Shown in pieces: positions 1 through 64,000 of a stretch of DNA of 64,000 bases. The stretch's first letter is position 1. Every line of letters starts with the position of its first letter. The stretch is taken from assembly GCF_965363235.1 (NCBI RefSeq), contig NC_134845.1:25360524-25424523 (forward strand), given 5' to 3'. This DNA comes from Mytilus galloprovincialis. Lineage: Eukaryota; Mollusca; Bivalvia; Mytilida; Mytilidae. Under the pieces are notes generated by a model, which saw only the letters and a list, made by a program, of their open reading frames with translations, did not search any database and was not told the DNA's origin. Both the position numbers and the translations under genes were made by a program.

Positions 1-556
1 TTTAAAATAGCAGAAAACAGTCAGCCAGATCTTGAATGAAATATGCAAATTTTAAGATAGGAAATTAATTCATTTGTAAAAATCTTCATCTAAATGTAGA
101 AAATTACTGTTCTGTGGTTTATCCTATTCTAAAAACTGTTCTTGTAAGATTCAATTTTTTTTTTGGCAAATTGCCATGTAAGAGGAAAAAATACAGATAA
201 GTCAATTTTATTAAGGAATGTGCATTTGAATTTGAATTTTGTTTTGAAACAACAACAAAAAAACATAATATTGATTTATTTTTTTACACAAAAGTGGGTT
301 TTCCGTTTAAATATTATTTTGTTGTAAGATCTTACAAAGTTGCATAACCTGTAACTTGAAAAGATTTGTTACAAAGGTTTTTTTGCTATATGTTTTTTAT
401 AATAGCTTCTCTCATGCATGTATATACAATTAAAATAAAACATATACACTTTGAAAATTTAATATAAGTGCAGCTAACAGAATATTTAGATTCTTATATA
501 TTTTCCTGTTTTACCAACATTAATTTATATTTATGTATTGATCTTTATTTTACCAG
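1..556. other. intron upstream of the first visible SUPT20H exon
   Basis: AT-rich sequence with T runs and no coding frame or recognised repeat. It ends in a pyrimidine-rich tract and the acceptor TTTTACCAG at 548-556. Confidence 0.6.
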
Positions 557-3500
557 CTACAGTTCAGAATCAACTGTTCCCACATCACCTGACCAACAAT
601 TCATCTAAATCACACCTATTCATTTCATCACCTCCATCCATGTCAACAGTTACCACAGCAACCGTCTCCAAGAAATCTAGTCACACAGCAGACATTGCTA
701 ATCAAGGTCAAGTACAGTCTGGTACTGCAGGAAACATTGCATTTGTACAAAGTACGTCAAAATAGATTGTTCTTACTGTCGATTCATTACTGTTGTAGGA
801 CACCATTTTCAATAATTGTTGTGGTGATGAAATTTGAATGTTTAATGAGATACACATTTTCTTTTGGCTTGTAAATGAATAAACCAAGAAATCAAATATC
901 AACAAATATTAAATTTTTCTTTAATTCACCAAATAAAATTGAGAAAGGTAATGGGGAATGTGTCAAAGCGACAACAACCCGACCATAGAGCAGACAACAG
1001 CCGAAGGCCACCAATGGGTCTTCAATGTAGCAAGAAACTCCTGCACCCAGAGGCGTCCTTTAGCCTGCCCCTTAAAAATATGTACCCAAAAAATAATCAA
1101 ATCAACATGTTTTTCTCATATCATAATCATTTAAAGAATAACTAATCCAAGAATTAAAATAGAAAAAATTATTCAATGGGTGACCAAAGAACACATTAAT
1201 TCACAAATGCATGTAACACATGAGTTAACTATCAGTGTTGTTCGGTCAAGAGTTGAATATTTTTCGATATTTGAATTCTTTGATTAGTAATTCTTTTTAT
1301 CACATTGGCAAATGGCTTTTTTTAAGAAATTAATGTAAAAATGTAAGGAACTATATCTTTTTTTCTACGCATTCATAATTTGTTTTGATCCAACATTATC
1401 AATGTCTTGACAACGCCTATTGTTGTATTACTTAAGAGAGTGAAATAACCACGTTTATTTTACATGTGAAAATATCCGGTTTTTTTAATAGGAAATCAAT
1501 GTAATTCATTGCAACAAATGTAGTATATCTATTTAGTAAGCATCAATAATGTTATAATAGTGATAATTTTTGGCATACAGTCTTACAAAATGTTTTGATT
1601 GCACCAATAATAATTATTGCAAAAAGATAAGATACTGAACATTTTTCTTAGTCTTATTCATGGAATAAACTTTTATTTCATCTGTTTGTTTTTTGAACAT
1701 GACATAGTCAAAATGTGGCAATCTGAACAATGGAACTTCATAAAAGTAATCATGCATGTCTGATTCTTAAACAGTAAATGAAAAACTTGAAGTTTCAGCT
1801 TCAATTTAAATTACTTGTTTCACACTTATGTAATTTGATTTAAAATTCTGTGCTTCTTCTGACTATTAATTAAGTGGCAGTGAATTATTATATTATAAAG
1901 TTTATACACGATAAAGTGTTTTACCAAATTTTGTATTTATATTTGATTTTATTTATGTGAACAGGTGGTGAAAACAGTCAAGGGCAGACAAACCAAGGTT
2001 TGACTAGTATTAACTTTAGTGGACTTCCACCAAATATTAACATTCAGAATATAACAGGACTGTCTGGTATCAATATTGCCAATCTTCAAGGACTACAGAA
2101 CCTGCAGATGTCTAATATTGCTGTACCTGTACCCATATCTCTTGTCAGCTCTAATGCTGGGGTGCTCCAGAATCAAGGAGGAATATTTGTCAGTTCAATT
2201 CCTGGTTTAGTAACTGTATCTAGTAGTGCTCCAACAACATTATCACAGATGAAGCAGGTACAAGTTACTGTAAACATGCACATTTTAGTGCTGAGGTTAT
2301 TACAGCTTATTTCATGATCCCTTAAATATGTGTAAATAATCGCTGCATGAAAAGTTAGTAAAGATCAACATTTTTTATGTCTAGGTCCTCGTGTTCAGTA
2401 TTCGAATTAAATTCCTTGCTGGAAAAGTTTTGTGAATTGAAATTGTGAAAACAATGACTTGTGAAATGATTCTTGTTAACTGTAAATCAATCCTGTTAAT
2501 TGAGTGTTATCTTTCAAAATATAAAGGAGTTATATTTGTTGCCTTTATAAGTTACTTATTTTCAATTCCTATAACATAGACACATATTTTATTTTTTTTC
2601 TGCATATGATTGAAATACAATAGAATAAATTGGAGGATTATTAGTGTTTCTTTCCCAATTATATTGTAAGCATGTAACTATGTTTATTTAAAGATAATGC
2701 AAACTTATAATCATGACATTTTCCCTATGAAACACATTTAAAAGTTCACCTTTTTTTTAAATTGATTATATATTAACAACACATTATATTATAATATTTT
2801 TCACCAAATTTTTAACGATGAGTTATACAAATTCTTCAATGTTGAATGAATAAAATTCTTATAAAGTCAAATATCAGATGATGCATTACAAGGGGTAAAC
2901 ACAATTGATTTAACATATTTCATAAGTAAATATGATATGAATTTCAGGCCAACAGTGTGACATCATCAGCTCCTAGTATAGTAACATTTGTAACAGCATT
3001 ACCTAGTTCTGTGTCCAGTAGTGTGGTCAACACAACATCAGGTAACTTAGTTCTATGTCCAGTAACATTGTCAAGTATTCTAAAAATAGTTACCTTATGT
3101 ATCAAATACATAAGGAAACTTTTTTAGACTACATTTGCAAGACTATTTTTCGGTTTGAAAATTACAAAAAAATAAAGTCACTATCTTGTCTGTTTATTTT
3201 ACTTTTTAGATTCTAAAATGTCTAGAGTAAGACACACACCTTGTGATTCAAGATGGTCTCCTTTTTTTGTTAAAAAATATGGTCTAAGATATAATGTTGG
3301 GTGTAAAATATAACTTAGGGTGTAAAATATAGATAAAGTGTTTTTCTTCTCTACACTGCTGGTTATGTTTGACATAAGGAACAATAGCGCTCCCTCAAAC
3401 CCCCCTGGTGCCTATAGCTACCAAGGTAAGCAGTATATTGAATGTATACTTTATTTTACAGGTTCAACAGCGCCTACTTCTACAGGGATGCTGTCAGTTT

Positions 3501-5734
3501 CTATAGCAAGTTTGGCTCCTCTGGTCAGTGCTGGAATGAGAACACAATCTGGATCTGGAATCAGAACCAATTCTCTCCCTTTACTACAGGTATTTTTAAT
3601 CAGAAAGCATTTTTTTTCAGAACTTCATCATCAAAAACAGTTGATAAACATTCATTTCCAGTTCTATCAAAAATACATTATGCATATTATATTGTTGAGA
3701 TGTTTTCAACATTTAAAGATTAGATTAAGATTTTACCCTGAAGCTAATGTAGTTCAAGTTCTTATGATTTAAAAATTGATCTTAACTTGACATCTCATCA
3801 AATTCCACAAGCAGGGTTCATCTGACCTTGACCCCATTTTCCTGATACATTTGTCAATGTCAAGTTTTAGCAATAAGTCATTTATATTTTGTTTATGGAA
3901 TGATTGTTTTAAAAGTGTACATTGTTGTTTCACAGGGTACATTTGTCGTTTAAATTGAATTCAAAAATATAAATGTAACTAATTTAAGCCACCTTTACCT
4001 GAACCATTTTTAGCTCATCTGACTGACAGCACAAGTGACCTTTTTCTCATCACTTGGTGTCAGTCATCGGTTGTCCTTTCCTCCATTGTCATCAAATTCT
4101 CCAAAAATCATTTCCTCTGAAACTGCTGGACCAAATTTAACCAAACATTGCAACACTCATTATTGGGGCATCTTGTTTTAAAAAATGAGTCAATGACTGC
4201 AACTGCCACCTAAATGTTTGACAAAAAAAAAATAATTAAATGAGTACAGATTACTAATAATTACTTGAAAAATTTCAATCAATTTCAATCATTTACCATT
4301 ACAGACAAGAATTACCCCATCCCTGCAAAAAATAGAATATAAGGGGTAAAATGTAAGCTTTACTAGGCAACTAATCTAAATAGAGAAAATTTGACAGGGG
4401 CAGAAATATTCAGAATGGTTAGACCTAGCAGCTGGTCATTGATGTCTGATTACTTTTTATAGGATTTATTGCCCTGAAATGTGAACTTGAACATTTGTTT
4501 TCAATTCGTTTTACAGATCCAAGGTCAGCCTGGTGGATTACAGCTTCTTAATCTTCAACAACAAAGAGCCCCTCTCAAACCAGGAACAGCAACTCTTGCT
4601 ACACAATCTGCTGGTCAAATACATATAGGAGGCAAAAATGTGACTAGTATTCCTAGTTCAGGTAAACTATGCTTCTCTCATGTGTGGTTTGTTTGTAATG
4701 CTTGTTTTAATATATTCAGGGAAAAAAAGATAGAAATAACTACCTCTGGAAGTTTTGCGCCAGCAATGCATCATAATAATAAATCTCATTTCCAAGAAAT
4801 TTACGCTATATCTAAAAAAACTTTTGAATTTTTATATTTATGATATGAAGTTACCTCATGGTATGCGCAAACCCTCCCAAACAAGGTTAATTTTATATCC
4901 AAATTATATTGAAATGTATAATTTGGATATGAAAAAATACTAATTTCCTGTTTGATAAATGTTGTTTATATCAGTCTGTAACCACTATCATCTGCTAGGA
5001 AAAATCATAGAAATGTGTGAATTTTTAAAAGAACCTTTCCATAAAACTTAATCATTGTTTAGTTTGTTTGTTCAAGAATTTCTTTTATTTAAAGGCCTCA
5101 TACCATGTTTTTATTATATCTTCACAGGTATCAGCCACGTTTATTGATCTGTTTCTTAATAAAATAGTGTTTACACAAAAGGTATCCGACACGTTCCATC
5201 ACATGTGTTATGTGACCAACATGAACATTTTTATTTCTGTCACACGAGCCATCTAAAACCTTGAAGTGGGAAGCAGACTGAAACCTGCAATATTTTATAG
5301 CTGACTATACAGTATGTTTTTTCCTCATTCTTGAAGGGAGTATGTTTGCTTAAAAATGCTTACATCCACTTCATTCGAACTTTAGTTGTCTCATTCGCAA
5401 TTACCACATCTCCTTATTTTTATATTGACGATTAATATGAAGTTATTTTTTGTAACTCAAAAATTTCACACAAAATCTTATTTTTCTTTTAGGTGTTTTG
5501 ACAGCACAAACAATTGGTGGTCACCAAGTGGCACTGTCTCAGTTAAAGCCAGGTCAGCCACAACCAGCTGGAGGTCCTATGCCACAACAACTGATGCTAC
5601 AACAGATTCAAAGACAACAATTCCAGCTGCAGCCATTCCAAATTAAACCTCCATCAACACCAATTACTTCTGTAGGGTCTAACTTAAAACCCAAAAGTAA
5701 AAAGAGGACAACACCAACACCACCAAAACATTAG
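557..5734 (+). CDS. SUPT20H: SPT20 homologue (SAGA complex subunit), C-terminal half, six exons
   Basis: Exons by AG/GT sites: 557-751, 1965-2257, 2948-3041, 3462-3589, 4517-4661, 5493-5734. Phases agree at every junction and give 364 codons ending in TAG. The 5' exons with the conserved SPT20 domain lie outside the window. The visible part is low-complexity Ser/Thr/Gln-rich sequence with hydrophobic patches (INFSGLPPNINIQN, LQLLNLQQQ), a Gln-rich stretch (QQLMLQQIQRQQFQLQ) and a basic C-terminus, KPKSKKRTTPTPPKH. From memory, vertebrate SUPT20H ends SKSKMKRGTPTTPKF and has an INLSGLLPSGG patch and a LNLLQLPGG patch, so both order and end match. SPT20 is a nuclear scaffold subunit of the SAGA histone acetyltransferase coactivator. 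A different Gln-rich transcription cofactor is the alternative, but the C-terminal match argues against it. Confidence 0.75.
945..1030 (+). repeat. dispersed mussel repeat R4 (fragment)
   Basis: Contains GGGGAATGTGTCAAAG and GGCCACCAATGGGTCTTCAA. The same module recurs at 12240-12320 (+), 19745-19815 (-) and 62925-63005 (-). It lies in a SUPT20H intron. The short reading frame over it is not a gene. Confidence 0.7.
4012..4480 (+). repeat. dispersed mollusc repeat in a SUPT20H intron
   Basis: Begins AGCTCATCTGACTGACAGC and contains CCTCTGAAACTGCTGGACCA and, near its end, TAGGATTTATTGCCCTGAA. I recognise these as parts of a repeat very common in bivalve introns and UTRs. It stops about 35 bases before the exon at 4517. 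Confidence 0.55.
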
Positions 5735-6215
5735 ATAAGATAACATTGTGAACACTTATTTCTGTGCATGGTATTTGTCTAAAGACTATGTGGTCTGGTC
5801 ACAACTGTCAAGGTCATTATGAATGAATATGAATGACCTCACAATAAGTTCTACAAGTTTGAAATGTGACATTTTGAGTCGTATAAAGCATGTAAAATTG
5901 ACATTTACATTCTTGAATTTTAATTTTTACACACATTGTTTTTGTATTGAATATAGAGAAATGTAGGGATGAAATTTATTTGATATCTACAATATGAAAC
6001 ATGTCTGGCCAAAGATTTTTTATTAATGTACATAGACTTGAGTATGGATAAAATTGTTGAATGTTTGTGTTTTTTGTTTTTATAGAGAGATTATGTATAT
6101 GTAGAAATTTAGGATTTAAATTTTTATTGTTTATATACATGTACTATTTAAGAACAATTTACATGATAATGAAGTATTTTAAATGAATAGAATAAATGAT
6201 ATAATATAATATTGA
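5735..6215 (+). other. SUPT20H: 3' untranslated region of SUPT20H
   Basis: AT-rich trailer after the TAG stop with no further reading frame. It leads to a canonical AATAAA near 6191, so cleavage is expected roughly 15-25 bases beyond that. Confidence 0.6.
6191..6196 (+). terminator. SUPT20H: polyadenylation signal AATAAA of SUPT20H
   Basis: Exact AATAAA about 455 bases after the stop codon, followed by an AT-rich stretch and then T/G-rich sequence at 6220-6235. Confidence 0.6.
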
Positions 6216-6294
6216 AGCATTGAGTTTATCTTGTCAAAATACAAAGTCCTTGTACCAAAAATTCCTATAGGGAACATATATTTCATTATTGTAT

Positions 6295-6362
6295 TAGTAA
6301 ACCAATTTTCAAGACGTTTCGGCCAATAGCAAAAATGTCTTGAAAATTGATTTATTACTACA
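6295..6362. repeat. short inverted repeat (hairpin)
   Basis: Arms CCAATTTTCAAGAC and GTCTTGAAAATTGA are complementary and separated by about 25 bases containing GTTTCGGCC. It lies about 100 bases after the SUPT20H poly(A) signal and is probably the remnant of a small foldback element. Confidence 0.55.
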
Positions 6363-6450
6363 AAAAATACAAAGTTTTAAACAGCAACTGAAACCAATTG
6401 AAGTGGCAAACAAGAAGTTGAAAAGTAAAAACGTATTTATCACACTTTTT

Positions 6451-9175
6451 ATATGACCGCAAAAATTGAAAATTTTTTGGTCATATATTGGTATATTGGC
6501 GTCGTTGTGCGTCGTCCGTCGTGGACGTCGCCGGCGTCCGAAGACTTTTGCTTATCGAACTATAACTTAATATAAGTTAATAGAAATCTAGGAAATTTAA
6601 ACACAAGGTTTATGACCATAAAAGGAAGGTTGGGATTGATTTTGGAAGTTTTGATCCCAACAGTTTGGGAATTAGGGGCCAAAAAGGGCCCAAACAAGCA
6701 TTATTCTTGGTTTTCGAACTATAACTTTAGTTTAAGTCAATAGAAATCTATGAAATTTTGACACAAGGTTTATGACCACTAAAGGAAGGTTGGGATTGAT
6801 TTTGGGAGTTTTGATCCCAACAGTTTAGGCATTAGGGGCCAAAAAAGGGCCCAAATAAGCATTATTCTTGGTTTTCGCACAATAACTTTAGTATAAGTAA
6901 ATAGAAATCAATGAAATTTAAACACAAGGTTTATGAACACAAAAGGAAGGTTGGGATTGATTTTGGGAGTTGAGGTCCCAACAGTTTAGGAATTAGGAAT
7001 GTAGATTCTTAATTTTTGGTCCCATTTTCAAATTGGTCTACATTAAGGACCAAAGGGTCCAAAATTAAAGTTCTTTGATATGCTGAATCTAAACATGTAC
7101 TTAGATTTTTGATTTTTCAAGTTGGTCCAAATTGGGGTCCCAAAATTAAACTTTGTTTGATTTCAACAAAAAATGAATTCTTGGGGTTTTTTGATATGCT
7201 GAATCTAAACCTGTACTTATAATTTGTATTATGGGCCCAGTTTTCAAGTTGGTCCAAATCGTGGTCCAAAATTAAACTTTGTTTGATATCAACAAAAATT
7301 GAATCCTTGGGGTTCTTTGATATGCTGAATCTAAACCTGTATTTAGATTTTTTATTATAGGCCCAGTTTTCAAGTTGGTCCAAATTGCGGTCCAAAATTA
7401 AACTTTGTTTGATTTCAAAAAAAATTGTATATATGGGGTTCTTTGATATATGCTTAATCTACCCATGTATTTAGTTTTTTTAGGTTTGGGCCCAGTTATC
7501 AGATTGGTCCACATTGAGATTTAAAGGGTCCAAAATTGAACTTTATTTGATTTCATCAAAAATTGAATTCTTGGGGTTCTTTGATATGCTGAATCTAACC
7601 ATGTATTTAGATTTTGGATATTGGACCATAATAGGTAATGTCCAATTTAAAATTTAAAGTTTTTAAGCTTAAGTTCTTAGACCCTATTCATTATGTGTCA
7701 GAAACCTGTGTTGTTTCAACTATTTAATCACAATCCAAATTCAGAGCTGTATCAAGCTTGAATGTTGTGTCCATACTTGCCCCAATGGCCAGGGTTCGAA
7801 CTCTGCGGCCGTATAAAGCTGCGCCCTGCAGAGCATCTGGTAATTATGTCCTGGGACCATTACCATATTTTTATACGGCCGCCTAAAAAATTTTGGGATC
7901 GTATAATGGTATGATGTTGTCAGCGTCGTTGTCTGCGTAGTCCAAAGACCCATTTGGTGTCTGGACAATAACTTTAGTTTTAGTGAATGGATCTCTATGA
8001 AATTTAATAAGAAGGTTCAATACCACAAAAGGAAGGTTGGGATTGATTTTGGGGATGATGGTCCCAATCTTTTTGGAATTAGGGTCCCAAAACAAGCATG
8101 TTTTCTACTTTCAGGATATTAACATGTGTATAAGTGTTTCAATTGCTCTGAAATTGTACCACATTGTTTAATACCACAGGTTTGGATTCATTTTGGGGGT
8201 TATGGTGCCAACAGTTTAGGTATGAAGGACAAAAAAGGGGCAAAAATTAGCATTTTTGTAGTTTCTGGACAATAACTTGTATGTAAGTGTATGGATATCT
8301 CTTACATTGTACCACAAGGTTTCATATCACAAAAGGAAGGCTGGGATTGAGTTTGGGGGATTAGGGGCCAAAAACATGCATTTTTATACGACCGCAAAAA
8401 TTTTAATTTTTCGTCGTATATTGCTATCACGTTGGCGTCGTCGTCGTCTTGCGTCGTCGTCCGAATACTTTTAGTTTTCGCACTCTAACTTTAGTAAAAG
8501 TGAATAGAAATCAATGAAATTTAAACACAAGGTTTATGAACACAAAAGGAAGGTTGGGATTGATTTTGGGAGTTGAGGTCCCAACAGTTTAGGAATTAGG
8601 GGCCAAAAAGGGGCCCAAATAAGCATTATTCTTGGTTTTCGCACCATAACTTTAGTATAAGTGAATAGAAATTTATGAAATTTAAACACAAGGTTTATGA
8701 CCATAAAAGGAAGGTTGGGTTTGATTTTGGGAGTTTTGGTCCCAACAGTTTAGGAATAAGGGGCCCGAAGGGTCCCAAAATTGAACTTTGTTTGATTTCA
8801 TCAAAAATTGAATAATTGGGGTTCTTTGATATGCCGAATCTAACTGTGTATGTAGATTCTTAATTTTTGGTCCCGTTTTCAAATTGGTCTACATTAAGGT
8901 CCAAAGGGTCCAAAATTAAACTTAGTTTGATTTTGACAAAATTTGAATCCTTGGGGTTCTTTGATATGCTGAATCTAAAAATGTACTTAGATTTTTGATT
9001 ATTGGCCCAGTTTTCAAGTTGGTCCAAATTGGGGTCCAAAATTAAACTTTGTTTGATTTCATCAAAAATTGAATTCTTGGGCTTTTTTGATATGCTGAAT
9101 CTAAACATGTACTTAGATTTTTGATTAAGGGCCCCGTTTTCAAGTTGGTTCAAATCAGGATCCAAAATTATTATA
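6451..9175. repeat. cluster of Helentron-like dispersed repeats with ~125-bp tandem cores
   Basis: At least three head-to-tail or nested copies start near 6451, 7873 and 8383. Each opens with a motif like TATACGACCGCAAAAATT followed by GCGTCGTCGTC-type CpG-rich sequence and AAGGAAGGTTGGGATTGATT blocks. Tandem cores with TTTGATATGCTGAATCTAA recur at about 7074, 7190, 7316, 7442 and 7580, then again from 8826. Copies end in a motif like CGTATAAAGCTGCGCCCTGC (7810, 9985). Long frames inside are repeat translations with no domain. Assignment to non-autonomous Helentron-type elements rests on this left end/tandem core/right end architecture. Confidence 0.6.
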
Positions 9176-9412
9176 TTAAGTATTGTGCAATAGCAAGAAA
9201 TTTTCAATTGCACAGTATTCAGCAATAGCAAGAAATCTTCAATTGCACAGTAATGTGCAATAGCAAGAAATTTTCAATTGCAAAGTATTGCGCAATAGCA
9301 AGAAATCTTCAATTGCACAGTATTGTGCAATAGCAAATATTTTCAATTGCACAGTATTGCGCAATAGCAAGAAATATCTAATTGCACAATATTGTGCAAT
9401 AGCAAGAAATTT
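9176..9412. repeat. tandem array of a ~36-bp unit with internal dyad
   Basis: About six units of the type GCAATAGCAAGAAATTTTCAA joined to TTGCACAGTATTGTG. The part ATTGCACAGTATTGTGCAAT is a near-perfect palindrome, so every unit can fold. A single unit reappears at 10231-10256. Confidence 0.85.
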
Positions 9413-9565
9413 CAAAAAATTGGAGTTATCTTTCTTTGTCCAGAATAGTAGTTGAATCAACTTAAATCATTGTTTTATACAATATACAATGTATATTCAC
9501 TTTTACTACCAACTGATAAATTAAAACAATCTTTACCATTCAGTGATAACAAGAACTTTATTTTA

Positions 9566-9632
9566 CATTTTAATATTTTATGATGTATTTAAATGAGTAT
9601 TTTAATATTTTATGATGTATTTAAATGAGTAG
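9566..9632 (+). repeat. 32-bp direct duplication
   Basis: The unit containing TTTTATGATGTATTTAAATG occurs twice in direct succession. Confidence 0.85.
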
Positions 9633-9839
9633 TTATTGTTGCAAACTCCATTAGAAATTTGAATTGAGATCAGTTTTGGAAAAAGGGAAAGGGGGATGTG
9701 AAAAAAAAATGGGGGGGGGGGGTTAAATTTTTCTCATTTCAGATTTCATAAATAAAAAGAAAATTTCTTCAAACATTTTTTTGAGAGGATTAATATTCAA
9801 CAGCATAGTGAATTGCTCAAAGGCAAAAAAAATATTTTA

Positions 9840-10015
9840 AGTTCATTAGACCACATTCATTCTGTGTCAGAAACCTATGCTGTGTCAACTATTTAATCAC
9901 AATCCAAATTTAGAGCTGAATCCAGCTTGAATGTTGTGTCCATACTTGCCCCAACCGTTCAGGATTCAACCTCTGTGGTCGTATAAAGCTGCGCCCTGCG
10001 GAGCATCTGGTTCTA
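9840..10015. repeat. right-end piece of the 6.4-9.2 kb repeat family
   Basis: Carries the family's right-end signature (TTCTGTGTCAGAAACCTATG, then CGTATAAAGCTGCGCCCTGC near 9979). It appears to close the copy begun near 8383. A further fragment follows at 10270-10390. Confidence 0.55.
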
Positions 10016-10470
10016 GTTTCCGTCAATAACTGGTGTTTCAGAATATGGATCTCTCTGAAATCGTATTACAAGGTTCCATACTACAAAGGAAAGGCTGGGT
10101 TTGAGCGTGGAGGTAATTGCTCCAAGGGGAGATTCAAAAAGTTTTTTGGGGGTCCAAATTTTTTTTAAAGGGTTCAAATTTTTTTTTTCATTTTTCAAAT
10201 TTCAATTTTATCTAAATTTTTAAGAAGAATATTTAATTGCACAGTATTGTGCAATAGATTTGTAAGATCTTGACATTTATTTTGTGTCAGAAACCTATAC
10301 TATGTCAAAATTTGATCACAATCCAAATTAAGACAGAATCAAGCTTAAATAATGTGTCCAAATTTGCCACAACTATTCAGAAATTACTGTATCAATATTA
10401 AATAAGGTCTGAAGAAAAAAGGACTATTAACAACCTTGGAAACATCAAACAGTAGTGATCTTACCCAGTG

Positions 10471-11540
10471 GCTGTAAAAACTCATTGAAGATCTAGGGCT
10501 AAAATTAAACAACAAGATGCACATTTTGTCCTAATAAACTTCCCATTGGCACAGTTATTACAAAATTAAGGGCTAAAACAAATATTGAGTTAAAGATCAT
10601 TGGGAACAAAATGACCAAAATCTCTGTGGCAAATTTGGCAGACTGATCAGTGACGCTCGATTCCAAAAAAGTTGAAAAAGGCCAAATATAAGTACGGAGT
10701 TGATGAGCATTGAGGACCAAAATTCCTAGACATTTTTAAAACATGACTCTTTTCCAAGATTTTTGGCATGCCATTGACATGAAAACTTTTGAAATATTGA
10801 GTTTGCGAGAATATATTTTAAAAAGTTAAGGATGTTCTGATGAAAAGAATAAAGAAAAACGAAAATTACTATCTGTTAATAGAGTTTACTGGTTAAAAAA
10901 ATATCGCATTGTTTGCCAATCTGATATAAGAAGTTGGTCGTGGTACATGATGATGCCCTGATGTCCATCTGATCACTTAACAGTTATCTTAGTCAAGATA
11001 GCTTTCCTAAGATGTTCTTGGACATAAAACCCATTTATAATCTGTTTTCTTATTGGTACTTACTGTGCACTCCCGAATGCTAAATTGTTATTGTACTCGT
11101 ACTAAGCATCATTTATTAAATACATGACCGACAAAAAAGAAAAATAAATATGCAAATTTAATCAATTTCACCTTCAGATATATTGAGAATGTCCTGTCAT
11201 TCATCGATCAATAACCCATATTAAAGTGAGTACTTGCATCTCATATATCTCACTGAACTTGAGATTAACGCAATTAACAAAAGTAGAAGATCTTCTTCAT
11301 GTTTTGAACTTTTTCTCGATATTGACATGCAAGATAAGTTGAAGCTAAAATCAATGACAGATGTGATGATTTCAACTTTCCAATCGTCATAAGCTCGTTT
11401 CTCATGATCAGCAGCTACATACCCTCTGCCCACTCCGTACTTATGTATTCAATACATTCTAGTATCAGTGGTGGATCCAGAAATTTTCATAAGTGGGGGC
11501 CCACTGACTGACCTAAGAGGGGGTCCGCTCCAGTCACGCT
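10471..11540. repeat. tandem duplication, first copy (segments A+B; C deleted)
   Basis: Segment A (10471-10728) matches 11538-11795 at a constant offset of 1067. Segment B (10727-11540) matches 12743-13556 at a constant offset of 2016. I see about two substitutions in 814 bp of B and no indels. The A/B joint here shares TA with both parents. Segment A carries a retrozyme-like piece (CAGTGACGCTCGATTCC). Confidence 0.85.
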
Positions 11541-13556
11541 GTAAAAACTCATTGAAGATCTAGGGCTAAAATTAAACAACAAGATGCACATTTTGTCCTA
11601 ATAAACTTCCCATTTGCACAGTTATTACAAAATTAAGGGCTATAACAAATATTGAGTTAAAGATCATTGGGAACAAAATGACCAAAATCTCTGTGGCAAA
11701 TTTGGCAGACTGATCAGTGACGCTCGATTCCAAAAAAGTTGAAAAAGGCCAAATATAAGTACGGAGTTGATGAGCATTGAGGACCAAAATTCCTAAAAGT
11801 TTTGCCATATACAGCTAAGGTTATCTACTCCTGAGGTAGAAAAGCCTTGGTATTTCAAAATTTCAAAGGTTTTGTAAACAGTTAATTTATAAATATGACC
11901 ATATCAATGATAATTTATGTCTGCACATAAGTGCTGACTACTGTGCTGTAGCATTTCTATCAGTATATTTCAGTTTGACGACTATTTTGATCCCCTGACC
12001 AATATGTCACAGTGGCTTTGAATTAATAAGTAATTTTCAATTTTAAGTTCTGCTTAATTAAGTTTGAAAGGATCTACTTGTGATAGATTAATGATAATTA
12101 GTATGATGTTGCATTATTAACAGTACATTTTAGTTTGAAGAATATTTTGAGGCTGTGCCCTTAGGTCACACTCCAGTGACTTCGAACTAATTAGCATTTT
12201 TTAATTTATAAAGTTTTCTGCTGAATTCTTTCTGACAAGTAAAATGGGTGATGTGTTAAAGAGACACCAACCTGCCCAAAAGATCAAAAACAGCACAAGG
12301 CCACCAATGGGTCTTCAACTTTCGAACTACTTGTGAAAGATCAATGATACTTTGCATAAAGTTGCATATAGCTATCAGTATATCTAAGTTTGTCGACAAT
12401 TTCTAGACCCAACCCACAAGAGTATGACCCAATAACTTTGAATCAAGCAAAGTTTGTGTTCATCAGATTAGTCTTTTCTGAGTTTTTAAGTGGACAGGCA
12501 AGACATATCTATGTGTCAACAGTGTATTTTATTTCAGTACAGAAATGTTGACTACAGGGCTGGTTATAACCTCGGGTTTATAACAGTCATACATAAGGGT
12601 ACCCGTCAAGTGTTAATCCACCATTTTGCTTCGTAATGTGAAAAAGAGAATGGAAAAATTACGTATACACAAATAAAAAGCTCATTCGACAATTTTTTGA
12701 TTGTTCCACGTAGTCCTCATAAGCAAATGGTTGTTACAAGAGTAGACATTTTTAAAACATGACTCTTTTCCAAGATTTTTGGCATGCCATTGACATGAAA
12801 ACTTTTGAAATATTGAGTTTGCGAGAATATATTTTAAAAAGTTAAGGATGTTCTGATGAAAAGAATAAAGGAAAACGAAAATTACTATCTGTTAATAGAG
12901 TTTACTGGTTAAAAAAATATCGCATTGTTTGCCAATCTGATATAAGAAGTTGGTCGTGGTACATGATGATGCCCTGATGTCCATCTGATCACTTAACAGT
13001 TATCTTAGTCAAGATAGCTTTCCTAAGATGTTCTTGGACATAAAACCCATTTATAATCTGTTTTCTTATTGGTACTTACTGTGCACTCCCGAATGCTAAA
13101 TTGTTATTGTACTCGTACTAAGCATCATTTATTAAATACATGACCGACAGAAAAGAAAAATAAATATGCAAATTTAATCAATTTCACCTTCAGATATATT
13201 GAGAATGTCCTGTCATTCATCGATCAATAACCCATATTAAAGTGAGTACTTGCATCTCATATATCTCACTGAACTTGAGATTAACGCAATTAACAAAAGT
13301 AGAAGATCTTCTTCATGTTTTGAACTTTTTCTCGATATTGACATGCAAGATAAGTTGAAGCTAAAATCAATGACAGATGTGATGATTTCAACTTTCCAAT
13401 CGTCATAAGCTCGTTTCTCATGATCAGCAGCTACATACCCTCTGCCCACTCCGTACTTATGTATTCAATACATTCTAGTATCAGTGGTGGATCCAGAAAT
13501 TTTCATAAGTGGGGGCCCACTGACTGACCTAAGAGGGGGTCCGCTCCAGTCACGCT
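11538..13556. repeat. tandem duplication, second copy (segments A+C+B, complete)
   Basis: Order A (11538-11795), C (11796-12742), B (12743-13556). Read across A into C, the sequence continues the retrozyme-like consensus seen elsewhere (CAAAATTCCTAAAAGTTTTG), so A-C is the older joint and the first copy lost C. Unit joints share GCT. Segment C also holds an R4 copy at 12240-12320. Confidence 0.8.
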
Positions 13557-13655
13557 TCAGTGATTCTCTATATAAGCAATCAAATTTTTTCCCAAAAAGG
13601 GGGGGGGGGGGGCCGGGCTCCCTGGGCCCCCCTAAATCCGCCTATGAGTATCTCA
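13484..13655 (+). repeat. G/C-rich dispersed mussel repeat
   Basis: Starts GTGGTGGATCCAGAAATTTT and ends in GGGCCCCCCTAAATCCGCC. The first half is duplicated at 11468-11540. Frames across it are spurious. Confidence 0.6.
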
Positions 13656-13659
13656 ATTC

Positions 13660-15445
13660 ATACGTTACGCTTATGCATGTTCACACTTCATGGACTTCAT
13701 AAGCAGGATCAGCTCAAACAGAGCTACACAGAAGTAGCGAAGTTACGTCTTATGTTATAAGAATACTCTTACACATTGTCGCTTCTCTTTATCCTTGGAT
13801 TTAACATGATAGATTATGTTTGTTATCTTGATTTCTATCTTTCTAATCAAGTTATCACATTTGAACATTAGTAAACTATTGTTACATTAATTTATCATTT
13901 CAAAGCATTGGTTCATTAGCTTTAATCATTAATAACCCTTGTTTCAAAAGTTTCCTGTCTGCATCAACTCTTTTCAAGGAGATAAAAATGGGTATCCGTA
14001 ACGTAACGCAATCTTTAGATTATTGTATCAACCGAGAGAGTAATAGTTCATATACAAAGACTCATAGAATGGGATTAAATATATATCTATATAAAAAAGT
14101 AAAATGACAAAAATACCGAACTCCAGAGAAAATCCAAAACAGAAAGTCTTATATTAAATGACAAATCAGAAGCTTAAACACATCAAACTAACGGGAAAAA
14201 AAATCATATTCCTGACTTGGTACAAACATTTCCTTATGTAGGAAATAAGTATTAAACCTGGCTGTATAGCTAGCTAAACATCTCGAGAGAATGATAGTCT
14301 TATAAAATTCCGTTCAAAGTACACATATATACTAGTAGTTCACAATGACAAAAACAAGTCATCTCTTTTCTACCATACATTTAATTTTTCGCAGTCCATC
14401 ATTGTCGATTTCTAGATTGTGTCAAAATATTTAACAGACCTCGCTATATTTGTTGCATCCTTTATTTTGTTTACTTGAAAGATACGACCAACATAGTTAC
14501 CAAACATTAAAATGTTAAATGATTTCAGAAAGGACTTCTTCTATGCACTAAAACGTTCAGTAAAAGGACGATGCAAACGTATTTGTACTCTCCACGAGAA
14601 GCCCTGACATGAGACATGACTCGATCATACAACAGAAAAAGAGGAAGTCGTACCAAGTCAGGAATATGACAGTTCTTGTCCATTCGTTTTTGATGCGTTT
14701 TGTTATTTGATTTTGCCATGTGATTATAGACTTTCCGAATTGATTTTCCTCTGAGGTCAGTATTTTTGTGATTTTACTTTTTAGAAGTGGATTACAGGGA
14801 AAACAGTACTACTTATTCTACCATAGGCGACAATATTAACATTTTCTAAATTTACCACTTTTTAAGATAAAAACCTGGATAAAACAGCTTTATGTTGTGT
14901 TAGTACTTTATTATTGTTTTAAAAATTAAAGCCAAATAGTATCATGACCAACTTCCAACGGAGCTTGTATATGTTATCCATGCCCACCGTCATTTTGCAC
15001 CAAATTTATGAAATTTTGCAAGTCTTTTCGAATAATTCTCTAGAAAATATTTTAATAGGTTTCAAAATTTATATTGTAAATATACACACTGCAGTTATTC
15101 ATAGATAAATAAAAACTATATTGCACCCTTACACCCAATCACAGCGCTCCTAATTTGACTTCCTTCACCTGCCTAGGGTACACAAAAGGCCAACCTAATG
15201 CTGGGAAAATTAAATACTACCGTTTTCCCTACAGTGGGATTCAATAGAATGGTGTTTATCTGAGTCTTGATTACTTTTTTATTTTCTAATTTATAAATTA
15301 CCAGACTTAATAAAGGCATCAGGAGTATACCGCTGTTCAATGTAAAAAAAATACTTTATATCTTTATTGGTCTTTCTATTTTATTTAATTGTACTGATCC
15401 TCTCAATCTCTCTTTTAGTTATGGAACGAAATATCATGCAATATA
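13660..15445. other. gene-free stretch with two R2 repeat copies
   Basis: No supported exon. Holds R2 copies at about 14096-14290 (+; CCGAACTCCAGAGAAAATCC) and 14570-14790 (-; ACCAAGTCAGGAATATGACA). The rest is unique-looking AT-rich sequence. Confidence 0.5.
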
Positions 15446-15448
15446 GTT

Positions 15449-15720
15449 ATCAAAGGTACCAGGATTATAATTTAGTACGCCAGACGCGCGTTTCGTCTAC
15501 ATAAGACTCATCAGTGACGCTCATATCAAAATATGTATAAAGCCAAACAATTACAAAGTTGAAGAGCATTGAGGATCCAAAATTCCAAAACGTTGTGCCA
15601 AATACGGCTAAGGTAATCTATGCCTGGGATAAGAAAATCCTTAGTTTTTCGAAAAAATCAAAGTTTTGTAAACAGGAAGTTTATTAAAATGACCACATTA
15701 TTGATATTCATGTCATTGTT
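15449..15720 (-). mobile_element. solo retrozyme-like repeat unit with hammerhead ribozyme
   Basis: One unit of the ~350-bp family found in tandem at 55.8 and 58.9 kb. Reading the minus strand it contains AAAACTAAGGATTTTCTTAT, GGCATAGATTACCTTAGCCG, CCAAAATTCC, the ribozyme core, then the GGTACCTTTGATAACTAT end. It looks like the best-preserved copy in the window. Retrozymes are small non-autonomous retroelements whose transcripts are processed by hammerhead ribozymes. Confidence 0.75.
15477..15520 (-). ncRNA. type I hammerhead ribozyme, consensus core
   Basis: Minus strand 5' to 3': stem I strand GCGTCA, core CTGATGA, stem II GTCT-TATGT-AGAC, core GAAA, stem III region CGCGCG, cleavage triplet ending TC, then TGGCGT. 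GCGUCA pairs with UGGCGU over six base pairs, two of them G-U. All catalytic core bases are present. Predicted cleavage lies between 15483 and 15482. The intrinsic stem III is minimal and self-complementary. Confidence 0.85.
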
Positions 15721-15764
15721 TGAAAAAAACACCGTGTAATTTGCATACCCAATAGTGACGGAAA

Positions 15765-15995
15765 AATAAAGGCAACAGTAGTATACCGCTGTTCGAAAGT
15801 CATAAATCGATTGAGAGAAAGAAAATCCTGGTAACAAACTAAATCTGAGGTAAACACATCAACTATAAGAGAAAAACAACGAAACAACAGAAACGAAGCA
15901 TAAGATAACAACTGTCATTTTCCTGACTTGGTACAGGACACTTTAAGAAAAAAATAGTAGGTTGAACCTGGTTTTGTAGCTAGAAGATTCATTTG
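15765..15995 (+). repeat. dispersed mussel repeat R3
   Basis: Contains AGTATACCGCTGTTCGAAAG, TCATAAATCGATTGAGAGAA and CCTGACTTGGTACAGG. Other copies: 21340-21580 (+) and 24650-25085 (-). Confidence 0.7.
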
Positions 15996-16173
15996 TTTAA
16001 ATATGAGTGAAGTTGCAAAGGAACACAAACCAGTCCACTTATTTTTTTAAATTGTTCCTTATGTAATTGAAATTTGATTAAGCATTGGGTTACCAAGTAA
16101 ATTGTCAATACCTGATTCCCCTTTCTTGCACTTTATATTTAAATGTAATGTCTACTCATACATTACGGCAAGG

Positions 16174-16346
16174 CAGTGCAGTGGCGGATCCAGGGGGGGG
16201 GGGGGGCGGTTCCGGGGGTTGGAACCCCCTTTTTTGGCCGATCAATGCATTTGAATGGGGACATATATTTGGAAACCGCCCCCCCCCCCTTGTCCTGGGT
16301 TGGGAACCTCCCACTTTTTAAAATGACTGGATCCGCCACTGCAGTG
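16174..16346. mobile_element. MITE with CAGTGGCGGATCC termini
   Basis: Inverted termini CAGTGGCGGATCCAG and CTGGATCCGCCACTG bound a G/C-rich body. CAGTG occurs directly outside each end and is a likely target duplication. A diverged relative is at 45035-45175. Confidence 0.7.
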
Positions 16347-16349
16347 TTG

Positions 16350-19065
16350 TACAACTATGAATCTTAGAAGATTGATATCGTTGGTGTTCATGTATCTGTA
16401 AAGGTTTTCAAGTTTTGTTTTTATCAACGGCCTCAGCTTAATCAGAGGCGTAATGAGTATATACGTTTAACATCCTTGTTCTCGATACTGATATCATTAA
16501 TACAATATATTTCTAAAACTTTTTTAATGAAGAATGTAGATGATTATAAACACAAACCTGGTGTCCAACTCCCTCAGACAACTTTGAAATTAGATGGATT
16601 TGGTTATTCTATTTACTACCCTTCTGATCTTTAACTCTTCAAGTGTTTTACATCGTTAGCTTTCATTTTCTGTTTGTTTAAGCATTCATTGTGAAGGTAA
16701 ATGCAGAAAGCATATCGAAAGCATCAAATTTATAAAGTGTTATTTTCTGACATAATTCTCGACAGAATTCCTAATATATAAAGTGAAATTCCCAATAAAA
16801 TTAGACGGTACCAAAACTGGATACACATCATGACAAATAAATGTATCTTTAGTGATGCTAGAGGCCAATATATTCCAAAAAAAATAATAACACAATTCAA
16901 AGGTTGATGAGATGATGCACTCGAAAACGAGAAAAATAGAGATAAATCAGGCTAGTAAAACAAGGAGATGCATACAATGCATGCATGAACGGAATTTTGA
17001 TCTTGTTTCAAACATTAGTGATACATTAGCAAGCTGTATATATTATACTAGTATATGAATTTTGAACTTAACAACATAGAAAAATACAATGATATGATGC
17101 TGAAAAATGTGTCTGTTATCAAAAATCTTGGATGTCAAAGAATGGCATAGGTTTCAATTGAAAAATACGACTTGCTATCATGATTCATTTATGATAGGTT
17201 TAGTAAGTGGACTTAAAAACTGGCATCATGGAACCTTTGTTTGCTCTTCGATGTCAATGTGCGCAGATCTATAAAGTCGTTGAGGTGCTATATTTGAAAT
17301 GATAGTCGTCTTTTTTTCGTCGCATTATTATATATCAATAAGAGGAAGTGAATTGGTTTCTCATGGATGTGTATTTACATTCGTTATAAATAATAAAAGT
17401 TCTTTTAACTTAAACAGGATGAAGCGTTGGTTACATACATTATTGACGAACATGTCTCAGACCAGATAGCAGAGTTGAACTATCTCGATTTCGATCACTT
17501 AGACGCATTAATGACTCGATAGAATACCTTAACCATTTTCATTTTGTCATTAAAACCATAGGACTTTGTAGTCGCCTCTTCTTGAATCCTAATATCCGCA
17601 GATATTATTCATACTGATACTTATTCTATTATTTAGTCTACCTTTTGTTACATAGACATATAGCAACCCTCTAAGGTAACTCACTAATCCATTTACAATA
17701 TAAACCTCTTTTCTGCAGGTTTGTTTTTAAAGAACCCATTCTAACAAAAATTCATCAAAGATGACAAAATTATATTTGATACGCTGGACGGTCATTTCAT
17801 GTACAAATGAATCGTAAGTTGGTATCGAAATAAAATAGCTCGATTACCTATTCATAAATCTATAAGAACAACAAAATCATAACAAATTTGTGGCAAATCT
17901 GTCTTATTTGCTATCTATCCCTTGAAAGGGGAAAGAAAAGACCTTTGTGTTTTGAATGAGTTTAACGTTTTAAGTATTGTGATTTAAAGGAAAACTACCA
18001 AATATGGAAATGAAATGTTAGCAAAAAATCACGGAAGGTGATTTCCTCGGGAAAGGAACTCCCTAAGTAATGGAATCAACACAGATGTTTAAAAACTGAT
18101 TCAAGATATCACGCTTTTCATTAAATACGTCTTAAGCAAGAAGTCGACACTGCAAACCGATCTCTTCCATATCAATTGATCAATTGTTCTAAAAGTGCAT
18201 GGTCAGATCATGTTTTCGTACTTCATATGCATTCGTACTATACATTCCTTTTCAATGGAAAGTGTGACGTCATAATGCTTTCTTAATAGAACGAAGACCC
18301 CTGAGACGAGGATACAAGTTTTCCAATCTGATTAAAATCCGATTTTGTGATAAAATACACTGCCTCTTAGGTAGAGAGTATCGTAGCGAAAAACTAACAA
18401 CTGATTTTAATGAGATCGAAGTTTTGCAGTTTTGAGTTTAAGCTAGAAATAAAAGTGGCTAAAATTATTAAAAGTCAAAATATCCTATAAGTAAATAAAA
18501 CTTCTATTCGCGTGAAACACTTTTAACATTGATTTAACAATTATACATGGAGACTGCCCAATGTTAAGTCATAAACGAGGAAAGCAATCAAGGCATATAT
18601 TACGAATTTTCATTACGGTTGGTTGGTTGTCGTTACCATTAAAAAACTTGTAACTTAGGCTTGGAACATCCAATATGTATAAGCCCTGTATACGTATTGA
18701 AGTTTCCAAGGGTTGCTCAGTTAATCAGACCTCTTTTTCATTTCATCAGGTGAATTTATTTTTTACGTTACATCAACATAAATTTCGACAACGTTTTCTA
18801 GTTATAACTGACGGTTGACACTGGCTAAGTTTACAAGGCTTGCTTAGAAGGATAAATTATAATTCAGTACTAGTATATGTTTCACATGTGTTAATTATAA
18901 ATCGGCGCTGAGACAGACAACAATAACAGTTTTGCTTCATGAAGACCTTTAATATGACAAGAAGACATGGCACAGTTATTATAAAAATACAACAAAATAA
19001 TTTAACTTGACATCTGTAACATGTTTGAACACCAACGAGAACATATATAAATTAAATCAGTCGAA
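16350..19065. other. gene-free convergent intergenic DNA
   Basis: Lies between two converging genes. I find no exon, tandem array or inverted-repeat element in it. An ATTAAA on the minus strand (TTTAAT at 18948-18953) is a possible poly(A) signal for the LRR gene, about 115 bases beyond its stop. Confidence 0.45.
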
Positions 19066-22000
19066 CTAAACATGTAAAGCTATCCAATCATTTTCATTTT
19101 TATTAGACCGCGGTGTTTTATTTGTCCCATTGTTTAATGATGTATGATCTTTGTCAACTTTTTCAAGTGTTAGGTTTGACAGTTTATTTGTATCGACGTG
19201 CATTTGTGATTCAATTGTGTCCGCTTCAATAATATCTTGCAGTGCTTCTTCCGTTGCCTTTGTAATTTCTTGTTTTCTCTCCCGCTCAACTTTAGATGAT
19301 TTACGCATTGCTACCTTCTTTTCGAAATCTTTTCGAAGAATTTCATCTTTCTGAGAGCTTTCCAATAACTTCTTAAAATCATCCACGCGGCGTTTGAAAG
19401 CAGGATTTCCGTCCATATGTTTAGCCATAAGTTTATGTAATTTACCCCTTACTCGACCAACCTCAGTCTTTTCTATATCAACTGAACCATCTGCTATATC
19501 CTTCATCATTTGAGCCTTTTGTCGTCTATGAATCATCTGCGCCTGCATCATTTCACTAAAAGGAACCACATAAAATCAAATGTTTAGCAATTTATCCCCA
19601 ATACGTGCAAACTGCATAATTGAAACACAGTATGTGCAACTTCCACTACTGAATCACTCAAAAATCTAATTTTACAACCTGTCCAGACGAATTGATTTTA
19701 GATAGAAAAAAATAATTAAATCAGATAATAACGCATGTGTCATGAGCTGTATTTATACCCTCGGCTGTTGTCTGTCCTTTGGTCGGGGTGTTGTCTATTT
19801 GATACATTCCCATTTCAATACTCTATTTATTCTTAAGCCATAGTCTATTTATGATGGCAAATTAATTTTTGCGGAGAAACATATTTCTGAGTTACAGATT
19901 CTTCATGCAATATTAGATTCATATTACAAACAAATGAAGACAAACTTTTTGATATGTGGAAATTAATACTTACGCATATTCTATTTCCCCGCTGTCATCA
20001 TCATCTAGTTTATCTATTAATAACTCTAAACAGTGTTCTTGTAGAGGAATCCCTGCCATCTGTAAATACAAATACTACTATAACTAATGACTGATCAGTG
20101 GCACCATAAAGATATGCAGTAGTTTCATTATTATTCGTGGTTTACCAAATTTCGTGGATTTCGTTGGTATAGGTAATCAACAAATTATAATGTTTAACGA
20201 AGTAAACATTTTTTATAGGTGTATATTCAGACTTTTGGAAAATATCCACGATATTAAGATGTGCATCAATCCACAAAAATTGGTATCAATGAACATACAA
20301 AATCCACAATATGTGAAGGTTTACATGCACGGAACATTAATTCAGAATTTGAATTAGGAAAAACAATTGCCATGCTTAAACATAGAGATGGTATAACGTA
20401 TAACAGAATAATGTTCTTACTATTTATGCCAGAAGGTATTTATTGCAAAATATCTGGTATCATAAATATATAATCATATTTCGTGTAAATGTAGTATTTC
20501 TCGTTTTGTTGTAGTGCGGTATTGAATTTAGCGTAGATTTAAGTCATGCTACTGGTATTTTAATACAAAATTATAAACAACACCATCTTTGCTCTTTTAA
20601 GTAGACGATGTGAGAACTTTCCTTACTTTACACGAAATATACAGGGGGAGTGGGAACAAAAATTTCGTATTGCTAGGTAGTCAGTGCATTTTATGTTTCC
20701 AATGTGCAGTATAAATCTATATCAATCGTTTGAGTCGTCACAATTTCTTATACTGAACCACCTTAAATCAACGAAACATATTCTGTCCTTTATTTTTGTG
20801 TCTTTCTATTTACCTGTCCCAGATCCCAGATGTTGACATTACAAAAAAATGTGAGATTTATGTGAATGAGACATCAACCAACCCTTTGTGCTTTTTCATA
20901 AACTTTCTGTTCGGATTTTTATCCAGTTATTGTTATGCATGTGTGATAATGAAAACATATTGCCTTCGTAGATATCCATATTAAGAAAAAAAAAATGGTG
21001 TTATCATTAGAATGGGTAGACCTCGGCCGAAGCGGGTGTTAATTGTTGCGATTCGGCTCAATGCGTTTATTTTAGGCATCAACACCCGTTGCTTATATTA
21101 TTACATATTGCTATGGATTGGCGGGGCTTATAAATGTTTAGTGAAAAATAAAAAATACCGCGTGTCCAATGAAATGAAAATATAATATAAGAACTATTTA
21201 TAATGTATGATAATATCGTATTTTACAAATAAATATATAATTTGAAGAGAAAAAAATGTCAAAAAGATGTGCATACTGTTTTGAACTATACACTGCACTG
21301 CAACAGTCAGACAAAAGTTTTAGATAAAAAAAAATATTGAAAAATAAGTGCAACAATAGTGTATTGCTTTTCAAGAGTCATAAATCGATTAAGAGAAAAC
21401 AAATCCGGGTAACAAACTAAAACCAAGGGGAAACATCATCTATAAAACGAAAACAACGGAACAACAGAAACGAAAAACAGTCTACGTATACAGAAACGAA
21501 ATATTTTATAACAACTGCTATATTCCTGACTTGGTACAGGTTATTACGAAAACATGGTTGGTTGAATCTTGTTTACGGTCTATTCATACCTCCCACAGAT
21601 ATGCAATGTTAAAAAGCATTTGGCGAAAATGGAAACACAACGTGACAGGAATACAGTACACACAAACACAAGGGCACTCAGCACAAAAAATATACATCAA
21701 TAGATACTGAAAATATGACATGAAAAAATGCATAAATAAATAATAGAATAGAACATAAAAACATGTAGACCGCAGAATAACAACAGTCATCTCACATTAA
21801 TGACAACACAGAACACCACAAATACTGACCTACTTTATATATAATTTTGAAGTCCGTACAATATTATTGAACGAGATCCAAAAATTTCCAATTATCTTCA
21901 CAATACTATTCTAAATAACAATCATGACTATCTTGATAAGCTATATAAAAATGATATGATGACTTCATAAGTATTTAGACTAGCAAAAACCTTTATCCAT

Positions 22001-25000
22001 GGAAAATAGAAAGTAACACGACTATTATGACAAATAAAACATATGTAATGACAAGGCATAACACAATATCCAACTGAACTTACAAAGAAAGCATCATTAC
22101 AGAATACATGAATGTTGGATGTGAAAATACTGAGACACGTCGTATAGCAATGCAAATTCACCCTCGGCAAAACAATCATATTCGTGAAAAGTCACGTTCA
22201 GAACTTAGCAGAAAACGACTTAGATAGTAAACCACAATCAAAGATTTGATAAAAATGTCGTTGGTTAGTTTAGACACAGACACATGGTAAAGATGACCCA
22301 TTCGTGATGGTTTCCATTTACGGAGTGTCAATTTTAGTCTTTCCTCATCATAACTCTGTTGGAGAGGTTTCTGCGTAAGGAGCACAATCTTGTAAAGTCT
22401 GAATATGCATTAGCATAAATAGTATATAACATAATAGTGATACGATTTGATTTAGACCATTTCTTCATTTAAAAATATAATACGTTTTGGTTTCTAACAA
22501 TGTTTATATTTTTTTGGAACATTTGTCTGTAATAAATATATTACAATACTATTTATTTTGGAACATTTGTCTGTAATAAATATATTACAATACTATTTAT
22601 TTTGGAACATTTGTTGTTTTAAAATGAGATTTATTTTGGTTGGAACATTTGCTCCTTGAGAAATACAATATATTTGCTTTGGGGTGCTTATTATTTTTAA
22701 AATGCAATATTCGTATTTGCTTCATTATTTTTATCTAAATTTTCAAATTAAAAAAGAAATAAAAGGGAAAAAAATATTAAAAAAACAATCTAAATCATAA
22801 AACTAACAGCACACAAGCTAGTAGCCCAACAAAACTATAAGCAGGCAATAAAAGATTGTAACATACTTCATAAATACCCTGTAAAATAAAGTTATATGTG
22901 CATTATAACAAGCAGAAAGTGTCCTAAAAACTTGCAGAATAAATATAATGAGGATATACTAGTATCCAAATTTCTAGAAAATAATTATATTAGATTACGT
23001 AGGGAAGATGAGTACTTAAAGGGGCACTAGCTACGAGATATATAAAAAAATAAATATATTATTTGTATGCTCAATCATTAATAAAATGCAAATAGTGAAA
23101 TAATAATTCGCTTTTAGCAGCCAGTATTGTAAAAATATACTAAAACCATTGAATATGACTTATTCACTTGCAAGTGAATAATTCGACCTCATTGAATCCG
23201 TATTCATGTGAACTTCAATGTAACCCCTTAGGTTGAGACGAATAACACGTGAATTGTATGTGTAAAGTTATTTATAGCAACAAAATGTCAACATATAAAG
23301 TGAAACAAAGGTAAATCATTTGATTGACTGATTCGATCTACAAAATATCATTCTTATAGACGTAAAAACGATGATAAACATATAGTTCAGCTATAATATG
23401 AAATTAAAGAGACCTAGAATAATCCAACAGCACGAGTTTGCTGAATCTATTTATATCTTTATTTATGTTTACATCGCTTATATGGTCATTAGATGATTTT
23501 AGAGCTTAACTCGATAAATAATTAGATGGCGTCTTGACTAAATTACGCACCAACGAAGCCACGTCTTTTCATGCCCGTGCCTGGTTAATTGTTTATTTTA
23601 GACTTCGAATAGTTTGGATAAATGTTTTACATTGTTATAAATAGAATATGAAAATTTGATTAAAATCGGTGAACATGAATTTAATAAATACTCTTTTTTT
23701 GAGTAAAATTTTATATTTTTAGTATACTGATAAAAATTTTCAGCAGGATAAACACAAATATGTCCTTTAAACCCCTTAACCGGGTATTAGCTATATATTA
23801 GACAAAAAAGCGAATCATTGATGCATTGGCTTGGAAGTCAATAGCTCAGTGTATTGCAATTCGTATTGGTGCAACTTGATAACGGATGGGTTGTGGATGT
23901 TCACGAAAGTATTTCAAAGACGGGTTAACATAAATAATTCTAGTGCTGTTAAAACGACGATTTACATATATTAATAACCTTTAACATGAAACCAAACAGT
24001 CCTAGGAAAATTAGCATTATCAAATGCACATGCTTGTCAGTCTAATCATATTCATATTAATGTTTATATCGGGTTATAAAACTTTCTGCAGTAATCGAAT
24101 ACTTATTTGGGATCTAGTTTAAAATGCGTACAATTGTTGATACATTATCTCTGGTCCATGTATTCCCTATTGTAAGATTTTGGAATGCTTGTAATAGGGA
24201 TCTACGTTTAAGTATGTTAAATATCGACTATGAGAATTTGGTCCAAATCAGTAAACACGAATTTAAATTATTGCCCCTTTTACTATAACTTGTATTTCAA
24301 CAGTGTTTACATAGAGTCAGCAAAATAAGAATTAATCCTCGGAATAAATAAAAACTGAGCTTCATCTAAATCAATGCAGATCATATTGTACGGCCATCAT
24401 AAATAAGATGCAAACAATCTCTAACATCACGGACTCTTTCGTTTATTGATGCATTGATCATTTTATGTCGTCTAGATTCATAACCAGGTTTAGGTTTCAC
24501 TAATAGGTGAACGTATGAACCATAAACGGCTTATCCTTCAAGAACTTTTATGCTAAACCCCTTTTTAGTCAAACAGTTTTATTATTCAACAATTCAATTT
24601 GTTTAAAATAATTGTTCATTAGAATCAGATTGGATTTGCATTTTGCACTAAATTAAGGTGTAGTATGCCCTTGATATCTCTTAAAACCAGGTTCAACCCA
24701 CCATTTTTTCCTTTAAAAATGCCCTGTACCAAGTCAGGAATATGGTCATTGTTATATTATAGTTCGTTTCTGTGTGTATTACATTATAACGTTGTGTCGT
24801 TTGTTTTCTCTTATTTTTGAGTGTAAATTCACATTGCGATAAGACGTGTCACGGTACTTGTCTATCCCAAATTCATGTATTTGGTTTTGATGTTATATAT
24901 ATATGTTATATTTGTTATTCTCGTGGGATTTTGTCTATATGTGTTACATTTTAGTGTTATGTCGTTGTTCTCCTCTTATATTTAATGCGTTTCCCTCGGT

Positions 25001-28000
25001 TTTAGTTTGTTATCCCGATTTTGTTTTTTGTCCATGGATTTATGAGTTTTGAACAGCGGTATACTACTGTTGCCTTTATTAAGTATATGCCGTCGTTCGA
25101 TTGCTTTCCCCATTATCCCTTGCAAATTGGTAGCTTCAAATTGTTATGGACATATTAACATACCATCAAGCCGGTTTTTATTTCACTCAAGTCCAAGGAT
25201 TTACTTCCATCTTTATCAAAAACCGAAAAGAGATCTGTTAGCCGGAAACCATTCATATGTCCGAATTCCATAAGCACTATTATAGGATTTTCGTCTATTA
25301 GAGAGAGTTCGTCATCATCTTCACCAGAACCATGATCTCCACGAATTGGTCCATGAATAAACAATATGTCCTTATCTTCTTTTAGTTTTTTCACATTCTC
25401 TGAAAATTCTTTCTCTACAAGCTGCGTCTATGAAAGTAAATTAAAGTTGGGGGGAAAATTATCGATCGAAATTGAGCAACATATATATATATATATATAG
25501 ATAAGCACTTCATATTTTGAACTGTCTTGAGAGGTTTCCTATGAACAGCTTTGAATCATTTGTGAGTTTTAGCAGTTAATCCTGAATGTTATTCCAAATA
25601 TTGTATCTTACGCAAATAGGGGAAGGATCTTATAAAGCAACCGTCAACTTTATAAAACAATGAAAGCACTTTAACACCTGAAAAGCAGTAAATTGACAAT
25701 GTGCTATCAGAAAGAGCATTAGTTGTAAAGGAAGAGATTTGATTAATTCATGCGCTTTTTTTTTTTTTAGTTTTTAACATTATCGTAATAGTTGATGTAC
25801 AATCAATTCATAAATTCCATGATCTAAGCAATCGAGTAGTTGTGTTATTCTCCTTATTTAGATATTTTTTCCTATTGAGGGTAATGAAAAATAGATTGAT
25901 TTGTTTGAAAACTTTAGTGTCTTGTAAAAACAACGGTTATTAATATTAACATCTGTACAATTAAATCAGCTTATATTGGTTTCGTTTCATAATGAAACCC
26001 CACTTATTGATTGTCCTAAATTATTACAACGATTGCACAAACACCCAAACAAAACTAAAATACTTATCAAGCAAACTGTTTTTCAAAGTGTAATTAGAAA
26101 ACAGTTTTAATGCTGTTTAAGAATATGACTTCGTTTTTATGTATTTCTCGTCAGTCTGTGGTACGTTTTGGTCCTTTTGGTGTCTTTAAAAACAGTATTT
26201 CTACATTCATTTTAATGCTTACTCGAATATCGACTTTCTTTAGCCCTGAGGTAGGATTATCGTTGATAAAATCTAGGATCATCTGTGCACCTTTTGTCGT
26301 GATAGGATTCCACCCCAACTAAAACGAAAGGCAGGATATGATTACGAAAATAAAAACAAAGCCTGCAATTTCAGTCTTCTAGTCATAACAGCTCACTCAA
26401 CTTTCGATTTCCTGGCTATTGCAGTATGATATACATATTGTTTAATAATTGAACGTGTGTCCTTGCATTCTACTATTGTGAGCGCTAGCAATTCCAATAC
26501 ATATATCCATTAGTTTTCCCGAAGAATTAATTCCATTAAAAATTAACAGCTGTATGTACACACTCTGTTAGTTAAATGTGCTGAATATCACGTGAAAGTT
26601 CCAATCATTACATATATTATTTCAGAGATATTAAACCTTACTACATCTTCGAAGTTCGTAATCATTCTTTCTTGGAGAATAATCATAACCTGCATAGTAG
26701 CAATAATAAGTTCTACGTTCAATACTGAAATAAGTGTACATTTTCTTGTGTGTAATCAATGCAATTGTCAAACTGTCTGTTTCTTTGCTTGATTTCTATG
26801 TACTTTTTCTGAATCATAAGTTAAGGACATCATCATGTTGAACTTAATTTGTATTTCTTCAACATTATCTAATTATCAGAAAAAAGGGAAATAATTAGAA
26901 AACATTAAGCATGCATACCTTCAACACTTCTAAAGACTGATTTGTTTTCATTCCTTTTAAAAGTTTCTCTAAGGCATCTTTGTTTATTCTGTTACATTCC
27001 AAATTCAGTTCAATTAAGTATTCATTAAATTCTAAAGCTTTGGCAAGAGATTCACAACCTCGCATTGAAAATCCATTCCATGATATATCTAATTTCTTTA
27101 ATCCTTGATTTAACTGCAAAATATAACAACCACGTCGTCATGATACTCCGAAAATTCAAATATTGATTAATAAATATCAATTAACCCGTTTTATTTATTA
27201 ATTGACACAGTAAAATGCAATACCCATAGTCGTATTTGACACATATACGAAACTGTCCTAGTGTTCAAGTTTTTGTAGTAAGAAGCCATTACAAACGATC
27301 CAAACTTATACATATAAAAAAGAAGATGTGGTATTATTGCCAATGAGACAACTATCCACAAAAGACCAAAATGACACAGACATTAACAACTATATGTCAC
27401 CGTACGGCCTTCAACAATGAGCAAAGCCCATACCGCGTAGTCAGCTATAAAAGCCCCGATAAGACAATGTAAAACAATTCAAACGAGAAAACTAACGGCC
27501 TTATTTATGTAAAAAAAGAACGAAAAACAAATATGTAACACATAACAAACGACAACCACTGAATTACAGGCTCCTGACTTGGGACAGGCACATACATAAA
27601 TAATGTGTCAACATATTATTGTGTTCAACTTTGTTTAAATTTGTGTTCAAGTCTGTTGCAGTTTAGTTTAACATATTTATTTGTAGTGGATTGGGAAACA
27701 AGTTTTGCAACTTATATTAATGCCTTTCCACTTTGCGGGTGCTAGTGCTGCCTTGTAGTGGCATTACATTAGCCTGCTCTTTTCCGAAATCTACAAGAGT
27801 GTCTTTAACGTGCAAGAGATATGGCTCTCTCTTTACACGGGTCAGCCATTTATCGTCCACTTCCGATGGACTATCATCGTTTCCTCAATGCCATACTCGC
27901 AAATGTTGTCAAGGGAGAGCCGAAAATGCAGTCCCTGAACTTTTCATCCCGGCACGAGAATCGAACAAGGAACTTGTGTTAGTAGTCCGATGCACTAACC

Positions 28001-31000
28001 ACTACACTACGGCTCTCGCAGTTTATTTTCAAGTCTGCTGAAATTTAAATGTTTCATTGAATCTAAATGAAATGAAACATTATAAAAAGTAATAATAATA
28101 CTGACAAAGACATGTTTGCTAAACTATCGAAGAGTTTAATTCGGCGTATGCGACCGTTTGTGTTTTGTTGTATTAACTGACTAGCTGTTTTATTTCTTGA
28201 TCAAAATTGTTGTCTAAATGCAATCAAATGAAATATTCATTTTATGTTATTGTCATATTCATTTACTGTGGCTAAACACCAATTGCTTTAGTGCGATTGT
28301 TACTCTGTAAACTATACGTCATCGCGATGGTTCGATACCTACATGTGTAAGAACTTACTGCTAATCCGTCTGCAATAGCATCAGCACCATCAAACCGTAG
28401 ATGATTCCAACTGAGATCTAATTCTTCCAATGTATCATTGATTTCTGAAAAAAATATTTTAAAATAAACTCAGTTGAAACCGGAATTGGCCATAAATAAA
28501 CTCATCATAGAGATTGACACAACCGTGAAATGTCAAAAGTGCCAGAGAAATATGCTTAGCTTCCTTTATTTATAAACTGGACATTAACGCACAAATATAT
28601 CTTTTCTAAATTTTATAAAATTGTATTCTCTTAAAATCAAGTACTTTGTATGAATGCTGATTTTACAAAAGAAAGGACTGAAAATAAGGTCCTTGAAGCA
28701 CACTGAGAAATATGTTGCGTGTTCTAGCTAAGCGAACTGGGATCATATCGTGGTATTTGGCATACAAAATATGCAATGGTTTGCAGCAATATAAAACTTC
28801 TAATTTGAGTTAATCGCAAGTTAAACGTAAAGCTAGATATTGTTAAAGTAAGATCTATTTGTATTTGTGCATGTTAAATCGTTATACTAACATCTGCTAT
28901 ACATCAGGTTTCATAACAACATGTTAACGTAAAGATTAAGAGATAAAATGAAATGCACTTACTTAATGCATCGCCTATGACTTTTCCTCCAAACTCACGA
29001 AATTCATTATGGCTTAAAGTTAGTCTGAGTAAATTATGTGTATCCTAAAATGTACAAAAACGAAATTATATCTTTACGTTTTGTGTGTGCGCTAAAGTTA
29101 GCATTCATCAGTGCATGTTTTTAACCTTATTTTTTTATTATGAAGTTGATATTATTATAATACCTTGAGATTACATTCACAAAAGCAATATGCATAAAAT
29201 GTCGATTATTTGATATTAATGATAGGTTGTATGATGAAAAAAAATCGCTTCAGATAGATACTTAGATAATTAGATTCTACTACAAGTAATTCGGTTTTAT
29301 AGCCTTTGTAAAAATAACAACTGCTGCATTTCATAGTATTGCGTTAGGGGATCCAAAAAGCATAAAATTTATGAAGTATGGTTTCTTCCTAAAAAAGTGC
29401 TTGTACCAAATCAGGCATATGACAGTTGTTATCCATTCATTTGATATGTATGAGCTTTTGATTTTGCCATTTGATTATGTATTTTTCGTTTTTAATTTTT
29501 TTTGGAGTAGGGTAGTTTTGTTATTTTACTTTTTATCAATTTCTCAATTGTATTCATTTGGCAAATGTCCAGCGCCAAATCGGATTATCATTCATACTGT
29601 TGACACCTTACCTCGAATAGTTTTGTTAAATGTATTGCATCAAATTCACGAAAACCATTTCCTAAAAATAAAATAAGTCAGAATATATTTCAATGTTTTT
29701 TTACAAAATGTATGGTAATAAACCTAATAATGTGCAATCTCCATAAAAAGTCAGAACCAGGCAGAATTTTTTTTTTATATTCTATGTTTCTTTATAAATA
29801 ACTTATTCCAAAAAAATCTGAATGAAATGAGATAAAGGTTGGGTAAGACATTAATGGATCATCAATCTTATGAAACACACATATAGTTTACATTTTGACA
29901 TCCTTTTTTAATTTCATCAGTTGACATCTTTCTAGAGTCTGTTTGTTTTTTCTTCGGTTTTCTTTTTTGTCATCGGATTGTCGGTTTTTCTTTCTTTGAT
30001 GATTTCATTGAGTCTTTGGTACCTTTTGCCAAAGTTTTAAATATATATAGACAGATATTTGTAAACCATTGTTCTCCTATGAAATACTATACAGATGTAA
30101 GATAGAATCGTACCTGAGAGATTCAATGAAGTAAAGTTGTCAACCTCTACTGCAATATTCACAATGTGTTTAGCACCTTCAATGCCAATCTGATTGTCCG
30201 ATAAGTTCTTAAATATACAAGAAAAAGCAAAATAACATTATTACCGAACTCCGAGGAAAATTCTAAACGGAAAGTCCCTAATCAAATGGCAAAAACAAAT
30301 ATCAAACACATCAAACGAATGGATAACAACTGTCATACTCCTGACTTGGTACAGGCATTTTCTTATGTAGAAAAGGTATATTGAACCGGTTGTTATAGCT
30401 AGCTCAACCTCTCAATTGTATGACAAGCGCATACAATTTCATTATCCAAGACCATTATCACAAATGAAAAGCTGTAGAATTTGTGTAATACTTTAAGATG
30501 TTGCCACTAGGATTTTTAATAACAAACTGTTGTAAAAAGCTGTTTGTTTCGGTAAATGATTTGTCTGAATGTCATACATGTTACAATAAGGATTCATTTA
30601 ATCCGAGATACTGTAAAAAGTTCTGTCATGGCAGCAAAATTTGTTTGAACATTTTTACATGTTAGAAAAAATATTTAGGAATAATAAACTGTTGCAAAGG
30701 CGATTATTGTTGATAATTTATACATTGTATTTTGTTAGAAGACGTTTGATATAACAAGAAGTAAAATACCGAACTCCAAGGGAAATTCAACATGGAAAGT
30801 CCCTTATCTAATGGCAAAATTAACAACAACAAACGAATGGAAAACAACTGTCATATTCCTGACTTGATACAGGCATTTCCTTGTGTAGAAAATGAAGTAA
30901 ACCAGGTTTTATAGCCAGCTAAACCTGATCGCACTTGCATTGCATATAATTCCATTATATTGACAACAATGTGTAGGAAAAACAAACAAACATAATAGGT

Positions 31001-34000
31001 AAATAATTCGAAATTTGGGATATAGCAGTCTACATCGTGTTACAATCTGTTGTAATCTTAATCGTTATAAAAGCAAACAACTGGGTCAACAAAGAAAACC
31101 AAAATAGCATGAATACATTGTTGAGACAAAGCAAATAAAGCAAAAATGAAAGACAAGAATACAGAATATGACCATTTATAAGACAATCACACAATAGCGG
31201 GATGTATAAATACCGAGCCCGTCACAACAAATGGATCAAATAAAAAAGTGCTTTCACATTAACAGTTTGAAATATACAAAGCCAATAAGAAGAACAACAT
31301 AACACATAATTAAGATAATAAGCAACGTCAGTACTTATAATCTATTATTTAAGTCCATCATATTTATTAACAAGGTTTTTATATCATTCGATGAACTTTT
31401 AAGAAAAAAAGACGAGACGTTCTTTAACATCACTCTGGTTCCCCACACTCCTCTAAAAGCTTTGGTATCAACAGTGGAATTTGCAGAATTTTATACATGT
31501 TGCAAAAAGGTTTTTAATGTACCAATCTGCCACGAAAAACTCTTGTACTCTTATTGATAATGTTCATCATATTTAAAAGATTAAGAATACAAGTAATATC
31601 TATGTTTATTTGAAGTTGTGTGAAGGAACTTACTAAATCAGTAATGATTCTGTTATCCGTTAACATTTCAGCTAAATACAAAGCACCTTTTGGTCCTATT
31701 TCATTGTCTGTCATATCTAATATCTGCACTGTTGGATTCTCCTGTAAACACACAAACACACAGTTTGTATTATACCGGAACTTAAAAATCATATACAGTT
31801 ACAATTTTATTAAAAACAAATTGTAAGAACACTTTTAAGGAATTGTTGTTTTATGCATTACCCACATACTGATGATGTGAAAATATTAAAAAGAAAACAC
31901 GAAGATAAATATTTTTTGTAAATGATGTTTTTGTTGTTTAACTAAATTACATTTTAACCTCACAGATATTGGAAATATTTGAAATATTCTATGTAGCTTC
32001 CTTGTATTCGAATTCCTAACGGGTTAACTACTGAAACTGTCTGTATGGGCAAACTAAATAATTTCCATATGTCTTTGTTTAATTGTTGATTAAAAAAGAA
32101 AAATTATGTAAAATTAGTTTATATATACTTACAAGAAGAGCAACAGACATTGCTTTTGCATCTTTTGGACAGAGCGAACGATGCCTGACTGATACTCTCT
32201 TTTTTGACAGTTCCCGGATGAAGGATGACACTGGTGAAATGTTTAACATTTTACACATGCGCCGATATTGGTTCTCACAATAAGATGCTGGATCCTTATC
32301 TGACCTGGATTCACTTTCCTCCTCTGAAATGTATGTACTTGGTTAACAGATTATTTAGAATAAATTTAGTATTTGATGGACGATATGGACCTACACGGGT
32401 CGGTAAATAAAATTAAAGTTATTAGTGTTACGAAAGGAGTAGGTCCGGTCAGGGCCGATTTTGGCCTCAAATTTCAAGTTCATCTAACGAAAGATTTTAG
32501 ACACTTTTTAAACACTTAAGTGTCTATTTCAATTGATTCGATTAGTTTATGTGAAAGATTTTAACTGATTTAGTCCTTAAAAACGCTCCTATTCTAGCTT
32601 AAGTATGAAAATCTATCAAATATGCCCAAAAACGTCACTTTCTAGATGTTTTTTTGTCAAAAATGAAAGTGGCCGCATCCGTGTTCATCCTCAACCTAAA
32701 TATATATGATGTTTTATCATCAAATACAACTTGTCTTTCAATAAAATGAATGAACACGAATGCGGCCACTTTCATTCAAAAATTTGTCTGTATTTTATTT
32801 TTCATTTACATGTTGTACTGTTAAATCAATCATCCTTAATCAGAACGATAGTTGTATGTGTGAGTGTATGCGAGTGGGAGAGAAAGGCTGTTTATTTTTA
32901 CTTTATGTGATTACATGCTTGTTATGAGCCCTATGATTAGGAAATAAAATATCTTTATCTTTTATTTAAGACGGAAACAGTCTAAAATATAACTAAAATG
33001 CTAAAATTGTGAACATTTCAGCAATTTAGCATGACTTAATGATGTCAGTACCCGATATGTGTGCATTGTATTGTCAAAAACCGCACATATTTATGTAGCA
33101 GAAGCATTCTACTTTCCGATAAATAGCTTACGGATTACATTTTCACTATTTTGTAAAACTGCTATATTTTGGGGCCAAAAAGGGGTCTTACTGAACTTAC
33201 TCCTTTTGATCATTTGTATTTCTTTACTTAAAAAAATTGATTGATGCAGGCATTAGGAATTCTGCTAAATGATTCCAAAAAGGTACATCAAAACATTGAA
33301 ATTTGATTGGTTATCAAGTTTAAACGAGTGAGCATTATTTAAATTTTGATTTACACGAACTATGAAATCTATAAGGATATTTGGTGAAATGTTTTAAATT
33401 ACATAAAAAAAAAACACCAAAAAAAAAAAGTGATCACAAAATACAACTATTGATTTATAAAAGTAAAACTAGACCTCGTTTTTACTACTAAATACAATAC
33501 ATGAAAGCTTTCATTGAACTGCATAATATTGTGACAGAATATAACAAAAATACAAACTATGTTCCAAAATCAAATGTCAACCAGTACCCTTTCTATGCTG
33601 TACAATGAACAAGTTAAGTCGTGCATAAAACAAATAATAAGCAAAACTAAATCAACTTTTAATATCATATAAATACGATTGGTTATATCAAGGAAACTTA
33701 AAAAAATACAATAAATGTCTAAAAGCACTCTGATTTTAAACAAGAATAGTGTATGAACATGCCATTACCACAACGTCCCGCACCATATTTTAATTGTAAA
33801 ATAAATGTATACGTTTGACTCCTGCTACTGATGACGTTCTAAATGCCAAAACAGGTGATGGGGAACAGCTTTCAAGAGACGTCGTCACAAAACTTTCTTC
33901 GTAGTCTCTAAATGATTGCTTTGTGTCTACTTTTGAAGACGATTCTAGTTCAACTGAGTTTGTCCCTGTTGCCAAATCTTTTTAAACAAAGAACGATAAT

Positions 34001-37000
34001 TCTTAAAATAACAAAACTCAATAAGGTTACGAACAGTGAGATACCATTTGTCCTAAAAACGGCTTCCGTAACATTTTTTTAAATCAAAATAAAACAAAAA
34101 CGAACAGTTACAGTGAATGAAGCAGTGAGTTTTATGTTTTTACAAAGCAACACTGAATATCTATGTAATCTTGACTTAAATTATATTGTTTGTAAGCAAA
34201 TGAAAACAAAAACGTGATCGTCTAAATGTAATTATCAAGCATACCATCAAAGTCGAAATCGTCGTTGAACTCGTCAAACAAGTCTGTTAATGAAGTATTA
34301 TAGGTGTGAAACGACGATTCACATCCACCATATTCACTGTCAATAAGTGATGCTTTTCGTCGTCCAGTCCGACGTCGTGTTATGATCGCACGATTTGTCT
34401 TCCGACTGGCAACCTTGGCCTTGTTTCTGTATTTGACCGCCATGACATACGGTGATGCTGTCTGTGGTCTTTTAATAAGGCTTCGGTTATCATTCTGAAA
34501 AGCAGAGAAAATTTGTATTGATACCATATATATATAGTTAGTATATTTAAAAAAAAAAAAAACATTCATGGATTCATTATTATTCGTGAGATACCAATTT
34601 TCGTGGGTTTCGTTGGTACAGGTGAACCACGAATTAAAAAATTCAACGAATTACAATATAGGCTTTGTATGAAGATAGAGACATCCACGAAATCAAATAT
34701 CCATCAAAATGCAAGTTTTCCTCAATCTACGAAAATCGATACCCAAGAAAATAAATGAATCCACATCATTTTGACATACCTGGGTAACAGTACAGGTAAC
34801 GTTCAACATATTTTGTTAAGTTTGCTGGTTGCCACCCTGCCAATATGTTGTCATAATCGTCAAATATAGAAAACATAGCCCAATTCTATAACATGAAATG
34901 GATATATAATCATACAATACGACATGTTCTTAAAAACAAAAAAACTTTGTGAATTAAATAATGTTAACAAAATGTTTTTAAATTACTACTGTATATACCA
35001 ACTTCAAACAATATTTACTTACATTGTTGTATTTTCTCATATTGTCTTCGATACTACACGTGTTATGGTTCACGAAGTCAGGTGTAAAATAATTAGAATT
35101 ATCGAATACACAAATATCTTTAAATGCATTTAAATCCATTTTCAAAATATTATTATTTTCTCCCCATTTAAGAACTACTTAGCTATGGAACGAATGATAT
35201 AAATGTTACAGAAATTTAAAAAGAATAGCTTATAGCTGGCTTTTGTATTGATTTAACAAAATATTATTAATAAATCATGTTTTAATGTGTTATATTAATC
35301 TCTTCTATATAAATGTCAAATGGGATACACGATGTTTCTATTTTGTGGCATCACCAGGATTTTGTGGTGTCAAGTTTAAGACAAATAAACACTGACGATT
35401 TTCATTTTTGTGGCGTCAAGTGTAAGACAAATAAACACTGACGATTTTCATTTTTGTGGCGTCAAGTGTAAGACAAATAAACACTGACGATTTTCATTTT
35501 TGTGGCGTCAAGTGTAAGACAAATAAACACTGACGATTTTCATTTTTGTGGCGTCAAGTGTAAGACAAATAAACACTGACGATTTTCATTTTTGTGGCGT
35601 CAAGTGTAAGACAAATAAACACTTACGATTTTCATTTTTTGTGGCGTCAAGTGTAAGACAAATAAACACTGACGATTTTCATTTTTGTGGCGTCAAGTGT
35701 AAGACAAATAAACACTTACGATTTTCATTTTTTGTGGCGTCAAGTGTAAGACAAATAAACACTGACGATTTTCATTTTTGTGGCGTCAAGTGTAAGACAA
35801 ATAAATACTGATGATTTTCATTTTTTAGAGAAATTTAAAAGTTTGATTAGTTTGATCAATGGTTGTCTTAATTAAAAGCTGTTAATTTATGTGTCGACGT
35901 TGGCATTGAAACATTTAATATCAGTTATTAGACATGTCATCCATTTAAATATCTTTTATTATGCTTTATTGATTGATTACAGAAGAGTCAATTAAGTCAT
36001 CAGTGAATTTAGTATAGCTTTTTATACCCAGGAAACAACGAAGTGTTATGGATAGTTCGTAAGTGTCTCCTATTTCCGGAGACAGTTCATTTGAACTGAG
36101 GATAACCTTTTTATTATGGATTTCGTTTGGCCATTAAGGGATAAAAAAAAAAGTCAAACAATGACATTTTAACAGAAGATCAACTTTCAAAATCAATTTA
36201 TTTTAGCCTGTTTTTTTTGTCTTTTTTTTGTATAGATCTGCGAATAATTAATATGGAACATACAATAAGGGAAATTCGCAGTTCAGTGTTTTTTTGATTT
36301 TATTGTTTACAATACAGCTTTGTATATAACAAGCAGAAAAGTTCACAACTTTAGAAAACATAGATAACACAATTAAAACAGCATTAAATCCAATTTAAAG
36401 GAATAGAAAAACAACACACAGAAGCATGGACTATACGTCGATGTGTCCTTAACATATATATACATGACGTTTTTAACTCAAGTCCAAGTGTAAGTTTTAA
36501 CTTTGTTTCAAGTATGATTGTAAATATTGGGCGATGTGGGGTACACTACGATGCAACAAAAACCAAAAAACACAAAAGGCAATATTAAAGACATCTAAGG
36601 TGAGCATACGCCCTTAAAGAACATCTTGTCAATATACACAAATAACAACAAGCATTGAAGATATAATAAACAGCTGCGCCATGAGCGCATGATACGCCCG
36701 ACGTCTTGTGTGGAAGTTTTATACAATAATCATAAATAGTTTCAGAGAAAGTTTTAAGCAATAACCATATATTGTTTTTGAGACATGGCGGGACATGTGA
36801 AACCCCCAACCCTTTTTTTTTTTTACAAAAAACTAAATATCACTAAAATAAAATTTTGAATCAAAATCAAAAAGTATACAGATCTTTAGATTAATATAAC
36901 AAAGAAGTGTGTAAAGTTTTAAGCAATAATCATAAATTATTTTTGAGATACGGCGCGACATGTAAAAAAACCCTCCCCTGTTTAACAAAATACTCAATAA

Positions 37001-40000
37001 CTCTAAAATAAAGTTTTGAATCATCACCAAAAAGTATACAGATCTTTAGATTAATATAACAAAGAAGTGTGTAAAGTTTAAAGCAATAATTATAAATTGT
37101 TTTTGAGATATGGCACAACATGTAAAAAAACCCTCCCCCTTTTTTACAAAATACTCAATAACTCAAAAATGAAATTTTGAATCATCACCAAAAAGTATAC
37201 AGATCTTCAGATTAATATAACAAAGACATGTGTAAAGTTTTAAGCAATAATCATAAATTGTTTTTGAGATATGGTGTGACATGTAAAAAAACCCTCCCCC
37301 TTTTTTTACAAAATACTCAATAACTCAAAAATAAAATTTTGAATCATCACCAAAAAGTATACAGATATTAAGATTAATATAACTAAGAAGTGTTTAAAGT
37401 TTTAAGCCATAATCAAGAATCGTTTTTGAGATACGGTGCGACATGTGAAAAAAAACACCCCCCTGTTTTAGTTACAAAGTGCCGTAACTCAAAAAGTTTT
37501 AATCTTATTTTCACCAAAAAGTATACAGATCATTTGACCATCATAAGAAACAACTATGTTAAGTTTCATGAAATTTGGATAAGTCGTTCTCAAGTTACGG
37601 TGCGACATGTTTACGCCGGACAGACAGACAGACGGACGGACGGACGGACACCGGACATTTGTATACCATAATACGTCCCGTCAAAATTTTGACGGGCGTA
37701 TAAAAATGGCACTAACTTATGACAGACACATGGACACGTGGCGAGTTTAACAAGCTTTACTAATTTTCTCTCTTTGTTATTGAAGTTAAATAAATATTGC
37801 ATGTAGTACGTAAAAGTAAACCCATGCATATATCTATCTTATAGTTCACTAAAAATAGAAACATCACAACAACATGGATATGAAGGGCCGATAAAAGTGG
37901 CTGCCAGCTTGAGTCTGGTGATATGAAGCGTGGTCTTGATTTATTGTATTCTTTTAACGGTCTTTTGATTTCGATCCTTCCTGTCATAGTTTTGATCTTG
38001 GGGGTATCCGACCTATGTTCGTTGTACGTACTATAATCAGTACAATGCGGTAATTTTAGAGTCCAACAAAGATAATTTCAGGATTATTTTTAATTAGTTT
38101 CAACAAATGTAATTGTACAACTTTATCAAATCGCTACATCATATATTAAGTAAAATTTAAAAACTTGTGCAGAGAAGCAACAAAGCCTTTAAAGGCTAAG
38201 AATAACATATATAAATGTAAACAAAATTTCTACCTCTCGTTATGATTTTACGTTTCTGGTTTGTGTTGTTTACTTGCTGTCTTTTTTGGGCAAATACACA
38301 ACCCTTTACAGTCAGGATTCTACTTCGTCAAGATACGCCAGTTCATTTTCACAATCGTAGAAATGGAAGCCATTGTAGGAATGACGCGCTGCCAAATTTG
38401 ATCTTGAAAACTGATAAATTTATCCACATAGCACCATTACGATCCTTTTATGTCAGTTGTATTTTAAAAGACAAATGTATATACTAGCATATGGGCAACA
38501 GTTAATGATCTTGTCTGCATTGATTCAACTTAAAACTATTGTATGATCGGTTGTCAGGTGGAATTTAAAAAAATTCTAATTAAATATTTCGTGGAAGGGC
38601 AGACTAGAATTGTTTAGTGGTTGAAGACTATAAACCATAGTTATCACACACAAACAAATATTTTTTTTCGAAGATATGCATTTTCATCATCCAACTTGAA
38701 AGACTGTCGTCAAGTACTTTTAGTAAAAAAAAAAGCTATTCGAACACACCTTCTCTGGTTTTGTGATTCATTGGATAGGTATTTCACTGGACCCATATAT
38801 TTCATCTTTCAGTACTGCGATTTTTCTATGTTATAAAGTCAATCTGTAGCTTTGATATATAACAATGATAGAATCTGAAGCGAGATGATGTATCAAATAT
38901 TCTTGCTTTGTACGATTTCAAGACAAAATATTCAACTCAAACACGCCCTAACATAAAAAGGTGCACTCGACTTTCTCTTTCCGATACAATTGTTACCCCT
39001 TTTTTGGAATTTTTTCTTGAGTCACATAATGGAAGGGCAGACACGAAAATTACTGAACTAACAGATTGATATGTTCTCCGTCCGTGATAAACAAAAATTC
39101 TAAAATCGGAGGTTATGCATTTTTGTCATCCAACTTGATAGATACCCATGTCGTCGACTTGATATCTAATTGTTCTGCTTAAATATGTAATAGATAAATT
39201 GAAAACTTATGCAAATGGTGTTTTTAAAATTAAACGTTTCGTAATTGACAAGAAACTGTCATTTTATTTGTTTCTATTAACTTTTAAAATTTGTGTTACT
39301 ATAGTAAACATTACAGTAAGCATTTATCGCCTTCTCTAACAAAGAGCTTCGATTCTTTTGTTCTATTTCAACTGGGTTTCCGACTGTTTAACTATAACAA
39401 ATATCAAATTTCAGTAAGTGAAAATGCTTTAAATGACGTTCAACGAAGAACAAGTTTCTATGAATGCATTTGAATGTCTTATTGAAAAACGTTAACCGAT
39501 ATGGAATCTTATTGTGTGTACACGTATTAAATGACAGGAAAATAAACTTATCATTTGACTTAATTCTTTACTTTTAAATCATAATAAAATAATCTTTATA
39601 TAAATAATTTATCTTATCGTAAGCTATAATTCTTGTTTCGGAATACATAAACAAATTTCCTCATTCTGCATTTTCATCCTTAATTTTATTCCTGCTGTTT
39701 AAAAAATGAGAAAATGCGAGAGAAATAGATGGAGTAGGGGAAAAGCTAGGTGGAATGACAAAAGGTGTAAGGGTAAAGTTGAAGTTGATGATAATGATGG
39801 ATTTATCAGTTAACGTCCAGTGACAAACAGTACATGCATTACACTAAAACAGGTTGATATCACAAGCTTAAGACAACAGGAAACAATGTCATCATACATT
39901 GGCACGTTATTCTGACTTTGAGCCAACCAGTCTCCCTTTTCCACTGACTAACATGGGATTAGGGAAGAAGCAGTAAATATCATGTACTTGGTTTGATCAA

Positions 40001-40763
40001 GTCAGGTCTACAGCCAACGACCGCTCGCACTTAGGCTAGCACGCCCATGGATATGCTGTATAATATAGCTACATTATGTATTATATGTGTCAATATGTAA
40101 ACAATGTATCCTAACAAACACAAATTAATCTAAAAGCGAAGGGGAGACGAAACAAAATTGACTTGAATAGAATATCAAAATTCCTCAATTCGGCATAAAA
40201 TATGGCATGTATAATTTTACGTTAGACCTTCGGTTAAAAAATATAATGCTATCGAAATTCATCGTTAATTGAACAACATAAAATTAATTGGTATTTCTAT
40301 TTCATCTGTCAGATATATATAATTATCTTAAATATCACAATTTCTTCACTTGAATATCGTTGTTTCTTTTAAAAGAGTACATAATACACGGGTTTTGATC
40401 CTTCAAAATCATACTGATGTCAATGATGATTTAAATTTCTTTTAAATACATTAGGAGAACGAATGAAAATAAAAAATAAGATACAAGGTTAAAATTATTT
40501 AGGCCATATATTTCAGACCGTTAGTGCTAGTGTACTATTTTATACCGAGTTTACAAATTTCTTTTTTTTCTTTTTTTTCTCTTTCCTTTTTTTTTCATAA
40601 ACCAGCGTAAAAATTATTTCAAATACGATTGGGAAATAAATAATACAGCCGAAGCGGAAATAGCTAAAAAAAAAAAAAAAAAAAAAAACAGAGATAGTCA
40701 AAGAATTGTTTCAAGATCGGGCAATTTCTTTACGATGAACAGAATAGAACATAGGTGAAATAG

Positions 40764-40799
<36 letters not shown>

Positions 40800-43700
40800 T
40801 TAGAACTATGTATAATAACAACAAATAAAATAACACTTGTAAAAGAGGGGTGAAAGATACCAAAGGGACAGTCAAACTCTTAATCGAAAATAAACTGACA
40901 AGGCCATGGCCGAAAAGAAAAAGACAAATAATAGTATATACAAGACACAACATAGAAAACTAAAGACTAATTATAAAAAAAGAAGATGTGGTATGATTGC
41001 TAAAGAGACAACTCTCCACAAGAGACCAAAATGACAAAGAAATTAAAAACTATACGTGACCGTTCGGCCCTCAACAATGAGCAAAGCTCACACCGCATAG
41101 TCAGATATAAAATGGCCCGAAATGACAATGTAAAACAATTCAAAAGAGAAAATTAACGGTTTTATTAGCATACAAACTTAATGCGTCTGGTCTGAAGGGC
41201 TTTTCCAGATTCACCTTCATCAGGAACGACCATACCCAAACATTTGAAAGCTAGTGATGTTTAGATAAATAAAAAAACTGTGATAAGCTTTGTAACCAAG
41301 CTATCTAAATACGCAATTTTCAGTTTGCACTCAAATAGATAAATTGTTCAGATTAGTTAAACTTTTTAATCCAGCTAGTGTATATTGGTATATACGCAGC
41401 TGTTGCAGGTATTTACATAACAAGTCTAATGCCAACTTTTGAAAATGTTGTTATTTTATATCATACCTCAAATATTTTAGAAATAGGAGTCCTTGCTGTT
41501 GACATTTCGCCTGCTATATCCATATTCAACTCAACAAGAATTACAAATTTTCATAAAAAATAAACTGAATTTATTTTTAAAGGTATAGCATACATATCTA
41601 TTTACTATATATCTATTCAATTGTTTCAAAAGTATAATGAAAAGTTATTCTTGTGATCAAGATTGTCATTTGATCTCAATTATGTTTTGAACTTTATTTT
41701 AACCTACGAATGGATAATCTTCTTTTAATGTTCTTGTCTTACGAAGTGAAGATAAGTTATATCATGGAAAATTATAACATACGTACAGGAGAAGAGTATA
41801 CAAAAAGTAAAATCACAAAAATACTGAACTCCAAGGAAAATTTAAAAAGGAAAGTCCCCAATCAAATGGCAAAATCAAAAGTTCAAACACATCAAACGAA
41901 TGGAAAACAACTGTCATATTCCTGACTTGGTACAGGCATTTTCTTATGTAAAGGTCGAATAAGATAAGATAAATTTTATTTTCCGAATTAGGTCCCAAGG
42001 GTGGTATATACACATAACATATATAATTGATACAACATACAGTATTTTACATAACATTGTAAAATAAACTATTGAAATTAAGTCATACAGGTATTATTTG
42101 TTAAATAAAAAAGTATCGAAAAAAGAGTTGCTACTCCAGAGATGTGGCAAACCTTTTTATCCATTTATTTACTTATTTTCTCACTTGATTTTATAATATT
42201 TTGCTGGAAATGTATAAACATAAAATGATTGTTTAGCTGCAACAGACACCAAGGGACGATGCTCTAGGATTGTGATCTTAAAAGTTCTAACAATCCTCCT
42301 CGTATCTGACACAGAAAAAAAACAAACACAAATGTAAAAAGTTCATGTATATTGACAGCAAATAAAATATACTGCAGTAACAGGTATTGAGAATAGTGTA
42401 GCTATAGGTTTCCCTACTGCAATAGACACCAAGGGGCGGTACTCAAGGAGCTGTGGTATTTACACAGTCCTCCTCGTGTCTGAAGCAGACAAGAAAGCCA
42501 CATAATTAACAATTTTTCGAAATAAATTTACATGCAATAATCATGAACCTGTACGTAATCACGATTTCTTTTTGTATATAAAAGTAAGGTTTATTTTTGT
42601 CATCTTGATATACAAAATAACAAATGCATTGTATCCTTGTGTTATATTTCTGAATTCCGATAATTATACTTAGAACCTCTACATACTAATAAAAAATCAT
42701 ATCTTATGTCTGATGTCAACATTAATTTTTAAATCGTATGAACTATTATAGTTCTAGAAATTAACTTTAATCAATTAAAATGTCAATTTAAATCTCTGAC
42801 TTAATTTTGAAATGCACAAACGTGTAAACTATTATAATAAATTATTGTTTATTTTTATTGATGGATTATAAGTTGGTTAACGACCTTAAACGGATATGGA
42901 TATACGAAATTATGAGAAAATGATCACGAATAAGACCGCACTATATATATTTATATGATGAAAATCCAGGAAAAGGGTGTCGGCACCAAATTGTAGTCTG
43001 CGTATTGGATTAAGATTGATTTAGAAAGCTAGTACCATTACTAACTGCATGTATTTAAATAAACCACGCCTACTTACCCAATATAAAATATACACGGTCC
43101 CATTGCGATTGCTTTTCACAAATTATATTCCTAGAAATGTATAGGAGGTAAGATAAAGAAACTTCCACCGACAGTGGAGTGAATCAAGAAGATTTTAAGA
43201 CTCATAACATTATATATGATAAAACCTGTCATAATCAAAATCATATGGTCATATTGATGCTTGGTTGGTTGCCGGTTAATTCTTTTGCCTCGCAAAATTA
43301 AACCTACGGAGCCTTAAAAGAATTATCGCATGCAGAGAGCGAGTTATCATCCTTGAATAAGACATCACATTACTCGTCCCGTCCTTATTCTAGCCGGACT
43401 AGGCTACGTTCTTATATATCCTGTACAGTCACACCCCCCCCCCCCCAAACAACAACAAAAAACACGAGTTTTGCTCACTTTTCAACGACAGGGCCGAGAA
43501 ATGCTAGAAATTTCGAAAACTATAAAACATGTATCATTCAGTCTGGAATAAATCAAAAGTGATTAGAACATTGATTGTAAAAAAAACATTGATTAAGCAA
43601 TACTAGCAATCACGCCTAAGCATAAGTTGCCATAAGACGAACACAGCAATCGTCAAAGCAGCAGGAAAGCGAAAATAACGAAAGAGATGGAACATTCCAT

Positions 43701-46604
43701 ATTTTTTTATGAAAACATATTGAAAAGTTTAAACATAAACTTATGAATAAACTCATCATAGATACCATGATTGAAATTTTGTATTTACGCGTCAACAAAA
43801 GACTCATCAGTGACGCTCGAATAAAAGTTAAAAATGCAAAACAAAAAAAGAAGTTGAAGATGAAATGATACTGGTGACCTAAAAACTATAGAGGTCAACA
43901 TATAGTCAACATACAACAATAGAAAAAGACATGAAATGTCAAACTCATTAAATTGTCTCTTGTCTAAACAAGCTTTGTATAATTAAACCCAAACTATGAA
44001 AGGTTTGGCATTAACTCAAAATTCTCCAAATAAAAAAACAAATGTCAACATGTTACACAAGACTCTATCACTGACATGTTGTCGCTTCTTTTTTTTTAAT
44101 TGGAGAATTTGGAGTTGATGCAAAACCTGGTTTGATATTGGTACATCAATTTGTGAAGAAGGGTTTTAAGCTTTTTCGTCATTTTAAAATATCTACTCTC
44201 CCTCGTTTCATCTCGGTCAGTGGAATAACAAAAAGACTAAAAAGATTTACATACATTAAAAATCAGTACAGATAAATTTGGATAAGGTTTAAAGGCTATT
44301 AGTAATAAAATCATAAGTTCAACAAAAAATATAAACAAATAAAAACACCTTACGGTTTCAAATAATTAGCTAAGTTACTTGAAGCATGTTTAAAGTACTT
44401 TGCTTGCTGGTATGAAATCATCGATACGAGTCATGTTAAGTAAACAAATTTTAATATAAGGACGAGCACTTCTGTCTTTGGTCATTTTTTTTTCATATTG
44501 AAAAGCTAAATTGACTGTCCTTCTGGTATCTTTCATCCCTCTTTTAAATCAGTTTTACATTTGTTAAAACTCATTTGAAAGTCTGTGCACTGTAAACCAA
44601 CATATTTCCATAAGCGATTTACATTCGCAATTTTCGCGAGTAGAACAATAACGCGAAAATAAATCGTCGCGAATATGTAAAACTTGTTTCTTTCCTTATT
44701 AAACTACATCAAGTAAATTAAAAAATCGCGAAGTGGGGTCGAAGGGGAGAAACGCGAAATAAATAATCGCTAAAATAAGTTGGTTTACAGTACTTATCTC
44801 GTCTGATTCATTTGTTAGAAATGGAAAGTTTCAATTTGCTGAATGCTCTTATGTGATGCTTTTCTTAAAGATCTCAGAAGAACGAAGACGATAAACGACA
44901 AAGATGGATACAAAATGATAAGAACACTAGAGAGGGGTTATCAAGAATCGCTATCACTTTTTCAAGGGTTTACAGAGTGTTGTTATAAATAAAGCTGCAC
45001 ATTCCTTATTGGCTATTATAGTACGTCATTGATCCCAGTGGCAGATACAGTGGGGGGGGGTCCAGGAGTTGGAACCCCCTTTTTTTGGACGATCAATGCA
45101 TTTGGGACATGTGGTTTGAACCCCCCTTTTGTCCTGGGTTGGGACCCCCTTTTTAAAATGGCTGGATCCGCCCCTGGATCTGTATATACATATTTGGTAA
45201 AAAATCAGTTTAAAATAATATTAGTATTTAAAAGGTAACACAGGACAAAAGGCGGAAAGTATTAAACATTTCTAAAATCCTTTAATCCAAATAAAGGCTT
45301 ATATCCACTTATTTGAACTATGGTTGATAGTTGTTTAATTGGCAATCCTACCTCATCACCTTGCTTTATATTCGTTGTAAAATTGGCATTAAAACGTGTA
45401 TATGTTTTTAAAAAATACAAAACAGTTAGTTTTAATGATTTCTTTTCAAAAATGAATAGTATACAAATTGATATTTTCTATAAAAAGTTTAAAAAATGAT
45501 TATTTAATTCATATATCTGGATACGTCGCGTAAAAAGAATATTTAGACGCAAGGTTAGTTACCACAATTTATTGAAAAAAATATTGTGTTTTTTTTTAAT
45601 ACAAAGAAACAAACACAAAAAGGCACGACATATATATTGCCATCGAAAAAGGGGAAGAATAATGGGCAAACTGACCGCTTAACAGGAAGAAGAAAGCTGT
45701 GCATACTGAAATATTTATTTACCAAATAAAATTATAAAGGAGGTTACGTTTTATAATATACTTATAATCTCCTGTAAAGGTAATATGCTTGAAACAAATC
45801 TTATAGTTGAGAGTATTTACTATTGACTCAAGAAAATTAGAATATCGGTATAAAAGATTTAGAGAAAGGAGAGAAAGTGTTAGTATGTGCACGAAAGGGA
45901 TACAAATTGTCTTATATTTCCCGGCCAGAATGTTTAATTTTTTTTAAATTTTATTTAATACATTGTCTCGGATATCAAAAATTATTTGGTGCCAAGAAAC
46001 GTTGTGGAATAGGTGAAAATTACTGTATTTCTATAAACATCTAAACCTCGTGTATACAAAACATGTAGAGAAAAAAGTATCTTCAAATAAAAAATGTATA
46101 TAAATATAGGTAGATATAGGAAGATGTGGTAAGCGTGCCAATGAGACAACTCTCCATCCAAGTCACAATTTATCAAGATAAACCATTATAGGTCAAGATA
46201 CGGTTTTCAACACGGAGCCTTGGCTCACAACGAACAGCAAGCTATAAAGGGTCCCAAAACTAAAAGTGTAAAACCATTCAACCGGGAAAACCAACGGTCT
46301 AATCTATATAAAAAAAAACGGAAATCAAGAAACACTCATGAACCACACCAACGAACGACAACTATTGAACATCAGATTCCTTACTTAGGACAGGTGCAAT
46401 CAATTACATCTGAGTTTAAACGTTTTATGCTACCAAACCTTCACCCTAATATGAAACAATAGTGTAACATCACAACATAGAAAGACACACTATAAAATAT
46501 CAATTTTAATCAATTTGGATATAACTTATGTGACTAGTTCTTACCTGTGACTTTTCTGTCTTAGATTTTGGTGCAGAAAGTGGTCGAGCTAAAGCAATAT
46601 CCAT
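19066..46604 (-). CDS. LRRC74-like leucine-rich repeat protein with C-terminal EF-hand pair, 14 exons
   Basis: Exons (minus): 46604-46545, 34494-34245, 33977-33813, 32323-32133, 31741-31634, 30207-30114, 29661-29612, 29044-28963, 28444-28359, 27113-26919, 26318-26223, 25427-25164, 20059-19974, 19555-19066. All have GT/AG ends, and phases chain exactly to 738 codons plus TAG. Residues ~223-460 are ribonuclease-inhibitor-type LRRs (LDMTDNEIGPKGALYLAEML, LEELDLSWNHLRFDGADAIA, LKKLDISWNGFSMRGCESLA). Residues 530-541 (DKDGSKSLDLSE) and 566-577 (DDDDSGEIEYAE) are canonical calcium loops. The tail is Lys/Glu-rich and probably helical. The N-terminus is Ser/Arg-rich and probably disordered. The LRRs and the DNP-rich region after them resemble LRRC74A. 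Function in this family is poorly known. The first exon (ATG in GGACCATGG) is the least certain: it is linked only by phase and position, across a 12-kb intron. Confidence 0.8.
20115..20400. repeat. degraded copy of the R6 foldback repeat
   Basis: Shares TTATTATTCGTGG and TTTCGTGGATTTCGTTGGTA with the better copy at 34563-34768. In the intron between exons 25164 and 20059. Confidence 0.6.
21340..21580 (+). repeat. dispersed mussel repeat R3
   Basis: Contains TCATAAATCGATTAAGAGAA and CCTGACTTGGTACAGG. The rest of this 5.1-kb intron (20060-25163) holds little besides repeats. Confidence 0.65.
22513..22640 (+). repeat. 44-bp tandem duplication
   Basis: The unit starting TTTGGAACATTTGTCTGTAA occurs twice in full, followed by diverged partial copies. 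Confidence 0.8.
22641..24649. other. intronic DNA without recognised features
   Basis: AT-rich unique-looking sequence of the LRR gene. No exon, tandem array or inverted-repeat element seen. Confidence 0.4.
24650..25085 (-). repeat. dispersed mussel repeat R3, longest copy
   Basis: Minus-strand copy containing GTACCAAGTCAGGAATATGG at one end and AACAGCGGTATACTACTGTT at the other. It has about 200 bases of inner sequence absent from the shorter copies. It stops only ~80 bases from the splice donor of exon 25427-25164. Confidence 0.65.
27312..27595 (+). repeat. dispersed mussel repeat R1
   Basis: Contains AGAAGATGTGGTATTATTGC, CAATGAGACAACTATCCACA and TCACCGTACGGCCTTCAACA. Other copies or pieces: 40977-41160, 46118-46400, 47128-47220 (+); 5335-5425, 50560-50680, 62440-62580 and 62690-62800 (-). 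Confidence 0.75.
27722..28020 (-). mobile_element. tRNA-derived SINE
   Basis: The minus strand begins GAGAGCCGTAGTGTAGTGGT and continues TTAGTGCATCGGAC, a tRNA-like A box. CTTGTTCGATTCTC about 30 bases later fits a B box. A ~200-base non-tRNA body follows to near 27722. It lies in an LRR-gene intron in the gene's own orientation. The 102-codon frame on the other strand is spurious. Confidence 0.75.
29380..29545 (-). repeat. dispersed mussel repeat R2
   Basis: Minus-strand copy with ACCAAATCAGGCATATGACA and TTTTGCCATTTGATTATG. It ends about 65 bases before exon 29661-29612. Further R2 copies on the plus strand lie at 30230-30420 and 30760-30930. Confidence 0.65.
30230..30930 (+). repeat. two R2 repeat copies in direct orientation
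   Basis: Copies at 30230-30420 and 30760-30930, each with CCGAACTCC-type starts, GGAAAGTCCCTAATCAAATG-like middles and a CTGACTTGGTACAGGCATTT-like motif. About 340 bases of AT-rich DNA separate them. Confidence 0.65.
32432..33207. mobile_element. ~780-bp non-autonomous DNA element with terminal inverted repeats
   Basis: The left end GAAAGGAGTAGGTCCGGTCA and the complement of the right end, AAAAGGAGTAAGTTCAGTAA, match with few differences; both continue into TTTTGGCC. Inside is a second inverted pair: GAAAGTGGCCGCATCCGTGT and its near complement about 85 bases on. It has no transposase frame and lies in an LRR-gene intron. Confidence 0.65.
34563..34768. mobile_element. R6 foldback MITE
   Basis: Ends ATGGATTCATTATTATTCGT and AAAATAAATGAATCCAC are complementary, with internal repeated CCACGAA/TTCGTGG motifs. 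Occupies the gap between exon 34494 and the candidate exon ending at 34780. Confidence 0.65.
34780..35139 (-). CDS. two coding-looking exons of uncertain ownership
   Basis: Exon 35139-35023 starts with ATG (MDLNAFKDICVFDNSNYF) and ends at AAT|GTAAGT in phase 0. Exon 34885-34780 reads on in the same frame (IFDDYDNILAGWQPANL) and ends at CAG|GTATGT in phase 1. Both are open only in this frame and have good splice sites, so they look like real exons. However, the next LRR-gene exon (34494) must be entered in phase 0, so they cannot join it at its main acceptor. Options: an alternative promoter using a weaker internal acceptor (before CATCACCGTATG), an unseen micro-exon, or a separate small gene. 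Confidence 0.45.
35355..35822 (+). repeat. 46-bp minisatellite, about 10 copies
   Basis: The unit GTGTAAGACAAATAAACACT plus GACGATTTTCATTTTTGTGG plus CGTCAA repeats with almost no change; two or three units have one extra T and a T for G. There are no spacers, so this is not CRISPR. It lies about 220 bases upstream of the ATG at 35139. Confidence 0.95.
36660..37702. mobile_element. pearl-like (Helentron-type) element with ~160-bp tandem cores
   Basis: The anchor AAAAAGTATACAGAT recurs at spacings of about 160, 161, 162 and 164 bases (anchors near 36881, 37041, 37202, 37364, 37528). These cores are followed by a GACA/GACG tetranucleotide run at 37618-37651 and a conserved right end containing CGTCCCGTCAAAATTTTGAC. 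Left flank, ~160-bp cores, ACGG-type microsatellite and right flank match the bivalve pearl family described from oysters, later grouped with Helentron-associated elements. No protein is encoded. Confidence 0.75.
38242..38487 (+). CDS. candidate small secreted peptide, 81 aa, no recognised family
   Basis: An open frame starts MILRFWFVLFTCCLFWANTQ, which has the shape of a signal peptide with cleavage around residues 18-20. The remainder is basic with three cysteines (GSHCRND, YVSCILK, KDKCIY). TATATAAA lies at 38208-38215, too close for a normal 5' UTR. ATTAAA follows near 38578. It lies in the first intron of the LRR gene on the opposite strand. It could be an orphan peptide, exon 1 of something larger, or chance. 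Confidence 0.25.
   Translation: MILRFWFVLFTCCLFWANTQPFTVRILLRQDTPVHFHNRRNGSHCRNDALPNLILKTDKFIHIAPLRSFYVSCILKDKCIY
38595..39180 (+). repeat. diverged direct duplication
   Basis: GGAAGGGCAGAC and TTTTCATCATCCAACTTGA at 38595-38700 recur in the same order at 39030-39145 (GGAAGGGCAGACACGAAAAT, TTTTTGTCATCCAACTTGAT). No coding frame. The surrounding 39.2-40.5 kb shows nothing further. Confidence 0.5.
40560..40800. repeat. low-complexity T and A runs
   Basis: A T/C-rich run near 40560-40600 and two long A runs (about 40664-40688 and 40767-40796). They could be tails of degraded retroposons, but no body is recognisable. Confidence 0.7.
40843..41165 (+). repeat. R5 fragment followed by R1 fragment
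   Basis: R5: GGGGTGAAAGATACCAAAGG and AATAAACTGACAAGGCCATG (a minus-strand piece is at 44505-44550). R1: AGAAGATGTGGTATGATTGC and ACCGTTCGGCCCTCAACAAT. Both are repeats I recognise as frequent in mussel DNA. Confidence 0.65.
41800..41960 (+). repeat. dispersed mussel repeat R2
   Basis: Contains AAAATACTGAACTCCAAGGA and TCCTGACTTGGTACAGGCAT. It is followed at 41960-42060 by AATAAGATAAGATAAATTTT, possibly the reversed tail of a LINE remnant. Confidence 0.65.
42238..42495 (+). repeat. two diverged copies of an ~80-bp repeat
   Basis: CAACAGACACCAAGGGACGA ... CAATCCTCCTCGTATCTGAC (42238-42312) and CAATAGACACCAAGGGGCGG ... CAGTCCTCCTCGTGTCTGA (42420-42484) share both ends with a variable middle. 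Confidence 0.6.
43740..43870 (-). repeat. decayed retrozyme fragment
   Basis: The minus strand has GCGTCACTGATGAGTCTTTT, the first half of the hammerhead core, but the GAAA side is gone. Flanks ATACCATGATTGAAATTTTG match the array at 59-60 kb. Confidence 0.65.
44004..44128. repeat. foldback element
   Basis: GTTTGGCATTAACTCAAAAT ... CTCCAA and its near complement TTGGAGAATTTGGAGTTGAT enclose about 70 bases, which themselves contain CAACATGTT and GACATGTTG. Confidence 0.6.
44589..44792. mobile_element. MITE with ACTGTAAACCAAC termini
   Basis: Ends ACTGTAAACCAACATATTT and AAATAAGTTGGTTTACAGT are inverted. The interior is rich in CGCGAA/TTCGCG motifs. No coding capacity. Confidence 0.75.
45035..45175. 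mobile_element. MITE related to 16174-16346
   Basis: Begins CAGTGGCAGATACAGTGGG, shares GTTGGAACCCCCTTTTTTTG and GATCAATGCATTTG with the 16-kb copy, and ends GGCTGGATCCGCCCCTG. GATCC/GGATC next to each end may be part of the target site. Confidence 0.6.
46118..46400 (+). repeat. dispersed mussel repeat R1
   Basis: Contains AGGAAGATGTGGTAAGCGTG and CCAATGAGACAACTCTCCAT. It lies just downstream of exon 46604-46545 on the gene strand, within intron 1. The 80-codon frame on it is not a gene. Confidence 0.65.
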
Positions 46605-49277
46605 GGTCCTTCAAATATTTTATATCTCATACATGCACTTTACTTTATCCATGCTGGTATTTTTTAAATAACAGAATCCCGGTATTTAAACATTTTACAT
46701 CATAACGTATATCAATTATACTTTTACTTTTTCTTGTATCATAATCAGTTTCAATCCACGAGTTTAATTGTAGGGTGAAGTAATTGGTACATATGTGAAA
46801 GGTTAACGGACATTTAACATTGTATTTTGGTATTCGATCCTTACTAATTAGATTTAAACTACTAAGTAGCTTAATCTTACGCTGTTGACCCCGATCCGAT
46901 CAGCAATGTTACAGAACTATTGTAATCCAAGTTCGAGTTAAAGTATATGCATGCATACTCGAGAACAAGTCAACCAATACCTGAAATAACATAAAATAGA
47001 AACAAAGAAAAAACAACAACAAATAAACAACAATTAAAAAACAATTGCATGCATTGTTTGTTGATAGCTATTCAGTATTCTTTTAATAAATACTACAATA
47101 AAAATTAATATAAGATCATATAAGAATAGGGAGATTTGGTATAATTTCCAATGAGACAACTATCACAGTTCAAATGAGATGAATGATGTAGGCAATTATA
47201 CCCAACTGTACGGCCTGCTTACATCGAATATAAGCCATATGATTCTCTCCCGACAAAATTCTCCCAACAGCAGAACCTTTCCTGATGGACATAAGTTTAG
47301 CTGTGGAAGATATATAAATATCCAGAAATATTTAGTCAGAGTGTTAACATTGAATAAGATTCCCTGTGATTGTCGAATACAACGTTCTATTTTGATAAAA
47401 CTTTCCCAAAAGAAGGACCTTTGCCAACAGACATAACTTTAGCTGTAGAAGATGTATAAATATTCAGACATATTTAGTCAGAGTGTTAACATTGAATGAG
47501 ATGTCCCATGATTGTCGAGTACCACGTTCTATGTTGATAAAACTTTCTCAACAGAAGGACCTTTGCCAACAGACATTAGTTTAGCTGTAGAAGATGTATT
47601 CAGCCACTTTAACTCGCACAATAGCAGGACCTTTGCTGATGGACATAAGTTTAGCTGTAGCAGATGTATATATATCCAGCCACTTTTGGTCAGAGTGTTT
47701 TCATTGAATAAGATTCCACTGTGATTGGAGAGTACGACGCCTGACGTTGATAAAACTCGCTCAATAGCAGGACCTTTGCTGATGGACATAAGTTTAGCTG
47801 TAGCAGATGTATATGTTAGCGGCAATAAGTGAAATTAGGCATTAAGCTTAAATCCTAGGCAATAAGCTAACGCCTAGGCATTAAGTTATTGCCTGAAATT
47901 TCCAGGCATTAAGCTTATTACCTGAAATTTGGTGATGATTATTCATCCTATTGCCGAACATGATTTTAGGCAATAAGTGAAATTTTAGAATTTAGGTGTT
48001 TTTAGCATGTTTAGTGATTTTTCTTGAAATAAAGTATTTTCTTAATTATATTCCTAATATTAATATACGTTTATCTGACAAATCTTCAAATTTTAGTACT
48101 TTTCTTATTTAAAACAGAATTAACTCATACTTTTTTGTGGAAGTATAAAAAATAAAAAAGATTTAAAAAAGTGATTGTATCCCATAAAAAAGGGGAGATT
48201 CTATATAAATAAATCCTTATAATAATTATTTGAAAATGTTTACACTTCACTGGTCAAGCTGGTTTGAACTGGTCAAAAGTAGACAAAATTAGCACATACT
48301 TACAACTTCTCGTCCAATCAAATTGCTTGAATTTGCCTTCTAATTTTCATAGTACATACTTTTTCCGTGTACTAAGTAACTACACATGAATGACCACAAG
48401 GGTGAGATTTCATTGTATTGTAATCAAGATATTAGAACAAAAATTGCTACTGGCTATTTTGAAATAAATGATGTGTTCCAAATTTAACTAAATAGTTTGT
48501 AATTAGTTTTCAAACAGATTTTTAACATCCTACTAATCAATCTTTTGATCTAAATTTTGTTTTGACAATTAAAAAAGTTTCTTTCATTTAAATAAAGAGT
48601 AACAATAATGGTGCTTTATACCTTGATTAAAGTACAACTCAATCTAAAATTTGTAATCCTTTATCTTCCATGCAATTACTTTGTACACAAAAAGAGTCAA
48701 CCATGAATCTTTTGAAGGGAAATTATTAATAAAGCAATTTGATATATTTAGTCATAAATTGGTCGATAATTGGTTGCCTAATGTCCAGTGACAAATATTT
48801 CATGCATATAAACTATCTACTAGACTACCTATGGGTACATACCAGGCGCAGATCCAGCCATTTTTAAAAGGTGTTTCAACCAAAGATGTGGGAGGGGATC
48901 CAACTGCTTGTACTCATTCAAAAGCTAGTTTTAGGTTTTATGTGAAATTAAAAAAATGTTTTCAAGAATGTAAAGCTTTCACTGCAATTTAAGACTTGTC
49001 TGCTCTTGGTCAATTCATTTTGTCATCTTACCACGTAAATAAGTACATGTACTAGTATAGTTAAACAACGCTTCGTTCATATCAATAAACATACTTACAC
49101 CAGCAGCTACCTTCTTTACATTCTAAAGTCAAGGGCCTTTTGAAATCCCATTTTTACAATGATATTATAGTGAGTAGATTTACAAAACTACGTAAATGAG
49201 CTACATCCAGTCAGCCAAAACATATCAATAGACTAATTACAGGATTACTCAAATTGTAAATATGTGCTAAATTGGAT

Positions 49278-49366
49278 ATTGTATAGAAAGGTATATACTA
49301 TGAAAATAAGAGCTTGGGGCAAAGCCCCTCGCTCTAATTTTCATAGTATATACCTTTCTATACAAT
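49278..49366. repeat. 89-nt near-perfect hairpin inside the Ginger-like element
   Basis: Arms of about 43 bases: ATTGTATAGAAAGGTATATA ... GGGGC on the left and its complement on the right, with about three mismatches and an AAA loop. It ends ~140 bases before the probable transposase ATG at 49509. A partial arm (CTAATTTTCATAGTACATAC) occurs at 48340-48362. It may be a nested MITE or a structural part of the element. Confidence 0.85.
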
Positions 49367-49508
49367 AACCGAGACTTAAGATATGATTTTTTGCTCATAC
49401 CATTTTATTGGATAAGTAAATTTTCTTTGTTAAAATATTTCTTAAATGCCCTCAGGCCATCTTGTCTTTGTCACTTCTTTATCTGGATTATTCGCACCAA
49501 GTGACACA

Positions 49509-51784
49509 ATGTCTATTGAGGAAAAATTCCTTGAATCTTTGAGGTCTAAATTCGAATCGGGGAAAACAAGGAGCATATACCCTAGAGTAAAGTACCATGA
49601 TCTTTTGGCAAAGATTAAACTTTTGGAATCATCAGAAAAGAAATTGACAAAAGATTACTACAATTTAAGAAGGTATGACATTTTTAACATTGGTGGTTTT
49701 GAGAGGTTGATAACTAAAGTCAGCGAGAATGACGAGGGAAATTTCAAAATTTATGTCTTCCTAGAGGAACTCTATGGTATTTTGGAAAAGGCACATAAAG
49801 AAACAGGTCATGGCGGCAGATATCGCATGATAAAACAACTAAATAATGGATATGCTAACATTTCACGTGATGCAATTGAATTATTTCTGTCACTTTGTGA
49901 AAATTGCAATATGAAAAAAAACATATAGGGAAAGGAGTAGTAGTGAAACCCATTTTATCTTAAGACTTTAACAGTAGAGGACAAGTTGATTTGATGGATT
50001 TTCAATCAAACCCAGATGGAAACTATAAATTTATTATGGTAATTCAAGACCACCTTACAAAATTTTGTAACATTAAAGCCCTTACCTCAAAATGTGCATC
50101 AGAGGTGGCTTTTAATCTAATTGAAAAGAATTCAGCTCTAAACAAAGGCATTGGACGGTCCCCCTGTGAAGCCTTATTTGGTAAATGTGCAACAATTGGA
50201 TTAACATCAGAAACCAAAATTCCGAAAGAAATATTGATGACCTTAGAAAAGGAAGAGGACTTACTTAAGCTCCAGACAGAGTCTGTAAATGATCAACCTG
50301 TAACTGAAAATAACTGAAAATAAAACAGAAAACATTGTCGATGCCTCTGATATACCAGAATCTATTGCAGAACCAAATGTGGAACCTTCTACTCCAATCA
50401 CTGATGAAACGCAAAAGGTAAGTTGAAAATAGTCTCAAAAATATTTAAAAAAAACGACTCTTTAATCCTGGCGGGAGCTTGAACTAAAGTACTTCCATGT
50501 AATATATAACAGATAAACCACAGGAATGATATTCGGAGCTTAAGAAAAAAAGAGTCTGCTTACTATGAGTTTTTGTTGAAGGCCATATGGTTACCTATAG
50601 GTCTTATCTTATATACTATTCTGTCTCTGGCGGACAGTTGTCCTATTGACAAGCATACCATATCTTCGTATTTTTAAATTGAGTGTTTGGTCATTTTGAA
50701 CAAAAACACTTTATTACCACAAAACTGTAATTTTAAAAACTGATGTATGACCACACCAAATGATTTTTTTTTTACCTTATTATTTATGGAAACTATTTTT
50801 CAGGATGTCTTACAGTGCTATGTATGTGAAAAGGATACATCTGGAGCTCATATGTGTATTAAATGTGACAAACACATTCATGTTATATGTGGTACTACTG
50901 TAAGTGAAGAGGGATACGGTTCAAAGGTGGTATGTCCAAATTGTAAAATTGATACCAACAGAGTTCGACATCGTTCTGGAGCCATGGACAGTCAACTGAA
51001 GCAGGCAAACACTATGATAGCCAGGAGCAAAAAGGAACTAGGGACGGCAGAAGTTGGGCAACCAGTTGCCGTACCAATACCTATGTTTGATAGAGGGAAG
51101 GGTGACAGTAGAAATTTACTCGGCCGAGTCATTGAGGTAAGATATTTAATCAAAAGTTTGACTGCATCATTTAATATGTCATGTTTATTAAATACTAAAC
51201 AGAAAGAAAACCAGTACATGTAAATATGTTTATATTAATGTAGGAAGGGGGTTATGGGACCAGGCCCCTCCCCCACTTTATGAAAAATCCAGAATCTGCA
51301 CCTGACGAAAATCAGATGCGGATTAATGCCACAAAGACAGTTGAAAATCACCATATGCAACACGAATTCATTTCATAATTCGCAAAATGCAAATACCTAA
51401 TTAATTCTACTGTCAGATATAATTCTTTATCGATATTTTAATGAAAATAATCAAACTGCCTGCAAAAGAATTTTATCTGTATTTTTTCAGGTCAATGATA
51501 AGGGAAATGCTGTTGTGGCTACAAGATTTGGACAACTTCTAGGAACATTTGGAACAAATGAGATGGGAATATGTAAACAAAATTTAATTCTGGAAGAGGA
51601 AATTAATTGTGAAACAACTTTAAGTGTACGTGAGGCAGCAACCCATCAGTCATTATCCGGAGGTCAAGGATTTTTCAAATGTTCTTGTAAAACTAAATGT
51701 TTAAGTAACCGGTGCAAATGCAAGAAAAACGGGAGAAAGTGCAATAGTCGGTGCCACAGTTCAACAACTTGTGATAACAAATGA
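49509..51784 (+). pseudogene. Ginger2/KRBA2-type transposase, incomplete
   Basis: Pieces in order: 49509-49928 with an HHCC zinc finger (HKETGH ... CENC); 49991-50417 starting MDFQSNPDGNYKFIMVIQDH, the start of an integrase core, then running directly into the region after the core (GIGRSPCEALFGK); 50804-51136 with a Cys/His finger (CYVCEKD ... CPNCK) and PVAVPIPMFDRGKGDSRN; 51491-51784 with a CXC-type tail (CKCKKNGRKCNSRCHSS) and TGA. Introns 50418-50803 and 51137-51490 have clean GT/AG sites. The stretch that should hold the second and third catalytic acids is missing, so this copy could not act by itself. The same protein type was domesticated as KRBA2 in mammals. Confidence 0.75.
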
Positions 51785-52494
51785 TTTTAACACATGTATC
51801 AAGTTTTCATGTTTTATAAGTAATATTTGATGAGTTTTAATATAAAAACATATTTTATTTCCAGTAGATGACATTTTAAACTTCAGTTCTCGTAATTTTA
51901 TTATGTAACAAATGTATAGTTTTTATTTAATTGAATAAATGTCTTTTATTTACTCGCATTTATACTTTAGGCATTAAGCTTAATGCCTGGACACATTTTT
52001 TAGGATTTAAGCTTAAATCCTAGGATTTAAGACTAATGCCTAACATCATTTAGGCATTAGACTTAATGCCTAGGCGTTAGCTTATTGCCTAGGATTTAAG
52101 CTTAATGCCTAATTTCACTTATTGCCGCTAACATATATATATCCAGCCACTTTTGGTCAGAGTGTTTACATTGAATAAGATTCCCTGTGAATCGAGAGTA
52201 CGACGCCTTACGTCGATAAAACTCGCCAAATAGCAGCATCTTTGCTAATGGACCTATAATTAGCTGTAGAAGATGTATATATATGCAGCCACTTTTGGTC
52301 AGAGTGTTTTCATTGAATAAGATTCCACTGTGATTGGAGAGTACGACGTTACGTTGATAAAACTCGCCCAATAGCAGGACCTTTGCTGATGGAAATAAGT
52401 TTAGTTGTAGAAGATGTATACATATCTAGCCACTTTTGGTCAGAGTGTTTGCATTGAATAAGATTCCCTGTGATTGGAGAGGATAACTCGATTT

Positions 52495-52740
52495 ATTTCA
52501 CTTGACTGGGCGGAGTTTACCTAGTTCGCTCATAATAAACCAGTCCATCTATATATAGGTGTTTTAGGATAAATTCATCAATGAAGTGTCCAGTAATTCT
52601 TTTGTAAATTCCTTTGATGATACTGATAGGAGATTAGAAATCAGTAATAATTATAACGGCAATCATCCTAATCACACACATCTTCAAATAGACTGTCCTT
52701 ATGCAAATTAAAACGTAAGCTCCGCCCGATCAGTTGATAT
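52495..52740. mobile_element. small MITE, about 240 bp
   Basis: Left TTGACTGGGCGGAGTTTACC and right ACGTAAGCTCCGCCCGATCA are inverted around GGGCGGAG. Sits between two blocks of the ~145-bp tandem repeat. No coding. Confidence 0.55.
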
Positions 52741-52959
52741 AACATTGGTAATACTATGCCTTACGTTTATAAAGCTCGCCCGATAGCAGGACCTTTGCTG
52801 ATGGACATAGGTTTGGCTGTTGGAGATGTATAAAGATGCAGGCACATTTGGTCGTATGATGCCCCATGATTTGAAAGTACCACACTTTCTGTCGATAAAA
52901 TAATCTTCCTACAAATCTGTAAGAGGTTCAAAGGTAAGTTTTCTGTCCCCACTTGCATG

Positions 52960-53766
52960 GAACATTTCTCTAGTGGAAGATTAAAGGAGTAAAGCGAATT
53001 TCAACTTATTGTTTCCCACACAACTAACAAATCATACTAGACATTAAGGATAAGATTTACTTGATAAATATGAATATACTGTGTAATTTTTTTTTTCATT
53101 TTATCAAAAATTTTGTCAGTGCTACATGCTGCTTTTGAAGGCAGCTTTTGTCAAATCTTGCATAGAAAACACCCCTTACCGATATGATTTTATTTTGTAT
53201 CCGAAATATCTTAAAATCTGAAATAATTTTGGCTTTGGTTAACGATGTGCTTTTTGCATTTTTAGGATACATACTTCAATTGTGCACAAATCTCTAAACA
53301 TTTCATTAGTAGGCATTCATCAATGGTTTGTAATTTGATGTTGAATTAAGCCAAAATACTGTAGTTCTTAAAATAAACAGTTTGAACTGTGGTAGTACGA
53401 TTTTAAGCAAAGATTTAAATACGTTTTGAAAATGGCACTGGAGTAATATACAAATTGAGAAAAATTGCTCATACTCCTTTCCTGTTATTGATGATCACTT
53501 TGCAGTACTTAATTTAAATAGCTTTATTGTTTAATTTCTTCTCGTTCTGAATATGCTCGTTATGTTTGCTACGTTATAAGCAAACGACTATCAGATCTAC
53601 TGAATATAAGAGAGTGGAGTGTTAAATACACAACTTGTAATTCGGTCATTCAGTTTACATGTGAAATATGTGTACGTATAAGGGAGTTCATATCAAAGTA
53701 AGTCAAAACATTGATAGTTAGATAACAGAATGATTTTCGATTTGGAACCCTACATATAGAACAGAT
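52960..53766. other. upstream region of the C4-like gene
   Basis: AT-rich DNA with no exon or repeat recognised. It presumably holds the promoter; I see no clear TATA box at a fixed distance from the ATG. Confidence 0.35.
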
Positions 53767-56700
53767 ATGACTATATTATTGTTGTTGACAATTTATAGTT
53801 TCTTAAATGCTTCTTTAAGTGAAAAACGACTTTTGATAGATGAACCAGATGTTCTTGCACAACGTCTTGGTATTCTTGAGACTCTAGTTCACCAACAGGC
53901 AGAGACGATTAAACAACAGTCAGATACTATCAGTAATCTAACTTCAATACTGTCTGTTCTACAGGATTGTAAGTACGCAGTATTGTTACCAGTAATTTAG
54001 CATCAACACTGTCTGTTCTAAAGGATTGTAAGTTACCAGTATTGTTACCAGTAATTTAACGTAAAACCTGTCTGTTCTACAGGATTGTAAGTACGCAGTA
54101 TTGTTACCCATACCATATGTTTGTTCTAGAGGATTGTAAGTACGCAGTATTGTTACACATACCATATATGTCTACTTGCTAATTAAGTCCAACCGAGACT
54201 TTAATTTAACGTCAAAACCGTCTGTTCTACAGGATTGTAAGTACGCAGTATTGTTACCAGTAATTTAACGTCAAAACTGTCTGTTCTACAGGATTGTAAG
54301 TACGCAGTATTGTTACCAGTAATTTAACGTCAACACTGTCTGTTCTAAAGGATTGTAAGTTACCAGTATTGTTACCAGTAATTTAACGTAAAACCTGTCT
54401 GTTCTACAGGATTGTAAGTACGTAGTATTGTTACCCATACCATATGTTTGTTCTAGAGGATTGTAAGTACGCAATATTGTTACACATACCATATATGTCT
54501 ACTTGCTAATTAAGTCCAACCGAGACTTTAATTTAACGTCAAAACCGTCTGTTCTACAGGATTGTAAGTACGCAGTATTGTTACCAGTAATTTAACGTCA
54601 AAACTGTCTGTTCTACAGGATTGTAAGTACGCAGTATTGTTACCAGTTATTTAACGTCAAAACTGTTTGTTCTACAGGATTGTAAGTACGCAGTATATTG
54701 TTACCGATACCATATTTTTGTTCTAGAGGATTATAAGTACGCAGTATTGTTACCCATACCATATATGTCTACTTGTTAATTAAGACCAACCGGGACTTTA
54801 ATTTAATACCAAAATTGTCTGTTCTACAGAATTGTAAGTACGCAGTATTGTTACCCATACCATATATGTCTACTTCTTAATTAAAACCAACGGAAATATC
54901 ATTTCAAATTTACTGCATTGTTTCTTATTACATCACTGTCTTAGAAAATAGTTTAGTAACATATATTTGTACTTAATGTTTATGTCTTAAACCAGAAGTC
55001 TACAAGCTGTGTACCACTTCAGTGGTAGTCATTAAAAATAAACAGATTATACAAGACAAATTAAATTGCATCAATAGTCACTAGAGAACATATCTTATAG
55101 ATTATCTTTTGTCAAACTATAGTAATAACACAAGCTACTGTATATATGATTTTGATGGGGATGGGCGCTCTCAACCCTGTTTAAACCCACTACATTAAGC
55201 TTATATATATAATGCATATTGAGGCAGAGAAGCTGTTAATGTATCTAAGCTTGCTGCTTCTGACGCGATCCTTATTGATTTCATATAGTTTTTTGTTAGT
55301 ATCTGTGACGGTAAGTCTTACGATATATATATATATATTTCAGCAACAGTTTGCTTATGTTAGGAGCAGTATAATGAAATAATTTAAACGTTGCATTACT
55401 GTACTGTATTTCAGCAATTGGCTCAACTTTCGTTCATTGGGGACGAAGTGATTGTCAGTCGAAAGATACAGAACTTGTTTACCCAGGTATTTTCATAATC
55501 ATAACGGCTATCATTACAGGTCTGTCAAACTGAAACTTCCCGCATAAAACAACCAAGGAGGATTTATAAGCCATTATGACTGATCCCGTCTACTCGTTTG
55601 TTGCTCTTTCAATCATTTATTATGTTTAATTGTTTCCGAAACAGTATCCATTATAAAAGTGATTGGACGAATATCTTTTTGGCAATTAAATTTCTAATCA
55701 AAACTGAAATTTTAACAGTTTTGCATGTTTATAGTGCAATTTTAAAAAGAAAATATCATATTCCTTTTTTTGGTAAAATATAACATACGTTGCCATATTT
55801 AAGTTTGCTGATACATAATTATGCCTTAAAAGTTTTAAAAACCCTTTGTGTCGAGCATCTTATGGACGTTTCGTCCCCGAGGGTATCACCAGCCCAGTAG
55901 TCAATGGTGTTGATAAATAATATGGTCAATTTTATAATTTTCCTGTTTACAAAACTTTGAATTTTTCGAAAAACTAAGGATTTTCTTATCCCAGGCATAG
56001 ATTGCCTTAGTCGTAATTGGCACAACTTTTTGGAATTTTGGATCCTCAATGCTCTTCAACTTTGTTCTTGTCTGGCTTTATAAATATTTTGATATGAGCG
56101 TCACTGATGAGTCTTATGTAGACGAAACGCGCGTCCGGTGTACTAAATTATAATCCTGGTACCTTTGATAACTATTTAAACCACTGGGTCGATGCCACTG
56201 CTGGTGGACGTTTGGTCCCCGAGGATATCACCAGCCCAGTAATCAACACTTCGGTGTTGACATTGATACCAATACTATGGTCATTTCTATAATTTTCTTG
56301 TTTACCATACTTTGAATTTTTCGAAAAACTAAGGATTTTCTTATCCGAGGCATATATTACCTTAGCCGTATTTGACACAACTTTTTGGAATTTTGGATCC
56401 TTAATGCTCTTCAATATTGTACTTGTTTGGCTTTATAAATATATTGAAATGAGCGTCACTGATGAGTCTTATGTAGACGAAACGCGTTTCTGGCGTACTT
56501 AATTATAATCCTGGTACCTTTGATAACTATTTAAACCACTGGGTCGATGCCACTGCTGGTGGACGTTTGGTCCCCGAGGGTATCACCAGCCCAGTAATCA
56601 ACATTCGGTGTTGACATGAATATCAATAATGTGGTCATTTTTATAATTTTCTTGTTTACAAAACTTTGAATTTTTTGAAAAACTAAGGATTTTCTTATCC

Positions 56701-57617
56701 CAGGCATAGATTACCTTAGCCGTATTTGGCACATCTTTTTGGAATTTTTGATCTTCAACTTTGTACTTGTTTGGCTTTATAAATATTTGATATGAGCGTC
56801 ACTGATGAGTCTTATGTAGACGAAACGCGCGTCTAGCGTACTAAATTATAATCCTGGTACCTTTGATAATTATTATAACATTATTTTCATTTTACAGATC
56901 TCTAGTCGGATTGTTTTAATATAATACCATTAAATTTATGTGCACATTTTGAAATGATTATATACCCAGAGAAGCTCAACAGCATTTCAAATGAAAAATA
57001 CCCCATTCGAGTTAATAAAAAGATATTTAGCTGCAACTGTGTTTTCGAATCTGGGAAACTTCTGTCAATTAGTTATCATCATTATTACTATTGGTATGTA
57101 ATTTAATATACAAGTATATAAAAACCTATTGTCTAATCATGTAGGTTTTGTTGGAGGAGGACATTACAATGAGACTGGAGCATCACCTGAGTTCGTGTGC
57201 TTGCCGACTGACCCTAAGCTAAGAGAGACAACAGGAGGGTATGATTATGGCAGAATGTATGGAGCAGAATATGGTACAAACTTCTGGGGACAACATCCTA
57301 ACCCTATCAACAACGAACTACCATGCGCCGTTTGTAGAAGCCAGCGTACGTCCACTACCATCATGATTCCAGGAAAAGACACGTGTCAGACTGGATGGAA
57401 AATTGAATACCATGGATACTTGGGATCCAGTCACCATTCATCTACTTCCGGATCAATGTATATATGTGTTGATATAAATCATCAAAGTGTACCGGTAGGG
57501 GGAAGTAGAAATGATGGCGGGAAACGTGTGGTCAATGTAGTAGCAGCATGTGGATCGCTTCAGTGTCCTCCGTATACAAATGGAGACTCATTTTCGTGTG
57601 TGGTTTGTTCAAAATAA
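53767..57617 (+). CDS. secreted short-chain-collagen-C4-like protein with coiled-coil stalk, three exons
   Basis: Exons 53767-53968, 55415-55486 and 57145-57617, phases 1 and 1, 248 aa plus TAA. Residues 1-18 (MTILLLLTIYSFLNASLS) form a signal peptide. Residues ~28-66 (LAQRLGILETLVHQQAETIK, then NLTSILSVLQD) look like a trimeric-type coiled coil where relatives may have collagen repeats. The rest is the conserved globular domain: STFVHWGRSDC, TELVYPGFVGGGHYNETGA, VCLPTDP, YGAEYG, LPCAVCRS, TTIMIPGKDTCQTGWKIEYH, YICVD and a CGSLQCPPY ... CVVCSK end, with paired cysteines. I recognise this as the family annotated short-chain collagen C4-like in mussels and oysters, expanded and of unknown exact function. 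AATAAA overlaps the stop codon. Confidence 0.85.
53951..54870 (+). repeat. tandem ~60-bp repeat that copies the exon 1 splice donor
   Basis: The unit TCTGTTCTACAGGATTGTAA followed by GTACGCAGTATTGTTACC starts inside exon 1 (last codons plus donor) and recurs about 14 times. A larger block with GTCTACTTGCTAATTAAGTC repeats at 54170 and 54497 (offset 327), so there is a higher-order period. Most copies keep GGATT|GTAAGT. Confidence 0.9.
56098..56141 (+). ncRNA. hammerhead ribozyme, array copy 1
   Basis: GCGTCA, CTGATGA, stem II GTCTTATGTAGAC, GAAA, CGCGCG, TC, then CGGTGT. The core is intact. The first stem I pair is a mismatch (C for T after the cleavage site), so it may be weaker. Predicted cleavage after 56135. 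Confidence 0.8.
56453..56496 (+). ncRNA. hammerhead ribozyme, array copy 2
   Basis: The core CTGATGA ... GAAA and stem I GCGTCA/TGGCGT are intact. Stem III reads CGCGTT, so it is no longer self-complementary, and the triplet before cleavage is TTC. Predicted cleavage after 56490; activity doubtful. Confidence 0.7.
56796..56839 (+). ncRNA. hammerhead ribozyme, array copy 3
   Basis: CTGATGA, stem II GTCTTATGTAGAC, GAAA and CGCGCGTC are intact; stem I GCGTCA faces TAGCGT with one mismatch. Predicted cleavage after 56833. Confidence 0.8.
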
Positions 57618-57618
57618 A
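57613..57618 (+). terminator. AATAAA overlapping the C4-like stop codon
   Basis: AATAAA spans the TAA stop. If used, the 3' UTR would be only about 15-25 bases. I saw no better signal in the next 100 bases. Confidence 0.4.
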
Positions 57619-57619
57619 A

Positions 57620-58930
57620 GTCTTGCAATCTCATGTTTCAATAAGTTTGTATATCTCTTATTTATATATAGATTATACAACTATAAGAGCCAGAAATAAT
57701 CGCGATAATTATTAACTGAAAAGGACGGCGTGCATTTTCAAATTTTCAAATTTAGTATTGAACGATAACTGTCTGAAGCAACGTGACAATGAGGGATAAA
57801 TGATTGATTGTTATTTACTCAACTTCCAGTGGCATATATTTCATGCATGCTCTGGACAAAAATAAATTTAAATGGATCCAAAAGGTAGGTATGCATATGT
57901 AAGTTACTTTCAAACATTTAAAATTGCAACAGACATCCACCAGAACCTGAAAAAAGTTGTTGGATGTGTACTGATTGATACTTCAGTCTTGGATCCATGC
58001 TTTTTTATTACTTGTTATTTGCTTTCAACTGGGTTTCGGTAACTTAGTTTAAACAATATTTTATTCAAAAAGTGCATGAAATATAATTATACAATATAGA
58101 TACAGGGATTCGGAAACAAGAAAAACTCCCTTTAAAAAAATGAGAAAAATTAGGATCATAGTATAAGAAACTCGTATAATCAAATTTTCAATTCACATTT
58201 AACATGTTTATTCTGTGTTTTGCCTGTTACTCAGAAGTCAGTTTGATCGAAATATGTGATCAACTCATTTTTTTTTATAATTATGGTTCATTAATATGAG
58301 AAATATGTAAATGTTTCAAAAATAAGGTAACATTAAATCAAAGTTTCAACATCTTAATCGACATCGTCATAAAGATAATTGTTATGGACCAAATCTCCCT
58401 GTTTCTAAAATAAATCTTTGTACAACTTTAAAAATATTTTCTTTTTCCTCATCACTGATGAGTTTACTACCTGATACTAATGTTTGTACATTATATATTG
58501 GTAGTGTAGAAATGGTTTGTGTCCTGATGAGTCTATAATTATGAATTTTCTAGCAGATAGTGTTTGCTGCTCTCAACTTGCCCACATTTACAGAGGCTGG
58601 AAAGAACAATATTTTTCTGGAAAAGTTGTTCATTTAAACCACAGCAGTTCAACCGGGGTCTGGCGTAAAGTATTTGGCCTTTTCTACAACCAGTATCATA
58701 ATATGTAGAGACTTTCTTAGTATCTCGATTTATATAATTTTAAGTGCAAATTTTGATGGATTACATCTAACATCTTGTGAAAGCCTGTTTCATTCACGAA
58801 TAACAGATGGTAGTAACTTCATGACCTCTCAATAGTGTCTATTTTGCTGTAAGGATGTATAAGGTTTGCGGTTTTGTTTATTGTTGTTCTGCGTTGTATC
58901 GATCCAATGAATTAAAAAGCCCATTTAAAA
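57620..58930. other. intergenic DNA with one short repeat
   Basis: TTACTCAACTTCCAGTGGCA and TATTTCATGCATG at 57815-57857 belong to a repeat with relatives at 39800-39840 and 48770-48810. The rest is unrecognised, and the frame at 58517 has no support. Confidence 0.4.
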
Positions 58931-58934
58931 AAAG

Positions 58935-60295
58935 TTTAAAAAAAACAAATAAAGTTGAAGAGCATTGAGGACAAAAAAGTCCTAAAAGTTTTTCCAAAAA
59001 CAGCCAAAGTAATCTATTCCTGAGGTAGAAAATCCTTTGTATTTCAAAAAGTAAAAGTTTTGAAAACAGTTAATTTAAAATTATGACCATATCAATGATA
59101 ATTCATATCAACACAGAAGTGCAGACTACTGGGCTGGTGATACCGCCGGGGAATAAAAACTCCACCAGCAGTGGCATCGACCCAGTGGTTATCAAAAACT
59201 CATCTTAGATACCAGGATTGACATTTTTTATTTGCGCCAGACGCGCGTTTCGTCTAAAAAAAAGACTCGTCAGTGACGCTCGAATAAAAAAAAAAGTAAA
59301 ATAAAATGCCAAATAAAGTACGAAGTTGTAGAGCATCTAGACCAACTATTCCTAAAAGTTTTACCAAGTGCAGCTACTGTAATCTATTCCTTAGGTAGAA
59401 AAGACTTCGTATTTAAAGAAATCAAAGTTTTGAAAACATTGCATATAACTTATGGCCATAGCAATGATAATTTATGTCAACACAGAAGTGCAGACTTTTA
59501 GGCTGGTGATACCATCGGGGAATACAAACTCCACCAGCAATGGCATCGACCAAGTGGTTATTTATAAACTCAACATTGATAACAGTATTGAAATTTTGTA
59601 TTTGCACCAAAAGCGCGTTTCGTCTACAGCAGACTCTGCCGTGAAACTCAAATAAAAAAATTATTAAAAAACAAACGCCAAAGTTGAAGAGCATTAGGGA
59701 TCAACAATTACTGTTTTTCTAAATACAGCTAAGGTATTCTATTACTGAGGCAGAAAAGCCTTAGTATTTCAAAAATTCAAAGTTATGAAAACAGCTGATT
59801 TATAATAATGACCATATCAATGATAATTAATGTCAACACATCATGCAGACTACTTGACTGGTGATAACCGCAGGGAATAAAACCTCCACCAACAGTGGCA
59901 TCGACCCAGTGGTTATAAATAAACTGATCATAGATGCCAGTATTCAAATTTTGTATTTGCGTCAGTCGCACGTGTAGTCTAAAATAGACTCGTCAGTGAC
60001 GTTCGATTATTTTTTAAAACGCCAAAAGGTTTTGCCAAATAAAGTAAGGCTATTTTATATCAGGAATGAAATATCTTCAAAAATTCAAAGTTTTAAAAAC
60101 AGTTACTTTATAATAATAACCATTTCAATGTTAATTCATGTCAACACAGAAGTGCAGACTACTGAGTTGTTGATATATTCCGGGAGTAAAAACTCAACCA
60201 GTAGTGGTACCGAACCAGTGGTTATAAATAAACTCTTCAAAGATACCAGGATTGAAATTTTGTATTGGCGCCAGACGCGCGTTTCGTCTACAATT
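58935..60295 (-). mobile_element. retrozyme tandem array, about four decayed units (antisense to array 1)
   Basis: Repeated blocks contain AAGTTGAAGAGCATTGAGGA, TGACCATATCAATGATAATT, AACACAGAAGTGCAGACTAC and CCAGTGGTTAT. Ribozyme sites fall near 59234, 59600, 59950 and 60267, about 310-365 bp apart. Only the first has a full core. Orientation is opposite to the array in the C4-like intron. Confidence 0.75.
59234..59279 (-). ncRNA. hammerhead ribozyme, CUGACGA variant
   Basis: Minus strand: GCGTCA, CTGACGA, stem II GTC-T run-AGAC, GAAA, CGCGCG, TC, then TGGCGC. Stem I pairs over six bases. CUGACGA is an accepted core variant. The stem II loop is a T run. Predicted cleavage between 59240 and 59239. 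The sites near 59600, 59950 and 60267 have lost one half of the core. Confidence 0.8.
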
Positions 60296-60299
60296 TGCA

Positions 60300-61402
60300 G
60301 ACATCTTTAATTTTCGTCATTTGCACCATTATGAACAGGTTTTTTTTCACACAAGCTTATGTTTTTAAAAGTCCAGACAAAACTTTTGAAGTTTGTATTT
60401 ATTTCGCAGATGTTAACTTAATGATTGCATTTCCCTAAATTTAATTTTGAATCCTGATATCGGAACTTAGAAAAATGAATTTGAATCGACCTCCAAGTGA
60501 CCCGAAATTCTGTAATGAAGAGTACCTACATTTCATCCATGTTTATTTTCACATCCGGAAAAATGGAATAACTGATGTTTAGTTTTATTTCACCAAATTT
60601 TTGAACAATTTGACATACACCCATGGTTACTTATCATTTTGTAAGACAAGAATGCCTCAAACATATTCTTATTTTTAAATGTTGACTTTTTGTGGACGTT
60701 TTCGCGACGTTTCCGTACATTTTAGTTTTTTCTTAATGAAGGATACTTCACATGTTGTTATATAATGTGCATTTTTCAATATATCAAGCTGTGTTGGAAT
60801 ATGTGTATAACAAAGAATTATTAAAATACAACTGATTTAATCACTCAGAATACTTGTAAGATTTCTACTGCTTTTTTTTTCTAAATGGGTTCATTGGGTA
60901 CTACGAAAATATATATAATATGATTTAAAGTACATGTATAAGTCTGAAATTTTTCCTGGAATATCATTAGTTTACATTTTCTTCTAATTATACTGGGAAT
61001 TTTTCTCGACTTTTTTTTTAAATGAGCGTCAATAAATGTCAAAAAACTTGTTTTCTGTTTTGTTTGACAGCTAGTCCAAAAAGTCAACAATTTTTCGGTA
61101 AAAAACGGATTCCAAAAGAGGATTCAAATGCACATATGCACGTATATGATATTTGATAAAGTCTGTAATTTAATTTCCACATCTGGAAAAAAAAATTATT
61201 TGACAGGGAAAAGTTATCTTAATTTATATAAATGGCTATCAAAACTTTAAACAATACTGTGTATATCGCCTGCAGAATTGGTAAATAGTTCATTTCCATT
61301 TGCTTAAGCATATAATGTTTACGAAAAATAATATTTACATATATGATTATTGCATTGAAATCCGTTTAAGCACAGCATATTGAACTGATCCAAATGTTTA
61401 CA
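60300..61402. other. intergenic DNA without recognised features
   Basis: AT-rich convergent spacer and probable 3' UTR of the YHYH gene. No repeat or exon seen. Confidence 0.4.
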
Positions 61403-63664
61403 TTAGATAAAAATCATTGCTATAAATGTCAAAAGAATAGTATAAATTTTGATAGCTGCTACTGAGCATGCGTCGCTGTCATCATTAACAGGCAAGGACT
61501 GGCAAAATTGAGGACGATTCCCCTGTTGTTGGCATATTTCGTAACAAAACATAGGAGGATTGTTATTGTTCATACATTCTTGGACATTAGGACAGTTAGC
61601 TGGTCGGTTTGGATTATTCTGTCCACATTGAGATGGATCTGGCATATTTCCACCACCCTGTCCTCCCTGTTGTAGACAATTACAAAGATATCCGTTCCAT
61701 TTTTTCCAGTCTTCCCAACCTAAAACAGTTATATGCGATTTAGAACGATCTTGAAATCCCACAAACACTATAATATAACTTTCTAAGAGGTCTTAGACGA
61801 AAAGTATTGACAGGAATCTAAAGGAAAGTATTATCGCTTAACACTTAAGTGTATGGGATCGACGTTGTTATAGGGAACATATATTTATATGGTTTTTGTC
61901 TTGATTGGTTGCTGTTTCCTGAACATTTTTCTCAATATACCTTATCCATAACGAATTTTGAGACTACAGTTTTTTGTCCGTCAAATAAAAGGAACTACAT
62001 TACGAGTTAGCGAGTTATATGCAACAACATAAATACCTACTTTTTAGCATATCGGTTCAGGGACCAACTTTTGAAATCTTCGAAAATCCAAAATATAACA
62101 TCACGGACATTTTAATATAGATTTCTCATTTCTGTATTTCTTCAGTGCAGTAGTTGTGACGTGTCCTTTATCTCTTGATCGATGGTTTGATAAACTTTCG
62201 TCCTTTATGAACCTGCCCAATGGGCTGCTATATTTGTCATACTATTCTGCACGCCCTTCCCAAATAAAAGGCATTATAAACTACTATGTTTGCCACTTTA
62301 ACTGTTTAACACTTGACAAGGGTAAAAATGAGCAAATGGTTTCTATTTGTATCTATCTGACGAGTTCAGCCTATATAGCTGATTTTTATAGTTTGTTCTC
62401 ACTGTCAAAGGTTAGGGGAATGTTGAGCGTTAACAAACATGTTTAACCAGGCCACTTTTTTTATTTGCCTATCTCAAGTCAGGAGCATGTAATGGTAGTG
62501 GTTGTCGTTTGTCCATGTTTGTCATTTTCTTTTTCGTAAAATGTTTTGTTATAACCGTTTGTATTCTCCATTGAATTGTTTCAAAAATAAACCCATCATA
62601 AATACCGGGATTGAAATTCTATATTTGCGACAGATGCGCGTTTCGTCTACATATTGGGACCGTTTACATCTTACTATAAGGTAAGGGTTTTTCTCATTGT
62701 TGAACACCGTACGGTTATCTATAACGACTTGCATTCACTTCATTTAAACTTTGGTGGATAGTTATCTCATTGACATTGAAACCACATCTCCTTATTTTGC
62801 ACAATAACGACACAAAAAAAATGTTCGTTTAAAAGGACAGCCTTTTACCAAGTATGCGTAGGATTTCTACGTAGGATTTCTACGAATGGAACTTTATTTT
62901 CATTTGCGGGAGTTTCTCGAAGCATTGACGACCCAATGGTGGACTTCGGCTATTGTCTGCTCTTTGGTCGGGTTGTTGTCTATGTGACACACTCACCATT
63001 TCCAATCTCAATTTTACTTGTGAAAAGTCGTTATGTTTTTTAGTTTTAAAGACGTCTCCTTACAATATTCGGACATGTTTTACTTGCATGTAATCAAAAT
63101 ATACCTGCTGATGTTTTATTGGCTGGTTCACAGTTGTAGTGCAAGCCAGGCAAATTTTCTAATACGACACCCTTAAAGCATCCAAGAAAGTATGGCCATG
63201 TCTCTGTCGCATGATATCGATAGGCGCCACTGACCTCTCTGCCATGACACTCGTCAAGGTCAGTTGACGTCAACAGACCGTTAAAATCTGATGCATTTGG
63301 ACCATATATTGGAAATCCATCTAAAGCGACACCAATGAACTCGTCGACCTCTCCTTTATACAAGCAGCTATCTGGAATTTTATGATAATGATATGATCCT
63401 GCGTTTGTTGGATGGCCATCACAACTGTCAAAAGTCTCTCGTGTTTGCCCTTCAACTGCATTTTCAAGGTCAACATTTAACGGATTGAATATGGCTACGC
63501 CTGTCCTGGTAATACCAATCATGCCCATTGGGACACAACCATGCGCTCCATTATTGTATCTTGGTATTTTTGGAATACTGATGTTATAGTTTTGATCAGT
63601 TGCATCATTCGGATTAACCTTTTCCCATGGATGATCTGGAATCCCCGACGCATAAATATTATGT
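61403..63664 (-). CDS. YHYH-domain protein with Cys-rich tail and GPI signal, last two exons
   Basis: Exons 63664-63105 (enters in phase 2, leaves in phase 1) and 61719-61403, together 291 codons plus TAA. The 5' exons lie beyond the window. The YHYH domain is seen in order: HGCVPMGMIGITRTGVAIFN, CDGHPTNAGSYHYHKIPDSC, VDEFIGVALDGFPIYGPNAS, DLDECHGREVSGAYRYHATE, WPYFLGCFKG. The last exon encodes GWEDWKKWNGYLCNCLQQ, a Gly/Asn/Pro-rich part with about ten cysteines, and a hydrophobic end (IYTILLTFIAMIFI) after SDAC, typical of a GPI-anchor signal. YHYH proteins are extracellular or periplasmic, with function mostly unknown. Probably a surface or secreted protein. Confidence 0.85.
62440..63005 (-). 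repeat. R1, retrozyme and R4 fragments in the YHYH intron
   Basis: R1 pieces at 62440-62580 (AAGTCAGGAGCATGTAATGG) and 62690-62800 (AACCACATCTCCTTATTTTG). A retrozyme remnant at 62585-62660 (GCGCGTTTCGTCTACATA, the GAAA half only). R4 at 62925-63005 (CTCTTTGGTCGGGTTGTTGT). Confidence 0.65.
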
Positions 63665-64000
63665 CTAAAATGTTAAAGAATTGGTTATAATCATTAGTAA
63701 ATTCAAAAAGTCACGTATCGCTTCAGTTAACGTATTGCTTCAGTTAACGTAACTCTTCAGTTAAATACAGAACGCTAACATCTTTTTATCAAAAACAAGT
63801 AAATAGACATATGTGCAAAGTAACATGGGCACTTTTGAGTTCATTCTTCTTTCTTTTCTGTTACAGATACTATCAATAGGATCTCTTTATCACTTCCTAA
63901 TAATTTTCTTTTATTCAATGCTTCTTTGTTCTTACTCAAACAGTCCTTATTTTGAAATCGTTTTAATATATACATTCCAACCATTTACTGCATGAGCGCA
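63665..64000. other. intron of the YHYH gene to the window end
   Basis: Contains a short triplication of CTTCAGTTAACGTA-like sequence at 63720-63765. No further exon on the minus strand is visible. Confidence 0.4.

Follow-up and report, generated by a model that had tools for sequence, protein, structure and literature searches.

Intron 2 of a three-exon gene of the mussel Mytilus galloprovincialis carries a 1-kb array composed of three head-to-tail units of ~350 bp each, as judged by TRF and direct repeats, and each unit contains a hammerhead ribozyme motif. The array was found in a 64,000-nt stretch of genomic DNA, referred to below as the window. Judged from the sequence, it is in architecture (size, hammerhead type, tandem form and low G+C) a metazoan non-LTR retrozyme. 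It very probably represents a non-autonomous, mussel-type non-LTR retrozyme that was inserted into the intron as a multimer, came to lie sense to the gene by chance and has since decayed. One mismatched pair is present in the ribozyme of every copy in the array, which therefore looks more like a commonplace insertion growing old than like a functioning switch. Most likely the array is a decaying example of an element type already described, ordinary in itself and of mild interest for where it sits.

Structure of the array and its host gene

TRF reported a tandem repeat at 55863-56874 (+) with a period of 355, 2.9 copies and 88% matches, and the direct-repeat spacings between units are 342-355. 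By blastn, unit 1 matches unit 2 at 87% (55863-56179) and unit 3 matches unit 2 at 90% (feature coordinates are listed in Table 1). Tandem-query local alignment over-ran into the A+T-rich flanks and was not used to place the array ends. The period and copy number fall within the form of metazoan non-LTR retrozymes (repeats of 150-450 bp, dimer or more), and the G+C content of the array, 36.7%, is low as in retrozymes (<45-50%). Stop-to-stop stretches in the intron reach at most 86 codons on both strands, as for a non-autonomous element, and longer ones belong only to the exon 3 frame. Penelope-like element hammerheads sit within an RT-bearing element; this candidate was rejected for the intron, which has no reading frame >86 codons on either strand. 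A location on the non-coding strand was also rejected, as the Rfam matches and the gene model place the array sense to the gene.

Table 1. Features of the retrozyme array, its host gene and related copies in the window.
Feature	Position	Strand	Remarks
Host exon 1, coding part	53767-53968	+	joined frame
Host exon 2	55415-55486	+	joined frame
Host intron 2	55487-57144	+	GT...AG, 1658 nt; frame continues over the junction
Host exon 3, ending at stop codon	57145-57617	+	joined frame
Retrozyme unit 1	55838-56179	+	clearly similar from 55863 onward; upstream to ~55838 weakly and with gaps (alignment)
Retrozyme unit 2	56180-56534	+	355 bp; direct repeats, blastn, alignment
Retrozyme unit 3	56535-56874	+	340 bp; 10-bp internal deletion relative to unit 2; blastn, alignment
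Hammerhead 1	56098-56141	+	Rfam Hammerhead_1, 30.6 bits, E 0.0015; predicted cleavage after C56135
Hammerhead 2	56453-56496	+	Rfam Hammerhead_1, 26.6 bits, E 0.031; predicted cleavage after C56490
Hammerhead 3	56796-56839	+	Rfam Hammerhead_1, 28.5 bits, E 0.0072; predicted cleavage after C56833
Unlinked single 5'-shortened copy (comparator)	15443-15715	-	fully paired hammerhead 15477-15520, 33.0 bits, just below the Rfam cut-off; ends at GATAACTAT
Second, more diverged retrozyme array	58919-60293	-	blastn pieces 69-80% to unit 2
Short retrozyme-like remnants	10640-10736, 11707-11948, 12531-12576, 43749-43846, 62589-62649	all -	blastn-type similarity to units

The three exons of the host gene join into one clean frame of 248 aa and its introns are GT-AG, in agreement with the first-pass annotation, which had modeled a gene with an intron between exons 2 and 3. 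The array begins ~350-375 nt past the donor of that intron and ends 270 nt ahead of the acceptor, and the predicted cut sites lie 311-1009 nt from the acceptor. The host protein, putatively 'short-chain collagen C4-like', matched 0 Pfam families and gave a single PDB row at E 0.83. Transcripts named short-chain collagen C4-like are listed in a mussel transcriptome (PMC4581086), a match by name and not by sequence. A separate set of 59-bp tandem repeats occupies 53931-54871 (+), mostly within host intron 1, and copies the 3' end of exon 1 including its splice donor. The window contains 8 occurrences of CAGGATTGTAAGT, beginning with the one at the exon 1 donor. All of them show AG and GT separated by four bases and might thus provide decoy or micro-exon splice sites.

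Hammerhead motifs and their pairing

A search for the 24-nt core CTGATGAGTCTTATGTAGACGAAA, with one N and up to three mismatches allowed, found it at 56104, 56459 and 56802 (+) and at 15491 (-), with 0 mismatches in 4/4 matches. A chance motif was rejected, since core matches averaged 0.00 in 100 shuffles. All three array units scored below the Rfam Hammerhead_1 gathering score of 34, though with low E-values, and a scan of the window at the gathering threshold returned a sole match, 59234-59279 (-), at 35.7 bits. The sub-gathering Rfam matches point to type I hammerheads in 3/3 units; the fully paired relatives in the window reach 33.0 and 35.7 bits.

The first-pass annotation had proposed three ~350-bp units with hammerhead cores, forming a retrozyme-type array of type I hammerheads on the sense strand of intron 2. 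This proposal is supported by the TRF period of 355, by the core, which is identical in all three units, and by the covariance model suggested as a check, which matched all three at 26.6-30.6 bits with low E-values, below the curated 34. The RNA ends it had predicted, at 56135, 56490 and 56833, are exactly the C17 positions of the Rfam matches. Its description of stem I as mostly paired holds as well, with 5/6, 6/6 and 5/6 pairs in units 1, 2 and 3, yet unit 2 is short of one pair in stem III.

To compare the copies, 12 helix pairs were checked in every hammerhead, of which stem I contributes six, stem II four and stem III two. Each array unit has a non-standard pair at 1/12 positions; no such pair occurs in the hammerheads at 15477-15520 (-) or 59234-59279 (-). 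In unit 1 the mismatched pair is A.C, the basal one of stem I adjoining the cleavage site, and received no unfavourable mark from Rfam. Unit 2 has a C.U in stem III with stem I intact, and unit 3 has a C.A in stem I; in all three units the substitution that causes the mismatch is located in the 3' (substrate) strand. Three working self-cleaving sites, as suggested at the outset, were not upheld: each unit has a broken helix pair, unlike the hammerheads found near 15.5 kb and 59.2 kb. Hammerheads with one mismatch may retain some activity.

The nearest-neighbour energies of the hammerhead fold were -0.1, -2.4 and -0.2 kcal/mol for units 1-3 vs -5.7 and -6.8 kcal/mol for the fully paired hammerheads near 15.5 kb and 59.2 kb. 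These values serve solely to compare copies, because nearest-neighbour folding misses hammerhead tertiary contacts and did not favour the hammerhead fold over alternatives in any copy, the fully paired ones included. The RNA between the first two cut sites folded no better than its shuffles (z -0.41; 31/100 at least as stable), which gives no sign of a circle of special stability.

Related copies and other features of the window

The family is dispersed within the 64-kb window, with copies at 15.4 kb and 58.9-60.3 kb and shorter remnants. The second array has four unit starts (60222, 59913, 59558 and 59189, all on the - strand) in the same head-to-tail register as the intron array. It contains one fully paired hammerhead, 59234-59279 (-), which is the best hammerhead match in the window; two further hammerheads, at about 59.6 kb and 60.0 kb, have altered cores. 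Exact patterns of 30, 20 and 35 bases from the family gave 0 loci in the viral_contigs and genome_contigs collections (viral, prokaryotic), as expected for the wrong host groups and for exact patterns, which miss variants.

Several other features were noted. A reading frame at 63097-63672 (-) encodes a YHYH domain (Pfam PF14240, E 4.6e-24). The frames at 49446-49925 and 49964-50314 (+) resemble, by eye only, a broken retroelement integrase, and a 46-bp tandem repeat is present at 35360-35826 (10 copies, 97% matches). Matches to microRNA families of Rfam in the window were all far under their cut-offs; sub-threshold MIR161 matches on both strands drew attention to a long inverted repeat at 32640-32790, perhaps a palindromic transposon remnant.

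Conservation and history of the units

Among the gap-free columns, 44/327 vary among units 1-3. The hammerhead accounts for 5/44 of its columns vs 39/283 elsewhere (Fisher P 0.81), so the ribozyme is not conserved above its surroundings among the three units, as a domesticated hammerhead would be. The first 32 nt of the hammerhead are invariant and lie within a 38-nt block that is the longest invariant run in the array. The run gave a permutation P of 0.005 when gap columns were counted as variable and of 0.12 without them; selection on the ribozyme was rejected as an explanation, as the apparent signal is gone once gap columns are omitted. We took the array ribozymes as giving no evidence for selection after insertion.

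The units are 89.1-92.4% identical among themselves and 89.0-93.4% identical to the unlinked copy at 15443-15715. Three units of the second array (58919-60293) served as an outgroup, and sites with a gap, no outgroup letters or no outgroup majority were dropped; a different alignment yielded 43 two-state sites. Of 31 variable sites so classed, 27 are private to one copy: unit 2 has 13 of them, unit 1 has 7, unit 3 has 3 and the 15 kb copy has 4. The remainder comprise one site for each of three shared patterns, one of which is that of all three units alone, and one site with neither state in the outgroup. This distribution is close to a star-like history, in which the units would have split from each other at about the time they split from the 15 kb copy and then decayed singly. 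The uneven private counts (13, 7 and 3) hint weakly that the units were perhaps not identical at insertion.

The 15 kb copy stops at unit position 351 and the match of unit 3 stops at 352. These two 3' ends, together with the 5' shortening, fit target-primed reverse transcription that always starts at the same 3' end. Retrozyme target-site duplications, when present, are >4 bp. The longest flank match of the array is the 8-bp ATAATTAT, at 55815 and 56866, which does not abut the 5' end of the array and has a chance P of 0.125 in 2000 random-flank trials; the array has no convincing target-site duplication. The flank stretches compared for the 15 kb copy have no 6-bp word in common, and no target-site duplication was found there.

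Cleavage timing and expected effect on the pre-mRNA

A cloned mussel retrozyme repeat self-cleaves co-transcriptionally at ~0.1 per min (PMC7229834), which corresponds to a half-life of ~7 min. At mammalian polymerase speeds of 3.5-4.1 knt/min (quoted in PMC10919898), the transit from the cut sites to the acceptor would take 0.08-0.29 min. If the sites were as fast as the cloned repeat, the fraction cut in the time up to acceptor transcription would be 0.8-0.9% for unit 3, 1.6-1.9% for unit 2 and 2.4-2.8% for unit 1. The idea that the intron might be cut ahead of splicing thus fared poorly: with slow cleavage and a short distance to the acceptor it is unlikely even for intact ribozymes, at ~1-3% per site. 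According to earlier work cited in PMC10919898, slow ribozymes placed in introns left splicing unaffected and fast ones affected it. Given this and the low computed fractions, the array would be expected to have almost no effect on the mRNA. The intron might in principle be cut once it is excised, with release of 343-355-nt RNAs.

Origin of the array

In the preferred explanation, a multimer of a metazoan (non-LTR) retrozyme would have been inserted head-to-tail into host intron 2, its sense orientation being due to chance. In the mechanism published or proposed for the family, type I hammerheads would cut a multimeric transcript into ~350-nt RNAs, a host RNA ligase (RtcB-like) would close these into circles, and the circle would be reverse-transcribed into tandem cDNA that is inserted elsewhere. 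With one mismatch per ribozyme, self-cleavage at the intron array is probably slow or absent. Any activity left would mainly cut the intron after its excision, giving 355- and 343-nt pieces with little effect on the mRNA.

The three units could instead have arisen by DNA-level tandem duplication of one inserted unit inside the intron, without insertion of a multimer. We regard this as unlikely: the regular spacing and the lack of a clear target-site duplication agree with it, but the units are as far from each other as from the unlinked copy, and a second array of the family has the same head-to-tail register. A DNA duplication soon after insertion is possible. A quite unlikely reading is that the array is a living retrozyme source driven by the host promoter, in which the spliced-out intron would be cut at 2-3 sites and the 355- and 343-nt pieces circularised to rejoin the pool. 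Excised introns are usually short-lived, which speaks against such a source, and the broken pair of every unit involves its own substrate strand, so that no pairing of catalytic and substrate strands between units would yield a fully paired ribozyme. In its favour are the sense orientation, the three sites in series, the invariant first 32 nt of the ribozyme, and the abundant, heterogeneous retrozyme circRNAs of mussel tissue (PMC7229834). The more specific case, a host intron acting as a retrozyme transcription unit whose mismatched trimer is cut slowly after excision and whose 355- and 343-nt pieces are circularised, seems very unlikely; if it were true, the splicing of an ordinary gene would feed a ribozyme-based mobile element.

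It is hardly credible that the array has been domesticated to adjust the splicing or output of its gene, in the manner of amniote intronic ribozymes. The mammalian Cpeb3 ribozyme belongs to the HDV-like class and is not a hammerhead. It indicates that an intronic ribozyme is able to modulate its host mRNA (PMC10919898), and the sense orientation in a short intron would suit such a role. Against domestication, the ribozymes have no excess conservation among units and a mismatch in each, and the 0.08-0.29 min to the acceptor compares with a half-life of ~7 min, whereas the timing of Cpeb3 is described as matched (PMC10919898). With mismatches in its ribozymes and a slow cleavage rate in the family, the array has probably hardly any effect on the host pre-mRNA. 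The locus adds one example to a published kind of element, and the sense multimer, the well-bounded intron and the fully paired copies nearby make it a usable natural test of the effect of retrozyme hammerheads on a host pre-mRNA.

Comparison with known systems

Retrozymes that agree in size, hammerhead type and tandem form, and that give circRNAs, were described from mussels in 2020 (PMC7229834), and intronic hammerheads were already known. We found no report of a retrozyme array in a mollusc intron in the literature covered, in which subscription papers are mostly absent, and in the paper on mussel retrozymes the word 'intron' appears once in the main text, within a reference title (PMC7229834). 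Such an array fills a narrow gap and is not a new kind of thing. The genome of M. galloprovincialis has ~5000 hammerhead copies, usually in 350-390 bp repeats (Cervera and de la Pena, 2020; PMC7229834). A 353-nt monomer studied there is circularised by RtcB to ~30% in vitro vs ~1% by self-ligation, and the authors propose as a model that the element is mobilised when the circle is reverse-transcribed (PMC7229834). The intron array shares with these elements the type I hammerhead, the tandem repeats of ~350-390 bp and the low G+C, and the published ones are without LTR. It differs in having a mismatch in all three units. The likeness described here is one of architecture; a search of the literature for 4 stretches of family sequence gave 0 papers.

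In Schistosoma mansoni, all SmPoMuc genes have a hammerhead between exons 9 and 10; the essential G12 is present in group 2 only and the others are probably inactive (PMC2576457). These are likewise retroelement-type hammerheads, as we label them, in the intron of a protein gene, with one ribozyme across a gene family vs a trimer in a single gene here. The amniote hammerheads of the RECK and CTCL genes are also type I and intronic, but they are described as highly conserved and domesticated (PMC6155905), whereas the mussel array has no excess conservation among units. The Cpeb3 ribozyme is likewise a self-cleaving RNA in an intron; its half-life of 2-3 min is matched to a distance of 9931 nt (PMC10919898), in contrast to the 311-1009 nt, the family rate of ~0.1 per min and the mismatched ribozymes of the mussel intron.
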